Part shown: piece after piece, positions 1-64,000 of the stretch | Position numbering within the stretch: position 1 is the stretch's first letter | How the letters are laid out: every line of letters starts with the position of its first letter | Origin: Bradyrhizobium sp. CCGB01 | GTDB lineage: Bacteria > Pseudomonadota > Alphaproteobacteria > Rhizobiales > Xanthobacteraceae | Assembly: GCF_024199795.1 (NCBI RefSeq) | Contig: NZ_JANADK010000001.1 | Coordinates: 3,100,001-3,164,000, forward strand | DNA length: 64,000 nucleotides | Reading direction: 5' to 3' | Notes under the pieces: generated by a model | What the model saw: the letters and a program-made list of their open reading frames with translations, nothing else | What the model was told of the DNA's origin: nothing | Databases searched by the model: none | Position numbers and translations under genes: made by a program

Positions 1-576
1 CCTGCACTCGGCGCTGATCTCGACATCCGCACCGACGTGCCGCGCTACCGCGTCTGGCGCGACGGCGAGGTGGTCGACGAGCCGACCGACGTGACCGGGC
101 ATTGGCGCGACGATCTCGTCACCTTCGTGCTCGGCTGCTCGTTCTCGTTCGAGGAGGCGTTGCTCGACGAGGGCATGCCGATCCGTCACATCGAGCAGAA
201 CGTACGCGTGCCGATGTACCGCACCAACATCGCCTGCGGCGAGGCCGGTCCGTTCGCCGGTCCCATGGTGGTGTCGATGCGCCCGTTCAAGCCGGCGGAT
301 GCAATTCGCGCGGTGCAGATCACCTCGCGTTATCCCGCCGTGCACGGTGCACCCGTGCATCTCGGCCATCCGCACCTGATCGGCATCAAGGATCTCGCCA
401 AGCCGGACTACGGCGATCCCGTGCCCGTCGCCGATGACGAGATCCCCGTGTTCTGGGCCTGCGGCGTGACGCCGCAATCGGTGATCAACGCCGCCAGGCT
501 GCCGTTCGCGATCACGCATTCGCCCGGCCTGATGCTGGTGACGGATCTGAAGAACAGAACCATGGCCGTGATTTAG
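1..576 (+). CDS. DUF1445 (YcsI/PsoL-type) putative hydro-lyase, 5' truncated by window edge
   Basis: The frame is open from base 1, so the gene begins upstream; 191 residues are visible of about 265 usual for the family. Family hallmarks are clear: LPRYRV-type start of the core (here [11 protein letters not shown]), [40 protein letters not shown], the acidic [19 protein letters not shown] stretch and the closing [12 protein letters not shown]. Relatives are annotated as D-glutamate cyclase-like or putative hydro-lyases, cytoplasmic, and often sit beside transporters for small carboxylic acids. The ABC binding-protein gene follows 89 bp downstream on the same strand, so co-transcription is plausible. 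The reaction here is unknown. Confidence 0.85.
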
Positions 577-665
577 TAGGCAGCGTTTGCTGCTTCTTCG
601 GGCTTTACCGCATCCATCAATCGCTTCATTCGATCAGCCGAAATTCAGTAACAGGGGACTTTGCC

Positions 666-1910
666 ATGACGATCTCTCGCCGCGATGTGCTGCTTGGAGC
701 CACCGCCGCTGCCGCGCTGGTGCCGCTCGCTGCACGCGCCCAGACCTCGGAAGTCGTGATCGGCGTCATCTATCCGTTCTCCGGCGGCAGCGCGCAGCAG
801 GGCGTCGACGCGCAGAAGGCCTATGAGACCGCGCTCGAGGTCATCAACAAGGACACCGATTTCGACCTGCCGCTGGCGAAGGGCGAGGGCCTGCCCGGCC
901 TCGGCGGCGCCAAGGTGCGTCTCGTGTTCGCCGACCACCAGGCCGATCCGCAGAAGGGCCGCGCCGAAGCCGAGCGCCTGATCACGCAGGAGAAGGTCTC
1001 CGCCATCATCGGCACCTACCAGAGCGCGGTCGCCGTCACCGTCAGCCAGATCTGCGAACGCTACCAGATCCCGTTCGTCTCGGCGGACAACTCCTCGCCG
1101 AGCCTGCATCGCCGCGGCCTCAAATATTACTTCCGCGCTTCTCCACATGACGAAATGTACTCGGCCGCGATGTTCGACTTCTTCGACGCCATGAAGAAGA
1201 AGGGCACCAAGATCGAGACGCTGTCGCTGTTTCACGAGGACACCATCTTCGGCACCGATTCCGGCAACGCCCAGGCCAAGATCGCCGGCGAGCGCGGCTA
1301 CAAGATCGTCACCGACATCAAGTACCGCGCCAACTCGCCCTCGCTCTCGGCCGAAGTGCAGCAGCTCAAGACCGCGAATGCCGACGTGCTGATGCCCTCG
1401 AGCTACACCACGGACGGCATCCTCCTGGTCAAGACCATGGCCGAGCTCGGCTACAAGCCGAACGCGATCGTGGCGCAGGATGCCGGCTTCTCGGAGAAGG
1501 CGCTCTACGATGCCGTCGGCGACAAGCTCGAAGGCGTGATCTCGCGCGGCACCTTCTCGCTCGATCTCGCGCAGAAGCGCCCCATGGTCGGCAAGATCAA
1601 CGAGATGTTCAAGGCGCGGTCGGGCAAGGACTTCAACGACCTCACCTCGCGCCAGTTCATGGGCCTGATCATCCTGGCCGACGCCATCAACCGCGCCAAG
1701 TCGGCCGACGGCGAGAAGATCCGCGATGCACTGGCTGCGACCGACATTCCGGGCGAGCAGACCATCATGCCCTGGAAGCGCGTCAAGTTCGACGAGGCCG
1801 GCCAGAACAACGATGCCGACCCAGTGCTGCTGCAATATATCGGCGGCAAGTTCGTCACCATCTTCCCGCCGCAGGCCGCGATCGCCGAAGCGACCTGGCC
1901 GATGAAGTAA
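666..1910 (+). CDS. ABC transporter substrate-binding protein, branched-chain amino acid (LivJ) type
   Basis: A 414-residue periplasmic binding protein of the Peripla_BP_6 type. The N-terminus carries a twin-arginine-like export signal (SRRDVLLG at residues 4-11, then a hydrophobic alanine-rich run) with a likely cleavage after ARA at residue 25. The mature part opens with VVIGVIYPFSGG, typical of LivJ/AmiC-like proteins, and has the two-lobe length of the family. It heads a run of two permease and two ATPase genes on the same strand and supplies the ligand-binding part of that importer. The substrate cannot be read from the sequence; the neighbouring tetronate genes make a small hydroxy acid as plausible as an amino acid. 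Confidence 0.9.
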   Translation: MTISRRDVLLGATAAAALVPLAARAQTSEVVIGVIYPFSGGSAQQGVDAQKAYETALEVINKDTDFDLPLAKGEGLPGLGGAKVRLVFADHQADPQKGRAEAERLITQEKVSAIIGTYQSAVAVTVSQICERYQIPFVSADNSSPSLHRRGLKYYFRASPHDEMYSAAMFDFFDAMKKKGTKIETLSLFHEDTIFGTDSGNAQAKIAGERGYKIVTDIKYRANSPSLSAEVQQLKTANADVLMPSSYTTDGILLVKTMAELGYKPNAIVAQDAGFSEKALYDAVGDKLEGVISRGTFSLDLAQKRPMVGKINEMFKARSGKDFNDLTSRQFMGLIILADAINRAKSADGEKIRDALAATDIPGEQTIMPWKRVKFDEAGQNNDADPVLLQYIGGKFVTIFPPQAAIAEATWPMK

Positions 1911-1955
1911 GCGCTGCGGGGGCAGCAGAGCAAATCGAGATCGTCGCACGAGCCT

Positions 1956-2041
1956 CGTCATTGCGAGGAGCGAAGCGACGAAGCAATCCAGAACGTCTCC
2001 GCGGTGAGATTCTGGATTGCTTCGCTTCGCTCGCAATGACG
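1956..2041. repeat. Palindromic repeat family A, copy 1
   Basis: Arms reading CGTCATTGCGAGGAGCGAAG and its near reverse complement enclose a short variable centre. The same arms recur at 49374-49458. The copy lies 45 bp after the binding-protein stop and before the permease gene, inside the transporter operon, so it could form an mRNA hairpin separating the two. Confidence 0.85.
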
Positions 2042-2076
2042 GAGCAAACGATGACGTTTCGCACGGGGGACCAGAG

Positions 2077-2955
2077 TTGACAGCCCAAGCCATTATCCAG
2101 AGTCTCGCGAGCGGCCTGCTCATGGGCCTGCTCTACGGACTGATCGCCGTCGGCCTCGCGCTGATCTTCGGCCTGATGGACGTCACGAACTTCGCTCATG
2201 GCGAGTTCCTGATGATCGCGATGTACCTGTCCTTCTTCCTGTTCGCGTTCTTCGCCATCGACCCCTTGCTGTCCGCGCCGCTGGTCGCTGCGGCGCTCTT
2301 CATCTTCGGAGCGGTGGTCTATCTGCTGCTTGTACGCTTCGCCATGCGGGCCAAGGCCAATGCCGGCATGGTGCAGATCTTCACCACCTTTGGCTTGGCC
2401 ATCGTGATGCGGGGCCTCGCGCAGTTCTTCTTCACGCCGGACTACCGCAGCATTCCGCAGTCATGGCTCGGCGGCAAAACCATTTCGATCGGCGGCATCT
2501 TCCTGCCGGAGCCGCAGCTGATCGGCGCACTGGTTTCGATTCTCGCCTTCGCCGGTCTCTATTTCTTCATCCACCGCACCGATTTCGGCCGCGCGCTGGA
2601 AGCCACCCGTGAAGATCCCGGCGCGGTCGCGCTCGTCGGCATCGACAAGAACCGCGTGTTCGCGTTCGGCTGGGGCCTCGGCGCCGCGCTGGTCGGTCTC
2701 GCCGGCGCGATCATGGCGGTGTTCTTCTACATCTATCCCGACGTCGGCGCGTCCTTCGCCTTGATCGCCTATGTCACGGTGGCGCTCGGCGGCTTCGGCA
2801 GCGTGTTCGGCGCCTTCGCCGGCGGCATCATCGTCGGTCTCGTCGAGGCCACGACGGCCCTGGTGCTGCCGCCGTCGCTGAAGTCGGTCGGCATCTACGC
2901 CGTCTATCTCCTCGTCGTCTTCATTCGGCCACGCGGCCTGTTCGGATCGATGTGA
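2077..2955 (+). CDS. ABC transporter permease, LivH type
   Basis: Inner-membrane permease of the BPD_transp_2 family, 292 residues. Start chosen at TTG 2077 because a strong GGGGGA ribosome site ends 6 bp upstream and the protein then begins TAQAIIQSLASGLLMGLLYG, the usual LivH N-terminus; an ATG at 2017 lies inside the palindromic repeat and would add repeat-encoded residues. Family features are present: the DVTNFAHGEF motif near the N-terminus, several hydrophobic helices and the C-terminal LLVVFIRPRGLFG. It overlaps the next permease gene at its stop codon (TGATG), which implies translational coupling. It should pair with the LivM-type protein to form the channel. Confidence 0.92.
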   Translation: MTAQAIIQSLASGLLMGLLYGLIAVGLALIFGLMDVTNFAHGEFLMIAMYLSFFLFAFFAIDPLLSAPLVAAALFIFGAVVYLLLVRFAMRAKANAGMVQIFTTFGLAIVMRGLAQFFFTPDYRSIPQSWLGGKTISIGGIFLPEPQLIGALVSILAFAGLYFFIHRTDFGRALEATREDPGAVALVGIDKNRVFAFGWGLGAALVGLAGAIMAVFFYIYPDVGASFALIAYVTVALGGFGSVFGAFAGGIIVGLVEATTALVLPPSLKSVGIYAVYLLVVFIRPRGLFGSM

Positions 2956-3938
2956 TGGACAAGGAATTTGCCGCGCGGCGCCGCCGCGACCTCATCATCG
3001 CCGCGATGCTCGCCGCGATTGCCGCGCTGACGCCATTGTTCGTGAAGGACGTGGTCGTGCAGAACATCCTGATCCTGACGCTGATGTATGCGGGGTTGTC
3101 ACAGAGCTGGAACATCCTGTCCGGCTATTGCGGGCAGATCTCGCTCGGGCACGCGCTCTATTTCGGTCTCGGGGCCTACACCACCGAGCTGCTCTTCACG
3201 AAGTTCGGCGTGCTGCCCTGGTTCGGCATGTTGGCGGGCGGCGTGGTGTCGGCGCTGATCGCGATGGGGCTCGGCTATCCCTTCTTCCGCCTGCGTGGCC
3301 ATTACTTCGTGATCGCGACCATCGTCATCGCCGAGATTGGGTTGCTTCTGTTCCATAACTGGGAATGGGCCGGCGCCGCGATGGGCATCACCATTCCAAT
3401 CCGCGGCGACAGCTGGCTGAAATTCCAGTTCCTGCGCACCAAGCTGCCATACTTCTATTTCGCGCTGGCGCTGTGCTGCATTGCCTGGTTCGTCACCTGG
3501 TGGCTGGAAGATTCCAAATGGGGCTTCTGGTGGCGTGCGGTCAAGGACAATCCGGACGCAGCCGAGAGCCTCGGCGTCGACGTGTTCAATTCCAAGATGG
3601 GCGCGGCCGCGGTCTCCGCCTTCCTGGTTGCCGTCGGCGGCAGCTTTTACGCCCAGTTCGTCTCCTACATCGATCCCGAAAGCGTCATGGGCTTTCAGTT
3701 TTCGTTGCTGATGGCGCTGCCCGCCGTGCTCGGCGGTATAGGCACCCTGTGGGGGCCGGTGCTTGGTGCCGCGATTCTGATCCCGCTGACTGAGCTGACG
3801 CGCTTCAAGTTCGGCGGCTCGGGGCGCGGTGTCGACCTCATTGTCTACGGCACGCTGATCGTCCTGATCTCGCTGGCGTTGCCGCGAGGGCTGTTGAGCC
3901 TGTTTTCACGCCCGAAGAAGACGGGAGCCACGCAATGA
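2955..3938 (+). CDS. ABC transporter permease, LivM type
   Basis: Second permease of the importer, 327 residues from ATG 2955; GTG 2952 is an equally placed alternative one codon earlier. It has the LivM hallmarks ILSGYCGQISLGHALYFGLG near the N-terminus and the VLGGIGTLWGPVLGA loop near the C-terminus that contacts the ATPase, with about eight to ten hydrophobic segments. It shares one base with the preceding permease and four with the ATPase gene that follows (ATGA), so the operon is tightly coupled. It acts in the inner membrane as a heterodimer with the LivH-type subunit. Confidence 0.92.
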   Translation: MDKEFAARRRRDLIIAAMLAAIAALTPLFVKDVVVQNILILTLMYAGLSQSWNILSGYCGQISLGHALYFGLGAYTTELLFTKFGVLPWFGMLAGGVVSALIAMGLGYPFFRLRGHYFVIATIVIAEIGLLLFHNWEWAGAAMGITIPIRGDSWLKFQFLRTKLPYFYFALALCCIAWFVTWWLEDSKWGFWWRAVKDNPDAAESLGVDVFNSKMGAAAVSAFLVAVGGSFYAQFVSYIDPESVMGFQFSLLMALPAVLGGIGTLWGPVLGAAILIPLTELTRFKFGGSGRGVDLIVYGTLIVLISLALPRGLLSLFSRPKKTGATQ

Positions 3939-4666
3939 CCGCACTCCTTGAGACCCGCGGCGTCTGGCAGCGGTTCGGCGGCCTCGTCGCCAACAGCGAC
4001 GTCTCGATCTCGGTCGGTCGCGGCGAGATCGTCGGTCTGATCGGTCCCAACGGCGCCGGCAAGTCGACGCTGTTCAATCTCATCGCCGGCGTATTGCCGC
4101 CGACCCAGGGCTCGATCTGGTTCGACGGCGAGGATGTCACCCGCATGCGGGCGGCAGAGCGCTGCCAGCGTGGCGTCGGCCGCACCTTTCAGGTGGTGAA
4201 GAGTTTCGAGACGATGACTGTCATCGACAACGTCATCGTCGGCGCACTCGTGCGCAACACCGTGATGCGTGAGGCGCGCCGCAAGGCGCATGAGGTGCTG
4301 GAGTTCACTGGTTTGGCCGCGCGCGCCGACGTGCTCGCAAGCGACCTGGTGCCGGCCGAAAAGCGCCGTCTCGAAGTCGCGCGTGCGCTCGCGACCGAGC
4401 CGAAGTTGTTGCTGCTCGATGAAGTCCTCACCGGCCTGACGCCGACCGAGGCACAGACCGGCGTGGCGCTGGTGCGCAAGGTGCGCGATGCCGGCATCAC
4501 CGTCTTGATGGTCGAGCATGTCATGGAGATCGTGATGCCGCTGGTCGACCGTGCGATCGTGCTCGACCTCGGCAAGGTTCTGGTCGAGGGCAAACCCGCC
4601 GACGTCGTCCGCGATCCGAAGGTGATCAAGGCATATCTGGGAGATCGTCATGCTGTCGGTGCATGA
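3935..4666 (+). CDS. ABC transporter ATP-binding protein, LivG type
   Basis: Cytoplasmic ATPase of 243 residues. Walker A is GPNGAGKST at residues 37-45 and Walker B is LLLLDE. The signature loop is atypical: where most ABC ATPases have LSGGQ, this one reads LVPAEKRRLEVARAL, followed by DEVLTGLTPTE; similar departures are known among alphaproteobacterial LivG-type proteins. The H-loop lies in VLMVEHVME. The start overlaps the LivM-type stop by four bases, and the end overlaps the LivF-type start by 17 bases. It should energise the importer together with the second ATPase. Confidence 0.92.
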   Translation: MTALLETRGVWQRFGGLVANSDVSISVGRGEIVGLIGPNGAGKSTLFNLIAGVLPPTQGSIWFDGEDVTRMRAAERCQRGVGRTFQVVKSFETMTVIDNVIVGALVRNTVMREARRKAHEVLEFTGLAARADVLASDLVPAEKRRLEVARALATEPKLLLLDEVLTGLTPTEAQTGVALVRKVRDAGITVLMVEHVMEIVMPLVDRAIVLDLGKVLVEGKPADVVRDPKVIKAYLGDRHAVGA

Positions 4667-5354
4667 AGTCACGACAGCCTATCAGGGCCTGGTCGCGATC
4701 TCCGCGGTCAGCATCGAAGTCACCAAGGGCGAGATCGTCTGCGTCGCCGGCGCCAACGGCGCGGGCAAGTCGACGCTGCTCAAATCGATCGCCGGCGCCG
4801 AGCGTCCGCGCTCGGGCACCGTGACCTTCGACGGCAAGCGGCTCAACGGCATGGCGCAGCACCACATCACCGCGGCCGGTATCGCCTATGTGCCGGAGAA
4901 CCGCCGTCTTTTCCCGCGCCTGTCGGTGCGCGACAATCTTCGTCTCGGCAGCTACCTCTACCGCGGCGAAGCGAACCGCGAAGAGCCGCTCGATCTCGTC
5001 TTCAAGCTGTTTCCGCGCCTGTCCGAACGCCTCGACCAGCGCGCCGAAACGCTCTCCGGCGGCGAGCAGCAGATGCTCGCCATCGGCCGCGCGCTGATGA
5101 CGCGCCCGCGGCTGCTGATGCTGGACGAGCCGTCGCAGGGCATCATGCCGAAGCTGGTCGACGAGATCTTTCAGGCGGTGAAGCTCATCCGCGATTCCGG
5201 CATGACCGTGCTGATCGTCGAGCAGCGCATGGCCGAGTGCCTGGAGATCGCCGACCGCGCCTACATCCTGCAGACCGGCCGCGTGCTGATGCACGGCCCG
5301 GCGGCGGAGATCAAGGGCAATCCCGACGTGCGCAAGGCGTATCTGGGGCTCTAG
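4650..5354 (+). CDS. ABC transporter ATP-binding protein, LivF type
   Basis: Second ATPase of the importer, 234 residues. Walker A GANGAGKST, a canonical signature (LSGGEQQMLAIGRAL), Walker B LLMLDEPSQG and the H-loop in VLIVEQRM are all visible; glutamine in place of the H-loop histidine is usual in LivF. It overlaps the preceding gene by 17 bases, ends the transporter operon, and is followed after 14 bp by a palindromic repeat shared with the convergent otnC gene. Confidence 0.93.
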   Translation: MLSVHEVTTAYQGLVAISAVSIEVTKGEIVCVAGANGAGKSTLLKSIAGAERPRSGTVTFDGKRLNGMAQHHITAAGIAYVPENRRLFPRLSVRDNLRLGSYLYRGEANREEPLDLVFKLFPRLSERLDQRAETLSGGEQQMLAIGRALMTRPRLLMLDEPSQGIMPKLVDEIFQAVKLIRDSGMTVLIVEQRMAECLEIADRAYILQTGRVLMHGPAAEIKGNPDVRKAYLGL

Positions 5355-5368
5355 TCTCAGGGGGATTT

Positions 5369-5459
5369 CGTAGGGTGGGCAAAGGCGCACTTGCGCCGTG
5401 CCCACGATCCCTCCCGATCGCTAAAGGTGGTGGGCACGCTTCGCTTTACCCACCCTACG
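5369..5459. repeat. Palindromic repeat family B, copy 1
   Basis: Ends read CGTAGGGTGGGCAAAG and its reverse complement, with a GCGCCGTGCCCAC inner arm. It fills the gap between two convergent genes (LivF-type ATPase and otnC). Four further copies are at 15926, 24598, 30258 and 49284. Confidence 0.85.
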
Positions 5460-5462
5460 GCA

Positions 5463-6344
5463 CTATCGCGTTCGCTCTTTCGCCGCAGCGATCAGCATCT
5501 GCTCTACGATCCCCTCGAACTCGCTCTTGGCGATTGGATCGGTCTTGACGAACTCCTCGTACGTTTTCATCGACTTGTCCCACCAATGATGATGGTGTCC
5601 GGCCCTATCGAGAACCCGGGCCGCGGCTTCGACCTCCGCGTCGGTGGGGCGTCCTGCTGGCGCATGTGTGTGCTCATGCCCATGCTCCGGCAGCGTCACC
5701 CCGAACACCTTCACCAGATCCTTCACCTGCTCCGGTGACAAATACCGCGGGTTCATCCCGCGCAGCAGCAGGTAGAGCTTCGCCGTCTCCTCCAGCTCCT
5801 CGGTCGCAAACACCGCCGCTTCCAGCGTGTCGCCGGCGACAACAGGACCGTGATTGGCGAGCAGCACGGACGAATATTTGCCCGCGAGCCCCTTGATCGC
5901 GTCCGCGACCGCGGGATCGCCGGGGCGGTAGTAGGGCACGAGCGCTGTGGCGCCGCATTTCATCAAATAATACGCCGTCATCGGCGGCAGCGCGGCGCGC
6001 GGGTCGATCTCGGGCAGCATCGAGAGCGCGACCGAATGGGTGGAGTGAAGATGCACGATCGCGCGCGCACTTCCGCGCGTGTCGTAGAGCGCGGTGTGCA
6101 GCGGAACTTCCTTGGTCGGTGCGTCGCCCGAAACCAGCCGGCCCTGTTCGTCCAGCCGCGACAGCTTTGCCGGATCGAGAAAGCCGAGCGAGGCGTTGGT
6201 CGGCGTCACCAGCCAGCCGCCACCATCCAGGCGGACGCTGATGTTGCCTGAAGAACCCGGCGTCAGCCCGCGCTCGAACAGGGACCGTCCGAACCGGCAA
6301 ATATCCTCGCGCAGCCGCGTCTCGTTGCTCATTTCAGTTGTCAT
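5463..6344 (-). CDS. otnC: 3-oxo-tetronate 4-phosphate decarboxylase (class II aldolase) with His-rich C-terminal extension
   Basis: Class II aldolase/adducin fold. After a short N-terminus come GLTPGSSGNISVR (phosphate loop), the catalytic-type Glu in TKEVPLH, the zinc ligands in VHLHSTHS and the third histidine in LLANHGPV. The family decarboxylates 3-oxo-tetronate 4-phosphate to dihydroxyacetone phosphate, and the adjacent ltnD, otnI and otnK supply the other steps. Start at ATG 6344 (293 residues); ATG 6332 or 6353 are possible because no strong ribosome site is seen. Family members are usually about 210-220 residues; here about 70 more follow, with HGHEHTH and RAGHHHHWW, which look able to bind metal. 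The gene is divergent from ltnD. Confidence 0.82.
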   Translation of the reverse strand: MTTEMSNETRLREDICRFGRSLFERGLTPGSSGNISVRLDGGGWLVTPTNASLGFLDPAKLSRLDEQGRLVSGDAPTKEVPLHTALYDTRGSARAIVHLHSTHSVALSMLPEIDPRAALPPMTAYYLMKCGATALVPYYRPGDPAVADAIKGLAGKYSSVLLANHGPVVAGDTLEAAVFATEELEETAKLYLLLRGMNPRYLSPEQVKDLVKVFGVTLPEHGHEHTHAPAGRPTDAEVEAAARVLDRAGHHHHWWDKSMKTYEEFVKTDPIAKSEFEGIVEQMLIAAAKERTR

Positions 6345-6459
6345 GGCCGTCATGCCCGCTTGTCTCACGCTTTGGCAGCGCGGCCAAGCCGTGTTATTCG
6401 AGATGACGAACCGCCGCAAAAGGGCGGCCGTCCGGGAAACGTTCGCAAGGGTTAGTTGC

Positions 6460-7377
6460 ATGTCCGCCTCCACGTCACAAAATCAGCGCATCGCCGTCAT
6501 CGGGCTTGGCTCGATGGGGTACGGCATGGCGACCTCGCTGAAGCGCGCCGGCCATGCCGTGACCGGCTGCGACGTCTCGGCTGACGCGGTGGCGCGCTTC
6601 GTGAAGGACGGCGGCGTTGGCGCCAGGACGCCGGCGGAAGCGGCCAAGGGCGCCGACATCGTCGTCAGCGTCGTCGTCAATGCCGCGCAGACCGAGACCA
6701 TCCTGTTCGGCAAGGACGGCGTCGCCGAGACCCTGCCGAAGGACAGCGTCTTCCTGTCCTCCGCCACCATGGACCCGGACGTGGCCCGTCGCCTCGCAAA
6801 ACAGTTGGAGGCGACCGGCCGTCATTATCTGGATGCGCCGATCTCCGGCGGCGCGCAGCGTGCCGCGCAGGGTGAGCTGACAATTCTTGCTTCCGGCAGC
6901 GCGGCGGCCTTCGCAAAGGCGCGCCCGGCGCTCGATGCCATGGCGGCAAAACTCTACGAGCTCGGTGATGCCGCAGGGCAGGGCGCAGCCTTCAAGATGA
7001 TCAACCAGTTGCTCGCCGGCGTGCATATCGCCGCCGCCAGCGAAGCGATGGCGTTTGCCGCCAAGCAGGGCCTCGACATCCGCAAGGTCTATGAGGTGAT
7101 CACGGCCTCCGCCGGCAATTCCTGGATGTTCGAGAACCGCATGCCGCACGTGCTCGACGGCGATTACACGCCGCGCAGCGCGGTCGAGATCTTCGTCAAG
7201 GATCTCGGCATCATCCAGGACATGGCGCGCAGCGCCAGATTCCCGGTGCCGGTCTCCGCCGCAGCGCTCCAGATGTTTCTGATGACGGCCGCCGCCGGCA
7301 TGGGCCGTGACGACGACGCTTCGGTGGCGCGGATGTATGCGCAGGTCACCGGCGTGAAGCTGCCTGGCGACAAGTAG
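6460..7377 (+). CDS. ltnD: L-threonate dehydrogenase-type NAD-dependent oxidoreductase
   Basis: Beta-hydroxyacid dehydrogenase of 305 residues. The NAD-binding loop is IGLGSMGYGMA near residues 14-24, the substrate loop is DAPISGGAQRAAQGELTI, and the catalytic lysine lies in FKMINQLLAG. In the acid-sugar pathway LtnD oxidises threonate to 2-oxo-tetronate, the substrate of the isomerase encoded 14 bp downstream. Start chosen at ATG 6460, preceded by AAGG; longer in-frame extensions would run into the divergent gene. A D-erythronate or other four-carbon acid specificity cannot be excluded. Confidence 0.85.
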   Translation: MSASTSQNQRIAVIGLGSMGYGMATSLKRAGHAVTGCDVSADAVARFVKDGGVGARTPAEAAKGADIVVSVVVNAAQTETILFGKDGVAETLPKDSVFLSSATMDPDVARRLAKQLEATGRHYLDAPISGGAQRAAQGELTILASGSAAAFAKARPALDAMAAKLYELGDAAGQGAAFKMINQLLAGVHIAAASEAMAFAAKQGLDIRKVYEVITASAGNSWMFENRMPHVLDGDYTPRSAVEIFVKDLGIIQDMARSARFPVPVSAAALQMFLMTAAAGMGRDDDASVARMYAQVTGVKLPGDK

Positions 7378-7391
7378 ACAAGAGGAATCCG

Positions 7392-8174
7392 ATGCCCCGT
7401 TTTGCCGCCAACCTCTCGATGATGTTCACCGAGGTGCCGTTCCTCGACCGCTTCGATGCCGCCGCGCAAGCAGGCTTCACTGCGGTCGAGTTTCTCTTTC
7501 CCTATGAGCACCCGGCCGAGGTGGTCGGCGAGCGCCTCAAGCGCAACGGGCTGACGCAGGCGCTGTTCAATCTGCCGCCGGGCGATTGGAATGCCGGCGA
7601 GAAGGGCTTTGCGGCGCTCCCCTCGCGGTTCTCCGACCTCAAGGCGAGCCTTGAGACGGCGTTGCCTTACGCCAAGGCGACCGGCGTCAAACGCCTGCAC
7701 TTGATGGCGGGCATCGCCAACCGCGGCGAGCGCGTTGCGATCGAGGCGTTCTACAAGTCGGTGGCATGGGCCGCGGAATTCTTCGCACCCCACGGCATCG
7801 ACATCGTGCTCGAGCCGATCAATGCGCGCAACGTGCCCGGCTATTTCCTCAACGATTTCGGCTTCGCGCGCGACCTGATCCAGGAACTGAGGCTGGCGAA
7901 CCTGAAGCTCCAGTTCGACATCTATCACTGCGGGATCATCCACGGCGACGTCACCATGCGCCTGCGCGAGATGATGCCGATCATCGGCCACATCCAGATT
8001 GCCAGCATCCCCTCGCGCAACGAGCCGGACGGCGAAGAGCTGAACTATCCGTTCCTGTTCGCCGAACTCGACCGGCTCGGCTATACCGGCTTCGTCGGCT
8101 GCGAATACAATCCGCGCGGCAAGACCACCGATGGGCTCGCCTGGTTCAAGCCTTATGCGGGAGTGAAGCCGTGA
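7392..8174 (+). CDS. otnI: 2-oxo-tetronate isomerase (hydroxypyruvate isomerase family)
   Basis: TIM-barrel sugar isomerase of 260 residues, beginning MPRFAANLSMMFTEVPFLDR as in OtnI/Hyi proteins. Metal and catalytic glutamates are seen in VLEPIN and in VGCEYNPRG, with the histidine in FDIYHCGIIHGD. It converts 2-oxo-tetronate into 3-oxo-tetronate between LtnD and OtnK. A GAGGAAT ribosome site precedes the start, and the stop overlaps the otnK start by four bases (GTGA). Confidence 0.9.
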   Translation: MPRFAANLSMMFTEVPFLDRFDAAAQAGFTAVEFLFPYEHPAEVVGERLKRNGLTQALFNLPPGDWNAGEKGFAALPSRFSDLKASLETALPYAKATGVKRLHLMAGIANRGERVAIEAFYKSVAWAAEFFAPHGIDIVLEPINARNVPGYFLNDFGFARDLIQELRLANLKLQFDIYHCGIIHGDVTMRLREMMPIIGHIQIASIPSRNEPDGEELNYPFLFAELDRLGYTGFVGCEYNPRGKTTDGLAWFKPYAGVKP

Positions 8175-9448
8175 CGCTTGCGCTGGGTTGCATCGCCGAC
8201 GACTATACCGGCGCCTCTGATCTCGCCAACACGCTGACACGCGCGGGCCTGCGCACCGTGCAGACCATCGGCGTGCCCGCGGACAATCTCGCGCTGCCCG
8301 AGGTGGACGCCGTCGTGGTGTCGCTGAAGAGCCGCTCGATCGAGGCCGGCCTTGCCGTGTCGCGCTCGCGCGCGGCGGAGACTTGGCTGCGCGGCCGCGG
8401 CGCGGGCCACGTGCTGTTCAAGATCTGCTCGACCTTCGATTCCACCGACGCCGGCAATATCGGCCCGGTGATGGACGCGCTGCGCGCCGATGGCGGCGAG
8501 GGCACCGTGCTGGTGACGCCGGCCTTCCCGGAGACCGGCCGCACCGTCTACCAGGGCAATTTGTTCGTCGGCGCCGTGCCGCTGAACGAGAGCCCGCTCA
8601 AGGACCATCCGCTCAATCCGATGCGCGATTCCGACCTGGTGCGCGTGCTGGCACGCCAGAGCAGGACGCAAGTGGGCCTGGTCGATCTTGCGACCGTCGC
8701 TCGCGGCGCGGAGGCCGTGCGCGCCAAGCTTGCCGAACTATCGGGCAAGGGCGTCGGTGCCGCCATCATCGATGCCGTGTTCGACCGCGACCTCGAGACC
8801 ATCGGTCTCGTTGCGGCCGAACATCGGCTGTCGGTCGGCGCCTCCGGCATCGGTCTCGGGCTGGCGCGCGCGCTGGTCTCGACGGGCAAGGTCAAGTCGG
8901 CCGCTGGCAGCGCCGGGTCGGACGCAGCCGTCGGCGGACCGGCGGCCTGTCTCGCCGGAAGTTGCTCACAGGCGACGCTTCAGCAGATCGCCAATGCCGA
9001 GCGCGCCATGGCGGTGCTCCATCTCGATCAGGACCGTATTCTTACGGGAGGGGACGAAGTGCAGCGTGCGATCGCCTGGGCCGGGCCGCGAATGGCTGAC
9101 GGTCCGGTCCTGATCGCGTCGAGCGCCACACCGGATCAGGTCGCCGCCTTGCAGGCGCGCCACGGCCGCGATGCGGCCGGTCACGCCATCGAGCAGGCGA
9201 TGGCCGACATTGCGGAAAACCTAGTGAAATCAGGTGTTCGGCGGCTGGTCGTGGCTGGCGGCGAGACCTCCGGCGCCGTCGTCGATCGCCTCGGGATTCC
9301 CGGCTTCCTGGTCGGCGCGGAGATCGCGGCCGGCGTTCCGGTGCTGCGTGCCGTCGGCGCTCAAGCAGGCGACATGTTGCTCGCGCTGAAGTCCGGAAAT
9401 TTCGGCGGGCCGGAGTTTTTCTCGGACGCGCTTGGGCTCATGCGCTGA
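8171..9448 (+). CDS. otnK: 3-oxo-tetronate kinase (DUF1537 family)
   Basis: ATP-dependent four-carbon acid-sugar kinase, 425 residues from GTG 8171. The protein opens LGCIADDYTGASDLANTL, the family's conserved N-terminal motif, has FKICSTFDSTDAGNIGPV in the middle, and ends with the nucleotide-binding LVVAGGETSGAVV and AGDMLLALKSGNFG motifs. It phosphorylates 3-oxo-tetronate to the 4-phosphate, which OtnC then decarboxylates. The four-base overlap with otnI sets the start; the same frame is open further upstream but that part lies inside otnI. Confidence 0.92.
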   Translation: MTLALGCIADDYTGASDLANTLTRAGLRTVQTIGVPADNLALPEVDAVVVSLKSRSIEAGLAVSRSRAAETWLRGRGAGHVLFKICSTFDSTDAGNIGPVMDALRADGGEGTVLVTPAFPETGRTVYQGNLFVGAVPLNESPLKDHPLNPMRDSDLVRVLARQSRTQVGLVDLATVARGAEAVRAKLAELSGKGVGAAIIDAVFDRDLETIGLVAAEHRLSVGASGIGLGLARALVSTGKVKSAAGSAGSDAAVGGPAACLAGSCSQATLQQIANAERAMAVLHLDQDRILTGGDEVQRAIAWAGPRMADGPVLIASSATPDQVAALQARHGRDAAGHAIEQAMADIAENLVKSGVRRLVVAGGETSGAVVDRLGIPGFLVGAEIAAGVPVLRAVGAQAGDMLLALKSGNFGGPEFFSDALGLMR

Positions 9449-9488
9449 GCGCAGGGCGTTTTTAGTCCCTCATTCACTTCTTTAAGGT

Positions 9489-9504
9489 TCCGTACTCGTA
9501 CGGA
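9489..9504. promoter_or_regulatory. Perfect inverted repeat upstream of chemoreceptor gene
   Basis: TCCGTAC-TC-GTACGGA is a perfect 7-bp inverted repeat with a 2-bp spacer, 110 bp before the chemoreceptor start, followed by an AT-richer stretch with GTTAAC. No terminator-like T run follows, so a protein-binding site is the simplest reading. The binding protein is unknown. Confidence 0.35.
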
Positions 9505-9614
9505 GTCGTAGTTAACAACTGCTCAGTTGCTTTGTTGTTGGATGTCGGCGCCGCTCCTTTTGGTTGATCCACCATTTCCGGACGCGCCATCGCGCCAACG
9601 CAAAGAGACAACTT

Positions 9615-11306
9615 ATGCTCGCCACCATCTCCATTCGCGCCAAGATCATCAGTGTTGTGGCGTTCCTGCTGGTCGCGATGGCCGGCATGGGCCTGTTCGC
9701 CGTCATGAAAATGCGGTCGATGAATGCCAATACGACAGACATCACCACGAGCTGGATGCCCAGCGTCCGCGTGCTCGGCGAGCTCCGCGCCAGTGTGATC
9801 ACCTATCGCAACGTGGTGCGCCAGCACATGCTGGCCGAGACCCTCGAGGAGAAGCTCACCAACGAAAAGACCGCCGGCACCGTGCTGGAGGCTCTCGCCA
9901 AGGCCCGCAAGGCTTACGAGCCGATGATCACCTCGCCCGAGGAGCGGAGGCTTTATGGCGAATGGGCCAAGCTCTGGGACGACTACAAGAAGGGGACCGA
10001 AGAGGTCTTTGCGCTGTCTCGCAAGGAGGCCGGCAAGGTCCCGCATGACGCCCAGGAGCTGAACACCAAGACGGTCAACAAGATCGGCCTTGCGTCGGAT
10101 GAGGTCCTGATGAAGGACATCGAGCTCAACACCAGGGGTGGCGATCAGGCGGCGCAGGACGCTGCGGACAGCTACTACTATGCCTTCATGCTGGTCTCGC
10201 TCATTCTCGGCGCCGCGGTCATCATCGGGATCGGCGTCGGCTTCTACCTCGTCCACGACGTGTCCAGCGGCATCAACTCGATCATCGAGCCGATGCAGGC
10301 GCTCGGCAAGGGCGACCTCTCCGCCGAAGTCCCGCATCGCGGCGAGAAGACCGAGATCGGCGCCATGGCGGACGTGCTCCAGATCTTCAAGGAGGCGCTG
10401 ATCGCCAAGAAGGCCGCCGACGAGGCTGCCGCGGCCGATGCCGAGGCCAAGATCGAGCGCGGCCGCCGCGTCGACAGCATCACCCGCGATTTCGAAACGA
10501 TGATCGGCGAGATCGTCCAGACCGTGTCCTCGGCCTCGACCCAGTTAGAGGCCTCCGCCTCGACGCTGACGTCGACCGCCGACCGTTCCCAGCGGCTGGC
10601 GACCACGGTTGCCGGTGCTTCGGAGGAGGCCTCGACCAACGTGCAGTCGGTGGCCTCGGCCACCGAGGAGATGGCTTCGTCGGTGGGCGAGATCAGCCGC
10701 CAGGTGCAGGAATCGGCCCGTATGGCAGGCGATGCCGTCGGCCAGGCTCGTGCCACCACCGAGCGCGTCAGCGAGCTGTCCAAGGCGGCTTCCCGCATCG
10801 GCGACGTCGTCGAGCTGATCAACACCATCGCCGGCCAGACCAACCTGCTGGCGCTGAACGCCACCATCGAGGCGGCGCGTGCCGGTGAAGCCGGCCGCGG
10901 CTTCGCGGTGGTCGCCTCCGAGGTGAAGGCGCTCGCCGAGCAGACCGCCAAGGCGACCGGCGAGATCGGCCAGCAGATCTCCGGCATCCAGGCGGCGACC
11001 AACGACTCGGTCGGCGCCATCAAGGAGATCTCCTCGACCATCGAGCGTCTCTCCGAGATCTCGTCGGCGATTGCCGCCGCGGTGGAAGAGCAGGGCGCAG
11101 CGACCCAGGAGATCGCCCGCAACGTGCAGCAGGCCGCGCAGGGCACCCAGCAGGTCTCGTCCAACATCACCGATGTGCAACGCGGTGCGACCGAGACGGG
11201 CACGGCCTCCTCGCAGGTGCTCTCGGCAGCGCAGATGCTGTCCAACGACTCGAGCCGGCTCAAGACCGAGGTCAGCAAGTTCCTGACCAACGTCCGCGCG
11301 GCGTAA
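9615..11306 (+). CDS. Methyl-accepting chemotaxis protein
   Basis: Chemoreceptor of 563 residues. Transmembrane helices lie at about residues 10-30 and 189-213, with a roughly 160-residue periplasmic four-helix-bundle-like sensor between them. A HAMP segment follows to about residue 267, then a long coiled coil with the highly conserved hairpin tip [19 protein letters not shown] and [16 protein letters not shown]. There is no C-terminal pentapeptide for CheR tethering. Start at ATG 9615 because the protein then begins directly with the membrane anchor. It should signal to CheA/CheW; its ligand is unknown. A rho-independent terminator follows 27 bp after the stop. Confidence 0.93.
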
Positions 11307-11332
11307 ACTGGAAAACGGATCGCAGTTTGGAA

Positions 11333-11359
11333 AGCGGCGCCTCCGGGCGCCGCTTTTTT
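11333..11359 (+). terminator. Rho-independent terminator after chemoreceptor gene
   Basis: AGCGGCGCC (11333-11341), a TCCG loop and GGCGCCGCT (11346-11354) form a perfect 9-bp stem ending in a run of six T. It lies 27 bp after the stop codon at 11306. Confidence 0.9.
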
Positions 11360-11554
11360 ACGTGGGTGTAAGCCATTGCTGTAATCTCCGGGCAGAGGCT
11401 GCATATCTGGAATGCGATTTTCGCGGTGCGATAGCAGGGAAGTGACCGGGTGTGACGGCGCCGCCGTTGGCCATTTCAGCAGGGTTCGGGTAAATCAGCC
11501 TCAGGAACCCGTGGGGCGTGTTCCCTGTCCCCCGATTTTGGAATTGCCTGACGA

Positions 11555-14500
11555 ATGATTGCTCTGGTCCGTATTGCCCTGAGCCGGCCCTACACGTTTG
11601 TCGTGCTCGCGCTGCTGCTCCTGATCATCGGACCGCTGGCCGCGCTGCGGACGCCGACCGACATCTTCCCGGACATCCGCATCCCCGTGATCGGGGTGGT
11701 CTGGCAGTACACCGGGCTGCCGCCGGACCAGATGTCCGGCCGCATCACCACGCCGTTCCAGCGCGCGCTGACGACGACGGTCAACGACATCGAGCACATC
11801 ACCGCCAACTCCTATAACGGCTTTGGCATCATCAAGATCTTCTTCCAGCCGAACGTCGACATCCGCACCGCCAATGCCCAGGTCACCGCGATCTCGCAGA
11901 CGCTGCTCAAGCAGATGCCGCCGGGCGCAACGCCGCCTCTGATCCTGAACTACTCCGCCTCGACCGTGCCGATCATCCAGGTCGCGCTGTCGGGCGACGG
12001 CCTGACCGAGCAGAACCTCGCCGACATCGGCATCAACCAGCTCCGTACGCCGCTGGTCACCGTGCCCGGCGCGGCGATCCCCTATCCGTTCGGCGGCAAG
12101 CAGCGCCAGGTCCAGATCGACCTCGATCCGACGGCGCTCCAGGCCCGCGGCCTGTCCGGCCAGGACGTCGCCAATGCGCTCGCCGCGCAGAACCTGATCA
12201 CGCCGGTCGGCACCCAGAAGATCGGCACCTTCGAGTACAACATCCAGCTCAACAACTCGCCGCTTCGGATCGACGAGCTCGGCAATCTGCCGATCAGGAC
12301 CGTCAACGGCGCGATGGTCTATGTGCGCGACGTCGCGACCGTGCGCGACGGCAATCCGCCGCAGACCAACATCGTGCATGTCGACGGCAACCGCTCGGTG
12401 CTGATGATGGTGCTGAAGGCGGGCGCGACCTCGACGCTCGACATCATCGCCGGCATCAAGCAGAAGGTGATCGACGTCAAGGACCAGCTGCCGGACGCGC
12501 TGAAGATCGGCTTCATCGGCGACCAGTCGGTATTCGTCCGCGGCGCCATCGAGGGCGTCGCCTTCGAAGGCGTGATCGCGGCGCTGCTCACCAGCGTCAT
12601 GATCCTGCTGTTCCTCGGCAGCTGGCGCTCGACCATCATCATCGCCGTCTCGATTCCGCTGTCGGTGCTCGGCGCCATCATCATGCTGTCGGCGATCGGC
12701 GAGACGCTGAACATCATGACGCTCGGCGGCCTCGCGCTCGCAGTCGGCATCCTCGTCGACGACGCCACCGTCACCATCGAGAACATCAACTACCATCTGG
12801 AGCAGGGCAAGCCGGTCGAGCAGTCGATCCTCGACGGCGCCAACCAGATCGTGACGCCGGCCTTCGTCTCGCTGCTCTGCATCTGCATCGTGTTTGTGCC
12901 GATGTTCTTCCTCACCGGCGTCGCGCGCTTCCTGTTCGTGCCGATGGCCGAAGCGGTGATGTTCGCGATGATCTGGTCGTTCATCCTGTCGCGCACGCTG
13001 GTGCCGACCATGGCGAATTACCTGCTGAAACCGCATGTCCATCACGAGGGCCCGCCGCCGAAATCGCGCAATCCGCTGGTCTGGTTCCAACGCGGCTTCG
13101 AGAAGCGGTTCGAGCGCATCCGCGGCGGCTACCACAATTTGCTGGGGCTCGCGCTCGCGCACCGGGCGGTGTTCGTGATCGGCTTCCTCTGCGTGGTCGG
13201 CGCGTCCTTCGCGCTGGTGCCGTTCCTGGGGCGCAACTTCTTTCCGGCCGTCGATGCCGGCAACATCCTGATGCATGTCCGCACCCAGGTCGGCACGCGG
13301 GTCGAGGAGACCGCCAACCAGCTCGCGGATGTGCAGAAGGCGGTCCGCAAGCTGATCCCGGGCGAGATCGAGACCATGACCGACAACATCGGCATGCCGA
13401 TCTCTGGCATCAACATGACCTACAACAACACCGGCGTGATCGGCCCGCAGGACGGCGACATCCAGATCAAGCTGAAGGAAGGCCACAAGCCTACGGAAGA
13501 GCACGTGCGCGTGCTGCGTGAGCAGCTGCCGCGGCTGTTCCCCGGCGTCAGCTTCGCGTTCCTGCCGGCCGACATCGTCAGCCAGATCCTGAACTTCGGC
13601 GCGCCGGCCCCGATCGACCTGCAGATCCGCGGCGCCAATCTCAGCGCCAACTTCGCTTACGCCAACAACCTGCTGGCAAAGGTCCGCAAGATTCCGGGCG
13701 TTGCCGATGCGCGCATCCAGCAGTCGCCGAACAACCCGACCTTCAACATCGACGTCGACCGCACCCGCGCGCAATATGTCGGCCTGACCGAGCGCGATGT
13801 CACCAACAGCCTTGTGGTCAATCTCGCCGGCTCCTCGCAGGTGGCGCCGACCTACTATCTCAATCCTGACAACGGCGTGTCCTACTCGATCGTGATGCAG
13901 ACGCCGCAATACCAGATCGACTCGCTCAGCGCGCTCCAGACGCTGCCGATCACGGCCGCCGGCAATGCGCAGTCGCCGATCCTCGGCGGCATCGCCGACA
14001 TCAAGCGCTCGACCTCGAGCGCGGTGGTGTCGCAATACGACATCCAGTCGATGGTGCAGATCTTTGCCACGACCTCGGGCCGCGACCTCGGCGCGGTCGC
14101 CGCCGACATCCGCCAGGTGATCGCCGACACCGCCAAGGAGGTGCCGAAGGGCTCCTCCGTGGTGCTGCTCGGCCAGGTGCAGACCATGAACAGCGCCTTC
14201 ACCGGCCTGCTGTTCGGCCTGCTCGGGGCGGTCGTGCTGATCTACTTCCTGATCGTCGTGAACTTCCAGTCCTGGTCCGATCCGTTCGTGATCATCACGG
14301 CGCTGCCGGCCGCGCTCGCCGGCATCGTCTGGATGCTGTTCATGACCGAGACGACGCTGTCGGTGCCGGCGCTGACCGGCGCCATCATGTGCATGGGCGT
14401 TGCCACCGCCAACAGCGTGCTCGTGATCTCCTTCGCCCGCGAGCGCTACGAGGAGCTCGGCGATCCCATCGCAGCCGCGCTCGAAGCCGGCTTCGTCCGG

Positions 14501-14734
14501 TTCCGCCCCGTCCTGATGACCGCGCTCGCCATGATCATCGGCATGGCGCCGATGGCCCTGGGATTGGGCGAGGGCGGCGAGCAGAATGCGCCACTTGGCC
14601 GCGCCGTGATCGGCGGCCTGATTTTCGCAACTTTCGCCACGCTGATGTTTGTTCCCGTGGTGTTCAGTATGGTACACAAGAAACAAGGCGCCAAAGCCGC
14701 CGCCCCATTGGAGACCACGCATGTCGCCCACTGA
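11555..14734 (+). CDS. RND efflux transporter permease (AcrB/HAE1 family)
   Basis: Inner-membrane proton-driven efflux pump of 1059 residues, the usual family length. The first helix starts near residue 10, two large periplasmic loops follow helices 1 and 7, and the proton-relay aspartates are in ALAVGILVDDATVTIENI. The second half repeats the architecture (LLFGLLGAVVLIYFLI and PALTGAIMCMGVATANSVLV), and LGEGGEQNAPLGRAVIGGL closes the protein. Its stop overlaps the adaptor gene by 14 bases, so the two are made together. Here the permease precedes the adaptor, the reverse of the common order, and no outer-membrane channel gene is nearby. Substrates are unknown. Confidence 0.93.
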   Translation: MIALVRIALSRPYTFVVLALLLLIIGPLAALRTPTDIFPDIRIPVIGVVWQYTGLPPDQMSGRITTPFQRALTTTVNDIEHITANSYNGFGIIKIFFQPNVDIRTANAQVTAISQTLLKQMPPGATPPLILNYSASTVPIIQVALSGDGLTEQNLADIGINQLRTPLVTVPGAAIPYPFGGKQRQVQIDLDPTALQARGLSGQDVANALAAQNLITPVGTQKIGTFEYNIQLNNSPLRIDELGNLPIRTVNGAMVYVRDVATVRDGNPPQTNIVHVDGNRSVLMMVLKAGATSTLDIIAGIKQKVIDVKDQLPDALKIGFIGDQSVFVRGAIEGVAFEGVIAALLTSVMILLFLGSWRSTIIIAVSIPLSVLGAIIMLSAIGETLNIMTLGGLALAVGILVDDATVTIENINYHLEQGKPVEQSILDGANQIVTPAFVSLLCICIVFVPMFFLTGVARFLFVPMAEAVMFAMIWSFILSRTLVPTMANYLLKPHVHHEGPPPKSRNPLVWFQRGFEKRFERIRGGYHNLLGLALAHRAVFVIGFLCVVGASFALVPFLGRNFFPAVDAGNILMHVRTQVGTRVEETANQLADVQKAVRKLIPGEIETMTDNIGMPISGINMTYNNTGVIGPQDGDIQIKLKEGHKPTEEHVRVLREQLPRLFPGVSFAFLPADIVSQILNFGAPAPIDLQIRGANLSANFAYANNLLAKVRKIPGVADARIQQSPNNPTFNIDVDRTRAQYVGLTERDVTNSLVVNLAGSSQVAPTYYLNPDNGVSYSIVMQTPQYQIDSLSALQTLPITAAGNAQSPILGGIADIKRSTSSAVVSQYDIQSMVQIFATTSGRDLGAVAADIRQVIADTAKEVPKGSSVVLLGQVQTMNSAFTGLLFGLLGAVVLIYFLIVVNFQSWSDPFVIITALPAALAGIVWMLFMTETTLSVPALTGAIMCMGVATANSVLVISFARERYEELGDPIAAALEAGFVRFRPVLMTALAMIIGMAPMALGLGEGGEQNAPLGRAVIGGLIFATFATLMFVPVVFSMVHKKQGAKAAAPLETTHVAH

Positions 14735-15917
14735 ACCCCGCTCCCCGGTGTCGCACCGGAAACTGGGCATCTTCGGCGTGGTGGCGCTGATTGCGGCAGG
14801 CCTTGTCGTGGGCACCGGCATTCGCGCCCGTGAGGAGCAGGGCTCCAAGCTGAAGGAATGGACCGACGATCAGGCCGTTCCGAGTGTCGCGGTGACCTTG
14901 CCCAACGCCAAGGCTCTCAATTCGACCATCGACCTGCCGGGCCGCCTCGAAGCCTATTACCGCGCGCCGATCTTCGCCCGCGTCCCCGGTTACCTGAAGA
15001 GCTGGAGCGCCGACATCGGCGCGCGCGTCAAGGCCGGGCAGGTGATCGCCGAGATCGAGGCGCCCGACCTCGATCAGCAGCTCTTGCAGGCCCGCGCTGA
15101 TCTCGCCAGCCAGCAGGCCAGCGCAAGGCTGTCGGAAGCGACCCTCAACCGCCGCAAGACGCTGGTCGCCTCCAACTTCGTCTCGGCGCAGGAAATCGAC
15201 GAGCGCACCGCCGATCTCTCCAACAAGAACGCGGCGGTTCGCTCGGGCCAGGCCAATGTCGAGCGCCTGGAAGCGCTGGCCGGCTACAAGAAGATCACCG
15301 CGCCATTCGACGGCGTGGTCACGGCGCGCGACACCGACGTCGGTGCGCTGATCAATTCCGGCGGTGGCTCGGGCCCGGCGATGTTCGTGGTCTCGGATAT
15401 CACCAAGCTCCGCGTCTACATCAACGTTCCCCAGAACTACGTTCCGGCGATCAAGATGGGCGCCAAGGCCATCATCGCGCTGCCGGAATATCCGAACCGG
15501 ACGTTCCAGGCGACGGTGGAGGCCTCGTCGCAGGCCGTTGACGTCGCCTCGGGAACCACGCGCATGCAGCTCGGGCTGGACAACACCTCGGGCGAGCTGA
15601 TGCCCGGCGGCTATGCCAGCGTTAAGCTCAGCCTGCAGCGCGACTCCGCGCCGCTCAGCATTCCCGCCAGCGCTCTCATTTTCAACGGCAGCGGCCTGCG
15701 CGTCGCAACGGTCGGCGTGGACGACAAGGTGCTGTTCAAGCCGGTGACCATCGCCCGCGACCTCGGCCGCGAGATCGAGCTCGCCTCGGGGATTGCCGCG
15801 GACGACCGCGTCATCACCGCCCCACCGGACGGCCTCTCCGACGGCGATGCCGTCCGCGTCGTCGGCGCCAAGGGCAAGCCAGCGACGGCGTCGGAGAAGC
15901 AGGCGCCGAAGAGCTAG
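14721..15917 (+). CDS. RND efflux periplasmic adaptor subunit (HlyD/MFP family)
   Basis: Membrane-fusion protein of 398 residues from ATG 14721. A hydrophobic anchor lies near residues 15-36, and a lipoyl-like segment starts at YYRAPIFARVPGYLKSW. A coiled-coil hairpin (DQQLLQARADLASQQASARL onward) and the second lipoyl half KKITAPFDGVVTARDTDVG follow, then a beta-barrel and the C-terminal membrane-proximal domain. It links the RND pump to an outer-membrane channel. The start overlaps the pump gene by 14 bases. The C-terminus ends in a lysine-rich tail next to a palindromic repeat. Confidence 0.92.
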   Translation: MSPTEPRSPVSHRKLGIFGVVALIAAGLVVGTGIRAREEQGSKLKEWTDDQAVPSVAVTLPNAKALNSTIDLPGRLEAYYRAPIFARVPGYLKSWSADIGARVKAGQVIAEIEAPDLDQQLLQARADLASQQASARLSEATLNRRKTLVASNFVSAQEIDERTADLSNKNAAVRSGQANVERLEALAGYKKITAPFDGVVTARDTDVGALINSGGGSGPAMFVVSDITKLRVYINVPQNYVPAIKMGAKAIIALPEYPNRTFQATVEASSQAVDVASGTTRMQLGLDNTSGELMPGGYASVKLSLQRDSAPLSIPASALIFNGSGLRVATVGVDDKVLFKPVTIARDLGREIELASGIAADDRVITAPPDGLSDGDAVRVVGAKGKPATASEKQAPKS

Positions 15918-15925
15918 GCGGTCTT

Positions 15926-16017
15926 GTAGGGTGGGCAAAGGCGCTCTTGCGCCGTGCCCACCATCACTTTCGTGATCGTGGTTGGATGGTGGGCACGCTT
16001 CGCTTTGCCCACCCTAC
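15926..16017. repeat. Palindromic repeat family B, copy 2
   Basis: GTAGGGTGGGCAAAG ends and GCGCCGTGCCCACCAT inner arms, 8 bp after the adaptor stop and 5 bp from the stop of the convergent thiolase-fold gene. Confidence 0.85.
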
Positions 16018-16022
16018 GATAC

Positions 16023-17531
16023 TTACGCTACCCGCCACTCCGGCACGCCATCCGCGGCCATCTTGACCTCGCCGAGCGAGCCCACCGGCGTCTTGTCCAT
16101 ATTCAGCAGATGCGCCAGCGTCGCCGTGTCGCTCGCGGCAATCCGCGCCAGCGTGCGCCGGTCATCTTCCGTGCGCAGCATCACCACGCCGTGCTCGACA
16201 TCGCCGCCACGGCCATAGAGCACGGTAAAGCTCTCGACCTTGGCCTTGCCGCTCGGCTCCGTGACGAACTCCGGCACCGCGCGCTTGTTGCGGTCGGCTT
16301 CCGCCTGCACGCTCGTCTCCTGCGTCAGGGCCTCGCGCGGCGGCGTCGTCGACACCACCAGCGCGTGGTGCTTGGTGACGAAGCCGCCCTGGCCGTAAAG
16401 CAGGCCGAGCTTCGCGCCCTCACGCAGGCGCCGCACCATCGCGCAGGCCGCATGCGTCATGTAGGTGTTGAGCGGCGCGCCGAAGAAGGTGAGGCCGCCG
16501 GTGACGGTCGGCTGCACGTCGGCGGAAAGGCCCAGCGTGCGCCGTGCCATCTTGGGCACGCAGGGGAAGCAGCTGTAGAGCTCGATCGCGTCGAACTTCC
16601 TGCCGTCGCCGCCGGCGAGGTCCATCACCGCTTTCAGCACCGCGTTCTGCGGGTGGCTCTCGTAAAACTGGTCGCGCAGGAGATAGTCGCGCGGCTCCTC
16701 CGCCGAGGCGCCGCCGAGCAGATAAACCAGCTTGTCCTCCGCGATGCCGAGCGCGCGCGCCTTGGCGAGGCTGGTCAGCAGCAGCGCGCCGCCCATGTTG
16801 ACGCTGGGATTGGCGACCATGAGCTTGTTGTAGGGCCACGCGATCAGCCGGTTGTCCGCGGTCGGCGTCGTGATCTCGTCCGGCGCATAGCGCCGGCTCA
16901 GCCAGGCGTTGGGATTTTGGGCGGCGGCTTGCGAATAGCGCGACCACAGCGTGCCTGACTCCGCCATCGCTTCGCGTGGCGTCTGGCCCCAATGCGCGGA
17001 GGAGGCGGCCTCGTAGAAGGGATAAACGGTCACAGGGCGGAACACGCCGAGCTTCACGGCAAGCGGCTTCTGGAACGCCGCACCGCGCTTGGGCTCCTCG
17101 ACATCATGGGCGAACGGCGTCCACGGCAGTTTTGCGCCGGCGCGCTCCGCCTTTGTCGCGGTCGACTGCGCCTCCGCGCCGCAGATTGCCGCTACCGTGC
17201 ATTCACCGCGCGCGATGCGCTTTGCCGCCTCGTGAATGTAGCGGATCGGGCTCTCGCCACCGACCGGGCCGTAATAGCAATGCGCGGGCGCGATCCCGAG
17301 CCGCTGCGCCAGAAGCTTTTCCGGATCGCGATAGCGCCAGCTCAGGAAGTTGACGACATCGAGCGACTGCACCTCGCCAAGCAGTTTTGCGCCGGCATCC
17401 GCCTCGGCGCGCCGCAGCGCCTGTTCGAGCAGATCGAGCGGCTCGAGGCCTGCGGTGATCTCCTTGGGGCGGTCGACGATCTCGCCGATGCCGACGATGA
17501 CAGGGATGCGGTCAGGGGAAACGGTTGTCAT
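16023..17531 (-). CDS. Thiolase-fold protein (acetyl-CoA acetyltransferase-like), probably lacking the nucleophilic Cys
   Basis: A 502-residue thiolase-superfamily protein, longer than a typical 390-residue thiolase because of an extended C-terminal domain. It starts RIPVIVGIGEIVDRP and has the thiolase-like ICGAEAQST strand, NPSVNMGGALLLTS, CFPCVPK, and the histidine/glycine loops MTHAACAM and GQGGFVTKHHALV. Around the position where active thiolases carry the acylated cysteine, the local sequence is YYGPVGGESP, so ordinary thiolysis is doubtful. Such proteins occur in acyl-CoA and steroid-type catabolic clusters. It is on the same strand as the nitronate monooxygenase gene upstream of it. 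The reaction is not assigned. Confidence 0.82.
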   Translation of the reverse strand: MTTVSPDRIPVIVGIGEIVDRPKEITAGLEPLDLLEQALRRAEADAGAKLLGEVQSLDVVNFLSWRYRDPEKLLAQRLGIAPAHCYYGPVGGESPIRYIHEAAKRIARGECTVAAICGAEAQSTATKAERAGAKLPWTPFAHDVEEPKRGAAFQKPLAVKLGVFRPVTVYPFYEAASSAHWGQTPREAMAESGTLWSRYSQAAAQNPNAWLSRRYAPDEITTPTADNRLIAWPYNKLMVANPSVNMGGALLLTSLAKARALGIAEDKLVYLLGGASAEEPRDYLLRDQFYESHPQNAVLKAVMDLAGGDGRKFDAIELYSCFPCVPKMARRTLGLSADVQPTVTGGLTFFGAPLNTYMTHAACAMVRRLREGAKLGLLYGQGGFVTKHHALVVSTTPPREALTQETSVQAEADRNKRAVPEFVTEPSGKAKVESFTVLYGRGGDVEHGVVMLRTEDDRRTLARIAASDTATLAHLLNMDKTPVGSLGEVKMAADGVPEWRVA

Positions 17532-17566
17532 TGTTCTTGCTTCTTCGCTCTCTCAGAAATCACCGA

Positions 17567-17663
17567 CCTCATCCTGAGGAGCCCGCAAGGCAGGCGTCTC
17601 GAAGGATGGGCCGCGGGCCCTCATGGTTCGAGACGGCGCTTGCGCGCGTCCTCACCATGAGGG
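17567..17663. repeat. Palindromic repeat family C, copy 1
   Basis: CCTCATCCTGAGGAGC at one end and CCTCACCATGAGG at the other, with GTCTCGAAGGATG/GGTTCGAGACGGCGC inner arms. It lies 11 bp beyond the nitronate monooxygenase stop. A second copy is at 50932-51043. Confidence 0.82.
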
Positions 17664-17674
17664 GCTACACCATG

Positions 17675-18808
17675 CTACTCCGCCACCAGCGCATTCATAT
17701 GCTCGACGGTTTCGGCAAAATCTTCCTTGAACTCCTGCACCACGGCGCCAGCCGACTTCACGCTGTCGATCAGGCCGACGCCCTGGCCGACGAAATAGCT
17801 GACGAGATCGCGCGCCTTCGCGTTGCCGCTCGCCGCCGCGCGGTCGATCGAGTTGAAGGCGTCGCGGCTGACGATGCTTTGCAGCGGCATCGGCAGTGCA
17901 CCCGGGCTTTCCGGCGCGCGGTCCCAGGCATCGGTCCAGACCGAGCGGAGTTGTCGCGCCGGCTTTCCCGTGCGGCCCTTCGAGCGGATCGCGTCACGGG
18001 AAGAAGCCGCGATCATCTTCTCGCGGAAGATCTCCGTGGTCTCGGCCTCGACGGTGGCAAGCCACACCGAGCCGGTCCAGGCACCGGCTGCGCCCATGGC
18101 CATGCAGGCCGCCATCTGCCGTCCCGTCATGATGCCGCCGGCCGCCAGCACGGGCACGTCGCGGATCGGCTTGATGGCCTTGATCACCTCCGGCACCAGC
18201 ACCATGGTCGAGACTTCGCCGCAATGGCCGCCGGCCTCGGTGCCCTGCACAACGAGGATGTCGACGCCGGCCGCAACCTGACGCAGCGCATGCTCCTTGG
18301 CGCCAACGAGGGCGGCAACAGGCACGCCATGCTTCTTGCCCATCTCGATCATGGCCTTCGGCGGCACGCCGAGCGCGTTGGCGATCAGGCGGATCGGATG
18401 ATTGAAGGAGACGTCAAGCAGCGCCAGCGCCGTCTTCGCATCGAACGGCTGCGGCTGGTTGTCGGCAACGCTGGTTGTGGTCAACTCGATGTCGTACTTC
18501 TTCAGGAGAGCGCGTGTGTAATCGCGGTGCTCCTGCGGCACGCGCGCTTCCAGGCTCTTCCAGGTGACGTCCTTCTCGCCCGCAGTCGAGATGTTTTCCG
18601 GGATCAGCACGTCGATGCCGTAGGGCTTGCCGTCGACATGCTCGTCGATCCATTTCAGCTCGCGCTCGAGCGTATCAGGCGTGTGCACGGTGGCACCCAG
18701 CACGCCGAAGCCGCCGGCGCGGCTGACGGCAGCAACGACGTCGCGGCAATGGCTGAAGGCGAGCAGCGGGAACTCGATGCCCAGCATGTCGCAGATCGGC
18801 GATTTCAT
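17675..18808 (-). CDS. Nitronate monooxygenase (2-nitropropane dioxygenase family)
   Basis: FMN-dependent TIM-barrel oxidase of 377 residues. It begins KSPICDMLGIEFPLLAFSHC, has the barrel strand AVSRAGGFGVLGA, the FMN phosphate-binding GTEAGGHCG segment with the conserved histidine, and VLAAGGIMTGRQMAACMAMG. Family enzymes oxidise alkyl nitronates to carbonyl compounds and nitrite; many homologues in acyl-CoA clusters have unproven roles and may be other FMN oxidoreductases. A ribosome site (GGGAGAG) precedes ATG 18808. It is divergent from the Baeyer-Villiger monooxygenase gene, with 255 bp between them. Confidence 0.87.
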   Translation of the reverse strand: MKSPICDMLGIEFPLLAFSHCRDVVAAVSRAGGFGVLGATVHTPDTLERELKWIDEHVDGKPYGIDVLIPENISTAGEKDVTWKSLEARVPQEHRDYTRALLKKYDIELTTTSVADNQPQPFDAKTALALLDVSFNHPIRLIANALGVPPKAMIEMGKKHGVPVAALVGAKEHALRQVAAGVDILVVQGTEAGGHCGEVSTMVLVPEVIKAIKPIRDVPVLAAGGIMTGRQMAACMAMGAAGAWTGSVWLATVEAETTEIFREKMIAASSRDAIRSKGRTGKPARQLRSVWTDAWDRAPESPGALPMPLQSIVSRDAFNSIDRAAASGNAKARDLVSYFVGQGVGLIDSVKSAGAVVQEFKEDFAETVEHMNALVAE

Positions 18809-19063
18809 GGCTCTCTCCCGGCGGTCGCCTTCGTTGCTGTTGTTGCTTTGCTTGAGCGAAGGCGTTTCGACGCTAACCCATCGTTACCTGCGATGCCAAG
18901 CCGGATTTGGCCACACATCTTGCGTGCAGGCGCCACGCAGCGATGAGCCATTCCGCTGCACAAAATAAGCAGGCCAGTGTCCGCCGATTTGCCTCTTGCG
19001 CTTTCGTGAGGGCGAGAGAATGCTGGCTCAAACAAAGAGAAAACAACTAGGGAGCGCCAACCG

Positions 19064-20731
19064 ATGTCGCCAGCGCAAGCGAGTCCGGCCCAAACCGTGG
19101 AAGCCTACGACGTAGTGGTCGTCGGCGCGGGCTTCGCCGGCATGTACATGCTGCATCGCCTGCGCGAGCTTGGTTTCTCGGCACGGGTCTACGAGCAGGG
19201 CGGTGGCGTCGGCGGCACCTGGTACTGGAATCGCTATCCCGGTGCACGCTGCGACGTCGAAAGCATGCAGTACTCATATTCCTTCTCCGAGGAGCTTCAG
19301 CAGGAATGGGACTGGAGCGAGCGCTATGCGCCGCAGCCGGAGATCCTGAAATACGCCAATCACGTTGCCGATCGTTTTGATCTTCGCCGCGACATCCAGT
19401 TCGACACCCGCGTCGAGCGCGCCGCGTTGGACGCGCGCACCAAGCGCTGGTCGGTGACGATCTCCGGCGACAAGACGGTTCAGGCGAGCTTTATTGTCCT
19501 GGCCACCGGTTGCCTCTCGAACGCGCGCAAGCCCGACATCAAGGGCCTCGAAAACTTCAAAGGTCCCGTCTACCACACCGGCAACTGGCCGCACGAAGAC
19601 GTCGACTTCACGGGCCTGCGCGTCGGTCTCATCGGGACTGGTTCATCGGGCATCCAGTCGGCGCCCGTCATCGCCGAGCAGGCAAGGCATCTCACGGTAT
19701 TTCAGCGCACCGCAAACTTCTCGATTCCCGCCCGCAATGCCGCCCTGACCGATGCGGAGCGTGACACGTTCCGCAGGAAATATCCCGAGGTCCGCCAGTT
19801 CGCGCGCGAGGTCGCGCGCAACGGGATCTATGCCGAGCAGCCCGATCGCGGTGCGCTTGACGATAGCGACGAGACCAGGAACGGCAAGTACGCGGCGCGA
19901 TGGGAGCGCGGCGGACTCACCTTCATGTATGTCTACAACAATCTCGGCCTCGATCGGTCCGCGAACGACACCGCGGCGGATTTCGTGCGCGGCAAGATCA
20001 CCGAGATCGTCAAGGATCCCGCAACGGCAAAATTGCTTCAGCCCAACAGCCATCCGATCGGCACCAAGCGCATCTGCATCGACACCGATTATTTCGCGAC
20101 CTTCAACCGGCCGAATGTGTCGCTGGTCGACATCAAGACCAATCCGATCGAAGAGATCACGGCGAATGCCGTGCGCGTTGCGGGCGTAGACCACGCGGTC
20201 GACGCGCTGGTGATGGCGACCGGCTTCGACGCCATGACGGGCTCGGTCGCGAAGATCGACATTCGCGGCCCGGGCGGGCAGACGCTGAACCAGAAATGGG
20301 CGGAAGGCCCGAAGACCTATCTCGGCCTGATGAGCGCGGGCTTTCCGAACCTTTTCATCATCACCGGCCCAGGCAGCCCATCGGTGCTGTCGAACATGAT
20401 CGTGTCGATCGAGCAGCATGTCGACTGGATCGCCGATTGCCTCGTCCACATGCGCCGGCGGGGCGTTGCCACCATTGAGGCGGGCGGGGAGGCCGAGGAG
20501 AAATGGGTGGCGCATGTCAACGAGGTCGCCCACGGCACGCTCTATCCGCAGGCCAATTCCTGGTACATGGGCGCCAATGTCCCGGGCAAGCCGCGCATCT
20601 TCATGCCCTATATCGGCGGCGTCGGCGTTTACCGCCGGATCTGCGACGAGGTTGCGGCGAAGGGGTACGAGGGCTTCGTGATGGAGGCCGCAGCCCGGCC
20701 GCGCAGGCTGGAAGCAGGCGAGGTTGCATGA
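19064..20731 (+). CDS. Baeyer-Villiger-type flavin monooxygenase (cyclohexanone monooxygenase family)
   Basis: FAD/NADPH monooxygenase of 555 residues. The FAD Rossmann motif is GAGFAGMYM (residues 21-29), the Baeyer-Villiger fingerprint FKGPVYHTGNWP is at residues 165-176, and the NADPH Rossmann motif GTGSSG is at 191-196. ATGF near residue 385 is the usual late motif. These enzymes insert oxygen beside a ketone carbonyl to make an ester or lactone. The gene lies in a cluster of CoA ligases, acyl-CoA dehydrogenases and an APH-type kinase, which fits onward use of a hydroxy acid released from a lactone. A GGGAGCGCC ribosome site precedes ATG 19064. The substrate is unknown. Confidence 0.9.
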   Translation: MSPAQASPAQTVEAYDVVVVGAGFAGMYMLHRLRELGFSARVYEQGGGVGGTWYWNRYPGARCDVESMQYSYSFSEELQQEWDWSERYAPQPEILKYANHVADRFDLRRDIQFDTRVERAALDARTKRWSVTISGDKTVQASFIVLATGCLSNARKPDIKGLENFKGPVYHTGNWPHEDVDFTGLRVGLIGTGSSGIQSAPVIAEQARHLTVFQRTANFSIPARNAALTDAERDTFRRKYPEVRQFAREVARNGIYAEQPDRGALDDSDETRNGKYAARWERGGLTFMYVYNNLGLDRSANDTAADFVRGKITEIVKDPATAKLLQPNSHPIGTKRICIDTDYFATFNRPNVSLVDIKTNPIEEITANAVRVAGVDHAVDALVMATGFDAMTGSVAKIDIRGPGGQTLNQKWAEGPKTYLGLMSAGFPNLFIITGPGSPSVLSNMIVSIEQHVDWIADCLVHMRRRGVATIEAGGEAEEKWVAHVNEVAHGTLYPQANSWYMGANVPGKPRIFMPYIGGVGVYRRICDEVAAKGYEGFVMEAAARPRRLEAGEVA

Positions 20732-20833
20732 CGCCGGCCTGAGGCCCGCGCCGGACGCAGAGCCGGCAGGGCTTGTCATCGGCCATTCGCGGGCTAATTA
20801 ATGCAGGCGCATCTTTCCGCCGGAGCCCCCCGC

Positions 20834-21712
20834 ATGACCGACGCCCCCGCCTACGTGCCGCCAAAAGTCTGGACCTGGAACAAGGAGAACGGCGGCCAGT
20901 TCGCCAGCATCAACCGGCCGATTGCCGGCGCGACCCACGACAAGGAGCTGCCGGTCGGCAAGCATCCTCTCCAGCTCTATTCGCTGGCGACGCCGAACGG
21001 GGTCAAGGTCACCGTGATGCTGGAGGAACTGCTGGCGCTCGGCCACAAGGGTGCCGAGTATGACGCCTGGCTGATCAAGATCGGCAACGGCGACCAGTTC
21101 GGCAGCGGCTTTGTCGACATCAACCCGAACTCAAAAATCCCGGCGCTGATGGATCGCGCCGGTCCGGAGCCGATCCGGGTGTTCGAATCCGGCTCGATCC
21201 TGTTCTACCTTGCCGAGAAGTTCGGCGGTGCCTTCCTGCCGAAGGAGATCAAGGCCCGCACCGACGCCATGTCCTGGCTGTTCTGGCAGATGGGCAGCGC
21301 GCCGTATCTCGGCGGCGGCTTCGGCCATTTCTACGCCTACGCGCCGTTCAAGATCGAATACGCCATCGATCGCTTCGCGATGGAGGTCAAGCGCCAGCTC
21401 GACGTGCTCGACCGGCGCCTCGCCGACAACGAGTACCTCGCGGGCAAGGAGTACACGATCGCCGATATGGCGGTGTGGCCGTGGTACGGCGCACTTGCCA
21501 AGGGGCTGGTCTACGGCGCCGGCGAATTCTTGTCGGTGCAGGACTACAAGAACGTGCAGCGCTGGACCGACCAGATCGCGAAGCGTCCCGCCGTGAAGCG
21601 CGGCCGCATGGTCAACCGCGTCTCCGGCGATCCCGCCAGCCAGCTCCACGAGCGGCATGATGCGTCTGACTTCGAGACCAAGACGCAGGACAAGCTCGCA
21701 CCCGCGTCGTAG
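20834..21712 (+). CDS. yghU: YghU-type glutathione S-transferase (disulfide-bond oxidoreductase)
   Basis: Nu-class GST of 292 residues. The N-terminal YVPPKVWTWNKENGGQFASI and INRPIAG segment preceding the thioredoxin fold is diagnostic of YghU. LYSLATPNGVKVTVMLEE carries the glutathione-site threonine/asparagine, and NPNSKIPALMD is the cis-proline loop; the all-helical C-terminal domain follows (IADMAVWPWYGAL). Known relatives reduce disulfides with glutathione and have organic peroxidase activity. Start at ATG 20834, where the family-typical sequence begins. It follows the monooxygenase gene by about 100 bp on the same strand. Confidence 0.9.
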   Translation: MTDAPAYVPPKVWTWNKENGGQFASINRPIAGATHDKELPVGKHPLQLYSLATPNGVKVTVMLEELLALGHKGAEYDAWLIKIGNGDQFGSGFVDINPNSKIPALMDRAGPEPIRVFESGSILFYLAEKFGGAFLPKEIKARTDAMSWLFWQMGSAPYLGGGFGHFYAYAPFKIEYAIDRFAMEVKRQLDVLDRRLADNEYLAGKEYTIADMAVWPWYGALAKGLVYGAGEFLSVQDYKNVQRWTDQIAKRPAVKRGRMVNRVSGDPASQLHERHDASDFETKTQDKLAPAS

Positions 21713-21716
21713 GTGT

Positions 21717-21796
21717 GTAGGGCGGATTAGCCGAAGGCGTAATCCGCCATTTCGCGGTCAAAATTCGGCGGATTACGCTTCGCTAATCCGCCCTAC
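21717..21796. repeat. Palindromic repeat family G
   Basis: GTAGGGCGGATTAGC and its reverse complement enclose GCGTAATCCGCC/GGCGGATTACGC inner arms. It sits between the convergent GST and flavin reductase genes; the stop codon of the latter falls inside the repeat arm. Only one copy is in the window. Confidence 0.82.
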
Positions 21797-22410
21797 GGCT
21801 TCTTCGCACCCTCCGCCGCCGGAAACACCACGCGGTCATCCGTGCGGCAGTAGCGATCGGCGAACATGCGGCCGATCGGATGATAGCGGTCCATGTGCAC
21901 CCGCATCTTGTCGCCATCCCACAGCTCGTCGCGGATATGGAAGTGGATGCCTTCGCCCATGATCAGGCGGCGGTCGTCGTTGACGTCGATCATCTTCCAG
22001 AGTTTGCACTCCATTGCCCAGGGCGTGTCGGCCAGTCGCGGCACGGCAATCCTGGTTGATGGCGCGAGCTTCAGCCCGAGATAGTCGGGTTCGCCGATGT
22101 CAGGCGGGAAATCGCCGCTGCTCTCGTGCATGGCCTTCGCCAGCGGCTCGTCGGCGAGGTTGACCACGAACTCGCCGGTGCGCTGGATGTTGAGGAACGT
22201 GTCCTTGTCCTGTCCGTTCGGCTTGCGGTTCGCCGCGAACATACACAGCGGCGGATCCTCGCAGAAGGCGTTGAAGAAGCTGAAGGGGGCGGCGTTGACG
22301 ATTCCGGTCGGCCCGACCGAGGTCACCCATGCGATCGGCCGCGGCAGGATGAAGGACGTCAGCACCTTGTAGCGCTCGCGTGGCGTCAGCTCGCTGGCGG
22401 CGTAGTCCAT
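21793..22410 (-). CDS. Flavin reductase-family protein (FMN-binding split barrel)
   Basis: A 205-residue FMN-binding split-barrel protein. LPRPIAWVTSVGPTGIVNAAPFS is the conserved FMN-binding strand pair (seen here in parts), followed by PPLCMFAANR and GEFVVNL. Such proteins supply reduced flavin or act as small flavoenzymes; this longer subgroup is often annotated only as flavin reductase family. Start at ATG 22410, preceded by AGGAGCCACC. The stop codon is provided by the edge of the palindromic repeat. It is on the same strand as the ACAD gene, 192 bp downstream of it with another repeat between. Confidence 0.85.
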   Translation of the reverse strand: MDYAASELTPRERYKVLTSFILPRPIAWVTSVGPTGIVNAAPFSFFNAFCEDPPLCMFAANRKPNGQDKDTFLNIQRTGEFVVNLADEPLAKAMHESSGDFPPDIGEPDYLGLKLAPSTRIAVPRLADTPWAMECKLWKMIDVNDDRRLIMGEGIHFHIRDELWDGDKMRVHMDRYHPIGRMFADRYCRTDDRVVFPAAEGAKKP

Positions 22411-22445
22411 GGTGGCTCCTGGAGGGAGAGAGCTTGCTTTCTTCA

Positions 22446-22585
22446 CCTCGCCCCGCTTGCGGGGAGAGGTCGAATTCGATTGCAGATCGAATTCGGGTGA
22501 GGGGGAGTCTCCGCGAGTCCGATTGTCACCGTCCTCGCGGAGGCTCCCCCTCATCCTGACCCTCTCCCCGCAAGCGGGGAGAGGG
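22446..22585. repeat. Double palindromic repeat family H
   Basis: Two hairpin units, CCTCGCCCCGCTTGCGGGG and CCTCTCCCCGCAAGCGGGG, flank a centre with GGAGTCTCCGCGAG/CTCGCGGAGGCTCC arms, so the whole forms a nested palindrome. It lies 17 bp beyond the ACAD stop. Confidence 0.82.
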
Positions 22586-22602
22586 GAAAGAGAGAGTGTG
22601 GA

Positions 22603-23880
<1,278 letters not shown>

Positions 23881-24053
23881 TGTTCCTCCCGTTTCGCTGA
23901 GACCGTGTTGGCCGGGACAATAGTCGCAGCGCCGCCAAAGCGCGAGCGCGTATTTTCTCACGCGAGCCATGCCATGCGATGGAATTTTCGCAGGGCGTTT
24001 GAAATGTTGTTTGAATGGAGTCGGAGTTTCGGTGAGCCTGTGCGCCAATCTCC

Positions 24054-24162
24054 GCTGTCATCGCCCGATTTAATCGGGCGATCCAGTATTCCAGAGACTG
24101 CAATGATTGAACCGAAAGGCCGCGGCGTACTGGATGCCCCGGTCAAGCCGGGGCATGACAGC
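24054..24162. repeat. Palindromic repeat family D, copy 1
   Basis: GCTGTCATCGCCCG and GGGGCATGACAGC outer arms with GGGCGATCCAGTA/GTACTGGATGCCCC inner arms, 16 bp beyond the VOC gene stop. A second copy is at 27811-27932. Confidence 0.82.
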
Positions 24163-24178
24163 GATGGAGGTGGCCGGC

Positions 24179-24559
24179 TCAGTTCGGCAGCCGATGCATC
24201 GCGCAGATCTTGTTGCCGTCGAGGTCGCGCAAATAGGCGAGATAGAGCTTGCCGCCCGGACCCTGGCGCACGCCGGGCGGATCCTCGATCGGGGCGCCGC
24301 CGGCTGCGAGGCCGGCTGCGTGCCACGCATCGACCTGCTCCGGCGAATTGCAGGCAAAGCCGATGGTGCCGCCGTTCGCGCACGTGGCCGGCTCGCCGTT
24401 GATCGGCTTCGACACCGAGAACACGCCGGTCTTGGTGATGTAGAAGATGCGGTGGCCGTCGACCCTGGCCGGCCGCACCTCGAGCGTGTTCAGCAGTTGG
24501 TCGTAGAACGTCTTGGCCTTGTCGAGGTCGTTGGTGCCGATCATGATGTGTGAAAACAT
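24179..24559 (-). CDS. VOC family (glyoxalase/bleomycin-resistance fold) protein
   Basis: A single-domain VOC protein of 126 residues starting MFSHIMIGTNDLDKAKTFYD, the usual first beta strand and helix, and ending in a LRDLDGNKICAMH strand with the C-terminal metal or substrate position. The length fits one half-barrel pair, so it probably works as a dimer. Histidine 4 is retained in the first metal position. It lies between the ACAD11-like and SDR genes on the same strand, but nothing in the sequence fixes its substrate. Repeats flank it on both sides. Confidence 0.83.
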   Translation of the reverse strand: MFSHIMIGTNDLDKAKTFYDQLLNTLEVRPARVDGHRIFYITKTGVFSVSKPINGEPATCANGGTIGFACNSPEQVDAWHAAGLAAGGAPIEDPPGVRQGPGGKLYLAYLRDLDGNKICAMHRLPN

Positions 24560-24597
24560 TTTGCCCGTTCCCCTCTGCGCTTACAAACTCAGAAACC

Positions 24598-24685
24598 GTA
24601 GGGTGGGCAAAGCGCAGCGTGCCCACCACAACATTCGAAAATGATATTGGTGGGCACGGCGCAAGAGCGCCTTTGCCCACCCTGC
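24598..24685. repeat. Palindromic repeat family B, copy 3
   Basis: GTAGGGTGGGCAAAG left end; the right end reads CCCACCCTGC with one mismatch. Inner arms are GCGTGCCCACCA/TGGTGGGCACGGCGC-like. It lies 6 bp beyond the SDR stop. Confidence 0.83.
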
Positions 24686-24691
24686 GAGATC

Positions 24692-25471
24692 TCAAAATGC
24701 GGTATAGCCGCCGTCGATCACGAACGTATCCGCGGTGTGATACGACGACGCTTTGCTCATCAGATACACCGCGATGCCGCCGAAATCGCTGGCCTCGCCG
24801 AAGCGCCGCACCGGAATGCGCGGCATCACGTTGGCGACGAACTTGTCGTTGGCCATGATGCCCGCGGTCATGTCGCTCTTGATCCAGCCGGGCAGGATCG
24901 CGTTCGCGGTGACGCCGTGCCGCGCCAGCTCGACGCCGAGCGCACGCACCAGCGCGTTGATGGCGGCCTTGGTCGCCGCATAATGCTCGTTGCGCGCGGT
25001 GCCGAAGATCGAAGCGAGGCTCGAGGTCGCGACCAGCCGGCCGAAGGGGTCTCCGGCATTGGCGCGATCGGTCATATGCCTGGCGGCGGCCTGGAACGCG
25101 TGGAACACGCCGTCGAGGTTGGTCGCGAACATCGTGCGCCATTCCTCCTCGGTGCGCTCGATGAAGGAACGCCGGCCGCCGCCGCCGATGCCGGCATTGG
25201 CGAAGCAGCCGTCGACCCGGCCGAAAATGTCGAGCGTCGCCTTCATCGCGGCATCGACCGAGGCCGGATCGGTGACGTCGCAGACGCGGCTGTCGACCTT
25301 GCCTGATAGCCCCGCCATGCTCGCGGCAGCGGCCTTGTTCTTGTCAGGATTACGCCCCCAGATCGAGACGTTGCAGCCCTGGCCGGCAAGCGCCTGCGCG
25401 ATGCCGAGCCCGATACCGCCATTGCCGCCGGTGATCACGGCGACGCGGCCGGTGAGGTCGAAAAGGTTCAT
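24692..25471 (-). CDS. SDR-family oxidoreductase
   Basis: Classical short-chain dehydrogenase of 259 residues. The cofactor loop is GGNGGIGLG, followed by NAG and the catalytic YAATK with an upstream serine pair (ATSSLAS). ATG 25471 is preceded by AGGAAA. It is divergent from the crotonase-kinase-DUF6285 operon and on the same strand as the ACAD11-like gene. In the P. putida levulinate pathway the SDR LvaD reduces a 4-oxoacyl-CoA to the 4-hydroxyacyl-CoA, a role this enzyme could fill. Family membership is certain; the substrate is not. Confidence 0.88.
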   Translation of the reverse strand: MNLFDLTGRVAVITGGNGGIGLGIAQALAGQGCNVSIWGRNPDKNKAAAASMAGLSGKVDSRVCDVTDPASVDAAMKATLDIFGRVDGCFANAGIGGGGRRSFIERTEEEWRTMFATNLDGVFHAFQAAARHMTDRANAGDPFGRLVATSSLASIFGTARNEHYAATKAAINALVRALGVELARHGVTANAILPGWIKSDMTAGIMANDKFVANVMPRIPVRRFGEASDFGGIAVYLMSKASSYHTADTFVIDGGYTAF

Positions 25472-25637
25472 GGCGCGTTTCCTGTTTTTGGCATGAGGCG
25501 CATCAGCCGCTGCGCGCAAGATTGCTTGCTATGCTCTGACCACCATGGACAAGGCCGCGACAAAAATCAAATATGCGCCCCGGCAAAAGTAATTCCGGTC
25601 TGCGAAACTGACACAGGCCGCAACGCACGAGGAAACC

Positions 25638-26426
25638 ATGCAGTTCAAACACGTCACGCTCGATTTCGATGGTTCGGTCGCGATCCTCAGGCTCGACCAT
25701 CAGGAGGTGATGAACGCGGTCTCCATGGACATGCTGGGCGGCCTCGCCGACGCGCTCGACGCGATCGAGGAGAAGAAGGAGGAGGTGCGCTGCGTCGTGC
25801 TGACCGGCGCGGGGCGGGCGTTCTGCACGGGCGCCAATCTTCAGGGCCGCAACAACCAGTCGAAGAAGACCAAGGCCGGCCTGACGCTCGAGACCGGTTT
25901 TCATCCCTTCCTGCGCCGCATCCGCAATCTGCATTGCCCAATCGTGACCGCGGTCAACGGCCCGGCCGCCGGCGCCGGCATGAGCTTCGCACTGCTCGGC
26001 GACATGATCCTGTGCGCGCGCTCATCCTACTTCCTGCAGGCGTTCCGCCGCATCGGCCTGGTGCCGGATTGCGGCTCGACCTGGCTGCTGCCGCGCCTCG
26101 TCGGCCGGGCGCGCTCGATCGAATTGTCGCTGATGGGCGAGCGCCTGCCGGCCGAGAAGGCGCTGGAATGGGGCCTCGTCAACCGCGTCTACGACGACGG
26201 CGTGCTGATGGAGGAGGCGATGAAGCTTGCGCGCGACCTCGCGAGCGGGCCGACGGTCGCGCTGTCGTTGATCCGCAAGCTCTATTGGGACAGCCCGGAA
26301 AATTCCTTCGAGGACCAGCTCAACCTCGAATTCCAGTGCCAGCTCCGCGCCGGCGATACCGATGATTTCCGCGAAGGCGTCGGCGCCTTCCTGGAGAAGC
26401 GCCCGGCGCAGTTCAAAGGCAAATGA
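25638..26426 (+). CDS. Enoyl-CoA hydratase/isomerase (crotonase) 1
   Basis: Crotonase of 262 residues. The oxyanion-hole segments are VVLTGAGRAFCTGANLQ and VTAVNGPAAGAGMSFALLGD, and the QAFRRIGLVPDCGSTWLLPR segment matches isomerase/hydratase members with an aspartate-cysteine in place of the usual glutamate-glycine. It should act on an unsaturated acyl-CoA. Its stop overlaps the kinase start by four bases (ATGA), so it belongs to the same transcript as the kinase and DUF6285 genes. Confidence 0.9.
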   Translation: MQFKHVTLDFDGSVAILRLDHQEVMNAVSMDMLGGLADALDAIEEKKEEVRCVVLTGAGRAFCTGANLQGRNNQSKKTKAGLTLETGFHPFLRRIRNLHCPIVTAVNGPAAGAGMSFALLGDMILCARSSYFLQAFRRIGLVPDCGSTWLLPRLVGRARSIELSLMGERLPAEKALEWGLVNRVYDDGVLMEEAMKLARDLASGPTVALSLIRKLYWDSPENSFEDQLNLEFQCQLRAGDTDDFREGVGAFLEKRPAQFKGK

Positions 26427-27409
26427 TCGAGGCGGAGCTTTTTCGCAGCGTCCAGCGCTGGTGCAAGGGCGCAACCGGCGTCACCGGCGCAGCAAAGCTG
26501 TCGGGCGGCGCCAGTCAGGAAACCTGGCGCTTCGACATCGTGCATCCCGACGGGGCGATCGGCGCAATCCTGCGCCGCTCGCCGAAGGGCTATGGCGCAG
26601 CCCCAACGCGCGCGGCGGGCCTCGCCGCCGAAGCGCAGCTGATGCAGCTCGCCTTCGAGGCGGGCGTGCCGTCGCCGCGTGTGATGCATGTACTGACGCC
26701 GGATGAAGATCTCGGCACCGGCTTCATCATGCAGCGGGTCGAGGGCGAGACCATCGCCCGCAAGATTCTGCGCGATGAGGAATTTGCTGCGGCACGGCCG
26801 CGGCTCGCGCGGCAGATCGGCGGCGTGCTTGCGGGCCTGCACAGGCTGCCGCAGGACAAGCTGCCCGAGCTTCGCAGCCGCAACGCGACCCAGGAGATCT
26901 CCGAGTTCGAGCGCGACTATCGCAGCCTGAACTGGCCAAAGCCCGTGTTCGAGCTGGCACTGCGCTGGCTGCGCGACCACGATCCCGGCCCGTCGGTCGA
27001 GACCACGCTGGTGCATGGCGATTTCCGCAACGGCAATCTCATCATCGGTGCCGACGGCGTCCGGGCCGTGCTCGACTGGGAGCTTGCCCATCTCGGCGAT
27101 CCCATGGAGGATCTCGGCTGGGTTTGCGTCAACTCCTGGCGCTTCGGCGAGATCGACAAGCCGGTCGGCGGCTTCGGCTCGCGCGAGGAGCTGTTCGCCG
27201 GCTATGAGGCAGCCGGCCGCAAATGCGATCCCGAGCGCGTCAAATTCTGGGAAGTGATGGGCACGCTGCGCTGGGGCATCATGTGCGGCGGCATGATGCA
27301 GCGGTTCCGCGAGGGACCGGACCATTCGATGGAGCGCGCCATGATCGGCCGCCGCGCCAGCGAGACCGAGATCGATCTGTTGCGGCTGCTCGCGCCGCGC
27401 GGGAGCTAA
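26423..27409 (+). CDS. APH-family phosphotransferase, candidate 4-hydroxyacyl-CoA kinase (LvaA/ACAD10-11 kinase-like)
   Basis: Protein-kinase-like fold phosphotransferase of 328 residues. The catalytic loop is HGDFRNGN (residues 198-205) and the metal-binding loop is LDWELAHLGDP (217-227). An ATP-pocket segment GGASQETWRF lies near residue 28. This subgroup is the separate bacterial version of the N-terminal domain of ACAD10/11; LvaA of Pseudomonas putida phosphorylates 4-hydroxyvaleryl-CoA. It overlaps the crotonase by four bases and is followed by a DUF6285 gene after 2 bp, the same pairing as LvaA-LvaB. An antibiotic-modifying role is unlikely in this context. Confidence 0.85.
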   Translation: MIEAELFRSVQRWCKGATGVTGAAKLSGGASQETWRFDIVHPDGAIGAILRRSPKGYGAAPTRAAGLAAEAQLMQLAFEAGVPSPRVMHVLTPDEDLGTGFIMQRVEGETIARKILRDEEFAAARPRLARQIGGVLAGLHRLPQDKLPELRSRNATQEISEFERDYRSLNWPKPVFELALRWLRDHDPGPSVETTLVHGDFRNGNLIIGADGVRAVLDWELAHLGDPMEDLGWVCVNSWRFGEIDKPVGGFGSREELFAGYEAAGRKCDPERVKFWEVMGTLRWGIMCGGMMQRFREGPDHSMERAMIGRRASETEIDLLRLLAPRGS

Positions 27410-27411
27410 GC

Positions 27412-27789
27412 ATGCAAGACGAACCGACACCGATCGAGCTGACCAAGGCGGTTGCCGATTTCCTCCGTAACGACATCACGCCGCTGATCTCCGGCCACCA
27501 GGCCTTCAAGCTGCGCGTCGCCGTCAACATCCTCGACCTCGTCACGCGGCAATTGACGCGGGAGGAGGGGAGCGACGCCGCGGAGGTGGAGCGCCTGCGC
27601 GCGCTGCTCGGCATGGACGGCTCGGTCACCGACCTCAACCGCGCGCTCGCCGAGCGCATCGCCAAGGGCGAAGCGGGCCTCGCAACGCCGGGCCTTGTCG
27701 AGCATCTGTGGGCGACCACGATGGACAAGCTGGCGGTCGATCAACCGAATTATGCGTCGTACAAGCGGGAGCTGGGGCGGGGCGAGTAG
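27412..27789 (+). CDS. DUF6285-type small protein, candidate partner of the kinase (LvaB-like)
   Basis: A 125-residue, mostly helical soluble protein. It starts 2 bp after the kinase stop with no room for its own promoter. Visible features are LTKAVADFLRNDITPLISG, AFKLRVAVNILDLVTRQL and a C-terminal LWATTMDKLAVDQPNYASYK; there is no signal peptide or membrane segment. In P. putida a small protein (LvaB) encoded beside LvaA is required for kinase activity, so a partner role is inferred from position and size. The DUF number is from memory of the family and should be treated as tentative. Confidence 0.72.
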   Translation: MQDEPTPIELTKAVADFLRNDITPLISGHQAFKLRVAVNILDLVTRQLTREEGSDAAEVERLRALLGMDGSVTDLNRALAERIAKGEAGLATPGLVEHLWATTMDKLAVDQPNYASYKRELGRGE

Positions 27790-27810
27790 GAAGTCGCGCG
27801 CCATACTCGC

Positions 27811-27932
27811 TGTCATCGCCCGCCTTGTGCGCACTTGCGCACCGGGGCGGGTGATCCAGTACTCCGAGACAGTTGTGATTTGATCGATGGGCTGCGGCGT
27901 ACTGGATGCCCCGGTCAAGCCGGGGCATGACA
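27811..27932. repeat. Palindromic repeat family D, copy 2
   Basis: TGTCATCGCCCG and GGGGCATGACA outer arms with GATCCAGTACTC/GCGTACTGGATG inner arms. It lies between the convergent DUF6285 and crotonase 2 genes, 21 bp after the former. Confidence 0.82.
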
Positions 27933-27974
27933 CCGCTGATGTGGGGGCGTCTCGTTGTGGCGGCGAAAGGCCTC

Positions 27975-28754
27975 CTACTTCCCCACCCATTTCGGCGGAC
28001 GCTTCTCCGAGAACGCCTTGGGGCCTTCGACGTAATCCTGCGAGGCCACCATTGCCTTCACCGCCGGATATTCGCGCTGCTCCTCGATCGCCTGCTCCAG
28101 CGAGACCGCGAGACCCTTCTGGATCGCCTGCTTCGAGGCGCGGATCGACATCGGCGAGTTCTTGGTGATCATCTCCGCCCAGCGCAGCGCGCCCGACAGC
28201 GCCTCGCCCTGTGGCACGACCTCGTTGACGAAGCCGAGCTCATGCCCTTCCTTGGCGCTGACATGGCGCGCGGTGAGGATCATGCCCATGGCGCGCTTCA
28301 GCCCGATCTGGCGCGGCAACCGGTGCAGGCCGCCGGCAAGCGCTGCAAGACCGACGCGCGGCTCGGGCAGGGCGAAGGTCGCGTTCTCGGAAGCGATGAT
28401 CAGGTCGCAGGCGAGCGCGATCTCGAAGCCGCCACCCATGGCAACGCCGTTGACCGCGGCGATGATCGGCTTGTCGCAGTCGAAACGCGCAGTGAGGCCG
28501 GCAAAGCCGCCCTTGTCCCAGCCGCGCTTGCCGCCGGCGGCCTGCCACTTCAGATCGTTGCCGGCGCAGAACGCCTTCTCGCCGGCGCCGGTGACGATCG
28601 CGACCCATTGCTCGGGGTCGGCAGCGAAATCGTCGAACACCTTCTGAAGCTCGAAATGTGCATCGGTGTGGAGCGCGTTGTAAACCTCGGGCCGCGACAG
28701 CGTGACGATCGTGACCGGCCCCTTGCGTTCCACCTTTGAGAATTTCAGCTCCAT
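27975..28754 (-). CDS. Enoyl-CoA hydratase/isomerase (crotonase) 2
   Basis: Crotonase of 259 residues from ATG 28754, which has a GGGAG ribosome site. Oxyanion-hole segments are VTGAGEKAFCAGNDLK and IAAVNGVAMGGGFEIALACD. Catalytic-type glutamate appears in FALPEPRVGLAALAGG, where the second glutamate position is alanine, so hydratase versus isomerase action is open. The C-terminus ends EKRPPKWVGK, common in crotonases. It is convergent with the DUF6285 gene and divergent from the second acyl-CoA dehydrogenase. Confidence 0.88.
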   Translation of the reverse strand: MELKFSKVERKGPVTIVTLSRPEVYNALHTDAHFELQKVFDDFAADPEQWVAIVTGAGEKAFCAGNDLKWQAAGGKRGWDKGGFAGLTARFDCDKPIIAAVNGVAMGGGFEIALACDLIIASENATFALPEPRVGLAALAGGLHRLPRQIGLKRAMGMILTARHVSAKEGHELGFVNEVVPQGEALSGALRWAEMITKNSPMSIRASKQAIQKGLAVSLEQAIEEQREYPAVKAMVASQDYVEGPKAFSEKRPPKWVGK

Positions 28755-28966
28755 CGCGCGCTCCCGCATTTTCTCGTGAAGGAATATTGGCGTCATACTA
28801 CCGCGCGCCAGCACGAGAGCACCATCGAAATGCGCGGGCGCGCCTTGCGCCTGTCACACGCCTCGCTTTGCTTGACTTGCGCGCGCTCTTCTCACCTTAA
28901 TCGTGCGAAGCAAAACGCGCCTAGCGCCTTAACGCAAAACGATAAAATCAATCCGGGAGAGAACCT

Positions 28967-30241
28967 GTGGATTTCTCATTGCCTGCCGATCTCGTCGCCT
29001 ATCTCGGAGAGCTCGACCGTTTCATCGAACGCGAGATCAAGCCGCTCGAGCAAGCCGACGACAACATCCGCTTCTTCGATCATCGCCGCGAATGGGCGCG
29101 CACCGATTTCGAGAATGGCGGCCTGCCGCGCCATGAGTGGGAGGCGCTGCTGCGCAAGGCAAAGGATCTCGCAGACGCCGCCGGCCATCTGCGCTTTCCG
29201 GTGTCGAAGCAGTATGGCGGCAAGGACGGCTCCAACCTCTGGATGGCCGTGATCCGCGAGCATTTTGCGGCGAAGGGCCTTGGCCTGCACAACGACCTCC
29301 AGAACGAGCACTCGATCGTCGGCAATTTTCCCGTCGTCACCATGCTCGACCGCTACGGCCGCGACGACCAGAAGGCGATGATCGACGGCTCGATCAAGGG
29401 CAAGTACCGCATCACCTTTGGATTGACCGAGCCGCATCACGGCTCGGATGCGACCCACATGGAGACGCGCGCGGTGCCGGCGACCCGCGACAACGTCAAG
29501 GGCTGGATCATCAACGGCGAGAAGATGTGGACGACCGGCATGCACGTCGCCACGCATTGTGCGCTGTTCGCGCGCACGTCCGGCAATGACGGCGATGCCC
29601 GCGGCATCACCTGTTTCCTGGTGCCGGCCAAGAGCCATGGCGTCAGGATCGAGGAGTACATGTGGACCTTCAACATGCCGACCGACCATCCCCGCGTCAG
29701 TTTTACGGACGTGTTCGTTCCGGAGGATGCGTTGTTCGGCGAGGTCGGCCGCGGCCTGTCGCTGGCGCAGTGTTTCGTCCACCAGAACCGGATCCGCCAG
29801 GCGGCGAGCTCGCTCGGCGCGGCGGTCTACTGCATCAACGAGAGCGTCAAATACGCGCGTGAGCGAAAGCCGTTCGGCCGGGCGCTCGCGGAGAACCAGG
29901 CGATCCAGTTCCCGCTGGTCGAGCTTGCCACGCAAGCCGAGATGCTGCGCCTGTTGATCCGCAAGACCGCCTGGGAGATGGACCAGCTCACCGAGGAGCA
30001 GATCGAGCGCACGCTCTCCGACCGCGTCTCGATGTGCAACTACTGGGCAAACCGCCTCTGCTGCGAATCCGCCGACCGCGCCATGCAGGTCCACGGCGGC
30101 ATGGGCTACTCACGCCACAAGCCGTTCGAGCACATCTACCGCCACCATCGCCGCTACCGCATCACCGAGGGCAGCGAGGAGATCCAGATGCGCAAGGTGG
30201 CGGGATTTTTGTTCGGGTATATGGGGCCGGGGAAGCATTGA
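28967..30241 (+). CDS. Acyl-CoA dehydrogenase 2
   Basis: FAD-dependent acyl-CoA dehydrogenase of 424 residues from GTG 28967, preceded by GGGAGAG. Motifs include FGLTEPHHGSDATHMET in the middle domain, WIINGEKMWTTGMH, the QNRIRQAASSLGAAVYC helix, RKPFGRALAENQAIQ, and QVHGGMGYS...YRITEGSEEIQ at the C-terminus. It is a conventional member, distinct from the ACAD11-like enzyme at 22603. It should introduce the alpha-beta double bond in an acyl-CoA with electrons passing to ETF. Chain specificity is unknown. Confidence 0.9.
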   Translation: MDFSLPADLVAYLGELDRFIEREIKPLEQADDNIRFFDHRREWARTDFENGGLPRHEWEALLRKAKDLADAAGHLRFPVSKQYGGKDGSNLWMAVIREHFAAKGLGLHNDLQNEHSIVGNFPVVTMLDRYGRDDQKAMIDGSIKGKYRITFGLTEPHHGSDATHMETRAVPATRDNVKGWIINGEKMWTTGMHVATHCALFARTSGNDGDARGITCFLVPAKSHGVRIEEYMWTFNMPTDHPRVSFTDVFVPEDALFGEVGRGLSLAQCFVHQNRIRQAASSLGAAVYCINESVKYARERKPFGRALAENQAIQFPLVELATQAEMLRLLIRKTAWEMDQLTEEQIERTLSDRVSMCNYWANRLCCESADRAMQVHGGMGYSRHKPFEHIYRHHRRYRITEGSEEIQMRKVAGFLFGYMGPGKH

Positions 30242-30257
30242 GGCTTGCACCGGCATC

Positions 30258-30347
30258 GTAGGGTGGGCAAAGCGCGAGCGTGCCCACCAGCTCTCTCGTA
30301 ATCGAAGAATGGTGGGCACGGCGCTTTGCGCCTTTTTCCCACCCTAC
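30258..30347. repeat. Palindromic repeat family B, copy 4
   Basis: GTAGGGTGGGCAAAG and its reverse complement (one T-run variation), 16 bp after the acyl-CoA dehydrogenase stop, beside a family E copy in the same convergent gap. Confidence 0.84.
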
Positions 30348-30381
30348 GGTACTGCCGGCGTTGCTGCTTATTTCTCCCCGA

Positions 30382-30515
30382 CGTCGTCCCCGCGAACGCG
30401 GGGACCCATAACCACAGGGAGAAGTTCGGGGCGAGCCGGTCACTCCGAGCCCTCGCAAAACTCGATCCTGTGGTTATGGGTCCCGGGCTCGCGCTGCGCG
30501 CGCCCCGGGACGACG
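30382..30515. repeat. Palindromic repeat family E, copy 1
   Basis: CGTCGTCCCCGCGAACGCGG with GGGACCCATAACCACAGG on one side; CCTGTGGTTATGGGTCCC and a GGGACGACGG end on the other. It lies 6 bp from the stop of the convergent ligase gene. A second copy is at 53590-53714. Confidence 0.82.
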
Positions 30516-30521
30516 GCGGGG

Positions 30522-32102
30522 CTAATTCACCCGCCGGTCCTTCCCCGTCCAATACGGCTCGCGCAATTGCCGCCGCAGGATCTTGCCCGAGGGATTGCGC
30601 GGCAGGGCCGGCAGAAACTCTACGCTCTTCGGCGTCTTGAAGCCGGCGATGCGCTCGCGGGTGAAGTTGATGATGTCGGTGGCGGTCGCCTGCTTGCCCG
30701 GCTTCATCACCACGACCGCCTTCACGGCTTCGCCCCATTTGTCATCGGGCACACCGATCACGGCGGCTTCGGCGACGTCGGGATGATCGCACAGCGCGCT
30801 CTCGACCTCGGCCGGATAGATGTTCTCGCCGCCCGAGATGATCATGTCCTTGATGCGGTCGTGGATGTAGAGATAGCCGTCCTCGTCCATGTAGCCGGCA
30901 TCGCCGGTGCGCAGCCAGCCGTCGGCGCGCAGCGTCGCGGCGGTCGCCTCAGGCAAATTCCAGTAGCCGGCCATGTTGTGGTCCGAGCGCGTTGCGATTT
31001 CACCGACCTGCCGCGGCGGCAGCGGCTTGCCGTCGGGATCTAGGATCGCGAGCTCCACGCCCGCCAGCGCCTTTCCAGCCGAGCGCATCCGCTCGAGGCC
31101 CTCGACGTGATCCTCCGGCGGCAATGCGACGATGGTCCCGGTCGTCTCCGTCATGCCGTAGAGTTGCACGAACCCGCATTTGAAGATTTCGATGCATTCC
31201 TTCAGCAGTGCCGCCGGAATAGGCGAGGCGCCATAGAGCATGTATTTCAGCCGCGAGAAATCCATGGTCTTCGCGCGCGGTTGCCGCACCACGAATTGCA
31301 TCGCCGCCGGCACCATGAACAGCTTCGTGATGCCGAATTGCTCGAAGAAGTCGAGCACCTTGGTCGGATCGAACTCGCGTGCGATCACGCTGCGCGCACC
31401 GTGGCCGAGTCCCACAACGCCCCAGCCGGAGCCGCCGATATGAAAGATCGGCATCGCGACCAGCGAGACGTCGTCGGTCGACCACCTGTTCCATTCCGGC
31501 GTGTCCGCGCCGCTCCCGGCCTGCAGCAGGCTGTTGAAGTTCGAATGCGTCAGCATCGCGCCCTTCGGCTTGCCCGTGGTGCCGGAGGTGTAGAGCTGCA
31601 TCGCGATATCCTGTGGGGTGATCGGGACCCTCGGATCATCGCTGCTCTGTGCATCCCGCCAGCCCGCAAAATCCTGCCATTCCGGCGCGCCGCCCTCGGT
31701 CGTGATGATGGTACGGACGCCGGGCAGCTTGTCCCTGATCTGATGGACTTGCGCGATGAATTCCGGCCCGACGAACAGCACCGGGGCCTTGCAGTCGGCG
31801 ACGATGAAGGCAACCTCGGGCCCGGCGAGCCGCCAGTTCACCGGCGCCATCACCACACCGGCCTTCATCGCGCCCATCAGTAGTTCGAAATAGAGGTCGC
31901 TGTTCTTGCCGAGATAGGCGATCCGGTCGCCCTTCTTCACGCCCATCGCGATCAGCGCGTTGGCGACCTTGTTGGTCCTGACGTCGAATTCGGCAAAGCT
32001 GGTGAGGCGGCCCTCGAACTCATAGGCGATCGCATCGCCGCGGCTCTTCGCGCGCTCGCGCACCATGTCGGCGAGGTTCGCCAATGGCTGTGTGGTGGAC
32101 AT
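30522..32102 (-). CDS. Acyl-CoA ligase (AMP-forming, FadD-like) 1
   Basis: Adenylate-forming enzyme of 526 residues from ATG 32102, which has GGGAGAG upstream. The ATP-binding P-loop is LYTSGTTGKPKGAM, the adenylate motif is YGMTETTG, the hinge aspartate lies in RTGDAGYMDEDGYLYIHDR and the C-terminal domain has SGGENIYPAEVES and the catalytic lysine in NPSGKILRRQLREPYW. It activates a carboxylic acid to its CoA thioester at the start of the local beta-oxidation genes. Short, medium or cyclic acids are all possible. An SDR gene lies 78 bp upstream on the same strand. Confidence 0.92.
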   Translation of the reverse strand: MSTTQPLANLADMVRERAKSRGDAIAYEFEGRLTSFAEFDVRTNKVANALIAMGVKKGDRIAYLGKNSDLYFELLMGAMKAGVVMAPVNWRLAGPEVAFIVADCKAPVLFVGPEFIAQVHQIRDKLPGVRTIITTEGGAPEWQDFAGWRDAQSSDDPRVPITPQDIAMQLYTSGTTGKPKGAMLTHSNFNSLLQAGSGADTPEWNRWSTDDVSLVAMPIFHIGGSGWGVVGLGHGARSVIAREFDPTKVLDFFEQFGITKLFMVPAAMQFVVRQPRAKTMDFSRLKYMLYGASPIPAALLKECIEIFKCGFVQLYGMTETTGTIVALPPEDHVEGLERMRSAGKALAGVELAILDPDGKPLPPRQVGEIATRSDHNMAGYWNLPEATAATLRADGWLRTGDAGYMDEDGYLYIHDRIKDMIISGGENIYPAEVESALCDHPDVAEAAVIGVPDDKWGEAVKAVVVMKPGKQATATDIINFTRERIAGFKTPKSVEFLPALPRNPSGKILRRQLREPYWTGKDRRVN

Positions 32103-32180
32103 GTCTCTCCCGTGGCGTTTTGTTTTTATACCGCGGAGTGTGGCGTCATCCGGGGGCAAAGACAATACGGGAGAGGAAGA

Positions 32181-33053
32181 TCACCCTCGTTTCGCCCGGT
32201 CCTTCTCGTTCTGCGCCATGATGCTCTCGCGCGCGGTCTTCCAGTCGTCGTCGCTCCAGTCGCGGAGCTGGTAGAAATTGCCGCCCATGGCGAGCGCCTG
32301 TGCGCCGTCCATGGCGATGGTCTCGCCGGTGATCCAGTCGCAGCCACCGGAGATCAGGAACACCGCGAGGTTCTGCAACTCCTCCATGGTGCCGACGCGG
32401 CCCATCGGATTCATCGCCCTGGTGCGCGCGCCGGCTTCGTCGCCCGGCTTGATGCGCTTGCTCATGCCCTCGGTCGGGATCTCGCCCGGCGCGATCGTGT
32501 TGAGGCGGATGCCGTACCGGCCCCATTCGGTCGCGAGCGACATCGTCATGGCGTGGATCGCCGACTTGCTCATCGCCGACGGCACGACGTAAGGCGAGCC
32601 GTTGCGCACCCAGGTCACGGTGATTGACACGACATTGCCGGGCTGTTTCAGCGCGATCCAGCGCTTGCCGACCGCATGCGTGACATAGAACGTGCCGTGC
32701 ATGACGATGTTGGCGACGGCATCGAAGCCGCGCGGCGAGAGCTCTTCGCTGCGCGAGATGAAATTGCCGGCGGCGTTGTTGATGAGGTCGGTGAGGGGCG
32801 CCTCGCGAAAGATGGTCTCGACCATCTCCTCGACCGCGAGCGCGTTGCGGATGTCGACGCCGTGGCTGGTGACGCGGCCGCCATACTGATCCATCAGCTC
32901 GGTCGCGGTCTCGTCGCAGACGATCTTGCGCCGGCCGCAGATATGCACCTCGGCGCCGAGCTGAAGGAAGCGCGCCGCCATCGACTTGCCGAGCCCGGTC
33001 CCGCCGCCGGTCACGAGAATGCGGCGTCCAGCCAGAAGATTTTCCTTGAACAT
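32181..33053 (-). CDS. SDR-family reductase, 2,4-dienoyl-CoA reductase-like
   Basis: Short-chain dehydrogenase fold of 290 residues with GGGTGLGKSMA cofactor loop and NNAAGNF. Instead of the usual YxxxK it has SAMSK within VVPSAMSKSAIHAM, followed by ATEWGRYGIRLNTIAPGEI; this SxxxK arrangement and flanking sequence match animal mitochondrial 2,4-dienoyl-CoA reductases. It would remove double bonds of polyunsaturated acyl-CoAs using NADPH. The gene is divergent from crotonase 3 and upstream of acyl-CoA ligase 1 on the same strand. GGGAGAAAC precedes ATG 33053. Confidence 0.85.
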   Translation of the reverse strand: MFKENLLAGRRILVTGGGTGLGKSMAARFLQLGAEVHICGRRKIVCDETATELMDQYGGRVTSHGVDIRNALAVEEMVETIFREAPLTDLINNAAGNFISRSEELSPRGFDAVANIVMHGTFYVTHAVGKRWIALKQPGNVVSITVTWVRNGSPYVVPSAMSKSAIHAMTMSLATEWGRYGIRLNTIAPGEIPTEGMSKRIKPGDEAGARTRAMNPMGRVGTMEELQNLAVFLISGGCDWITGETIAMDGAQALAMGGNFYQLRDWSDDDWKTARESIMAQNEKDRAKRG

Positions 33054-33078
33054 GGCTGTTTCTCCCGTACGGATTGTC

Positions 33079-33098
33079 AGTTAATTGGTCGATTGACT
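33079..33098. promoter_or_regulatory. Candidate operator between dienoyl-CoA reductase-like SDR and crotonase 3
   Basis: AGTTAATTG-GT-CGATTGACT is an inverted repeat with 9-bp arms (7 of 9 matching) in the 105-bp gap between divergent genes. TetR-type regulators of fatty acid catabolism bind sites of this shape; none is encoded in the window, so the assignment is only positional. Confidence 0.35.
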
Positions 33099-33158
33099 AA
33101 ATCCGGCCGCCGTCTTCCTGTAAAGCGGCACCGAACAAGAACAGGGGAGAATTCATCC

Positions 33159-33968
33159 ATGGAAGAGCGCGTCTCGATCTCGATCTCGGAAGGCGTCGCC
33201 GACGTGCGTCTGGTGCGTGCGGACAAGATGAATGCGCTCGATCAGGCCATGTTCGAGGCCCTTGTCGCGGCAACCGAGCGGCTTTCGAAGGAAAAGGGCG
33301 TGCGTGTCGTCGTGCTCTCGGGCGAAGGCCGCGCCTTCTGCGCCGGTCTCGACATGGGGCGTTTTGCCGCCATGAAGGAGAAGGGCGGCAACGGAATTCC
33401 GGGTGGCGAAAATCGCGATCTCACCAAGCGGACGCATGGGCAAGCAAACTTTCCGCAGCAGGCGGTATGGGGATGGCGCCAGCTTCCGGTTCCCGTCATC
33501 GCAGCCGTGCACGGCGTCGCTTTCGGCGGCGGCTTCCAGCTCTCGCTCGGCGCCGACATGCGCTTCCTCTCGCCCGATGCGCGGATGTCGGTGATGGAGA
33601 TCAAATGGGGCCTCGTTCCGGACATGGCGGGAACGCCGATCCTCGCAAGTCTCGTGCGCGACGACATTTTGCGCGATCTCACCTATACTGGCCGCATCTT
33701 CTCCGCGCAGGAGGCGATGACCTACGGTCTCGCGACGCGCATCTGCGACGACCCGCGCGCCACGGCACTCGAAGTCGCGCGCGAGATCGCCGGCAAGAGC
33801 CCGGATGCGATCCGTGCGGCGAAGCGTCTGCTGAACAATCTCTCGGTCGATCCGGGTCCCGCGCTGCTCGCGGAGTCCGTCGAGCAGCAGAAGCTGATCG
33901 GCAGCGCCAACCAGACCGAGGCGGTGCGCTCCAATCTGGAGAAGCGCGCGGCGAAGTATGCGGACTAG
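33159..33968 (+). CDS. Enoyl-CoA hydratase/isomerase (crotonase) 3
   Basis: Crotonase of 269 residues from ATG 33159, preceded by AGGGGAG. Oxyanion-hole segments are VVLSGEGRAFCAGLDMG and VIAAVHGVAFGGGFQLSLGAD. The catalytic region reads MEIKWGLVPDMAGTPIL, so the hydratase glutamates are replaced by an aspartate pattern seen in isomerase-type members. It is divergent from the dienoyl-CoA reductase-like SDR and upstream of acyl-CoA ligase 2 on the same strand. The substrate is not determined. Confidence 0.88.
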   Translation: MEERVSISISEGVADVRLVRADKMNALDQAMFEALVAATERLSKEKGVRVVVLSGEGRAFCAGLDMGRFAAMKEKGGNGIPGGENRDLTKRTHGQANFPQQAVWGWRQLPVPVIAAVHGVAFGGGFQLSLGADMRFLSPDARMSVMEIKWGLVPDMAGTPILASLVRDDILRDLTYTGRIFSAQEAMTYGLATRICDDPRATALEVAREIAGKSPDAIRAAKRLLNNLSVDPGPALLAESVEQQKLIGSANQTEAVRSNLEKRAAKYAD

Positions 33969-33973
33969 CTTTC

Positions 33974-34055
33974 CGTCGTTCCGGGATGGTCCGAAGGACC
34001 AGACCCGGAACCTCGAGATTTCGGGTTCGATGCTGCGCATCGCCCCGGAATGACG
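33974..34055. repeat. Palindromic repeat family I
   Basis: CGTCGTTCCGGG and CCCCGGAATGACG ends with GACCCGGAACCTCGAGATT in the middle. It lies 5 bp after the crotonase 3 stop, in the gap before acyl-CoA ligase 2. Confidence 0.75.
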
Positions 34056-34080
34056 AACACAACAACAAAGAAAAACAAAA

Positions 34081-35625
34081 ATGAGCGAAGCGTCAAAGTT
34101 CCTCGGCATCGTCTCCGGCGACCGCCGCCGCAATCATGCGGAGGTAGCCAGCCGCGCCGATCGCATCGCCTCCGGCCTTGCCAAAATCGGCGTCAAGCAG
34201 GGCGATTGCGTCTGCATGCTGATGCGCAACGACATTGCCTTCCTCGAAGCCGCCTACGCCGCAATGCGGCTCGGTGCCTATGGCGTGCCGATCAACTGGC
34301 ACTTCAAGCCGGAGGAGATCAACTACATCCTCGGGGATACCGGAACGTCAGTCCTGATCGGACATGCCGACATGCTGCACGCCTTGCGCGATGCGATTCC
34401 GAAGGGCGTCACCGTGCTCAGCGTGCCGACGCCGCCGGAGATTTTGTTCAGCTACAAGATCGATCCCGATCACCTGAAGACGCCGGCCTTCGCGATCGAT
34501 TTCGAATCCTGGCTCGCGCAACACCCGCCCTACGACGGGCCGGTCGTGCCGCAGCCCATGAACATGATCTACACCTCGGGGACGACAGGCCATCCCAAGG
34601 GCGTCCGGCGCAATGCGCCCACGCCGGAACAGGCGGCGGCCGCGGAGCGCATGCGTGCGATGATCTATGGCCTCAAGCCCGGCGCCCGCACGATCCTGCC
34701 GGGCCCGCTCTATCATTCCGCGCCGAACTCGTTCGGCATCCGCGCCGGCAAGCTCGGCGGCGCGCTGGTGCTGATGCCGCGCTTCGAGGCGGAAGAATTC
34801 CTCCAGTTGATCGAGCGGTACAAGATCGACACCATCTTCATGGTGCCGACCATGTTCATCCGCCTGATGAAATTGCCGGAGAAAGTTCGCAGGAAATACG
34901 ACGTCTCCTCGCTGCGCCACATCATTCATGCCGCAGCTCCCTGTCCGGCCGAAGTCAAGCGCGCGATGATCGAATGGTGGGGGCCGGTGATCTACGAATT
35001 CTACGGCTCGACCGAATCCGGCGCCGTCACCTTCGCGACCTCCGAGGATGCGCTGAAGAAGCCTGGAACGGTCGGCAGGATCTCGCCAGGCGCCGAACTG
35101 CGCTTCATCGGTGACGACGGAAGGGAGCTGCCGGTGGGCGAGATCGGTGAGATCTATTCCCGCATGGCGGAGATGGCCGATTTCACCTACCACAACAAGG
35201 CGGAAAAGCGCGCCGAGATCGACCGCGACGGTTTCATCACCTCCGGCGACGTCGGTTACCTCGATGAGGACGGCTATGTCTTCATCTGCGACCGCAAGCG
35301 CGACATGGTGATCTCGGGCGGCGTCAATATCTATCCAGCGGAGATCGAATCCGTGCTGCACGCGGTGCCCGGCGTGCATGATTGCGCGGTGTTCGGCATC
35401 CCCGATACCGAGTTCGGCGAGGCGCTGATGGCCGTGGTCGAGCCGCAGTCCGGCATCACGCTCGATGCCGCCGATGTCCGTGCGCGCCTGAAGACCTCCC
35501 TCGCGGACTACAAGGTGCCCAAGCACATCGAGATCCGCAGCGGCTTGCCGCGCGAAGACTCCGGAAAGATCTTCAAGCGCCGCCTCCGCGACCCCTATTG
35601 GGAGCGCGCGGGACGGAAGATTTGA
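34081..35625 (+). CDS. Acyl-CoA synthetase (AMP-forming) 2
   Basis: Adenylate-forming ligase of 514 residues. The P-loop is IYTSGTTGHPKGVRRN, the adenylate motif is EFYGSTESGAVT, the hinge region is SGDVGYLDEDGYVFICDRK and the C-terminal GGVNIYPAEIES and SGKIFKRRLRDPYW carry the catalytic lysine. The N-terminus is short compared with FadD. It is flanked by crotonase genes on the same strand and should make an acyl-CoA for them. Two dissimilar ligases within 5 kb suggest two different acids. Start at ATG 34081; the ribosome site is weak. Confidence 0.9.
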   Translation: MSEASKFLGIVSGDRRRNHAEVASRADRIASGLAKIGVKQGDCVCMLMRNDIAFLEAAYAAMRLGAYGVPINWHFKPEEINYILGDTGTSVLIGHADMLHALRDAIPKGVTVLSVPTPPEILFSYKIDPDHLKTPAFAIDFESWLAQHPPYDGPVVPQPMNMIYTSGTTGHPKGVRRNAPTPEQAAAAERMRAMIYGLKPGARTILPGPLYHSAPNSFGIRAGKLGGALVLMPRFEAEEFLQLIERYKIDTIFMVPTMFIRLMKLPEKVRRKYDVSSLRHIIHAAAPCPAEVKRAMIEWWGPVIYEFYGSTESGAVTFATSEDALKKPGTVGRISPGAELRFIGDDGRELPVGEIGEIYSRMAEMADFTYHNKAEKRAEIDRDGFITSGDVGYLDEDGYVFICDRKRDMVISGGVNIYPAEIESVLHAVPGVHDCAVFGIPDTEFGEALMAVVEPQSGITLDAADVRARLKTSLADYKVPKHIEIRSGLPREDSGKIFKRRLRDPYWERAGRKI

Positions 35626-35638
35626 CAGTTCGTAGCCC

Positions 35639-35715
35639 GTAGCCCGGGTGAGCGAAGCGATACCCGGGACGGTGAGAGCTAAAATCCCGGATGTCGCTAC
35701 GCTCATCCGGGCTAC
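35639..35715. repeat. Palindromic repeat family F
   Basis: GTAGCCCGGGTGAGCGAAGC and GCTACGCTCATCCGGGCTAC ends with TACCCGGGA/ATCCCGGATGTC inner arms. It lies 13 bp after the acyl-CoA synthetase 2 stop and 17 bp before crotonase 4. Confidence 0.82.
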
Positions 35716-35732
35716 AAAAGAGGGGGACTCCC

Positions 35733-36539
35733 ATGAGCGACGCAGGTGCGGATACGACCAAGGAAGTCCTCTATGAGGTCGCCGATCACATCGCGACCAT
35801 CACGCTGAACGCGCCGGAGCGCATGAACACGATCTCCGGCCCGATGCTGAACGATCTGGCGCGGCTGCTGACCGAGGCCAACGAGGACAAGAACGTCCGT
35901 GTCGTGATCCTCACCGGCAAGGGCAGGGCGTTCTGCGCGGGCCTCGACCTCCGCAAGGAGCGCGACGGCAACGGCCTCAGCGCCGCCTCGTCGCCGACCA
36001 CGATCAACCTCCGCAACACGCCGCCGACGGTCTTGCAGGCGATGGACAAGCCGACCATCTGCGCCGTCAATGGCGGCGCCGCCGGCTACGGCATGGACAC
36101 CGCGCTCGGTTGCGATATCCGCATCATGGCGGAGTCCTCAAAGCTTGCCGCCGCCTTCGTCAAGCGCGGCGTCGTGCCGGAATCCGGCGGCACCTGGCTG
36201 CTGCCGCGGATGCTCGGCTGGGCCAAGGCCTCCGAGCTGATCTTTACCGGCCGCACGCTCAGCGCGCGCGAGTGCCTGGAGTGGGGCCTCGCCAACGAGG
36301 TCGTGCCGGACGCCGACCTGATGAACCGCGTCCACGCCATTGCCCGCGAGATCGCCGCCAACGCGCCGCTCGCGGTGCAGGCCTCCAAGCGCATGATGCG
36401 GATGGGGATGAACGAGAACTTCTCCGATCATGTCCACCACGTCTATCTCCAGCTCCTGCCGCTGTTCAAGACTCAGGACATGGCCGAGGGCATGAAGGCC
36501 TTCATGGAGAAGCGCGAGCCGAAGTTCGAAGGGCGGTAG
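35733..36539 (+). CDS. Enoyl-CoA hydratase/isomerase (crotonase) 4
   Basis: Crotonase of 268 residues from ATG 35733, preceded by GAGGGGGAC; an earlier in-frame ATG lies inside the palindromic repeat and was rejected. Oxyanion-hole segments are VILTGKGRAFCAGLDLR and ICAVNGGAAGYGMDTALGCD, and AAFVKRGVVPESGGTWLLPR carries the catalytic-type glutamate. It follows acyl-CoA synthetase 2 on the same strand and is the last gene of the acyl-CoA island. Confidence 0.9.
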   Translation: MSDAGADTTKEVLYEVADHIATITLNAPERMNTISGPMLNDLARLLTEANEDKNVRVVILTGKGRAFCAGLDLRKERDGNGLSAASSPTTINLRNTPPTVLQAMDKPTICAVNGGAAGYGMDTALGCDIRIMAESSKLAAAFVKRGVVPESGGTWLLPRMLGWAKASELIFTGRTLSARECLEWGLANEVVPDADLMNRVHAIAREIAANAPLAVQASKRMMRMGMNENFSDHVHHVYLQLLPLFKTQDMAEGMKAFMEKREPKFEGR

Positions 36540-36627
36540 GCGTCGTCGTGCGGTCCGGGCTACGCCGTCCTAGCAGGGACAGATTTCGTCCCTATATAGG
36601 TGGCGTCACTGTCTCGCGGATCATCCC

Positions 36628-37032
36628 ATGGCTCCCGTTTCCATCCTGCTCAACCTGCTCTGGATCCTCATCGGCGGCGCCTGGATGGCGTTCGGCTGGC
36701 TGGTCGCCGCGGTCATCATGGCCGTCACCATCATTGGCCTGCCGTGGGCGCGGGCGGCGTTCAACATCGCGGTCTACACGCTGCTGCCGTTCGGCTCGAG
36801 GGCGGTCAGCCGCTACGAGGTCACCGGCGAGAGCGATATCGGCACCGGTCCGCTCGGGGTGATCGGCAACATCATCTGGTTCGTGCTCGCCGGCTGGTGG
36901 CTGGCACTCGGCCATCTCCTGACCGCTCTGGTCCTCGCGGTCACCATCATCGGCATCCCGTTCGCCTGGGCCCATCTGAAGCTCGCCGGGATCGCGCTCT
37001 GGCCGATCGGCAAAGTGATCGTGCCGGTCTAG
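36628..37032 (+). CDS. YccF-domain inner-membrane protein
   Basis: A 134-residue membrane protein with two related halves, each a hydrophobic stretch ending in VTIIGLPWARAAFNIA or VTIIGIPFAWAHLKLA; this internal duplication is the YccF (DUF307) pattern. Four hydrophobic segments are visible. It contains PFGSRAV after the first repeat. The physiological role of the family is not established. It appears to be a single gene with its own promoter region of about 90 bp. Confidence 0.88.
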   Translation: MAPVSILLNLLWILIGGAWMAFGWLVAAVIMAVTIIGLPWARAAFNIAVYTLLPFGSRAVSRYEVTGESDIGTGPLGVIGNIIWFVLAGWWLALGHLLTALVLAVTIIGIPFAWAHLKLAGIALWPIGKVIVPV

Positions 37033-37168
37033 AGCTCTCGGCTCGCAGGCTTCAGCTTTTGGAGATGAAGCGGACGTTTGCCGTGCCTGATCCTCATTGG
37101 CGGCTTGTGACCCAAAGACGACGTAGGGCGGGAACGCGCTGAAACCGGCTTCTGACCCGAAGCGCCCA

Positions 37169-38731
37169 TCACCCTTCCGGCACGCCAGCGAGGCGCAGGC
37201 CTTCACAGACGCGCTCGAGCCCAGCAAGGAAAATCGGGTTGTCGCTTCGTTGAGCAACGAACAAGCGACGGATGGTGAAACCTGAGTTGAGCGCAAGTCC
37301 CGTTCTTGCAGCAGCTCGCGCCTCATCGAGCGTGCCGGTCAAGCCCAACGCAGCAGCGAGCAACACATGAGCGAGAGGAAAGTTGCGGTTCGCCTCAGTG
37401 CTTCGTCGTAGCCAACTGACGGCTTCGACGTCCGAACCAAGCTGCAACTTGGCCACGCCCACATAACACGTCCACTGGTAGGCTTCAACGTCGCGAGGGG
37501 AAAGACGTAGAGCCTCGAGTACATGGCCTTCGGTCTCGGCACCGCGCCCCATATAGAATTTGGCAAAACCAAGGGCAGCATGAGCGTTGGCCCTATTCGA
37601 ATCCAGCGCCAACGCATGCTCGAATTCACGGATGCCTTGGGCGGCCCGGTTCGTAAAGATCTGAACCCAACCCCGAGCCGAGTGGGCTGAAGTATAGTTC
37701 GGCCTGATCGACAATGCCTGATTCACCATCGCCTCGGCCGCTGCAAGCCGCGCAGGCCCATCATCCGTCGTAAAGCTGGCTGCAATTGTCGTATCAACAC
37801 TTGCCAGGCCGATCATTGCTTCGACGTTGCCGGGGTCGAACTCCAGAGAGCGTTCGAAGAAGCTCCGCGCTTGCGTCACGCATTCAAGGCTAAACCCCTT
37901 CATCAACCAGGCCCGGCCCTGGAAGTACAAATCCATCGCATCGGGATGCAGCGTACGCTCGGCGCGTCGCGCCTCAGCCTCGATGAGCTGGGCACCTAAC
38001 GTATTGGCGAGCCTCGATACGATTTCGTCCTGCATGTCGAACAAATCGACGACAGGCTTCTCGAAGCGATCGGCCCAAAGATGCTGGCCGCTCTTGGCAT
38101 CGATCAACTGCACGTTCATCCGAAGCCGCTTGCCGCTGCGCTGCACTGAGCCTTCGAGCACGTAGCGAACGTTTAATTCGCGGCCGACTTGCCGTACATC
38201 GACTGCTTTGCCCTTGTATGAGGCAGCGCTGTTCCGTGCGATTACAAATGAACCATTGATGCGCGACAAGTCCGTGGTCAAACTCTCGGTTATACCATCC
38301 ACGAAATAGTCCCGTTCGCGATCATCGCTCAGGTTCGCGAAGGGAAGCACGACGATGGACAGGCGTGGCGCCGTGTCGTCGGTTCGCTCGACGGGGCCCA
38401 CCGTCTCATTTGCGGGTCCCCGGGCTTCCTGCACTGCCCCCACGAAGCGGAAACCTTTGCGCGGCAATGTTTTGATTAAATGCTGTTTCTCGCCCGTGTC
38501 GCCGATTGCGCTCCGGGCGGCATTCAGGCGAGTCGTCAGCGCAGCATCCGAGACGATGCGTCCCTTCCAAACGGCGTTGATGAGGTCGTCCTTGCTGACG
38601 ACGCGCTCTCTGTTTCGGATCAGGTATTCAAGCAGATCGAACACTTGGGGGGTGACAACAATCACGTCCGTTGCGCGCTGCAGTTCGCGCCTGTCGGTAT
38701 CCAATGCGTAATCCTCAAAAAGAAAACGCAA
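37169..38731 (-). CDS. Winged-helix / TolB-like / TPR regulator
   Basis: Start chosen at TTG 38731 because GAGGAA lies just upstream and the winged-helix domain begins there; the frame stays open much further but with unconvincing sequence. From that start (520 residues): an OmpR/CadC-type winged helix at about 1-100 (VTPQVFDLLEYLIRNRERVV, LPRKGFRFVG), a TolB/FlgO-like domain at about 125-225 (VVLPFANLSDDRERDYFVDG, YVLEGSVQRSGKRLRMNVQL), then TPR-like helices to the end. No transmembrane segment is seen. Proteins of this type are common in rhizobia, and their targets are mostly unknown. Its codons look less GC-biased than neighbouring genes. Confidence 0.83.
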   Translation of the reverse strand: MRFLFEDYALDTDRRELQRATDVIVVTPQVFDLLEYLIRNRERVVSKDDLINAVWKGRIVSDAALTTRLNAARSAIGDTGEKQHLIKTLPRKGFRFVGAVQEARGPANETVGPVERTDDTAPRLSIVVLPFANLSDDRERDYFVDGITESLTTDLSRINGSFVIARNSAASYKGKAVDVRQVGRELNVRYVLEGSVQRSGKRLRMNVQLIDAKSGQHLWADRFEKPVVDLFDMQDEIVSRLANTLGAQLIEAEARRAERTLHPDAMDLYFQGRAWLMKGFSLECVTQARSFFERSLEFDPGNVEAMIGLASVDTTIAASFTTDDGPARLAAAEAMVNQALSIRPNYTSAHSARGWVQIFTNRAAQGIREFEHALALDSNRANAHAALGFAKFYMGRGAETEGHVLEALRLSPRDVEAYQWTCYVGVAKLQLGSDVEAVSWLRRSTEANRNFPLAHVLLAAALGLTGTLDEARAAARTGLALNSGFTIRRLFVAQRSDNPIFLAGLERVCEGLRLAGVPEG

Positions 38732-38997
38732 GCTGCATTCCTCGCGCGGGCCACCCTCTGAAACCCCGAGAATAAGCTGCCAGTGAGGAAATTGTAAGCG
38801 AGCTCTGTTACCTTTGATCTGCCGAAGGAAGTCGCTGAAGTCGGCTTTGGGTCCGTTCCTGACTTTCGCCTGGGACACCGAGAGCTCACGGATGACTCCA
38901 CACCTCCCGGCATCGCAAAAGCGGTTGGGAAAAAACAGCAAAAAGAGAGGGAACGGTGAAACGTGGATCGGGTTGATCGAGCGCGTGGAGCGCTTCG

Positions 38998-39213
38998 ATG
39001 GACAGAACCTCGATCTATGACGAGTTGGGCCGCGTTGAGCGTGAAGTGGTCGCAGGAGAGCGCCAGCTTGCAGAACAGGAGCGGCTGGTTCTCGACTTGA
39101 AACGGGAAGGTCAAAATACTGCAAGCGCTGAAAAGGAGCTAGAATGGCTGCGTGAATGCCAGCGCCTACGCGATCAAGACCGTCAGAGGCTCCTATCACT
39201 CCTGCAGCCCTGA
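38998..39213 (+). CDS. Small predicted coiled-coil protein
   Basis: A 71-residue, highly charged open frame starting MDRTSIYDELGRVEREVVAG and rich in Glu, Arg and Leu at heptad-like spacing, ending RQRLLSLLQP. A GGAGCG ribosome-like site precedes the ATG. No signal peptide or domain is recognised. It is divergent from the winged-helix regulator, with 266 bp between. The protein-like composition supports a real gene, but its small size keeps confidence moderate. Confidence 0.55.
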   Translation: MDRTSIYDELGRVEREVVAGERQLAEQERLVLDLKREGQNTASAEKELEWLRECQRLRDQDRQRLLSLLQP

Positions 39214-39477
39214 GACAGCGAAAATACGACACCTTGCTTGTTGGGGCTCGTTGACGAGGTGATTGATTGGCTCGCGGTAGCGGTTTGAGAGTCCGGCTGT
39301 GGCCCGTCGCGTCGCTTGTCTCCGGCCGTGGTCGTGAACCTGTAAAGTGGGAAGGGTCCGCATTGTAGGCGAGTATGCGCCAACCCTTGAGCGCACGATG
39401 CGCTATCGATAATCCATTGCGCGACTGGATCACCTCTGCGAATTTGTACATCTGGCCCAATCCAGGAACGCTTAACT

Positions 39478-40119
39478 ATGCTCACCGTCTATGGCGAAGG
39501 TCGTGGCTTTCGCGTTGTTTGGCTGCTCGAAGAATTAGGATTGGCTTATCGGCTGCGTCCGGTCGATCTGCTCGCAGCCGAGAAGGATCACGATTTCCTC
39601 GCTATCAACCCTGCCGGCTTCATTCCCGCACTGCAGGACGGCGAGATGATCATGGTCGAATCGATCGCGATTCTTGAGTACCTGCTCGCCCGCCACGGCT
39701 CAGCTTCGCTCGCCGTCGCCCCCGACGATCCCGCCTTCGCGTCCTATCTGCAATTTCTGCACTTGGGCGAGGCCGGGCTCGCCGGGCCGATGAACGCCGT
39801 CTTGGTCGGTCGTGGACTGGCGCCCGAAGCCGAGCGAAATGCTCGGGTTACACGTTGGGCACTCGAGACCTTCGAGAGCCGGCTTGGTTTGGTTATCCGC
39901 CGCCTCGCGGAATGCCCCTATCTCGCCGGCGACCGATTCACTGCAGCCGATATCTCGGTGAGCTACGCCCTCCTGCTCGGCCTGCGAACTGGCAACTACG
40001 TCCCCGGTTCGACCGAGCGGGACTATCTCGCCCGCACGACCGCACGCCCTGCCTATGCCCGAGCGATGGAAAGCTGCCAGGCCACCAAGGCTTGGGCGGC
40101 GAGATCACCCGGATTGTAG
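39478..40119 (+). CDS. Glutathione S-transferase family protein
   Basis: GST-fold protein of 213 residues. The N-terminal thioredoxin-like domain starts MLTVYGEGRGFRVVWLLEEL, has the cis-proline loop NPAGFIPALQDG and the glutathione gamma-glutamyl site VESIAILEYLL. The all-helical domain contains LAGDRFTAADISVSYAL, the conserved N-capping box. It is unrelated in detail to the YghU-type GST at 20834. It stands alone between the small coiled-coil gene and ppc; substrate unknown. Confidence 0.88.
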   Translation: MLTVYGEGRGFRVVWLLEELGLAYRLRPVDLLAAEKDHDFLAINPAGFIPALQDGEMIMVESIAILEYLLARHGSASLAVAPDDPAFASYLQFLHLGEAGLAGPMNAVLVGRGLAPEAERNARVTRWALETFESRLGLVIRRLAECPYLAGDRFTAADISVSYALLLGLRTGNYVPGSTERDYLARTTARPAYARAMESCQATKAWAARSPGL

Positions 40120-40432
40120 TGCTCGCTTCAGCGGAGCGGCCAGGTGGCTGGTTGGGTAGCTGAAAAGCTCCTCGCGGGCATCGACCAATTGGGGGCTTCC
40201 AGCTTGCACTCAACTCTGAGTCACGCGCGGCAAGGCTTGTGGTGGTGGAGCGGCCCGCCACCGCGAGACCGAAGGCATGTGTGCGCGCTGCGAGGCGCAA
40301 TCCCAACCTTGTCCAACCTTGATCGGCGATGTTGCCGCGCCGCCCCCAAGTTCATCTTGCACTGCGGCAGAAAAATATCGCACACTCCCCCGGACCGGGG
40401 AGCCGCAGGGAGCTCTACAAGGGGAGCGAGCC
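40120..40432. other. 313-bp gene-free stretch upstream of ppc
   Basis: I see no convincing open frame or palindromic repeat here. It must contain the ppc promoter and leader; an AAGGGGAGCGAG ribosome site ends it, but I could not pick a promoter with confidence. Confidence 0.5.
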
Positions 40433-43231
40433 ATGTCCCTCCAGACCGTACCATCCGACGCCACCGATCAGCGCCCCAACCGCCCTGAGGACGTTCAGGC
40501 GCTGGAGGCAGATGCACGGCTGCGTGACGACATCCGCCTGCTCGGACGCATCCTGGGCGACACCGTGCGCGACCAGGAGGGTGCCGAATTGTTCGACCTG
40601 GTCGAGCGCATCCGGCAGACCTCGATCCGGTTCCATCGCGACGAGGACCGGCTCGCCCGCCGCGAGCTCGAACAGATCCTCGACAGCATGTCGACCTCCG
40701 AGACCGTGCGGATCGTCCGCGCCTTCAGCTATTTCTCCCATCTCGCCAATATCGCCGAGGACCACAACAATATCCGCCAGATGCGGGCGCGCAGCGCTGC
40801 CAAGGGCGGCGAGGCCGGGGTGCTGGCGGAGACGCTGGCCCATGCCAGGGACGCCGGGATCGGCCCCGACGTGCTCCGCAACTTCTTCAAGACCGCGCTG
40901 GTCAGCCCGGTCCTCACCGCGCACCCGACCGAGGTCCGCCGCAAGAGCACCATGGACCGCGAGATGGAGGTCGCAAGCCTGCTCGACCGCCGCGAGCGCG
41001 TTGCGCTGACCGCGGACGAGGCCGCCGCCAGCGATGAGCAGCTCCGCCGCGAGGTGCTGACGCTGTGGCAGACCAATCTGCTCCGCCGCACCAAGCTGAC
41101 CGTGCTCGACGAGGTCGCCAACGGCCTGTCCTTCTACGACTATACCTTCCTGCGCGAGGTGCCGCGGCTGGTCAACGTGCTGGAAGACCGGCTGGAGGCA
41201 GGCGGCGAGGCGGCGGCAAGCGAGCTCGCCTCGTTCCTGCGCATGGGCAGCTGGATCGGCGGCGACCGCGACGGCAATCCCTTCGTCACCGCAGACGTGA
41301 TGCGCGGCACGCTGCGGCTGCAGTCGAGCCGGGTGATGCAGTTCTATCTGAACGAGCTGCATGTGCTCGGCTCGGAGCTGTCGATCGCGGCGCATCTCGC
41401 CGACGTTTCCGAAGAGCTGCGGACACTGGCGGAACGCTCGCCCGACACCTCGCCGCACCGGAGCGGCGAGCCTTATCGTCTCGCGGTCTCCGGCATCTAT
41501 GCGCGCCTGACGGCGACGGCCGAAAAGCTCGAGGTCGAGATCACGCGCCGTCCGGTCGGCAAGGGCAGGCCCTACGAGACCGTCCGGGAGCTGCAGGCCG
41601 ATCTCGACGTGCTGCACCGCTCGCTGATCTCGAACAACGCTCGCGTCATCGCCCGCGGCCGGCTGCGGCTGCTGCGGCGCGCGGTGGATTGCTTCGGCTT
41701 CCATCTGGCGCGGCTCGACATCCGCCAGAATTCGGCCGTGCACGAACGTACCATCGCCGAGCTGATGGATGCCGCGAACCCCGGCATGTCCTATCTCGCG
41801 CTCGGCGAGGAGGCGCGCATTTCGCTGCTCACCAACGAATTGCGCAGCACGCGCTCGCTGGTGTCGCCATTCGTCAAATACAGCGACGAGACGATGGGCG
41901 AGCTCAACGTCTTCCATGCCGCCGCGGAGGCGCATGCGAAGTTCGGCTCGGACGCCATTCCCCAATGCATCATCTCGATGTGCAAGGGCATGTCCGACAT
42001 GCTCGAGGTCGCGGTGCTGCTCAAGGAGGTCGGCCTCGTCCATCCCTCCGGGCGTAGCGCCATCAACATCGTGCCGCTGTTCGAGACCATCGAGGACTTG
42101 CAGGCCTCCAGCGGCATCATGGATCGCATGCTCTCGCTGCACGACTACCGCCGCCTCGTCGACAGCCGCGGCAGCGTGCAGGAGGTCATGCTCGGCTATT
42201 CCGACAGCAACAAGGATGGCGGCTTCGTCACCTCGGGCTGGGAGCTCTACAAGGCCGAGATCGGCCTCGTGGACGTGTTCGAGCGCCACGGCGTCCGGCT
42301 GCGCCTGTTCCACGGCCGCGGCGGCTCGGTCGGCCGCGGCGGCGGGCCGAGCTATGACGCCATCATCGCGCAGCCCGGCGGCGCGGTGAACGGCCAGATC
42401 CGCATCACCGAGCAGGGCGAGATCATCTCGTCGAAATATTCCAACGCCGAAGTCGGCCGCAACAATCTGGAGATCCTGGCCGCGGCCACGCTGGAGGCGA
42501 GCCTGCTGCATCCGCGCCAGAGCGCGCCGCGCCGCGAATATCTGACCGCCATGGACGAGCTGTCGAACCTCGCCTTCAAGGCCTATCGCGGCCTCGTCTA
42601 CGAGACCGAGGGCTTCGTCGATTATTTCTGGGCGTCCACCGTCATCAACGAGATCGCGACGCTGAACATCGGCAGCCGTCCGGCCTCGCGCAAGAAGACC
42701 CGCGCGATCGAGGATCTTCGCGCGATCCCCTGGGTGTTCTCATGGGCGCAGTGCCGCCTGATGCTGCCCGGCTGGTACGGTTTTGGCAGCGCGGTGGAGC
42801 AGTGGATCGCCGAGCATCCCGACAAGGGCATGCCGTTCCTCAAAGAACTCTACAAGGAATGGCCGTTCTTCCGCATGCTGCTGTCGAACATGGACATGGT
42901 GCTCGCGAAAAGCTCGATCGCGATCGCCTCGCGCTATGCCGAGCTCGTGCCGGACGAAGACTTGCGCGAAAAAATCTTCGGCCGCATCCGCCGCGAATGG
43001 CACTCCTGCATCGAGACGCTCTTGGACATCATGGGCCAGGACCGGCTGCTGCAAGGCAATCCGCTGCTGGAGCGCTCGGTGCGCCATCGCTTTCCCTATC
43101 TCGATCCGCTCAACCACGTTCAAGTCGAGCTGCTCAAGGAGCATCGCGCGCAAAATCCGGACGAGCAGGTGCTGCGCGGGATTCAGCTGACGATCAACGG
43201 GATCTCGGCGGGCTTGCGGAATACGGGTTGA
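40433..43231 (+). CDS. ppc: Phosphoenolpyruvate carboxylase
   Basis: Full-length PEPC of 932 residues. It catalyses bicarbonate addition to phosphoenolpyruvate to form oxaloacetate, replenishing the TCA cycle in the cytoplasm. The catalytic histidine is in [12 protein letters not shown] (His 164), the active-site lysine in [10 protein letters not shown], and the glycine/arginine loop is [25 protein letters not shown] and the C-terminal GLRNTG are also conserved. Start at ATG 40433 with an AAGGGGAG ribosome site; the frame extends upstream but without family similarity. It is convergent with the SMP-30 gene. Confidence 0.97.
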
Positions 43232-43234
43232 GAG

Positions 43235-43298
43235 GCGAATAGCGAACAGATGGGCGGGGCGCCGCCAACTATTCGCTACTCCCCACTCGCTATTCGTT
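43235..43298. repeat. Palindromic repeat family J, copy 1
   Basis: GCGAATAGCGAACAG and ACTCGCTATTCG ends with an ACTATTCGCTACTCCCC centre, 3 bp after the ppc stop in the convergent gap. Related copies are at 60275 and 61894. Confidence 0.75.
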
Positions 43299-43303
43299 GA
43301 TGC

Positions 43304-44470
43304 TCACGGCTTTAGTGCGCCCTGCACGCTGGTGTAGACGGCATAAAGCGATGTCGAGCCACAGATATACAGCCTGTTTCTCTGCTGACCGCCGAAGCTC
43401 AGATTCGCCACTGTTTCCGGAATATGAATCTTGCCGAGCAGATTGCCCGATGGCGTATAACAGCGCACGCCGTCTTCGTTGGGATCGCCCCAGCCCACCG
43501 AACACCAGACTCGTCCTTCGGTGTCACAGCGGACGCCGTCGGTGATGCTTGGCTTTGGCATCTCGGCGAAGACCTTGCTGTTCGACACCTTCCCCGCAGC
43601 CACGTCGAGGTCGAACACGCGGATATGCGATGGATTGTCCGGTCCGTCCGTGAATCCGGTCTCGCAGATGTAGAGCTTCTTCTCGTCGGGCGAGATGGTG
43701 ATCCCGTTGGGCTCCACGAAATCGTCGATGACGACCTTGACGTCTCCGGACTTCGGATCGACCCGGTAGACGTTCTTCTTCTCCTGCTCGGGCTCGGCCT
43801 TGATCCCTTCATAGAAGCCGCCGATGCCGTAGGCGGGGTCGGTGAACCAGATCGCGCCATCGGCGGTAACGACCGCATCGTTCGGCGAGTTCAGTCGCTT
43901 GCCATTGAATTTGTCGGCAATGATGGTGATCGAGCCGTCGAGTTCGGTTCGCGTCACGCGCCGGCCGCTATGCTCGCATGTGATCAGGCGTCCTTCGCGA
44001 TCGATGGTGTTGCCGTTCGAGTTCATCGAGGGCTGACGGTAGACGCTGACGTGACCGTCATCCTCCGAGAAACGCATGATGCGGTTGTTGGGAATGTCGC
44101 TGAACAACAGGTATCGCCCGGCTGCGAAATACACGGGACCCTCGGCCCATCTGAAGCCGGTTGCAACCCGCTCGACCGCCATGGTGCCGGCGAAGGCCGG
44201 GAAGTCCGCAGGCCCGAACGTTGGTGGCCCCTTCTTGGCGGATTCCAGACGGGAGTCCGGATAGCGGCTGCCGGGGAGAGGTCCCAAGGGCAATGGCGCC
44301 GTCGACCTCGTCGGAGTGGCGGTCTGGCCGAACGGCGTGACGGAAGCCGCCATGGCTGCGTTCATGGTGACGCCCGTCGCGGCTACTGCAGCCGCCGCGC
44401 CTTTCAGGAGAGCGCGGCGCCCGAGGCAATGGTCATTGGTACCGACAGAAATGGTCAGTGGTTTTGTCAT
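43304..44470 (-). CDS. Exported SMP-30/gluconolactonase-family protein
   Basis: Six-bladed propeller protein of 388 residues from ATG 44470, with GGGAGGCGACT upstream. A twin-arginine signal is visible (GRRALLKGAAAAVAATG, ending AAMA near residue 43), so it is probably folded with its metal before export. Propeller motifs include RWAEGPVYFA, NGNTIDREGRLITCEH, LNSPNDAVVTADGAIWFTDP and PNGITISPDEKKLYICE; the last asparagine/aspartate positions bind the divalent metal in SMP-30 lactonases. It likely hydrolyses lactones in the periplasm. It lies downstream of the SDR-thiolase-DUF35 operon on the same strand, 113 bp away. Confidence 0.88.
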   Translation of the reverse strand: MTKPLTISVGTNDHCLGRRALLKGAAAAVAATGVTMNAAMAASVTPFGQTATPTRSTAPLPLGPLPGSRYPDSRLESAKKGPPTFGPADFPAFAGTMAVERVATGFRWAEGPVYFAAGRYLLFSDIPNNRIMRFSEDDGHVSVYRQPSMNSNGNTIDREGRLITCEHSGRRVTRTELDGSITIIADKFNGKRLNSPNDAVVTADGAIWFTDPAYGIGGFYEGIKAEPEQEKKNVYRVDPKSGDVKVVIDDFVEPNGITISPDEKKLYICETGFTDGPDNPSHIRVFDLDVAAGKVSNSKVFAEMPKPSITDGVRCDTEGRVWCSVGWGDPNEDGVRCYTPSGNLLGKIHIPETVANLSFGGQQRNRLYICGSTSLYAVYTSVQGALKP

Positions 44471-44583
44471 AGTCGCCTCCCATTTTTTGTTGGAAGGAAA
44501 CCATTCGCCCGCAATCGGGCGTAATGCGGGCGATCTCCGGCCGGACAACCGGAGATCGCAGCGCAACAATAGCTGGGAAAGCG

Positions 44584-45498
44584 CTAGACGGGATCCCAGG
44601 GGAAGATGTCGGCGGAACGGTCGAGCTTGTAGAACGAGCCCTTCAGCGCCGGCATGCCATGTTCCGCGATCGATTGCGGCGTCCAGCCTTCGCTCCGGTG
44701 CACCGAGCGCAGCGGACGGTTCTGGCTGAACAGGAACAACTCGTTCATGCGCGCGCCAAAGATCTGCCCGGAGACCTCCTTGGCGGCATCGGAGAGCAAA
44801 TAGGCGCAGATCGGCGCGATCTTCTCCGGGCCCATCTGCTTGATCTTCTCGACGCGCGCCTTTTCGGCCTCGGTCTCGGTCGGGATGGTGCCGATCATGC
44901 GGGTCCAGGCGAACGGCGAGACGCAGTTCGAGCGGACGTTGAACCGGCCCATGTCGAGCGCAATGGACTTGGATAGCCCGATGATGCCGAGCTTGGCCGC
45001 GGCGTAGTTGGCCTGGCCGAAATTGCCGATCAGGCCCGAGGTCGAGGTGAAGTGCACGAAGGAGCCGCTCTCCTGCTCGCGGAAGATCCGCGCGGCGGCG
45101 TGCGAGACGTAGAACGAGCCCATCAGATGCACCTTGATGACGGCCTCGAACGCTTCCACGCTCATCTTGTGGAAGATCATGTCGCGCAAGATGCCGGCAT
45201 TGTTGACGACGCCGTCGAGCCGGCCGAAATGATCGGTCGCGGTCTTCACGATCTTGCTGGCGGGGATTGCTTCCGCGACGCTTTCGAAATTGGCAACGGC
45301 GGTGCCGCCGCGCTTCTTGATTTCCTCGACCACTTCTTCCGCAGGCGTGGCGCTCGTGCCGGCGCCGTCGGAGGCGCCACCGGGATCGTTGACCACGACC
45401 TTGGCGCCTTCGGCCGCGCAGAGCAGCGCGATTTCGCGCCCGATGCCGCGGCCCGCGCCGGTGACGATGATGACCTTGTCTTGCAGTGATTTGCTCAT
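44584..45498 (-). CDS. SDR-family oxidoreductase, 3-hydroxyacyl-CoA dehydrogenase-like
   Basis: Short-chain dehydrogenase of 304 residues. The cofactor loop is TGAGRGIGREIA, then NNAGILRDMIFHKM, the catalytic YAAAK within GQANYAAAKLGIIGLS, and a long C-terminal tail. NNAGILRD and the adjacent NDPGG segment resemble the peroxisomal multifunctional enzyme type 2 dehydrogenase, which acts on bulky 3-hydroxyacyl-CoAs. The start is 5 bp after the thiolase-fold gene stop, so the two are co-transcribed. Substrate inferred only by resemblance. Confidence 0.88.
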   Translation of the reverse strand: MSKSLQDKVIIVTGAGRGIGREIALLCAAEGAKVVVNDPGGASDGAGTSATPAEEVVEEIKKRGGTAVANFESVAEAIPASKIVKTATDHFGRLDGVVNNAGILRDMIFHKMSVEAFEAVIKVHLMGSFYVSHAAARIFREQESGSFVHFTSTSGLIGNFGQANYAAAKLGIIGLSKSIALDMGRFNVRSNCVSPFAWTRMIGTIPTETEAEKARVEKIKQMGPEKIAPICAYLLSDAAKEVSGQIFGARMNELFLFSQNRPLRSVHRSEGWTPQSIAEHGMPALKGSFYKLDRSADIFPWDPV

Positions 45499-45503
45499 GT
45501 GGA

Positions 45504-46643
45504 TTACCTTTCGTTCGTAAACACGATCGTGCCTGATGCCGCGAACATGCCGCCGACGCCGTGGCACACCGAAATCTTCGCGCCCGCGACCTGCGCCGGT
45601 GCGATGCCGCGCATCTGGCGTACGCTCTCCTGGAGCGCGTACATGCCGTACATGCCCGAATGCATGTAGCTCAATCCGCCGCCATTGGTGTTGAGCGGAA
45701 GTTTGCCGCCCGGCCTCGTGTTGCCGTCGGCGATGAATTTGCCGGTCTCTTCGTGCGGCATGAAGCCGAGGTCGCCGAGGCCGAACAGCGGCAGATGCGC
45801 AAAGGCGTCGTAAATCATGAGATGATCGACGTCCTTGTGTGCGATGCCGGCTTCCTTGAAGGCGAGGGGGCCCGCGGTCTTGAACGCGCGCGAGGAATTA
45901 AAGGTCTCCATCTGGCTGACCATCGGCGTTTCCACGCTCTCGCCGGTGCCCATGATGTAGACGGGCTTGCGCGGAAAATCCCTGGCGCGGTCGGCCGAGG
46001 TCAGGATCAGCGCGCCGCCGCCGTCGGTGACGAGGCAGCACTGCAGCAGACGGAACGGATAAGCGATCATGCGCGAGTTGAGGACGTCGGCAACCGTGAT
46101 CGGGTCCTTCATCATCGCCCGCGGATTCTTCGCCGCCCATTCCCGCTGCACGACCGCCACCGCGGCGAGTTGCTCATGGGTGATGCCATAGGTCTTCATG
46201 AAGCGCAGCACGGGGATCGGGAACATGCTGGGCGGACCGTACACGCCGTAGGGCGCCTCGAACTGGCCGTTGAGGCTGTCGGCCGGCGTCGAGCGCGGCA
46301 GCTTGCCGATCATCGACTTGCCGCTCTCGGCATGGGTGATCAGCACCGTCTTGCACAGGCCGGCCTCGATCGCCGCCGCCGCATGGCGGACGTGCAGCAT
46401 GAAGGAGCAGCCGCCGACCGAGGTGCCGTCCACCCAGGTCGGCTTGATGCCGAGATAGTGGCAGACCTGCTGCGGCGTCTCGACCGCGGTGGCAAACCCG
46501 TCGATGTCGGACAGCTTCAGCCCGGCATCCGCGATGGCATTGAGTGCCGCATCCGCGTGGAGCTGGAGCTGCGACATGGTGGGGACGACGCCGAGCTCGG
46601 TGGTCTCGGCCGCGCCGACGACGGCAACCTGGTTCCTGCGCAT
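45504..46643 (-). CDS. Thiolase-fold protein (SCP2/Ltp2-like), candidate aldolase rather than thiolase
   Basis: A 379-residue thiolase-superfamily protein beginning RRNQVAVVGAAETTELG. Where SCP2-type thiolases have the acylated cysteine in a CSTG-like turn, this one has VDGTSVGGCSFML, so the cysteine position appears to be serine/glycine. The late motifs are YDAFAHLPLFGLGDLGF and the histidine/glycine-rich GGLSYMHSGMYGM. It is followed 5 bp later by the SDR gene and preceded, 3 bp before its start, by a DUF35 gene. In steroid degradation Ltp2 (thiolase fold, no nucleophile) works with the DUF35 protein ChsH2 as a retro-aldolase; this pair could be similar. Confidence 0.85.
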   Translation of the reverse strand: MRRNQVAVVGAAETTELGVVPTMSQLQLHADAALNAIADAGLKLSDIDGFATAVETPQQVCHYLGIKPTWVDGTSVGGCSFMLHVRHAAAAIEAGLCKTVLITHAESGKSMIGKLPRSTPADSLNGQFEAPYGVYGPPSMFPIPVLRFMKTYGITHEQLAAVAVVQREWAAKNPRAMMKDPITVADVLNSRMIAYPFRLLQCCLVTDGGGALILTSADRARDFPRKPVYIMGTGESVETPMVSQMETFNSSRAFKTAGPLAFKEAGIAHKDVDHLMIYDAFAHLPLFGLGDLGFMPHEETGKFIADGNTRPGGKLPLNTNGGGLSYMHSGMYGMYALQESVRQMRGIAPAQVAGAKISVCHGVGGMFAASGTIVFTNER

Positions 46644-46646
46644 CGT

Positions 46647-47060
46647 CTACCCCTTCGCCGGACGGAAGACGGGAAGGGTGATCTTGTCGTCGAGCTCCTG
46701 GAAGGCGACCTCGAGCTTCATGTCGAGCTCCAGCGCTTCCGGCGTCTGCGGACAGTCGATGATGTTGCTCATCATCCGCGGCCCTTCGGCCAGCTCGACC
46801 ACGGCGATGGCGTAAGGCGGGGTAAAGCCTGGCGCGGCGGGGCGGTGGTTGATCACGTAGCTGTAGAGGAAACCCTTGCCGCTCGCCTTGAAGATGCTGA
46901 CCTTGCGCGAGGCGCAGGACGGGCAGAACGGGCGTGGTGGGAAATAGACATGCGCGCAGGCGTCGCAGCGCTGCAGGCGCAGTTCGCCCGCTTTCGTGCC
47001 GTCCCAGAAATGCTGGGTTTCCGGCGTCGGTTTCGGTCGCGCGCGCTGCGGTTCGGCCAT
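46647..47060 (-). CDS. Zn-ribbon/OB-fold (DUF35) protein
   Basis: A 137-residue DUF35 protein. The rubredoxin-like zinc ribbon CDAC followed by CPSC (RCDACAHVYFPPRPFCPSC) lies near residues 32-50, and the OB-fold half begins GKGFLYSYVINHRP. These proteins partner thiolase-fold enzymes and bind their acyl-CoA. Its stop is 3 bp before the thiolase-fold start, making it the first gene of the DUF35-thiolase-SDR operon. GGGAGGACC precedes ATG 47060. Confidence 0.9.
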   Translation of the reverse strand: MAEPQRARPKPTPETQHFWDGTKAGELRLQRCDACAHVYFPPRPFCPSCASRKVSIFKASGKGFLYSYVINHRPAAPGFTPPYAIAVVELAEGPRMMSNIIDCPQTPEALELDMKLEVAFQELDDKITLPVFRPAKG

Positions 47061-47236
47061 TCAGATGGTCCTCCCAAGGCACAGGCTTCACGCCCGCCTG
47101 TTTCGATCTTGATGCGACAATCGACCATGGCGCGTCAACGGTCCAGCAATGCGCATGCATGCCATCATGCGCACAATGCTTGTGTCGAGCTGAGCCGGCG
47201 CTATAGATTGCGCGCGCAATATTCCGTGAGACAGAC

Positions 47237-48585
47237 ATGCCCGATTTTCCGACTCTGGCGAAGCTCGCCGAAGACCTCGAAAGCGGCCGCACGACCTCCC
47301 GCAAGCTGGTCGAGGCGTGCATCGCCAGGATCGCCGACCCGGCTGGCGAGGGCCAGCGCACCTTCATCCACGTCGACAAGGACGCCGCGCTCGCAACGGC
47401 TGACGCGATGGATACCCTGCGCAAGGTCGAGGCTGCGCCGTCGCGCTATGCCGGTATCCCGATCTCGATCAAGGATCTCTTCGATATCAAGGGACAGACG
47501 ACGCGCGCCGGCTCCCGTGCGCTCGACGATTCCGATCCGGCGGAGCACGATGCGGCAACGGTGGCGCGCCTGCGCAAGGCCGGCTTCGTGCTGATCGGCC
47601 GCACCAACATGACCGAGTTCGCCTATTCCGGCATCGGCATCAATCCGCATTACGGCACGCCGAAGGGGGCTGGAACCGGGCCGTGGGCCATGTGCCCGGC
47701 GGCTCGTCCTCGGGCGCCGCGGTCTCCGTGCTCGACGGCATGGCGCATGGCGCGCTCGGCACCGACACCGGCGGCTCCTGCCGGATTCCGGCGGCCTTCA
47801 ACGGCATCGTCGGCTACAAGCCGACGCAGCGGCGCGTGCCGCTCGACGGCGCAGTGCCGCTGTCGTTCTCGCTCGACAGCATCGGGCCGTTGGCGCGATC
47901 GGTCAGCTGCTGTGCCATTCTCGATGCCGTGCTGGCGAACGAGCCGGTCGTCCCGCTGAAGCCGCGCCCCGTGAAGGGCATGCGGCTCGCCGTGCCGACC
48001 ACCGTCGCGCTGGACGACCTCGATGCTGAGGTCTCCGAGACCTTCGAGCGGACGCTGAAGACCCTTGCCGATCACGGTGCGATCATCGAACGCATCGAGA
48101 TGGCGGAATTCCACGACATCGGCCCGATGAACGCCAAGGGCGGCTTTGCCGCGGCCGAGAGCTTCGCCTGGCACCGCTATCTCATCACCGCCAAGGGCGA
48201 CGTCTACGACCCCAGGGTCTTCGTGCGCATCATGCGCGGCGAGGCGCAGAGCGCGGCCGATTACATCGATCTCCTCAACGAGCGCCGCTCGCTGATCGCC
48301 CGCGTCAATGCGCGCCTCGCGCCCTATGACGCGCTGGTGCTGCCCACCACCGCCAACACGCCGCCGAAGATTTCCGATCTCGCCGACGACAAGGCGTTCA
48401 CCAGGGAAAACCTGCGGGCGCTGCGCAATTGCACCCTCATCAACATGATCGACGGCTGCGCCATCTCGCTGCCCGCACATCGCGAGGGCGACGTTCCCGT
48501 CGGCCTGATGCTGGCGGGCGCGGGCGGATCGGACCGCCGTATTTTCGAGCTTGCTGCCGGCATGGAGGCCGTAATTCGTGTTTGA
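47237..48585 (+). pseudogene. Amidase signature enzyme, interrupted by a one-base frameshift
   Basis: Two adjacent frames together encode one amidase. The first (from ATG 47237) has the catalytic lysine in PISIKDLFD and runs to NPHYGTPK; the second resumes at WNRAVGHVPGGSSSGAAVSV and contains GTDTGGSCRIPAAFNGIVGY, the Ser-cisSer part of the triad, and continues to the normal C-terminus. The switch lies at the GGGGG run 47665-47669; one extra G would give a 449-residue protein with no other change. The break may be real decay or a sequencing error. It overlaps the DUF2848 gene by 8 bp, a pairing that suggests a shared pathway for an amide or cyclic compound. Confidence 0.85.
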
Positions 48586-49264
48586 CCTGACTTTCACCGT
48601 CGACGCCCAGGACACCACAACGCCGCTGACGCTAGCGATCGACCAGATGGTCATCGCCGGCTGGACCGGCCGCGACCCGGTCGCACGCGACAAGCATATC
48701 GCCGAGCTGCAAGAGATGGGCATCGCCCCGCCGGCCTCGACGCCGATCTACTATCGCGGCGCGGCACGGCGGCTGACCCAGGAAGACAGCATCGAATGCA
48801 CCGGCGGCGATTCCTCGGGCGAGGTCGAGTTCGTGCTGATCGGCTGGCAAGGCCGCATCTTCGTCGGCTGTGGCTCCGACCACACCGACCGCAAGGTCGA
48901 GGCCTACAACGTCACGGTGTCGAAGCAGATGTGCGACAAGCCGATCGCGTCCACGCTGTGGGAGCTGGAGGATGTCATCGGTCATTGGGACAAGATGATC
49001 CTGCGCTCCTGGGCCACGATCAAGGGCGAGCGCGTGCTCTACCAGGAGGGCACGCTGGACGCGATGCTGCCGGTCGCCGATCTCATCGCGCGGGGTTTTC
49101 CGGGCGGGAAGCTGCCCGACAGCTGTGCCATGTTCGGCGGCACTTTTGCGGCCAAGGGTGGCATCCGGCCGGCGGATCGCTTCGAGTTCGAGCTCGAGGA
49201 TCCCGTGCTGAAGCGGACGATCAAGCACGGCTACGACGTGGTGACGCTGCCGGTGCTGGGCTAG
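48578..49264 (+). CDS. DUF2848 family protein
   Basis: A 228-residue soluble protein from GTG 48578, overlapping the amidase end by 8 bp. Conserved features include IAGWTGRD near the N-terminus, PIYYRGAARRLT, GGDSSGEVEFVLIG, VGCGSDHTDRKVEAY, SKQMCDKPIA and HWDKMILRS; these match DUF2848, which looks distantly like the fumarylacetoacetate hydrolase fold. The acidic/histidine motifs could bind a divalent metal. The function of the family is not known; repeated pairing with amidases points to a hydrolytic or decarboxylating step. Confidence 0.82.
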   Translation: MFDLTFTVDAQDTTTPLTLAIDQMVIAGWTGRDPVARDKHIAELQEMGIAPPASTPIYYRGAARRLTQEDSIECTGGDSSGEVEFVLIGWQGRIFVGCGSDHTDRKVEAYNVTVSKQMCDKPIASTLWELEDVIGHWDKMILRSWATIKGERVLYQEGTLDAMLPVADLIARGFPGGKLPDSCAMFGGTFAAKGGIRPADRFEFELEDPVLKRTIKHGYDVVTLPVLG

Positions 49265-49283
49265 CTCCACAAGCAACAGTCCT

Positions 49284-49359
49284 GTAGGGTGGGCAAAGCG
49301 AAGCGTGCCCACCATTTCGTGATGGTGGGCACGTCGCTTCGCGCCTTTGCCCACCCTAC
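49284..49359. repeat. Palindromic repeat family B, copy 5
   Basis: GTAGGGTGGGCAAAGCG and its reverse complement with CGTGCCCACCAT/ATGGTGGGCACG inner arms, 19 bp after the DUF2848 stop. Confidence 0.85.
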
Positions 49360-49373
49360 GAGATCTCTCCTCT

Positions 49374-49458
49374 GTCATTGCGAGGAGCGCTTGCGACGAA
49401 GCAATCCAGGCTGGTTCCGCGGAGGGATTCTGGATTGCTTCGCTTCGCTCGCAATGAC
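49374..49458. repeat. Palindromic repeat family A, copy 2
   Basis: GTCATTGCGAGGAGCG ... CGCTTCGCTCGCAATGAC with CGAAGCAATCCAG/TCTGGATTGCTTCG inner arms. It lies 14 bp beyond the family B copy and 53 bp before the 2-oxoglutarate oxygenase gene. Confidence 0.85.
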
Positions 49459-49511
49459 GGGGAAGTCGTCGGAAATCGGGTGGCGCCAGAGGGGGGCGCA
49501 TTGCGAAAGTC

Positions 49512-50261
49512 ATGGCCATGACAGCAACAGCACGCAAATCCCCGCCTTCGTCCGCCGACCTCACCACCCACGTCGATGCCCTCGATTGGCCGCAAATCAC
49601 CGCCGAGCTCGACACCCAGGGCTGCGCCGTCCTGAAGGGCCTGCTGACGCCGGACCAGTGTCGCACCGTCGCTGCGCTCTATCCCCATGACACTAACTTC
49701 CGCAGCCGCATCGTCATGGGCCGCCACGGTTTTGGCCGCGGCGAGTACAAATATTTCTCCTATCCGCTGCCGGACCTCATCGCGCAGCTGCGCCCGGCGC
49801 TCTATGCGCATCTGCAAGGCGTCGCCAATCGCTGGAACGAGGCGATGGGAATCGACATCCGCTATCCGGCTGCACATCCGGCGTTCCTCAAGCGCTGCCA
49901 CGAAGCCGGCCAGAGCCGTCCGACGCCGCTGTTGCTGCAATACGAGGCCGGCGACTACAATTGCCTGCACCAGGACCTCTATGGCGAGCACGTGTTCCCG
50001 CTCCAGGTCGCGATCCTCTTGTCCGAGCCGGGCCGCGACTTTACCGGCGGCGAGTTCGTGCTGACCGAGCAGCGCCCGCGCATGCAGTCGCGCGCCGAGG
50101 TCGTGCCGCTGGCGCAGGGCGACGCCGTCGCCTTTGCCGTGCATCATCGCCCGGTGCAGGGGACACGCGGCACCTACCGCGTTAATCTGCGCCACGGCGT
50201 CAGCCGGCTTCGCACCGGCCAGCGCCACACGGTGGGTGTGATCTTCCACGATGCCAAATGA
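49512..50261 (+). CDS. 2-oxoglutarate/Fe(II)-dependent oxygenase (prolyl 4-hydroxylase-like)
   Basis: A 249-residue dioxygenase fold. The iron ligands are in CLHQDLYGE (HxD) and the distal histidine in FAVHHRPV; GTRGTYRVNLRHGVS provides the 2-oxoglutarate-binding arginine. It starts with a hydrophilic N-terminus and no signal peptide. The stop is 9 bp before the alkB gene on the same strand, and such proteins are repeatedly found with alkB or ada genes in alphaproteobacteria, suggesting a part in the alkylation response. The substrate is unknown. ATG 49518 is an alternative start two codons later. Confidence 0.87.
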   Translation: MAMTATARKSPPSSADLTTHVDALDWPQITAELDTQGCAVLKGLLTPDQCRTVAALYPHDTNFRSRIVMGRHGFGRGEYKYFSYPLPDLIAQLRPALYAHLQGVANRWNEAMGIDIRYPAAHPAFLKRCHEAGQSRPTPLLLQYEAGDYNCLHQDLYGEHVFPLQVAILLSEPGRDFTGGEFVLTEQRPRMQSRAEVVPLAQGDAVAFAVHHRPVQGTRGTYRVNLRHGVSRLRTGQRHTVGVIFHDAK

Positions 50262-50270
50262 GCGCTGCGA

Positions 50271-50924
50271 TTGACGGGTGACCTGTTCGATACTGTCGCT
50301 GAAGCGCAGCCATCGCGCGAAGACATCGCCGATGGCGCCGTGCTGTTGCGCGGCTTCGTCAGGCCGATCGAGAGCGAGCTGATCGATGCCGCGCGCGCCA
50401 TCGTGGAGCAGTCGCCGTTCCGCCGCATGACCACGCCCGGCGGCCACCTGATGTCGGTGGCGATGACCAATTGCGGCGAGCGCGGCTGGATCACCGATCA
50501 CACCGGTTATCGCTATGATCCCATTGATCCGCGAACCGGCGCGCCCTGGCCCGCCATGCCGCCCGTGCTCCGCGACCTCGCCCGCCGCGCGGCAGAGCAG
50601 GGAGGTTTCACCGGCTTTGCGCCCGATGCCTGCCTCGTTAATCGCTATGAGCCCGGCACGCGGCTCTCGCTGCACCAGGACAAGGACGAGCTGGACTATT
50701 CGGCGCCGATCGTCTCGGTCTCGCTCGGGCTGCCCGCGACCTTCCTGTTCGGCGGCCTGGCGCGCAGCGACAAGCCACGCCGCTTCCGGCTCGTCCATGG
50801 CGACGTGGTCGTCTGGGGCGGACCGTCACGGCTCGCCTATCACGGCGTCGCGCCGCTCGCCGATGGCGAGCATGCGCTGCTCGGCCGGAAGCGGATCAAT
50901 CTGACGTTTCGACGGACGCGGTGA
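50271..50924 (+). CDS. alkB: DNA oxidative demethylase AlkB
   Basis: AlkB-type 2-oxoglutarate/Fe(II) dioxygenase of 217 residues that repairs 1-methyladenine and 3-methylcytosine in DNA or RNA. The iron ligands are LSLHQDKDE and the histidine in LAYHGV; RINLTFR is the diagnostic RxNxTxR motif binding 2-oxoglutarate. MTNCGERGW and YEPGTRLSLHQD match E. coli AlkB. The start is TTG 50271: the frame has a stop at 50259, so only TTG or a nearby CTG can begin it. It is coupled to the upstream oxygenase gene. Confidence 0.93.
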   Translation: MTGDLFDTVAEAQPSREDIADGAVLLRGFVRPIESELIDAARAIVEQSPFRRMTTPGGHLMSVAMTNCGERGWITDHTGYRYDPIDPRTGAPWPAMPPVLRDLARRAAEQGGFTGFAPDACLVNRYEPGTRLSLHQDKDELDYSAPIVSVSLGLPATFLFGGLARSDKPRRFRLVHGDVVVWGGPSRLAYHGVAPLADGEHALLGRKRINLTFRRTR

Positions 50925-50931
50925 TCTATCC

Positions 50932-51043
50932 CCTCATCCTGAGGAGCGCGCCACTCGGCGCGCGTCTCGAAGGATGAAGGCCGAGATGTCGCAGCCGGGC
51001 CTCGATGGTTCGAGACGGCGCTTCGCGCCTCCTCACCATGAGG
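50932..51043. repeat. Palindromic repeat family C, copy 2
   Basis: CCTCATCCTGAGGAGCG and CCTCACCATGAGG ends with GTCTCGAAGGATG/GGTTCGAGACGGCGC inner arms, 7 bp after the alkB stop and adjacent to the stop of the convergent TPP enzyme gene. Confidence 0.82.
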
Positions 51044-51047
51044 ATCA

Positions 51048-52676
51048 CTACGGCTTCGGCGGGTGAATGAACGCCCAGGGGCTGACTTCCGAGTCCCGCG
51101 TCACCTCGACCGAAATCAGATACGGCCCGCCATGCGCGAGCGCCTTCTCCATCGCCGCCTTGAACTGATCCGGCGCCGTCACGCGCGCGGCGGCCACACC
51201 AAAGGACTCCGCGAGCTTGACGAAATCCGGATTGACGAGATCCGACGCCACCACGCGGCCGTCGAAGCGTTCGCGCTGGTCGCGGCGGACATTGCCATAG
51301 GCGTTGTTGTTGAACACCAGCGTCACCACGCCGATGTTGAACTGCACGGCAGTGGCAAGCTCCTGCACGCCGAACATGAAACCGCCGTCGCCGGTGATCG
51401 CCACCACCGGCTTGTCGGGATTGGCGACCTTGGCCCCGAGCGCGGTCGGAAAGCCCGAGCCGAGCGTGCCCTGATAGCCCGAGGTGATGAAGGTGCGCGG
51501 CTCGTAGACCGGAAAGCCGTACCAGGAAGCGAAGCCGAACTGCGACAACTCATCTGTGACGATCGCGTTCGCCGGCAGCACCTCGCGCAGGATGTTGAGG
51601 TACGCCATCTGGGGCTGGATGCGCTGGATCTCGGCTTGGGCTGATGCGGTGGCCTCGCGGATTTCACCGCGCCGGCCGCTCGTCCTCGCATAGCCGGCCT
51701 TCTTCACGGCCGCGACGAGATCGGCCGTCCCGGCCTTCGCGTCGGCGACAATAGCGGTATCGGAGGCGAGGCGGCGCATTTCGGCCGGATCGATGTCGAT
51801 CCGAATGGACTTCAGTCCCTTCGGCTGAAACGGCCAGCGGAAGCCCGACGCGGGCAGTTCCGCGCGGGTGCCGATCGCGATCATCAGATCGGTCGTCGGC
51901 CAAAGCTTGTAAGCAGCGGCCATGGTGAGCCCGAGCTCGTGCGCGTTGGAGACGATGCCGCGGCCGCTGCGAAACGCGACGACGGGGGCATCGATCATCT
52001 CGGCGAGCTCGAGGATTTCCTCGCTGGCCTCGATCGCGCCACTGCCGACGAAGATCATCGGCGCCTTGCTGTTCCTGATCAGCGCGGCGGCCTGCTTGAT
52101 CATATCGGGGTCAGGCAGCGGTGCGGGCAGCGGCTCCAGCACCTGTGCTGCCGCCGTGCCGGCGCGCTGGGTGAAAATATCCCAGGGCATTTCGACCGAG
52201 GCAGGGCCACGGCGCCCGGACGTCATCTCCTGGAAGGCACGCGCGACGACCGTCGGCGCGTTGCCGGGATATTCGATGCGGTCGGCCCACTTCACATAGG
52301 TCCGCAGGGTCGCCAGCTGGTCCGGCATTTCGTGCAGATGGCCGCGGCCCTTGCCCAGAAACTGTGTCGGTACCTGGCCTGTCACGCACAGCACCGGCTC
52401 GTTGCAGCCGAAGGCGGTCAGCAGTGCCGCGCTGGCGTTGAGCACGCCGGGGCCGGGCACCACGCTGAACACGCCGGGCCTGCCGCTGGAGCGCGCATAG
52501 CCGAACGCCATGTAGCCGCAGGCCTGCTCGTGCCGCGCCCCGATCACCTTGAGCTGGGCCTGGTGGAAGGCATCGAACAGGCCGTAGACCTGCGCGCCGG
52601 GCAGGCCGAACACAGTGTCGACGCCGTGGGCAACAAGGCCGCTTACGATCGCTTCGCCGCCAGTGAGGGTCGTCAT
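51048..52676 (-). CDS. Thiamine-diphosphate-dependent enzyme, acetolactate synthase-like
   Basis: Three-domain TPP enzyme of 542 residues from ATG 52676. The N-terminal domain has VDTVFGLPGAQVYGLFDAFH with an active-site-type glutamate in GARHEQACGYMAFGYA. The C-terminal domain has the TPP motif GDGGFMFGVQELATAVQFNIGVVTLVFNNN (seen in parts). No regulatory-subunit gene is near. It is the last gene of the hpa operon, 25 bp after the FAH-family gene, so it may act on a 2-oxo acid in aromatic catabolism instead of making acetolactate. The exact reaction is not assigned. Confidence 0.87.
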   Translation of the reverse strand: MTTLTGGEAIVSGLVAHGVDTVFGLPGAQVYGLFDAFHQAQLKVIGARHEQACGYMAFGYARSSGRPGVFSVVPGPGVLNASAALLTAFGCNEPVLCVTGQVPTQFLGKGRGHLHEMPDQLATLRTYVKWADRIEYPGNAPTVVARAFQEMTSGRRGPASVEMPWDIFTQRAGTAAAQVLEPLPAPLPDPDMIKQAAALIRNSKAPMIFVGSGAIEASEEILELAEMIDAPVVAFRSGRGIVSNAHELGLTMAAAYKLWPTTDLMIAIGTRAELPASGFRWPFQPKGLKSIRIDIDPAEMRRLASDTAIVADAKAGTADLVAAVKKAGYARTSGRRGEIREATASAQAEIQRIQPQMAYLNILREVLPANAIVTDELSQFGFASWYGFPVYEPRTFITSGYQGTLGSGFPTALGAKVANPDKPVVAITGDGGFMFGVQELATAVQFNIGVVTLVFNNNAYGNVRRDQRERFDGRVVASDLVNPDFVKLAESFGVAAARVTAPDQFKAAMEKALAHGGPYLISVEVTRDSEVSPWAFIHPPKP

Positions 52677-52701
52677 TGCACTATTCCACTTCGATTGTTG
52701 T

Positions 52702-53570
52702 TCAGGCTTCGTCGACGACACCGTTGCGCAATTGGCCGATGCCTTCCGCCTCGACCTCGATGACATCGCCCGGCTTCAGGTAACGCGGCGATCGAACCGC
52801 GCACCGGCGCCGGTCGGCGTGCCCGTGACGATGATGTCGCCGGGGACCAGCGTTGCGAAGGTCGAGATATAGCTGATGAGATAGCGGAACGGGAACATCA
52901 GCCGGCTGGTGCGATCGTCCTGCCGCAGCTCGCCGTTGACATGCGTGGTGAGCCTGATGTCCGCGATCTGGGATTCCTTCGTGTAGGGCACGAGCCACGG
53001 GCCGAAGCTACCGCTGGAATCGAAATTCTTGCCCTGCGTGACGTTGAACTTGGCGTGGCGCAGCCAGTCGCGCACCGAGCCTTCGTTGCACAGCGTGAGC
53101 GCGGCGATGTGATCGAGCGCGGCACTTTCGGCAATGTGCCGGCCTTGCTTGCCGATCACCAGCACGATCTCGCCCTCGTAATCGAGCTGCGCTGACGCGC
53201 GCGGGCGCACCAGCGGCGTGTCGTGACCGACGAAGGAGCGGGGTGAGCGCATGAACATGCTCGGATATTTCGGCGCGTCCTGGCCGTCCTTGTACTCGGC
53301 GTTGCGGTCGGGATAGTTGACGCCGATGCAGATGATCTTTTCCGGTGCGGGCACCGGCGGCAGCCAGGTGATGTCGGCGAGCGCGTGATCCGGCGTGCGG
53401 CCGGCGGCTTCTTCGGCGAAGCTCACGAGCTTTCCGGCCGCGATCACCTCGCGCAGCGTCGGATAGTCCTTTGCGTGGCGCGAAGAGAGATCGACGATGC
53501 CGCCCTCCAGGACGGCGCCGTAGCTGATATCACCCTTGACGGAATAGGTGGCGAGGCGAGGGAGCTTCAT
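52702..53570 (-). pseudogene. Fumarylacetoacetate hydrolase-family protein, candidate HpaG, with one-base frameshift near the C-terminus
   Basis: The frame from ATG 53570 has the FAH core: ICIGVNYPDRNAEY, LDYEGEIVLVIGKQGRHI with the metal-binding glutamates, CNEGSVRDW, QGKNFDSSGSFGPWLV and IIVTGTPTGAGARFD. It then stops at 52776, but the adjacent frame continues PRYLKPGDVIEVEAEG, the normal family ending, to 52702. One missing C/G near 52790 (GATCGCC where GATCCGCC is expected) explains this and restores 289 residues. In homoprotocatechuate degradation HpaG is a FAH-family decarboxylase acting between HpaF and HpaH; no other candidate is nearby. Confidence 0.83.
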
Positions 53571-53589
53571 AGGTAATCAATCTCTCTTG

Positions 53590-53714
53590 TCGTCCCTGCG
53601 AAAGCAGGGACCCATGCCGCGTGATCTATCGATGGAGTGCGACGACAATCCCGAACGACCAACCTTCGCCAAACTCCTCCCTGTGGTTATGGGTCCCTGC
53701 TTTCGCAGGGACGA
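53590..53714. repeat. Palindromic repeat family E, copy 2
   Basis: TCGTCCCTGCGAAAGCAGGG and its reverse complement with GGGACCCATG/TATGGGTCCC inner arms, between the hpaD stop and the FAH-family gene start, inside the hpa operon. Confidence 0.83.
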
Positions 53715-53744
53715 CGGGAAGAGTTGTTTTGCTTGTCACCGGCA

Positions 53745-54728
53745 TCAATCCGCCACCAGCACGTCGGCCACGAACTTCGGCTCGCGCACGGCTTGCCCTG
53801 AGAAAGGCGAGCCCTGCTCGAACCAGGAGCGTGGCGCCGGCGCGCCCCACAGCGTCTGGCGGCGCGGATCGCGCAGCGACCAGCGCAGCGGCTCGTGGTC
53901 GTGATCGCCGGTAAAGTAATCGCTGGTGTAGAGCTCGAGGCGGTGTCCATCGGGGTCGCGCACATAGAGGAAGAACGCATTCGAGATGCCGTGGCGTCCC
54001 GGACCGCGCTCGATGTTCTTCACAAAGCCTTGCGAGGCCATGACGTCGCAGAGATGGATGATGTTCATCGCCGTCGGCGTCCAGTACGCGAAATGGTGCA
54101 GGCGAGGGCCCTTGCCATTGGTGATGGCGAAGTCATGGACATTGCCCTTGCGATGCATCCAGGCCGCGGCGATGCGGCCGTTCGGTCCGTCCTCCTCGGC
54201 GTATTCGGTGAGACGGAAGCCGAGCCGTGCGTAGAACTCGACGGTGTCCTGCACCTCGGCGGCGAACACGTTGAAATGGTCGAGCCGCTGCGGGTGGCAT
54301 CCCCTGTAGAGATCGTAGCGGCGAAGCAGGTGCGGCCGGCGGTCCATCGATGCGTAGAGTTCGATCTGGAAGCCGAAGGGATCGGTGAATTGCAGCGTGC
54401 GGCCTTGGAACGGCTGGTCGACGAAGGCGTAAGAAAGGCCGTTCTCGGAGAGAAAGGCGGCAGCCTTGTCGAGATCCCCGTCGTTGCCGACCTTGAAGCC
54501 CAATCGATTGCAGGCAGGCACCGCCGCCTTGCGCAGCACCAGCGAATGATGCTGATGCTCCTCGGCGGCGCGCAGGTAAACGAATTTGTCGTCGGCATCC
54601 TCGACATGCATGCCGACGGTGGTCTCGTAGAATTCGCGGCTCAGCTTCAGGTCGGTCACGTCGAGCACGACGTGGCTGGAGCGGATGATGTTGAACGGCG
54701 GCTCGAAGATATGTTGCGGTACGGGCAT
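53745..54728 (-). CDS. hpaD: 3,4-dihydroxyphenylacetate (homoprotocatechuate) 2,3-dioxygenase
   Basis: Extradiol dioxygenase of 327 residues made of VOC modules. The metal ligands are visible as His 151 in RLDHFNVF, one of His 211/212 in PRLHHFAYW and Glu 265 in HRLELYT. DGHRLELYTSDYFTGD and ERGPGRHGISNAF closely follow the Brevibacterium-type homoprotocatechuate dioxygenases. It opens the ring beside the hydroxyls to form 5-carboxymethyl-2-hydroxymuconate semialdehyde, the substrate of HpaE encoded 27 bp upstream. Confidence 0.93.
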   Translation of the reverse strand: MPVPQHIFEPPFNIIRSSHVVLDVTDLKLSREFYETTVGMHVEDADDKFVYLRAAEEHQHHSLVLRKAAVPACNRLGFKVGNDGDLDKAAAFLSENGLSYAFVDQPFQGRTLQFTDPFGFQIELYASMDRRPHLLRRYDLYRGCHPQRLDHFNVFAAEVQDTVEFYARLGFRLTEYAEEDGPNGRIAAAWMHRKGNVHDFAITNGKGPRLHHFAYWTPTAMNIIHLCDVMASQGFVKNIERGPGRHGISNAFFLYVRDPDGHRLELYTSDYFTGDHDHEPLRWSLRDPRRQTLWGAPAPRSWFEQGSPFSGQAVREPKFVADVLVAD

Positions 54729-54755
54729 TGGCGTTTCCCCTCGGAACGACGAGCG

Positions 54756-56294
54756 TCAGAGTCCCAATTTCTGAATCTTGTGCGTGCCCCGCGCCAGCGA
54801 GACGTGCTTGGTTTCCATGTAGAAGTCGAACGAGTAATCGCCGCCGTCGCGGCCGATGCCGCTCGCCTTCATGCCGCCGAACGGCGTCGGCAGATGGCGG
54901 ACGTTCTCCGAGTTCAGCCAGATCATGCCGGCCTCCAGCGCGTCGGCGACACGCAGCGCGCGGCCGACGTCGTTGGTCCAGACATAGCCGGTTAAGCCAT
55001 AGCGGATGTCGTTGGCGATTTCGATCGCGTCCGCCTCGTCCCTGAACGGCAGCACGGTGAGGAACGGGCCGAACACCTCTTCCTGCGCCACGCGCATCTT
55101 GCCGTGTGCGCCGGTCACCAGCGTCGGCTCGACGTAATGTCCGCCGCCGGGGCCGTCATAGGCCTTGCCGCCGACCGCGATGGTCGCGCCGTCCTGGCGC
55201 GCGACGTCGAAATAGGAGCAGACTTTCGCAAGGTGCCGTTCATGGATCAGCGGCCCGATCTCGGTGGCGGGATCGAGGGGATGGCCGACCTTCAGCGCCT
55301 TCACGCGCGCGGTCAGCTTCTCCACGAATTTCTCCGCGATGCTTTGCTGGATCAGCAGCCGGCTCGACGACGTGCAGCGCTCGCCGTTGAGCGAGTAGAT
55401 CATGAACACGACGGCATCGAGGGCGCGGTCGAGATCGGCATCGTCGAACACGATGACCGGGTTCTTGCCGCCGAGCTCGAAATGCACGCGCTTCAGGGTC
55501 GGGGCGCCCTGAACCATGATCGCCGAGCCCGTCGCGCTCTCGCCGACGAAGCCGATCGCCTTGATCGCGGGATGCTCGGTCAGGGCCTTGCCGGCTTCCT
55601 CACCAAAACCGTGGACGGTGTTGAGCACGCCGTCGGGTACGCCGGCTTCCTTGACCAGCCTTGCCAGAATGCTCGCCGTCACCGGCGACCACTCGGCCGG
55701 CTTGTGCACGACGGTGCAGCCGGCGGCCAGCGCAGGGGCAATCTTCCAGGTCGAGAGCATGAACGGCGTATTCCACGGCGTGATCACGCCGACGGGGCCG
55801 ATCGGCACGCGGGTCGAGACGTTCCAGTGCTCGTCGCTCGGCGTGTTCTGGCCATCGCGCGCCTCGGCGCATTTGTCGGCGAAGAAGCGGAAATTCTCGG
55901 CGGCGCGGATCGCGGCCTTGGCCATGAAGCGATAGGCCTGCCCGGTGTCGATGCATTCGAGCACCGCGATGTCGTCGGCATTGTCCTCGATCGCATCGGC
56001 GACGCGATGCAGCAGCTTGCGCCGCATCGCAGGCCCCATGTCGCGCCAGGACTTGAAGGCGAGGGCGGCGGCAGTGGCCGCGGCGTCGATGTCCTCGGCG
56101 TTGCCGCGCGCAACGCTCGCGAGCGTTGCGCCATCGATCGGCGATTTCGTCTCAAAGGTTTCGCCGGAGATCGCGGGCACGATCTTGCCGTCGATCATGT
56201 GGCCGACGCCGTCGGCGCGCAGCGTTTTCAGCAGCGGCGCGGCGCGGTCGCGATTGGCCTGGAACACATCGGCTTTCGGCGTGGACTTATCCAT
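54756..56294 (-). CDS. hpaE: 5-carboxymethyl-2-hydroxymuconate semialdehyde dehydrogenase
   Basis: Aldehyde dehydrogenase of 512 residues, NAD-dependent and cytoplasmic. The proton-relay asparagine is in ITPWNTPFML, the catalytic glutamate in HFELGGKNPVIV and the nucleophilic cysteine in NGERCTSSSRLL. FGGMKASGIGRDGGDYSFDF is the usual C-terminal oligomerisation segment. It oxidises the ring-fission semialdehyde to 5-carboxymethyl-2-hydroxymuconate. Its start overlaps the hpaF stop by eight bases and hpaD follows 27 bp on. Confidence 0.94.
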   Translation of the reverse strand: MDKSTPKADVFQANRDRAAPLLKTLRADGVGHMIDGKIVPAISGETFETKSPIDGATLASVARGNAEDIDAAATAAALAFKSWRDMGPAMRRKLLHRVADAIEDNADDIAVLECIDTGQAYRFMAKAAIRAAENFRFFADKCAEARDGQNTPSDEHWNVSTRVPIGPVGVITPWNTPFMLSTWKIAPALAAGCTVVHKPAEWSPVTASILARLVKEAGVPDGVLNTVHGFGEEAGKALTEHPAIKAIGFVGESATGSAIMVQGAPTLKRVHFELGGKNPVIVFDDADLDRALDAVVFMIYSLNGERCTSSSRLLIQQSIAEKFVEKLTARVKALKVGHPLDPATEIGPLIHERHLAKVCSYFDVARQDGATIAVGGKAYDGPGGGHYVEPTLVTGAHGKMRVAQEEVFGPFLTVLPFRDEADAIEIANDIRYGLTGYVWTNDVGRALRVADALEAGMIWLNSENVRHLPTPFGGMKASGIGRDGGDYSFDFYMETKHVSLARGTHKIQKLGL

Positions 56295-56685
56295 GGGCAG
56301 CCTCCACTTTCAGGGCGTCGTGGATGTTGTTGCGCTTCCAGCTCGTGTCCTTGTCGTTGATCTGCATGTCGAACGACAGAGCGAACTTGCTGGCGGCGAA
56401 GACGGGATCGAGATGTTTCGAGAGCGCCTGGAAGACATGCTCGCCGGCCTTCTGGCGCGTGGGGAGATCGCGGCCCTCGCCGATACGCAGCACCATGTCG
56501 AGAAAGCCGTAGTCGTTCCGCGCATCGGCGATCGCATAATGCTCGCACCTGATGGCGCGGACGCGGATGCCGCCGAGCGGGAAGATGCCGGTCTCGACCG
56601 CCGCCTTGCGCACGACCTCGCACACCTGCGCCATGTCGAGGCGGCTGTCGAGATTGGCAGAATATTCGATCGTGAAATGCGGCAT
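56287..56685 (-). CDS. hpaF: 5-carboxymethyl-2-hydroxymuconate Delta-isomerase
   Basis: Tautomerase-superfamily isomerase of 132 residues. After Met removal the protein starts with the catalytic Pro 1 (PHFTIEYSANL). RAIRCEHYAIADARNDYGF and GEGRDLPTRQKAGEHVF match the CHMI family. It moves the double bond of 5-carboxymethyl-2-hydroxymuconate to give 5-oxo-pent-3-ene-1,2,5-tricarboxylate. It overlaps hpaE by eight bases and lies 33 bp after hpaH. A GGGAG ribosome site precedes ATG 56685. Confidence 0.93.
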   Translation of the reverse strand: MPHFTIEYSANLDSRLDMAQVCEVVRKAAVETGIFPLGGIRVRAIRCEHYAIADARNDYGFLDMVLRIGEGRDLPTRQKAGEHVFQALSKHLDPVFAASKFALSFDMQINDKDTSWKRNNIHDALKVEAAHG

Positions 56686-56718
56686 CGCGGTTTCACTCCC
56701 TGGTGTCGTCTTGTTGCT

Positions 56719-57525
56719 TTACGCGAAGTAGCAGCTCACCGAGCCGTAGGTGCCATAATCGGCCTGAATTGTGTCGCCCTTGCGGGTCTCGATCGGACGG
56801 ATGAAGGAGCCCGCGAGCACGACCTGACCGGGCTCCAGCGCAAGGCCGAGCGGCGCGATCTTGTTGGCGAGCCAGGCCACCGCGGTGGCGGGATGATTGA
56901 GCACACCGGCGGCGAGACCCGTTTCCTCGAGCTGTCCGTTCTTGAAGCACAGCGCGCCGATCCAGCGCAGATCGGCGTCCAACGGACGGATCGGGCGACC
57001 GCCGAGCACGATGCCGGCATTCGCCGCATTGTCGGCGATGGTATCAAAGATCTTGCGCGTCGCTTTCGTCTTGGGATCGACGCGCTCGATGCGGGTGTCC
57101 AGAATTTCCAGCGCCGGCACGACGAAATCGGTGGCGTTGAGCACGTCGAACAGCGTGCAGTCGGGGCCTGCGAGCCGCTTGCTCATGACGAAGGCGAGTT
57201 CGGCCTCGACGCGGGTGGCGATGAAGCGCTCGGTCGGGACAAGGCCGCCATCGGCGAAGAACATGTCGTCGAGCAGCACGCCGGAATCCGGCTCGTCGAT
57301 GTTGAGCGAACTCTGCATCGCCTTCGAGGTCAGGCCGATTTTGTGGCCTTTGACGATGCGCCCCTCGGCAATCTTGACGTCGACCCAGGCCTTCTGAATC
57401 GCGTAGGCATCAGCGATGCTGATGCCGGGGAAATCCTGTGAAAGCTGCCGGATCTGCGTGCGGGTCTTCTCCGCCTGGTGCAGACGCCTCGCGCAAGCTT
57501 GGATATCGTCGTTGGAAAGCGCCAT
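56719..57525 (-). CDS. hpaH: 2-oxo-hept-4-ene-1,7-dioate hydratase
   Basis: Hydratase of the MhpD/HpaH part of the FAH superfamily, 268 residues. KGHKIGLTSKAMQSSLNIDE and GVLLDDMFF are diagnostic, and the metal-binding glutamates are in VEAELAFVMS. It adds water to 2-oxo-hept-4-ene-1,7-dioate to give 4-hydroxy-2-oxoheptanedioate, the aldolase substrate. It is the promoter-proximal gene of the hpa operon, transcribed away from hpaR with 111 bp between the two. Confidence 0.93.
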   Translation of the reverse strand: MALSNDDIQACARRLHQAEKTRTQIRQLSQDFPGISIADAYAIQKAWVDVKIAEGRIVKGHKIGLTSKAMQSSLNIDEPDSGVLLDDMFFADGGLVPTERFIATRVEAELAFVMSKRLAGPDCTLFDVLNATDFVVPALEILDTRIERVDPKTKATRKIFDTIADNAANAGIVLGGRPIRPLDADLRWIGALCFKNGQLEETGLAAGVLNHPATAVAWLANKIAPLGLALEPGQVVLAGSFIRPIETRKGDTIQADYGTYGSVSCYFA

Positions 57526-57557
57526 CTGTGATCTTCGAAATCCTGGTGCCCGGAGAT

Positions 57558-57573
57558 ACTTAACATGTTAAGT
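57558..57573. promoter_or_regulatory. Candidate HpaR operator in the hpaH-hpaR divergent region
   Basis: ACTTAACATGTTAAGT is a perfect 16-bp palindrome, 33 bp before the hpaH start and 64 bp before hpaR. MarR-family regulators such as HpaR bind palindromes of this size in divergent promoter regions, where one site could repress the operon and control hpaR itself. Binding is inferred from position. Confidence 0.65.
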
Positions 57574-57636
57574 GAATGCGTCAAACACAATTCGGGCTTG
57601 CTGCACTGCAAACATTTTGCGGCTTGAAAGGGCATC

Positions 57637-58155
57637 ATGGCGAAAAGACCGGCTGATCCCGCGAACGGAAGTGAGCCTGCCGCACGGCAGGTGCCGATGC
57701 GCGACTTCTCGCGCTCGCTTCCGATGTCGCTGCTCAGGGCGCGCGAGGCCGTGATGCGGCAATTTCGCCCCAAGCTGCGCGAGCACGGCTTGACTGAGCA
57801 GCAATGGCGCATCCTCCGCGCACTCGCGGCGATCGAGGCCGCGGAGGTCACGGAACTCGCGCGCACCGCGTTTCTCCTCGGTCCGAGCCTGTCGCGCATC
57901 CTGCGCGATCTCGAGGCGCGCAATCTGATCGAGCGCAAGACGGCGAAGACCGACCAGCGCCGCAGCATGGTCTCGATCTCGAAAGAGGGCGTGAAGCTGA
58001 TGGCCTCCGTCGCGCCGTCCTCGGAAGCGATCTATGCGGAGATCACCCAGCGCTTCGGCGCGCGCAAGCTCGCCGAGTTGCAGGAGATGCTCGGCGAGCT
58101 CGAACAGAGTCTTGCAGGGCTCGGCACCGGCGAGGAGGCAAGTGCCGAGGAGTGA
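57637..58155 (+). CDS. hpaR: Homoprotocatechuate operon regulator HpaR (MarR family)
   Basis: MarR-type winged-helix repressor of 172 residues. RDFSRSLPMSLLRAREAVMR and REHGLTEQQWRILRAL are typical of HpaR; recognition-helix region GPSLSRILRDLEARNLIERK is followed by the wing TAKTDQRRSMVSISKEG. HpaR binds DNA as a dimer and is released by aromatic substrates of the pathway. It is divergent from hpaH, with a perfect palindrome between them. The N-terminal 25 residues are an extra hydrophilic tail. Confidence 0.92.
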   Translation: MAKRPADPANGSEPAARQVPMRDFSRSLPMSLLRAREAVMRQFRPKLREHGLTEQQWRILRALAAIEAAEVTELARTAFLLGPSLSRILRDLEARNLIERKTAKTDQRRSMVSISKEGVKLMASVAPSSEAIYAEITQRFGARKLAELQEMLGELEQSLAGLGTGEEASAEE

Positions 58156-58273
58156 AAGCAGATATGCGCGAGCGTGCGGCAACGGCCATGGACATGGCGG
58201 CATTTTTTCGCTCAAAATGCTTCTCAAGCCGATCGCTTCAAAATCGGCGCGGGGTAGAGGCAAGCAGGCCGTC

Positions 58274-59359
58274 ATGGTCACCATACAGGTCCAGAGGCTG
58301 ATCGACTTCGTCACTGAAGTCTTTGCGCACGCGCAATCGTCCCCCGAAGAAGCCAGGCGCATCGCCACCTACCTGACCACGGCGAACCTGACCGGCCACG
58401 ACAGCCACGGCGTGATCCGCGTGCCGGTCTATATCCGCTGGCAGAAGACCGGCTTCGTCGTCCCGAACCAGAACGCCGAGATCGTGCTCGATACGCCGTC
58501 GCTCGCGGTGGTCGACGGCAAGTTCGGCTATGGCCAGACCGTGACGCCGCAGGCGGTCCGGATCGGTATCGAGAAATGCAGGAAGGCGGGGCTCGCCGCC
58601 ATCGCATTGCGCAACGCCGGCCATATCGGCCGGGTCGGCGACTGGGCCGAGATGGCCGCCGCCGAAGGGCTGGTCTCGGTGCATTTCGTCAATGCCGCGG
58701 GCTCGCTGCTGGTGGCGCCGTTCGGCGGCGTCGAGAAGCGGCTCTCCACTGCGCCTTATTGCGTCGGTATCCCGCGCGAGGGCCAGGATCCGATCGTGCT
58801 GGATTTTGCAACCTCGGTCGTGGCCGAGGGCAAGGTGCTGGTCGCAAGCCGCGGCGGCAAGAAGCTGCCGAAGGGCGCGCTGGTCGATGCCGACGGCACC
58901 TTGAGCGAAGATCCGGTTGTCCTTTACGGGCCCTTCACGCCGGACGGGCCGCGCGATCACACCAAGGGCACCGGCGCCATCCGCGCCTTCGGCGAGCACA
59001 AGGGATCGGGCCTCGCCTTCATGTGCGAGCTGCTCGGCGGCGCGCTGACCGGAACCGGGGCCACCTCGGGCGGACGGCGCTTTGCCAACGGCATGCTGGC
59101 GTTCTATATCGATCCGAAGGTGGTCGATACCTCCCATGTGTTCGACGCAGAGGTGTCGCGCTATGCGGACTTCATCCGTGCCACCAAGCCGGTGGCGGGG
59201 GTCGATCAGGTGCTGATTCCCGGCGATCCCGAGCGGAAAACGAGGGCTGAGCGCAACCAAAACGGCATCCCCTTGCCGGATGACACCTGGGCGGCAATAG
59301 TGAACACCGCCCGCGAGGTCGGCGTCAGCGAAGTCAGCATCCAGAGCGCGACCGCATAG
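58274..59359 (+). CDS. Malate/L-lactate dehydrogenase family (LDH2/YlbC-like) oxidoreductase
   Basis: NAD(P)-dependent dehydrogenase of the LDH2/MDH2 fold, 361 residues from ATG 58274. The catalytic histidine is in LTGHDSHGVIR; RNAGHIGRVGDWAEMAA and ILDFATSVVAEGK are family motifs, and GEHKGSGLAFMCELLGGALTG closes the active site. Members reduce or oxidise 2-oxo/2-hydroxy acids such as malate, lactate or ureidoglycolate. It lies between hpaR and the HpaI-type aldolase on the same strand. A longer start at ATG 58217 is possible. The substrate is unknown. Confidence 0.88.
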   Translation: MVTIQVQRLIDFVTEVFAHAQSSPEEARRIATYLTTANLTGHDSHGVIRVPVYIRWQKTGFVVPNQNAEIVLDTPSLAVVDGKFGYGQTVTPQAVRIGIEKCRKAGLAAIALRNAGHIGRVGDWAEMAAAEGLVSVHFVNAAGSLLVAPFGGVEKRLSTAPYCVGIPREGQDPIVLDFATSVVAEGKVLVASRGGKKLPKGALVDADGTLSEDPVVLYGPFTPDGPRDHTKGTGAIRAFGEHKGSGLAFMCELLGGALTGTGATSGGRRFANGMLAFYIDPKVVDTSHVFDAEVSRYADFIRATKPVAGVDQVLIPGDPERKTRAERNQNGIPLPDDTWAAIVNTAREVGVSEVSIQSATA

Positions 59360-59488
59360 GTCTTGCGTCATTGCGAGCGTAGCGCGGCGCCCCGGTTCGC
59401 GGTAACAGCGGGGTCGTGCGGTCGCGGCGCTCGGCGTGGTGACGATGGTCCAGACAACACGGTCCAAACAACAAAGAAGGAAGGCAAC

Positions 59489-60265
59489 GTGGCGAACAAG
59501 GTCAAGGAAATCTGGAAGTCGGGCAAGGCCGTGGTCAACGCGTGGCTCGCGATCCCCTCAGGCTTCTCGGCCGAGATGATCGCGCAATGCGGCTTCGACA
59601 GCGTCACCGTCGACATGCAGCATGGCGTGCAGGACTATCTGTCGATGGTGCAGTGCTTCCAGGCCATGGACAAGCATCCGGTGACCCCGATGGTTCGCGT
59701 GCCCTGGAACGAGCCCGGCATCATCGGCAAGGTGCTCGACGGCGGCGCCTATGGCGTGATCTGCCCGATGGTCAACACGGCGCAGGAAGCCAAAAACCTC
59801 GTCTCCTATTCCAAATATCCGCCGCAGGGCGTCCGCTCCAACGGCCCGATCCGCGCCGGCATGTACGGCACCGCGGGCTCCTACCAGAAGACCGCGAACG
59901 CCGACACCATCCTCCTGCCGATGATGGAGACCAAGACCGCGGTCGAGAACATGGAAGCGATCCTCGACGTCGAGGGCATCGACGGCGTCTATATCGGCCC
60001 GTCCGATCTCGGCTTCTCCTACGGCCTCGAGCCGAAGCTCGACCGCAGCGAGCCCGAGATCCTCGCGATCTACGAGAAGATCATCAAGGAATGCGGCAAG
60101 CGCGGCCTCAACCCGGGCATCCATTGCAGCGGCGCCGAAGGCGCGGCGCGCGCGATCAACATGGGCTTCAAGCTGGTGACGCTCTCGAACGAGGTCGGCC
60201 TGATGACGACCTACGCCAAGATGCAGGTCAACGCGACCCGCAAGGATTCGGCCGGCAAGGCCTGA
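59489..60265 (+). CDS. HpcH/HpaI-family class II aldolase
   Basis: Metal-dependent pyruvate aldolase of 258 residues from GTG 59489, preceded by AGAAGGAAGG. Signature elements are the catalytic histidine in VDMQHGVQ (His 45), RVPWNEPG, the metal glutamate in MMETKTAVEN and the aspartate in VYIGPSDLG. In the hpa pathway HpaI cleaves 4-hydroxy-2-oxoheptanedioate to pyruvate and succinate semialdehyde, completing the local set. The neighbouring LDH2 and altronate-dehydratase-family genes raise the alternative of a sugar-acid aldolase such as GarL, so I leave the symbol open. Confidence 0.85.
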   Translation: MANKVKEIWKSGKAVVNAWLAIPSGFSAEMIAQCGFDSVTVDMQHGVQDYLSMVQCFQAMDKHPVTPMVRVPWNEPGIIGKVLDGGAYGVICPMVNTAQEAKNLVSYSKYPPQGVRSNGPIRAGMYGTAGSYQKTANADTILLPMMETKTAVENMEAILDVEGIDGVYIGPSDLGFSYGLEPKLDRSEPEILAIYEKIIKECGKRGLNPGIHCSGAEGAARAINMGFKLVTLSNEVGLMTTYAKMQVNATRKDSAGKA

Positions 60266-60274
60266 GAAACTCGG

Positions 60275-60346
60275 GAATGGCGAATGGGGGGTGGCGAATA
60301 GTGCTGCTCCCCTTTTTCCATTCGCTACTTACTACCCGCTATTCGC
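60275..60346. repeat. Palindromic repeat family J, copy 2
   Basis: GAATGGCGAATGGGG ... CGCTATTCGC arms with GGCGAATAGTG/CCATTCGCTACTTAC in the centre, 9 bp after the aldolase stop. Confidence 0.7.
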
Positions 60347-60364
60347 GTCCGAAGGAGATTCGCC

Positions 60365-61888
60365 ATGACCATCAGCCCCGTCATCCGCCTGCATCCCGCT
60401 GACGGCGTGCTGATCGCGCGCGCGAGCCTGCCGCCGGGGACGGTGGTCGCCGACGGCGTGACCACGGTCGAGCGCATTCCCTCCGGCCACAAGGTCGCGA
60501 TCAAGCCGATCGCCGTGGGCGAGCCTGTGATCCGCTACGGCCAGATCATCGGCTTTGCGACCATTCCGATCGCGCCGGGCCAGCACGTGCACGTGCAGAA
60601 CTGCGGCATGGGCGATTTCTCCAAGGACTATGCCTACTGCGCCGACGTCAAGCCGACGCCGAACTTCGACCTGCCGGCGACCTTCGAGGGCATCCGCCGT
60701 CCGGACGGCCGCGTCGCCACGCGCAACTATATCGGCATCCTCACCTCGGTGAATTGCAGCGCGCATGTCGCGAGCCTCGTCGCCGACGTCTTCAAGAAGA
60801 ATCCGTTCACCGGCGACAATCCGCTCGCCGACTTTCCGAATGTCGACGGCGTGGTCGCGCTGACCCACAAGACCGGCTGCGGCATGACGCAGAACGAGCC
60901 GCTGGCGCTGCTCCGCCGCACGCTCGGCGGCTATGCGCGGCACGTCAATTTCTCCCACGTCATCGTGCTCGGCCTCGGCTGCGAGGTGAACCAGATCGGC
61001 GGCCTCATGGAAGAGCAGAAGCTCGCCGGCCGCCTGCGCGCGATGGACATCCAGGAGGTCGGCGGCACCCGCAAGACGGTGGAGGCGGGCATTGCCTTCG
61101 TGCGCGAGGCGCTCGCTGACTCCAACAAGGTCACGCGTGAGTCCGTACCGGTGAGCGAACTCACCGTGGCCCTGCAATGCGGCGGCTCGGACGGCTATTC
61201 CGGCGTATCCGCCAATCCGGCGCTGGGCGCTGCCAGCGATCTCATCGTCCGTCACGGCGGCACCGTGATCCTGTCGGAGACGCCGGAGACCTACGGCGCC
61301 GAGCATCTCTTGACGCGCCGTGCGGTCAGCCGCGAGGTCGGCGAGAAGCTCGTCGATCTGATGCGCTGGTGGGACGAATACACCGAGCGCGAAGGCGCCG
61401 AGATGAACGCCAATCCGAGCCCCGGCAACAAGGCCGGCGGCCTCACCACCATCCTGGAAAAATCGCTCGGCGCGATGGCCAAGGCCGGCACTACCAATCT
61501 CGTCGACGTGCTGCGCTACGCCGAGCCGGTGACCAAGCGCGGCTTCGTGTTCATGGACACGCCCGGCTACGATCCGGTCGCGGCCACCGGCCAGGTCGCC
61601 GGCGGTGCCAATCTGGTCTGCTTCACCACCGGCCGTGGCAGCGTGTTCGGCTGCAAGCCCGCGCCCTCGATCAAGCTCGCCACCAACACGCCCATGTACA
61701 AGCGCATGGAAGAGGACATGGACGTCAATTGCGGCACCATCCTGGAAGGCGAGGAGAGCGTCCAGGAGTGCGGCCAGCGCATCTTCGAGCTCATCCTGAA
61801 GACTGCCTCGGGCCAGCCGACCAAGAGCGAGAGCTTCGATTTCGGCGGCGCCGAGTTCGCGCCCTGGGTGCTCGGCGCGACGATGTGA
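60365..61888 (+). CDS. UxaA/GarD-family sugar-acid dehydratase
   Basis: Full-length altronate/galactarate dehydratase family protein of 507 residues. An N-terminal SAF-like domain (residues about 1-90, IRLHPADGVLIARA, GHKVAIKPIAVGE) is followed by the catalytic domain with RNYIGILTSVNCSA, HKTGCGMTQNE, LGLGCEVNQI, CGGSDGYSG and ETPETYGAEHLL; cysteine residues in these motifs bind iron. It dehydrates a hexonate or hexarate to a 2-keto-3-deoxy acid. It follows the HpaI-type aldolase by 100 bp, and both could serve the same sugar-acid route. A GAAGGAGA site precedes ATG 60365. Confidence 0.9.
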   Translation: MTISPVIRLHPADGVLIARASLPPGTVVADGVTTVERIPSGHKVAIKPIAVGEPVIRYGQIIGFATIPIAPGQHVHVQNCGMGDFSKDYAYCADVKPTPNFDLPATFEGIRRPDGRVATRNYIGILTSVNCSAHVASLVADVFKKNPFTGDNPLADFPNVDGVVALTHKTGCGMTQNEPLALLRRTLGGYARHVNFSHVIVLGLGCEVNQIGGLMEEQKLAGRLRAMDIQEVGGTRKTVEAGIAFVREALADSNKVTRESVPVSELTVALQCGGSDGYSGVSANPALGAASDLIVRHGGTVILSETPETYGAEHLLTRRAVSREVGEKLVDLMRWWDEYTEREGAEMNANPSPGNKAGGLTTILEKSLGAMAKAGTTNLVDVLRYAEPVTKRGFVFMDTPGYDPVAATGQVAGGANLVCFTTGRGSVFGCKPAPSIKLATNTPMYKRMEEDMDVNCGTILEGEESVQECGQRIFELILKTASGQPTKSESFDFGGAEFAPWVLGATM

Positions 61889-61893
61889 GAGGG

Positions 61894-61965
61894 GGTGAAT
61901 GGTGAATAGGGAGCGGCGAATTGCCTGCTCGAACACCCATTCGCCATTCGCCACTCACTATTCGC
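61894..61965. repeat. Palindromic repeat family J, copy 3
   Basis: GGTGAATGGTGAATAGGGAG ... CACTCACTATTCGC arms with GGCGAATTGCC and CCATTCGCCATTCGCC in the centre, 5 bp after the dehydratase stop. Confidence 0.7.
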
Positions 61966-62057
61966 CCGTGCCGTAGGCACGGATTGCCCGTTGTTAGTGC
62001 TTGATCGAGGTCACCGGCGGTGTTCTGCTCAAAAATGCTGCTGGAGCACCGCACCCC

Positions 62058-64000
62058 GTGTCGATCTACGTCGCATTACACCACGTCACGCACTACAAAT
62101 ACGACCGTCCGATCGATCTCGGCCCGCAGACCATCCGGCTGCGGCCGGCGCCGCATACGCGCACGCCGATCCTGAGCTATTCGCTCAAGGTCACGCCATC
62201 AAATCATTTCGTGAACTGGCAGCAGGATCCGCAGGGCAACTGGCTCGCGCGCTACGTCTTTCCTGAAAAGACGACCGAGCTGAAATTCGAGGTCGATTTC
62301 ACGGCGCAGATGACCGTGGTCAACCCGTTCGATTTCTTCGTCGAGCCTTATGCCGACAGCTTCCCGTTCGACTATCCGAAGGACCTGAAGACGGAGCTCG
62401 CGCCTTATCTCGAGACCATCAAGCCCGATCGGCTGTTCGCGAAATATCTCGACACGATCCCGCACGAGGCCCCGAACACCGTCAACTTCCTGGTCGATCT
62501 CAACAGGGAGCTCCAGAAGAAGATCCGCTACATCATCCGGATGAAGCCGGGCGTGCAGACGCCGGAGGAGACGCTGTCGTCCTGCGCCGGATCATGCCGC
62601 GACTCCGCCTGGCTTCTGATCCAGACCTTCCGCCATCTCGGTCTCGCCGCCCGCTTCGTCTCCGGCTATCTCGTCCAGATCCGTCCCGACATCGATCCGA
62701 TCGAGGGCCCGCCGGAAGTCGAGAACGATTTTACGGACCTGCACGCCTGGGCCGAGGTCTATCTGCCGGGCGCGGGCTGGATCGGGTTCGATGCGACCTC
62801 CGGCATGCTCGCGGGCGAGGGGCACATCCCGGTTGCCGCCACGCCGCACTATCGCTCCGCTGCGCCGATCTCCGGCGGTGCCGGCTTCGCCGAGGTCGAA
62901 TTCGAATTCGACATGAGCGTGAAGCGCATCCGCGAGGCGCCGCGCATCACAAAACCGTTCTCCGACGAATCCTGGGCGCGGCTCAACGATCTCGGCGAGC
63001 AGGTCGATGGCGATCTCGCCGCACAGGACGTGCGCCTCACCATGGGCGGCGAGCCGACTTTCGTCTCGGTCGACGATCTCGAGGCGGCGGAATGGAACAC
63101 CGAGGCCGTGGGCCCGACCAAGCGCGCACTCGCCGACGATCTGATCCGCCGCCTGCGCACGCGCTTCGGGGCGGGCGGGCTGCTGCATTACGGCCAGGGC
63201 AAATGGTATCCCGGCGAGAGCCTGCCGCGCTGGGCCTTCGGCCTGTACTGGCGCAAGGACGGCGTGCCGATCTGGAAGAACGCCGACCTCATCGCCAGCA
63301 TCGAAAATCCGCGGCCGGCGCAGGTGAAGGACGCCGAGACCTTCATGGAAGGCACGGCGGCGCGGCTCGGGCTCGACCCCGGTTACATCATGCCGGCCTA
63401 TGAGGACACGGCCTATTGGCTCCAGAAGGAAGCCGAGCTTCCCGTCAACGTCGATCCCTCCGATGCCAAATTGTCCGATCCGGAAGCCCGCGCGCGCATG
63501 GCGCGCGTCTTCGAGCATGGCCTCAACACGCCGCGCGGTTTCGTGCTGCCGGTGCAGCGCTGGAACGCGCCGCCGCGCTGGCGCAGCGAGCGCTGGCAAC
63601 TCCGGCGCAATCATCTGTTCCTGACACCGGGCGATTCACCTCTCGGCTTGCGCTTGCCGATCGGCTCGCTCGGCTACGTCCCGCCCAACCAATATCCCTA
63701 CATCGTCGAGCAGGATCCGTTGGACCCACGGGACAAGCTGCCGGTGTTCACGCTCGCCGCGCGTCCGGAAGCGCCGCCGCGGGGCGCGCCCGAGCAGCTC
63801 AACACGTCGGTCCCGGTCCGCACCGCGATGTCGGTCGAAGTCCGCGACGGCGTGCTCTGCGCCTTCATGCCGCCGGTCGAGCGTATCGAGGATTATCTCG
63901 AACTGGTCGCGGCCCTCGAAGCCACTGCCGAGGAGATGCAGCTCCAGGTCCATGTCGAGGGCTATCCGCCGCCGTTCGATCCGCGCGTCGAGGTGATCAA
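62058..64000 (+). CDS. Transglutaminase-like protein with DUF2126, 3' truncated by window edge
   Basis: The frame from GTG 62058 stays open to the last base, giving at least 647 codons of a protein usually about 1100 residues long. The N-terminal Transglut_N domain starts SIYVALHHVTHYKYDRPIDL. The catalytic triad is Cys 180 in GSCRDSAWLL, His 229 in DLHAWAEVYLPG and Asp 245 in GFDATSG. DUF2126 follows from about residue 330 (LTMGGEPTFVSVDD, GLLHYGQGKWYPGE, GYVPPNQYPYIVEQ). Such proteins are thought to act as peptidases or cross-linkers, often beside ATP-grasp/alpha-E proteins; that neighbour would lie beyond the window. Confidence 0.93.
   Translation, partial: MSIYVALHHVTHYKYDRPIDLGPQTIRLRPAPHTRTPILSYSLKVTPSNHFVNWQQDPQGNWLARYVFPEKTTELKFEVDFTAQMTVVNPFDFFVEPYADSFPFDYPKDLKTELAPYLETIKPDRLFAKYLDTIPHEAPNTVNFLVDLNRELQKKIRYIIRMKPGVQTPEETLSSCAGSCRDSAWLLIQTFRHLGLAARFVSGYLVQIRPDIDPIEGPPEVENDFTDLHAWAEVYLPGAGWIGFDATSGMLAGEGHIPVAATPHYRSAAPISGGAGFAEVEFEFDMSVKRIREAPRITKPFSDESWARLNDLGEQVDGDLAAQDVRLTMGGEPTFVSVDDLEAAEWNTEAVGPTKRALADDLIRRLRTRFGAGGLLHYGQGKWYPGESLPRWAFGLYWRKDGVPIWKNADLIASIENPRPAQVKDAETFMEGTAARLGLDPGYIMPAYEDTAYWLQKEAELPVNVDPSDAKLSDPEARARMARVFEHGLNTPRGFVLPVQRWNAPPRWRSERWQLRRNHLFLTPGDSPLGLRLPIGSLGYVPPNQYPYIVEQDPLDPRDKLPVFTLAARPEAPPRGAPEQLNTSVPVRTAMSVEVRDGVLCAFMPPVERIEDYLELVAALEATAEEMQLQVHVEGYPPPFDPRVEVI

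Follow-up and report, generated by a model that had tools for sequence, protein, structure and literature searches.

How acyl-CoA loses a hydroxyl group with the assistance of a phosphate was worked out in Pseudomonas and then, in 2024-2025, in mammals. The systems with which we compare the present locus are the Pseudomonas lva operon (LvaA-LvaB-LvaC-LvaD-LvaE), of which we used a plasmid copy, and animal ACAD10 and ACAD11. For ACAD10/11, one report states that the ACAD step is lost or weakened on mutation of R626, H634 or R637 (PMC12440821), and another gives the identity of LvaC as 62% to ACAD10 and 56% to ACAD11 (PMC11342911). By our comparison the LvaC of the plasmid copy, which stood in for that of KT2440, is 34% identical to mouse ACAD11, unlike the published 56%.

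Here we analyse a locus of Bradyrhizobium sp. CCGB01 inside a window of 64,000 nucleotides, this being the whole stretch of DNA that was studied. In our reading, the phospho-hydroxyacyl-CoA pathway occurs here in a new variant.

Gene order and samples

All the families considered here lie within 13 kb, with 9.5 kb from the end of the acyl-CoA dehydrogenase ACADa (425 aa; 22603-23880, - strand) to the far end of the acyl-CoA ligase. Each motif quoted in the first-pass annotation occurs once in the window: GPGRIHHCMR (23008-23037, -) and FADGPDEVH (22642-22668, -) share the ORF of ACADa, and HGDFRNGN (27014-27037, +) and LDWE (27071-27082, +) that of an APH-fold kinase (26423-27409, +; PF01636, E 1.8e-37), proposed to be a hydroxyacyl-CoA kinase. 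The small protein described as lying 2 bp behind the kinase does start at 27412, after the kinase stop at 27409 (27412-27789, +), and the SDR and the acyl-CoA ligase are real genes, namely the short-chain dehydrogenase SDR1 (24692-25471, -) and an AMP-binding ligase (30522-32102, -). The genes of that list stand, but it had passed over the enoyl-CoA hydratase/isomerase ECH1 (25638-26426, +; NF004635, 485.7 bits versus a cut-off of 351), the second enoyl-CoA hydratase-family protein ECH2 (27975-28754, -), a further acyl-CoA dehydrogenase, ACADb (28967-30241, +), and the opposite strands of ACADa and the kinase.

Conservation within the genus was followed in 65 loci with full flanks. They come from the 80 loci, out of 559, whose kinases are most similar to that of the window, nearly all of these 80 being titled Bradyrhizobium. 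Among these 65 loci from the best 80 of 559, ECH2 and a second short-chain dehydrogenase, SDR2 (32181-33053, -), are found in 65/65, and the gene for a flavin reductase-like protein (21793-22554, -) is variable, being present in 34/65 at 60% identity. Co-occurrence was determined in a class sample of 239 genomes (31 with the kinase and 208 others, the own genome being excluded) and in a second, phylum sample, with kinase presence called at E 1e-70 in the former and at 1e-35 in the latter, ACADb at 1e-80 and ACAD11-type enzymes at 1e-105, on the E-value and not motif by motif. Orthologues were taken at identities of at least 71% for ACADa and at least 51% for ECH1. Note that the p-values given below treat genomes as independent and do not account for phylogenetic kinship.

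The kinase and its small partner

With the lva operon the locus has in common the kinase fold and catalytic residues, an LvaB-family protein directly behind the kinase, and the ACAD, SDR and ligase families nearby. The solved structures closest to the kinase are 3dxp and ACAD11. In a tree of 79 kinases, where branches are long and the bootstrap is unsettled, the clade of the window kinase comprises 30 rows (99/99) and the LvaA clade 25 rows (100/92), and the DUF6285-linked side is separate from the ACAD10/11 kinases (99/99). The kinase, 34.5% identical to LvaA, thus belongs to a third clade of its own beside LvaA. Its proposed membership of the LvaA or the ACAD10/11 group is rejected on this phylogeny, which places it outside both clades.

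The APH-fold catalytic residues, Asp and Asn, are kept in all 25 LvaA-clade rows and all 43 rows of the window side, and in the same 68/68 rows, which exclude the kinases of Nonomuraea, Nocardia and Rhodococcus, the stretch bearing R176 in ACAD11 is a gap. The three kinases set apart all show the R176 gap too. The window kinase is without the Arg beside the alphaC Glu that is present in ACAD10/11 kinases, and the Rhodococcus kinase has this Arg.

The APH fold and the NCBIfam matches to APH(3'), MphF and others would fit an antibiotic or other small-molecule kinase having no role with acyl-CoA, but these matches are weak and far under the cut-offs, the closest structures are those named above, the kinase groups with LvaA and not with aminoglycoside kinases, and its neighbours are acyl-CoA enzymes, with ECH1 overlapping the kinase gene by 4 bp in the window and in the same way in 76/80 loci (the best 80 of 559). 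We consider such a function to be highly improbable; for an aminoglycoside-type kinase in particular, the sub-cut-off scores, the structure matches and the tree position led us to reject it.

The small protein, the proposed partner of the kinase, belongs to the DUF6285 family (PF19802, E 2e-31). LvaB of the lva operon matches the same family at 4.8e-24, in agreement with the first-pass proposal of an LvaB counterpart, and a DUF6285/LvaB-like match stands beside the kinase in 39/40 of the class-sample loci looked at. The protein is predicted to be all-helical. A Foldseek search with its AlphaFold model (pLDDT 80, pTM 0.51) found nothing that reached E 0.001, comparison with the PDB gave nothing significant (best E 0.064), and a literature search for DUF6285 found nothing.

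ACADa and the monooxygenase

ACADa is of the ACAD10/11 type. It is 49% identical to mouse ACAD11 and 30% to LvaC, and by alignment it keeps, like animal ACAD10/ACAD11, equivalents of all four diagnostic residues of the phosphate site and catalysis, R626, H634, R637 and D753. By analogy, ACADa is likely to be a redox-neutral eliminase of phosphate from 4-phosphoacyl-CoA. By contrast to the animal enzymes, the window kinase is unfused, lies in another clade and has the DUF6285 partner. A bacterial counterpart of the ACAD10/11 type, a two-gene kinase-ACAD pair, is present in the own genome at 5.93 Mb, and 3dxp is likewise such a counterpart; an LvaC-type ACAD of the own genome lies at 4.187 Mb (56% to LvaC).

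The kinase and ACADa are linked in 63/65 genus loci (from the best 80 of 559). For ACADa orthologues outside the genus, the kinase is linked in 0/14 loci fetched, a set that excludes the surroundings of a second ACADa copy in one genome (G183), and ACADa orthologues are present in only 13/31 kinase genomes of the class sample. With the genes unlinked in 14/14 loci outside the genus, ACADa was rejected as the constant companion of this kinase.

The gene for a VOC/glyoxalase-fold protein (24179-24559, -) adjoins ACADa orthologues in Sulfitobacter and at a locus of another family (L222), where the gene for a GST-fold glutathione-dependent disulfide-bond oxidoreductase (20801-21712, + in the window; NF008731, 531.7 bits versus a cut-off of 325) also stands beside the ACADa orthologue.

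The locus also has a type I Baeyer-Villiger monooxygenase (BVMO; 19064-20731, +) of the phenylacetone/steroid monooxygenase group, which matches phenylacetone monooxygenase 1w4x at E 2.7e-197. The type I Baeyer-Villiger fingerprint is FxGxxxHxxxW(P/D), and in the BVMO it reads FKGPVYHTGNWP. The first-pass annotation had linked this enzyme to the pathway as a possible maker of the parent lactone. In favour of the link, genes with the fingerprint stand at 4/14 ACADa loci outside the genus versus 1/68 controls (p 0.0026), two of the four being congeneric, where the 68 controls exclude 14 phylum-sample kinase loci, among them the BVMO-bearing L272, and one place (G145) is in both control groups. 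Moreover, the gene set GST-ACADa-VOC-BVMO recurs at L222, and at L272, from another genus of the same family, an orthologue of the window BVMO stands by the kinase module. Against it, the BVMO is patchy within the genus, being present in 24/65 loci and absent from 41/65 (one with a remnant; loci from the best 80 of 559), and no lactonase or esterase is among the 14 genes annotated at 17.7-33.1 kb. The link is weak, and the BVMO as a constant part of the locus was dropped on the 24/65 count.

These data bear on the reading that the whole locus is a single lva-like island, with the kinase, the small protein, ACADa, SDR1 and the ligase in the roles of LvaA to LvaE and the BVMO making the lactone feed. 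The closeness of all the families, the joint presence of ACADa and the kinase within the genus and the recurrence of BVMO genes near ACADa and the kinase module speak for it. However, the kinase lies outside the LvaA clade, ACADa is of the ACAD11 type, as the nearest ACAD with the R/H/R/D residues it is 2.5 kb from the kinase on the opposite strand, and it is without the kinase at the 14 loci fetched elsewhere; the lva genes are co-directional while the window genes occupy both strands; and in the window the kinase is partnered by ACADb and overlapped by ECH1. The BVMO is missing from most of the genus loci and has no annotated lactonase or esterase nearby. As for the remaining lva genes, the ligase is 34% identical to LvaE and SDR1 30% to LvaD (pairwise identities), and the sigma-54 regulator LvaR is not among the ORFs scanned at 10-43 kb, which are part of the ORFs there. 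We regard a single lva-like island as unlikely.

Association of ACADb with the kinase

It is ACADb and not ACADa that accompanies the kinase as its conserved ACAD. ACADb keeps the ordinary catalytic glutamate and is without the phosphate-binding triad; it carries the motif RIRQAA and the motif RHHRRYRITEG, the latter invariant in counts that include four genes counted twice, and it has no close solved structural relative. In the class sample, ACADb is present in 30/31 kinase genomes versus 3/208 others (p 1.3e-33), over 22 family codes. In the second sample, over 8 family codes, the kinase is present in 29/29 further ACADb genomes, and in 17/17 after removal of the own genus and of the genomes already sampled. 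The exceptions are one genome with the kinase and without ACADb (G044) and one with ACADb and without a kinase match at E 1e-35 (G125). ECH1 is found, at an identity of at least 51%, in 22/31 kinase genomes versus 7/208 others.

Among 20 second-sample ACADb genomes outside the genus, the distance between the kinase and ACADb is 170-490 bp in nine and 1.4 kb in one, and one of these ten close pairs is outside the class. In most class-sample genomes the two genes are unlinked, and around the unlinked ACADb genes no Pfam family is common, none occurring in more than two (45 flanking ORFs from a crude gene call). ACADb also adjoins a kinase in other orders and in another class, and related kinases in Nocardia and in haloarchaea, where it stands by a kinase on 4/5 plasmids. 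In the tree the haloarchaeal kinases sit, on long branches, with the ACAD10/11 kinases and outside the DUF6285-linked side, and at two further loci (L234 and L235) ACADb adjoins a kinase of the ACAD10/11 type, so that ACADb is not tied to a single kinase clade. The small protein by the haloarchaeal module has 157-159 aa and looks unrelated to DUF6285; the profile comparison of the two gives a probability of 3.6%, and hence their likeness is demonstrated in place only.

Another of the closest systems is a plasmid cluster of Sulfitobacter pontiacus, which runs ligase-kinase-DUF6285-ACADb-ECH-ECH and shares these families with the window, at identities of 50% for the ligase, 48% for the kinase, 38% for DUF6285, 70% for ACADb and 47% for its second ECH against ECH1. 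It differs in forming a single-strand run, in having an LvaC-like ACAD upstream (57% to LvaC), and in that the ACADa orthologue of the Sulfitobacter strain is on another plasmid. A literature search on 'hydroxyacyl-CoA kinase' found no paper, and among the papers listed for kinase and ACAD gene clusters none dealt with the pairing.

It could be that ACADb is an ordinary chain-shortening dehydrogenase and that its tie to the kinase comes from a lifestyle common to genomes with much beta-oxidation. This would accord with its catalytic Glu, its ordinary ACAD domains and its frequent lack of linkage. In addition, an ACAD11-type enzyme is present in 30/31 kinase genomes of the class sample and the 31st (G052) has LvaC-like ones with the R/H/R motif, so that every kinase genome there has one or the other, and on a Halomarina plasmid an R/H/R-type ACAD gene lies about 48 kb from ACADb; hence the phosphate step could proceed without ACADb. 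However, the tie persists among genomes with an ACAD11-type enzyme, where ACADb is present in 29/30 with the kinase versus 3/51 without; ACADb is in 0/19 genomes with LvaA-clade kinases (p 0.08 taken alone); and it adjoins kinases in the distant groups named above. We thus think it possible, although the lesser chance, that the tie is one of lifestyle.

Proposed model

We think it reasonably probable that the locus consists of two adjacent modules, that the third-clade kinase and the DUF6285 protein phosphorylate a hydroxyacyl-CoA, and that ACADb belongs to the route as a constant component. What the computations show concerns families, motifs, clades, co-occurrence and linkage; the substrate, the position of the hydroxyl, the order of the steps and the role of ACADb are proposals. 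The first module would comprise BVMO, GST, ACADa, VOC and SDR1, and the second ECH1-kinase-DUF6285 followed by ECH2 and ACADb. Based on this model, the kinase with its LvaB-family partner would phosphorylate the hydroxyl of the hydroxyacyl-CoA, most likely at C4; ACADa, by analogy, would strip the phosphate from the 4-phosphoacyl-CoA with no net redox change, giving 2-enoyl-CoA; and the enoyl-CoA would be hydrated by ECH1 and oxidised by an SDR, after which beta-oxidation would continue. For ACADb we favour the role of an ordinary dehydrogenase in a neighbouring step over that of a new type of phosphoacyl-CoA enzyme.

That a phosphorylated 4-hydroxyacyl-CoA feeds beta-oxidation had already been proposed in the first-pass annotation. 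Given the phosphate site of ACADa, the grouping of the kinase with LvaA and the LvaB-family small protein, phosphorylation of hydroxyacyl-CoA before beta-oxidation is the best reading; among the parts that do not hold up is the pairing of the kinase with ACADa, absent from the 14 ACADa loci fetched outside the genus.

More tentatively, ACADb might be a third kind of phosphoacyl-CoA-processing ACAD, with a basic RIRQ/RHHRRYR grip on the phosphate and the Glu base kept, kinases of more than one branch with a small partner forming an old bacterial-archaeal module in which the bacterial small protein would supply the CoA grip that the kinase, without the R176 stretch, has lost; we hold this extension to be doubtful.

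Significance

The probable task of the enzymes here is to mark hydroxylated fatty acids with phosphate and so make them ready for breakdown. Proximity alone would pair the kinase with ACADa, and the pairing with ACADb corrects this. With it the DUF6285 protein gains a testable role and ACADb becomes a concrete target. Across the proteobacteria, kinases of a clade apart go together with another dehydrogenase, ACADb, which also stands by related kinases in haloarchaea and in an actinobacterium; this suggests that phospho-acyl-CoA chemistry reaches beyond LvaC and ACAD10/11.

Organization of the region

The region lies on a complete chromosome of 9.3 Mb, with its genes arranged in the order BVMO (Baeyer-Villiger monooxygenase; 19064-20731, + strand), a GST-fold protein (+), a flavin reductase (−), the acyl-CoA dehydrogenase (ACAD) ACADa (22603-23880, −), a glyoxalase-fold VOC protein (−), the short-chain dehydrogenase SDR1 (−), the enoyl-CoA hydratase-family ECH1 (+), the APH kinase (26423-27409, +), the DUF6285 protein (27412-27789, +), ECH2 (−), a second ACAD, ACADb (28967-30241, +), an acyl-CoA ligase (−) and SDR2 (−). 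The ECH1 and kinase genes overlap by 4 bp, with the identical overlap present in 76 of 80 related loci (the best 80 of 559 by kinase similarity), and the kinase and DUF6285 genes are spaced by 2 bp. Every motif cited in the first-pass annotation is present, each occurring once. The region is flanked by the genes of an RND-type (AcrB family) pump (11555-14734, +) and a PEP carboxylase (40277-43231, +). A palindrome-like repeat (gtagggtgggcaaagcgc ... gtgggcacggcgc), likely a dispersed genomic repeat, has two intergenic copies flanking genes of the region (24600-24680 and 30260-30350). A nitronate monooxygenase-family (NMO) gene is located at 17675-18808 (−), and NMO genes are recurrent near such kinase clusters (L099, L115, L151, L155, L273). 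Note also that one locus titled Frankia sp. RB7 (JAUEPE010000001.1, L056) matches Bradyrhizobium in gene order, with identities of 90-97%, and the title looks mislabelled.

The conserved dehydrogenase partner of the kinase

The first-pass annotation paired the kinase with ACADa, and its identification of ACADa as ACAD11-like is correct: ACADa is 49% identical to the ACAD domain of mouse ACAD11 and retains residues equivalent to R626, H634, R637 and D753. In ACAD10/11 (PMC12440821), the first three residues bind the phosphate, their mutation abolishing or impairing the ACAD step, and D753 is the base. The pairing, by contrast, is wrong. Of 239 genomes of the same class, 14 have an ACADa orthologue (at least 71% identity), and 13 of these also hold the kinase. 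Yet none of the ACADa loci fetched (n = 14; 12-20 kb; one per genome) contains a kinase or DUF6285 match, whereas ACADa and the kinase occur together in 63 of 65 genus loci (among the best 80 of 559 by kinase similarity). The closeness of the two genes is therefore a feature of the genus. In L272, from another genus of the same family (G510), the kinase module, BVMO and SDR1 are present and ACADa, the GST and VOC genes are absent from the fetched stretch; in Sulfitobacter, ACADa lies on a separate plasmid alongside ligase, ECH, SDR and VOC genes. The genome itself encodes four ACAD11-type ACADs with the R/H/R/D residues, ACADa among them, and one of LvaC type; those besides ACADa are at 5.92-5.93 Mb (L103), 4.34 Mb (L012), 3.175 Mb (L013) and 4.187 Mb (L014). 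The one at 5.93 Mb adjoins its own ACAD10/11-type kinase, and a genome search found no APH match near the LvaC-type one (56% identical to LvaC).

The conserved ACAD partner of the kinase is ACADb. In the class sample of 240 genomes, with the own genome excluded from the counts, the window-type kinase is present in 31 genomes, ACADb in 33 and both in 30 (Fisher p 1.3e-33, genomes being treated as independent). G044 has the kinase without ACADb, and G001, G125 and G145 have ACADb without the kinase at the cut-off used, with weaker kinases present in G001 and G145, that of G145 adjoining ACADb. Among the 81 class genomes holding an ACAD11-type enzyme, ACADb is present in 29 of 30 with the kinase versus 3 of 51 without it. 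None of the 19 genomes with an LvaA-clade kinase has ACADb, compared with 33 of the 220 others (p 0.08 for this comparison by itself). In the phylum sample (398 genomes), a kinase at E 1e-35 is present in all 30 ACADb genomes, which include the own genome and nine of its genus; with the own genus and previously used genomes removed, the counts are 17/17 versus 6/364. Where ACADb is missing (10 kinase genomes), the kinase is at most 39% identical; four of these kinases belong to the LvaA clade, and six are outside the row set of the tree. Kinase identity alone fails to divide the groups, because ACADb also adjoins kinases of 36-38% identity in G145, G569 and G594.

The two genes are linked in some of the genomes. 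Among the 20 ACADb genomes of the phylum sample outside the genus, they are 170-490 bp apart in 9, 1.4 kb apart in 1 and unlinked in 10. The run kinase-DUF6285-ACADb is found in L273, L274 (outside the class), L277-L281 and Sulfitobacter, and in Nocardia ACADb directly follows the kinase. Moreover, five haloarchaeal plasmid records (H87, H89-H92) carry an ACADb of 56-57% identity. In four (L243-L246) it and a kinase are neighbours, separated by a 157-159 aa protein, and in the fifth (L249) the kinase, extending past the fetched stretch, and the small protein are about 6 kb off. Neither Pfam (two scanned) nor profile comparison makes this small protein a DUF6285 member, and the tree places the haloarchaeal kinases apart from its DUF6285-linked side. 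An ACAD10/11-type kinase directly precedes ACADb in L234 and L235. Thus, ACADb is the partner of a broad kinase family rather than of one clade alone.

ACADb has the ordinary catalytic Glu and lacks the R/H/R triad. RIRQAA and RHHRRYRITEG are both present in 45 of 46 ORFs of the fetched loci with ACADb as best match (42 distinct genes), the remaining one being a second, more distant ACAD on a Halomarina PSR21 plasmid (L249), and neither occurs in any of 62 ACADa- or LvaC-like ORFs. ACADb falls below every NCBIfam cut-off and has no close solved relative (top PDB match 153 bits).

The kinase and its small protein

The window kinase is likewise below every NCBIfam cut-off, with 3dxp and ACAD11 as its closest solved relatives. 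A tree of 79 kinases separates (99/99) the DUF6285-linked side from the kinases of ACAD10/11 type (mouse ACAD11, 3dxp, the one at 5.93 Mb and one of Sulfitobacter S190). The DUF6285-linked side holds several clades, among them that of LvaA (25 rows including Thermus, 100/92) and a separate one of 30 rows (99/99) to which the window kinase belongs. ACAD10/11-type kinases also occur near a DUF6285-linked kinase in L274 and L282; in these loci and in L234 and L235, a single route would combine both kinase types, perhaps acting on different enantiomers or at different chain positions.

Of 40 class-sample loci, 39 have a DUF6285/LvaB-like match adjoining the kinase (exception L181). Since the annotated LvaB of a plasmid-borne Pseudomonas lva operon (L102) matches DUF6285 (4.8e-24), the window protein belongs to the LvaB family. 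According to the account of Rand 2017 in PMC6692424, lvaA and lvaB are both required by P. putida to grow on levulinate, and an LvaA pull-down recovered LvaB. In the kinase model of mouse ACAD11 (PMC12440821), CoA is held by R86 and R176. All four ACAD10/11-type kinases in our alignment have Arg at R176 and Arg beside the alphaC Glu, the latter taken as the R86 equivalent by context rather than coordinates; on the LvaA and window sides, every one of the 68 rows has a gap at R176, and the Arg beside the alphaC Glu is missing from 66. Judging from this alignment, DUF6285 may provide the CoA grip that the kinase lost. In Thermus, Azospirillum and Azoarcus (L100, L111, L112), the kinase and DUF6285 genes are followed by a histidine phosphatase gene, and one is also reported from the P. 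citronellolis cluster (PMC6692424).

The monooxygenase

It was also proposed that the BVMO may supply the parent lactone. The BVMO is present in 24 of 65 full genus loci (among the best 80 of 559 by kinase similarity); in 36 others the NMO-GST gap is 228-381 bp, and in L051, a Bradyrhizobium, a 2.2 kb gap holds a BVMO remnant at about 3027-3157 (two short matches), which is loss under way. The BVMO is thus optional; its occurrence in L272 points to a long-standing neighbour that has often been lost. Elsewhere, ORFs with the type I fingerprint are found in 4 of 14 loci with ACADa, compared with 1 of 68 loci of the kinase and ACADb (p 0.0026); a single genus accounts for two of the four, identity to the window BVMO is only 25-31% in all of them, and the GST-ACADa-VOC-BVMO set recurs in L222. 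The monooxygenase link has therefore some support near the ACAD11-type enzyme, but the kinase has no part in it outside the family. No lactonase or esterase is found among the 14 annotated genes at 17.7-33.1 kb.

Proposed pathway

Based on these results, the kinase with DUF6285 would phosphorylate a hydroxyacyl-CoA, with C4 as the probable position; the phosphate would be eliminated by an R/H/R/D ACAD, here ACADa, to give the 2-enoyl-CoA, which ECH1 would hydrate; and an SDR and a thiolase would complete the turn. ACADb itself might be the phosphate eliminase, given its basic motif and its being the ACAD that adjoins the kinase in haloarchaea, where in three of four searched plasmids (plasmids only) the fetched LvaC-like matches all lack the R/H/R motif. 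However, ACADb need not have this role, because 30 of the 31 class-sample kinase genomes have an ACAD11-type enzyme and the 31st, G052, has LvaC-like ones, and we consider it rather unlikely. In the phospho-hydroxyacyl-CoA route, ACADb would hold a fixed place.

Our literature search, with most subscription journals outside its scope, found no paper on DUF6285 or 'hydroxyacyl-CoA kinase' and, among the records listed, none on the kinase-ACADb pairing. The earlier interpretation is right in the kind of chemistry, that of phospho-hydroxyacyl-CoA, and wrong in which proteins it paired; the kind itself is known, and the variant of the system is new.
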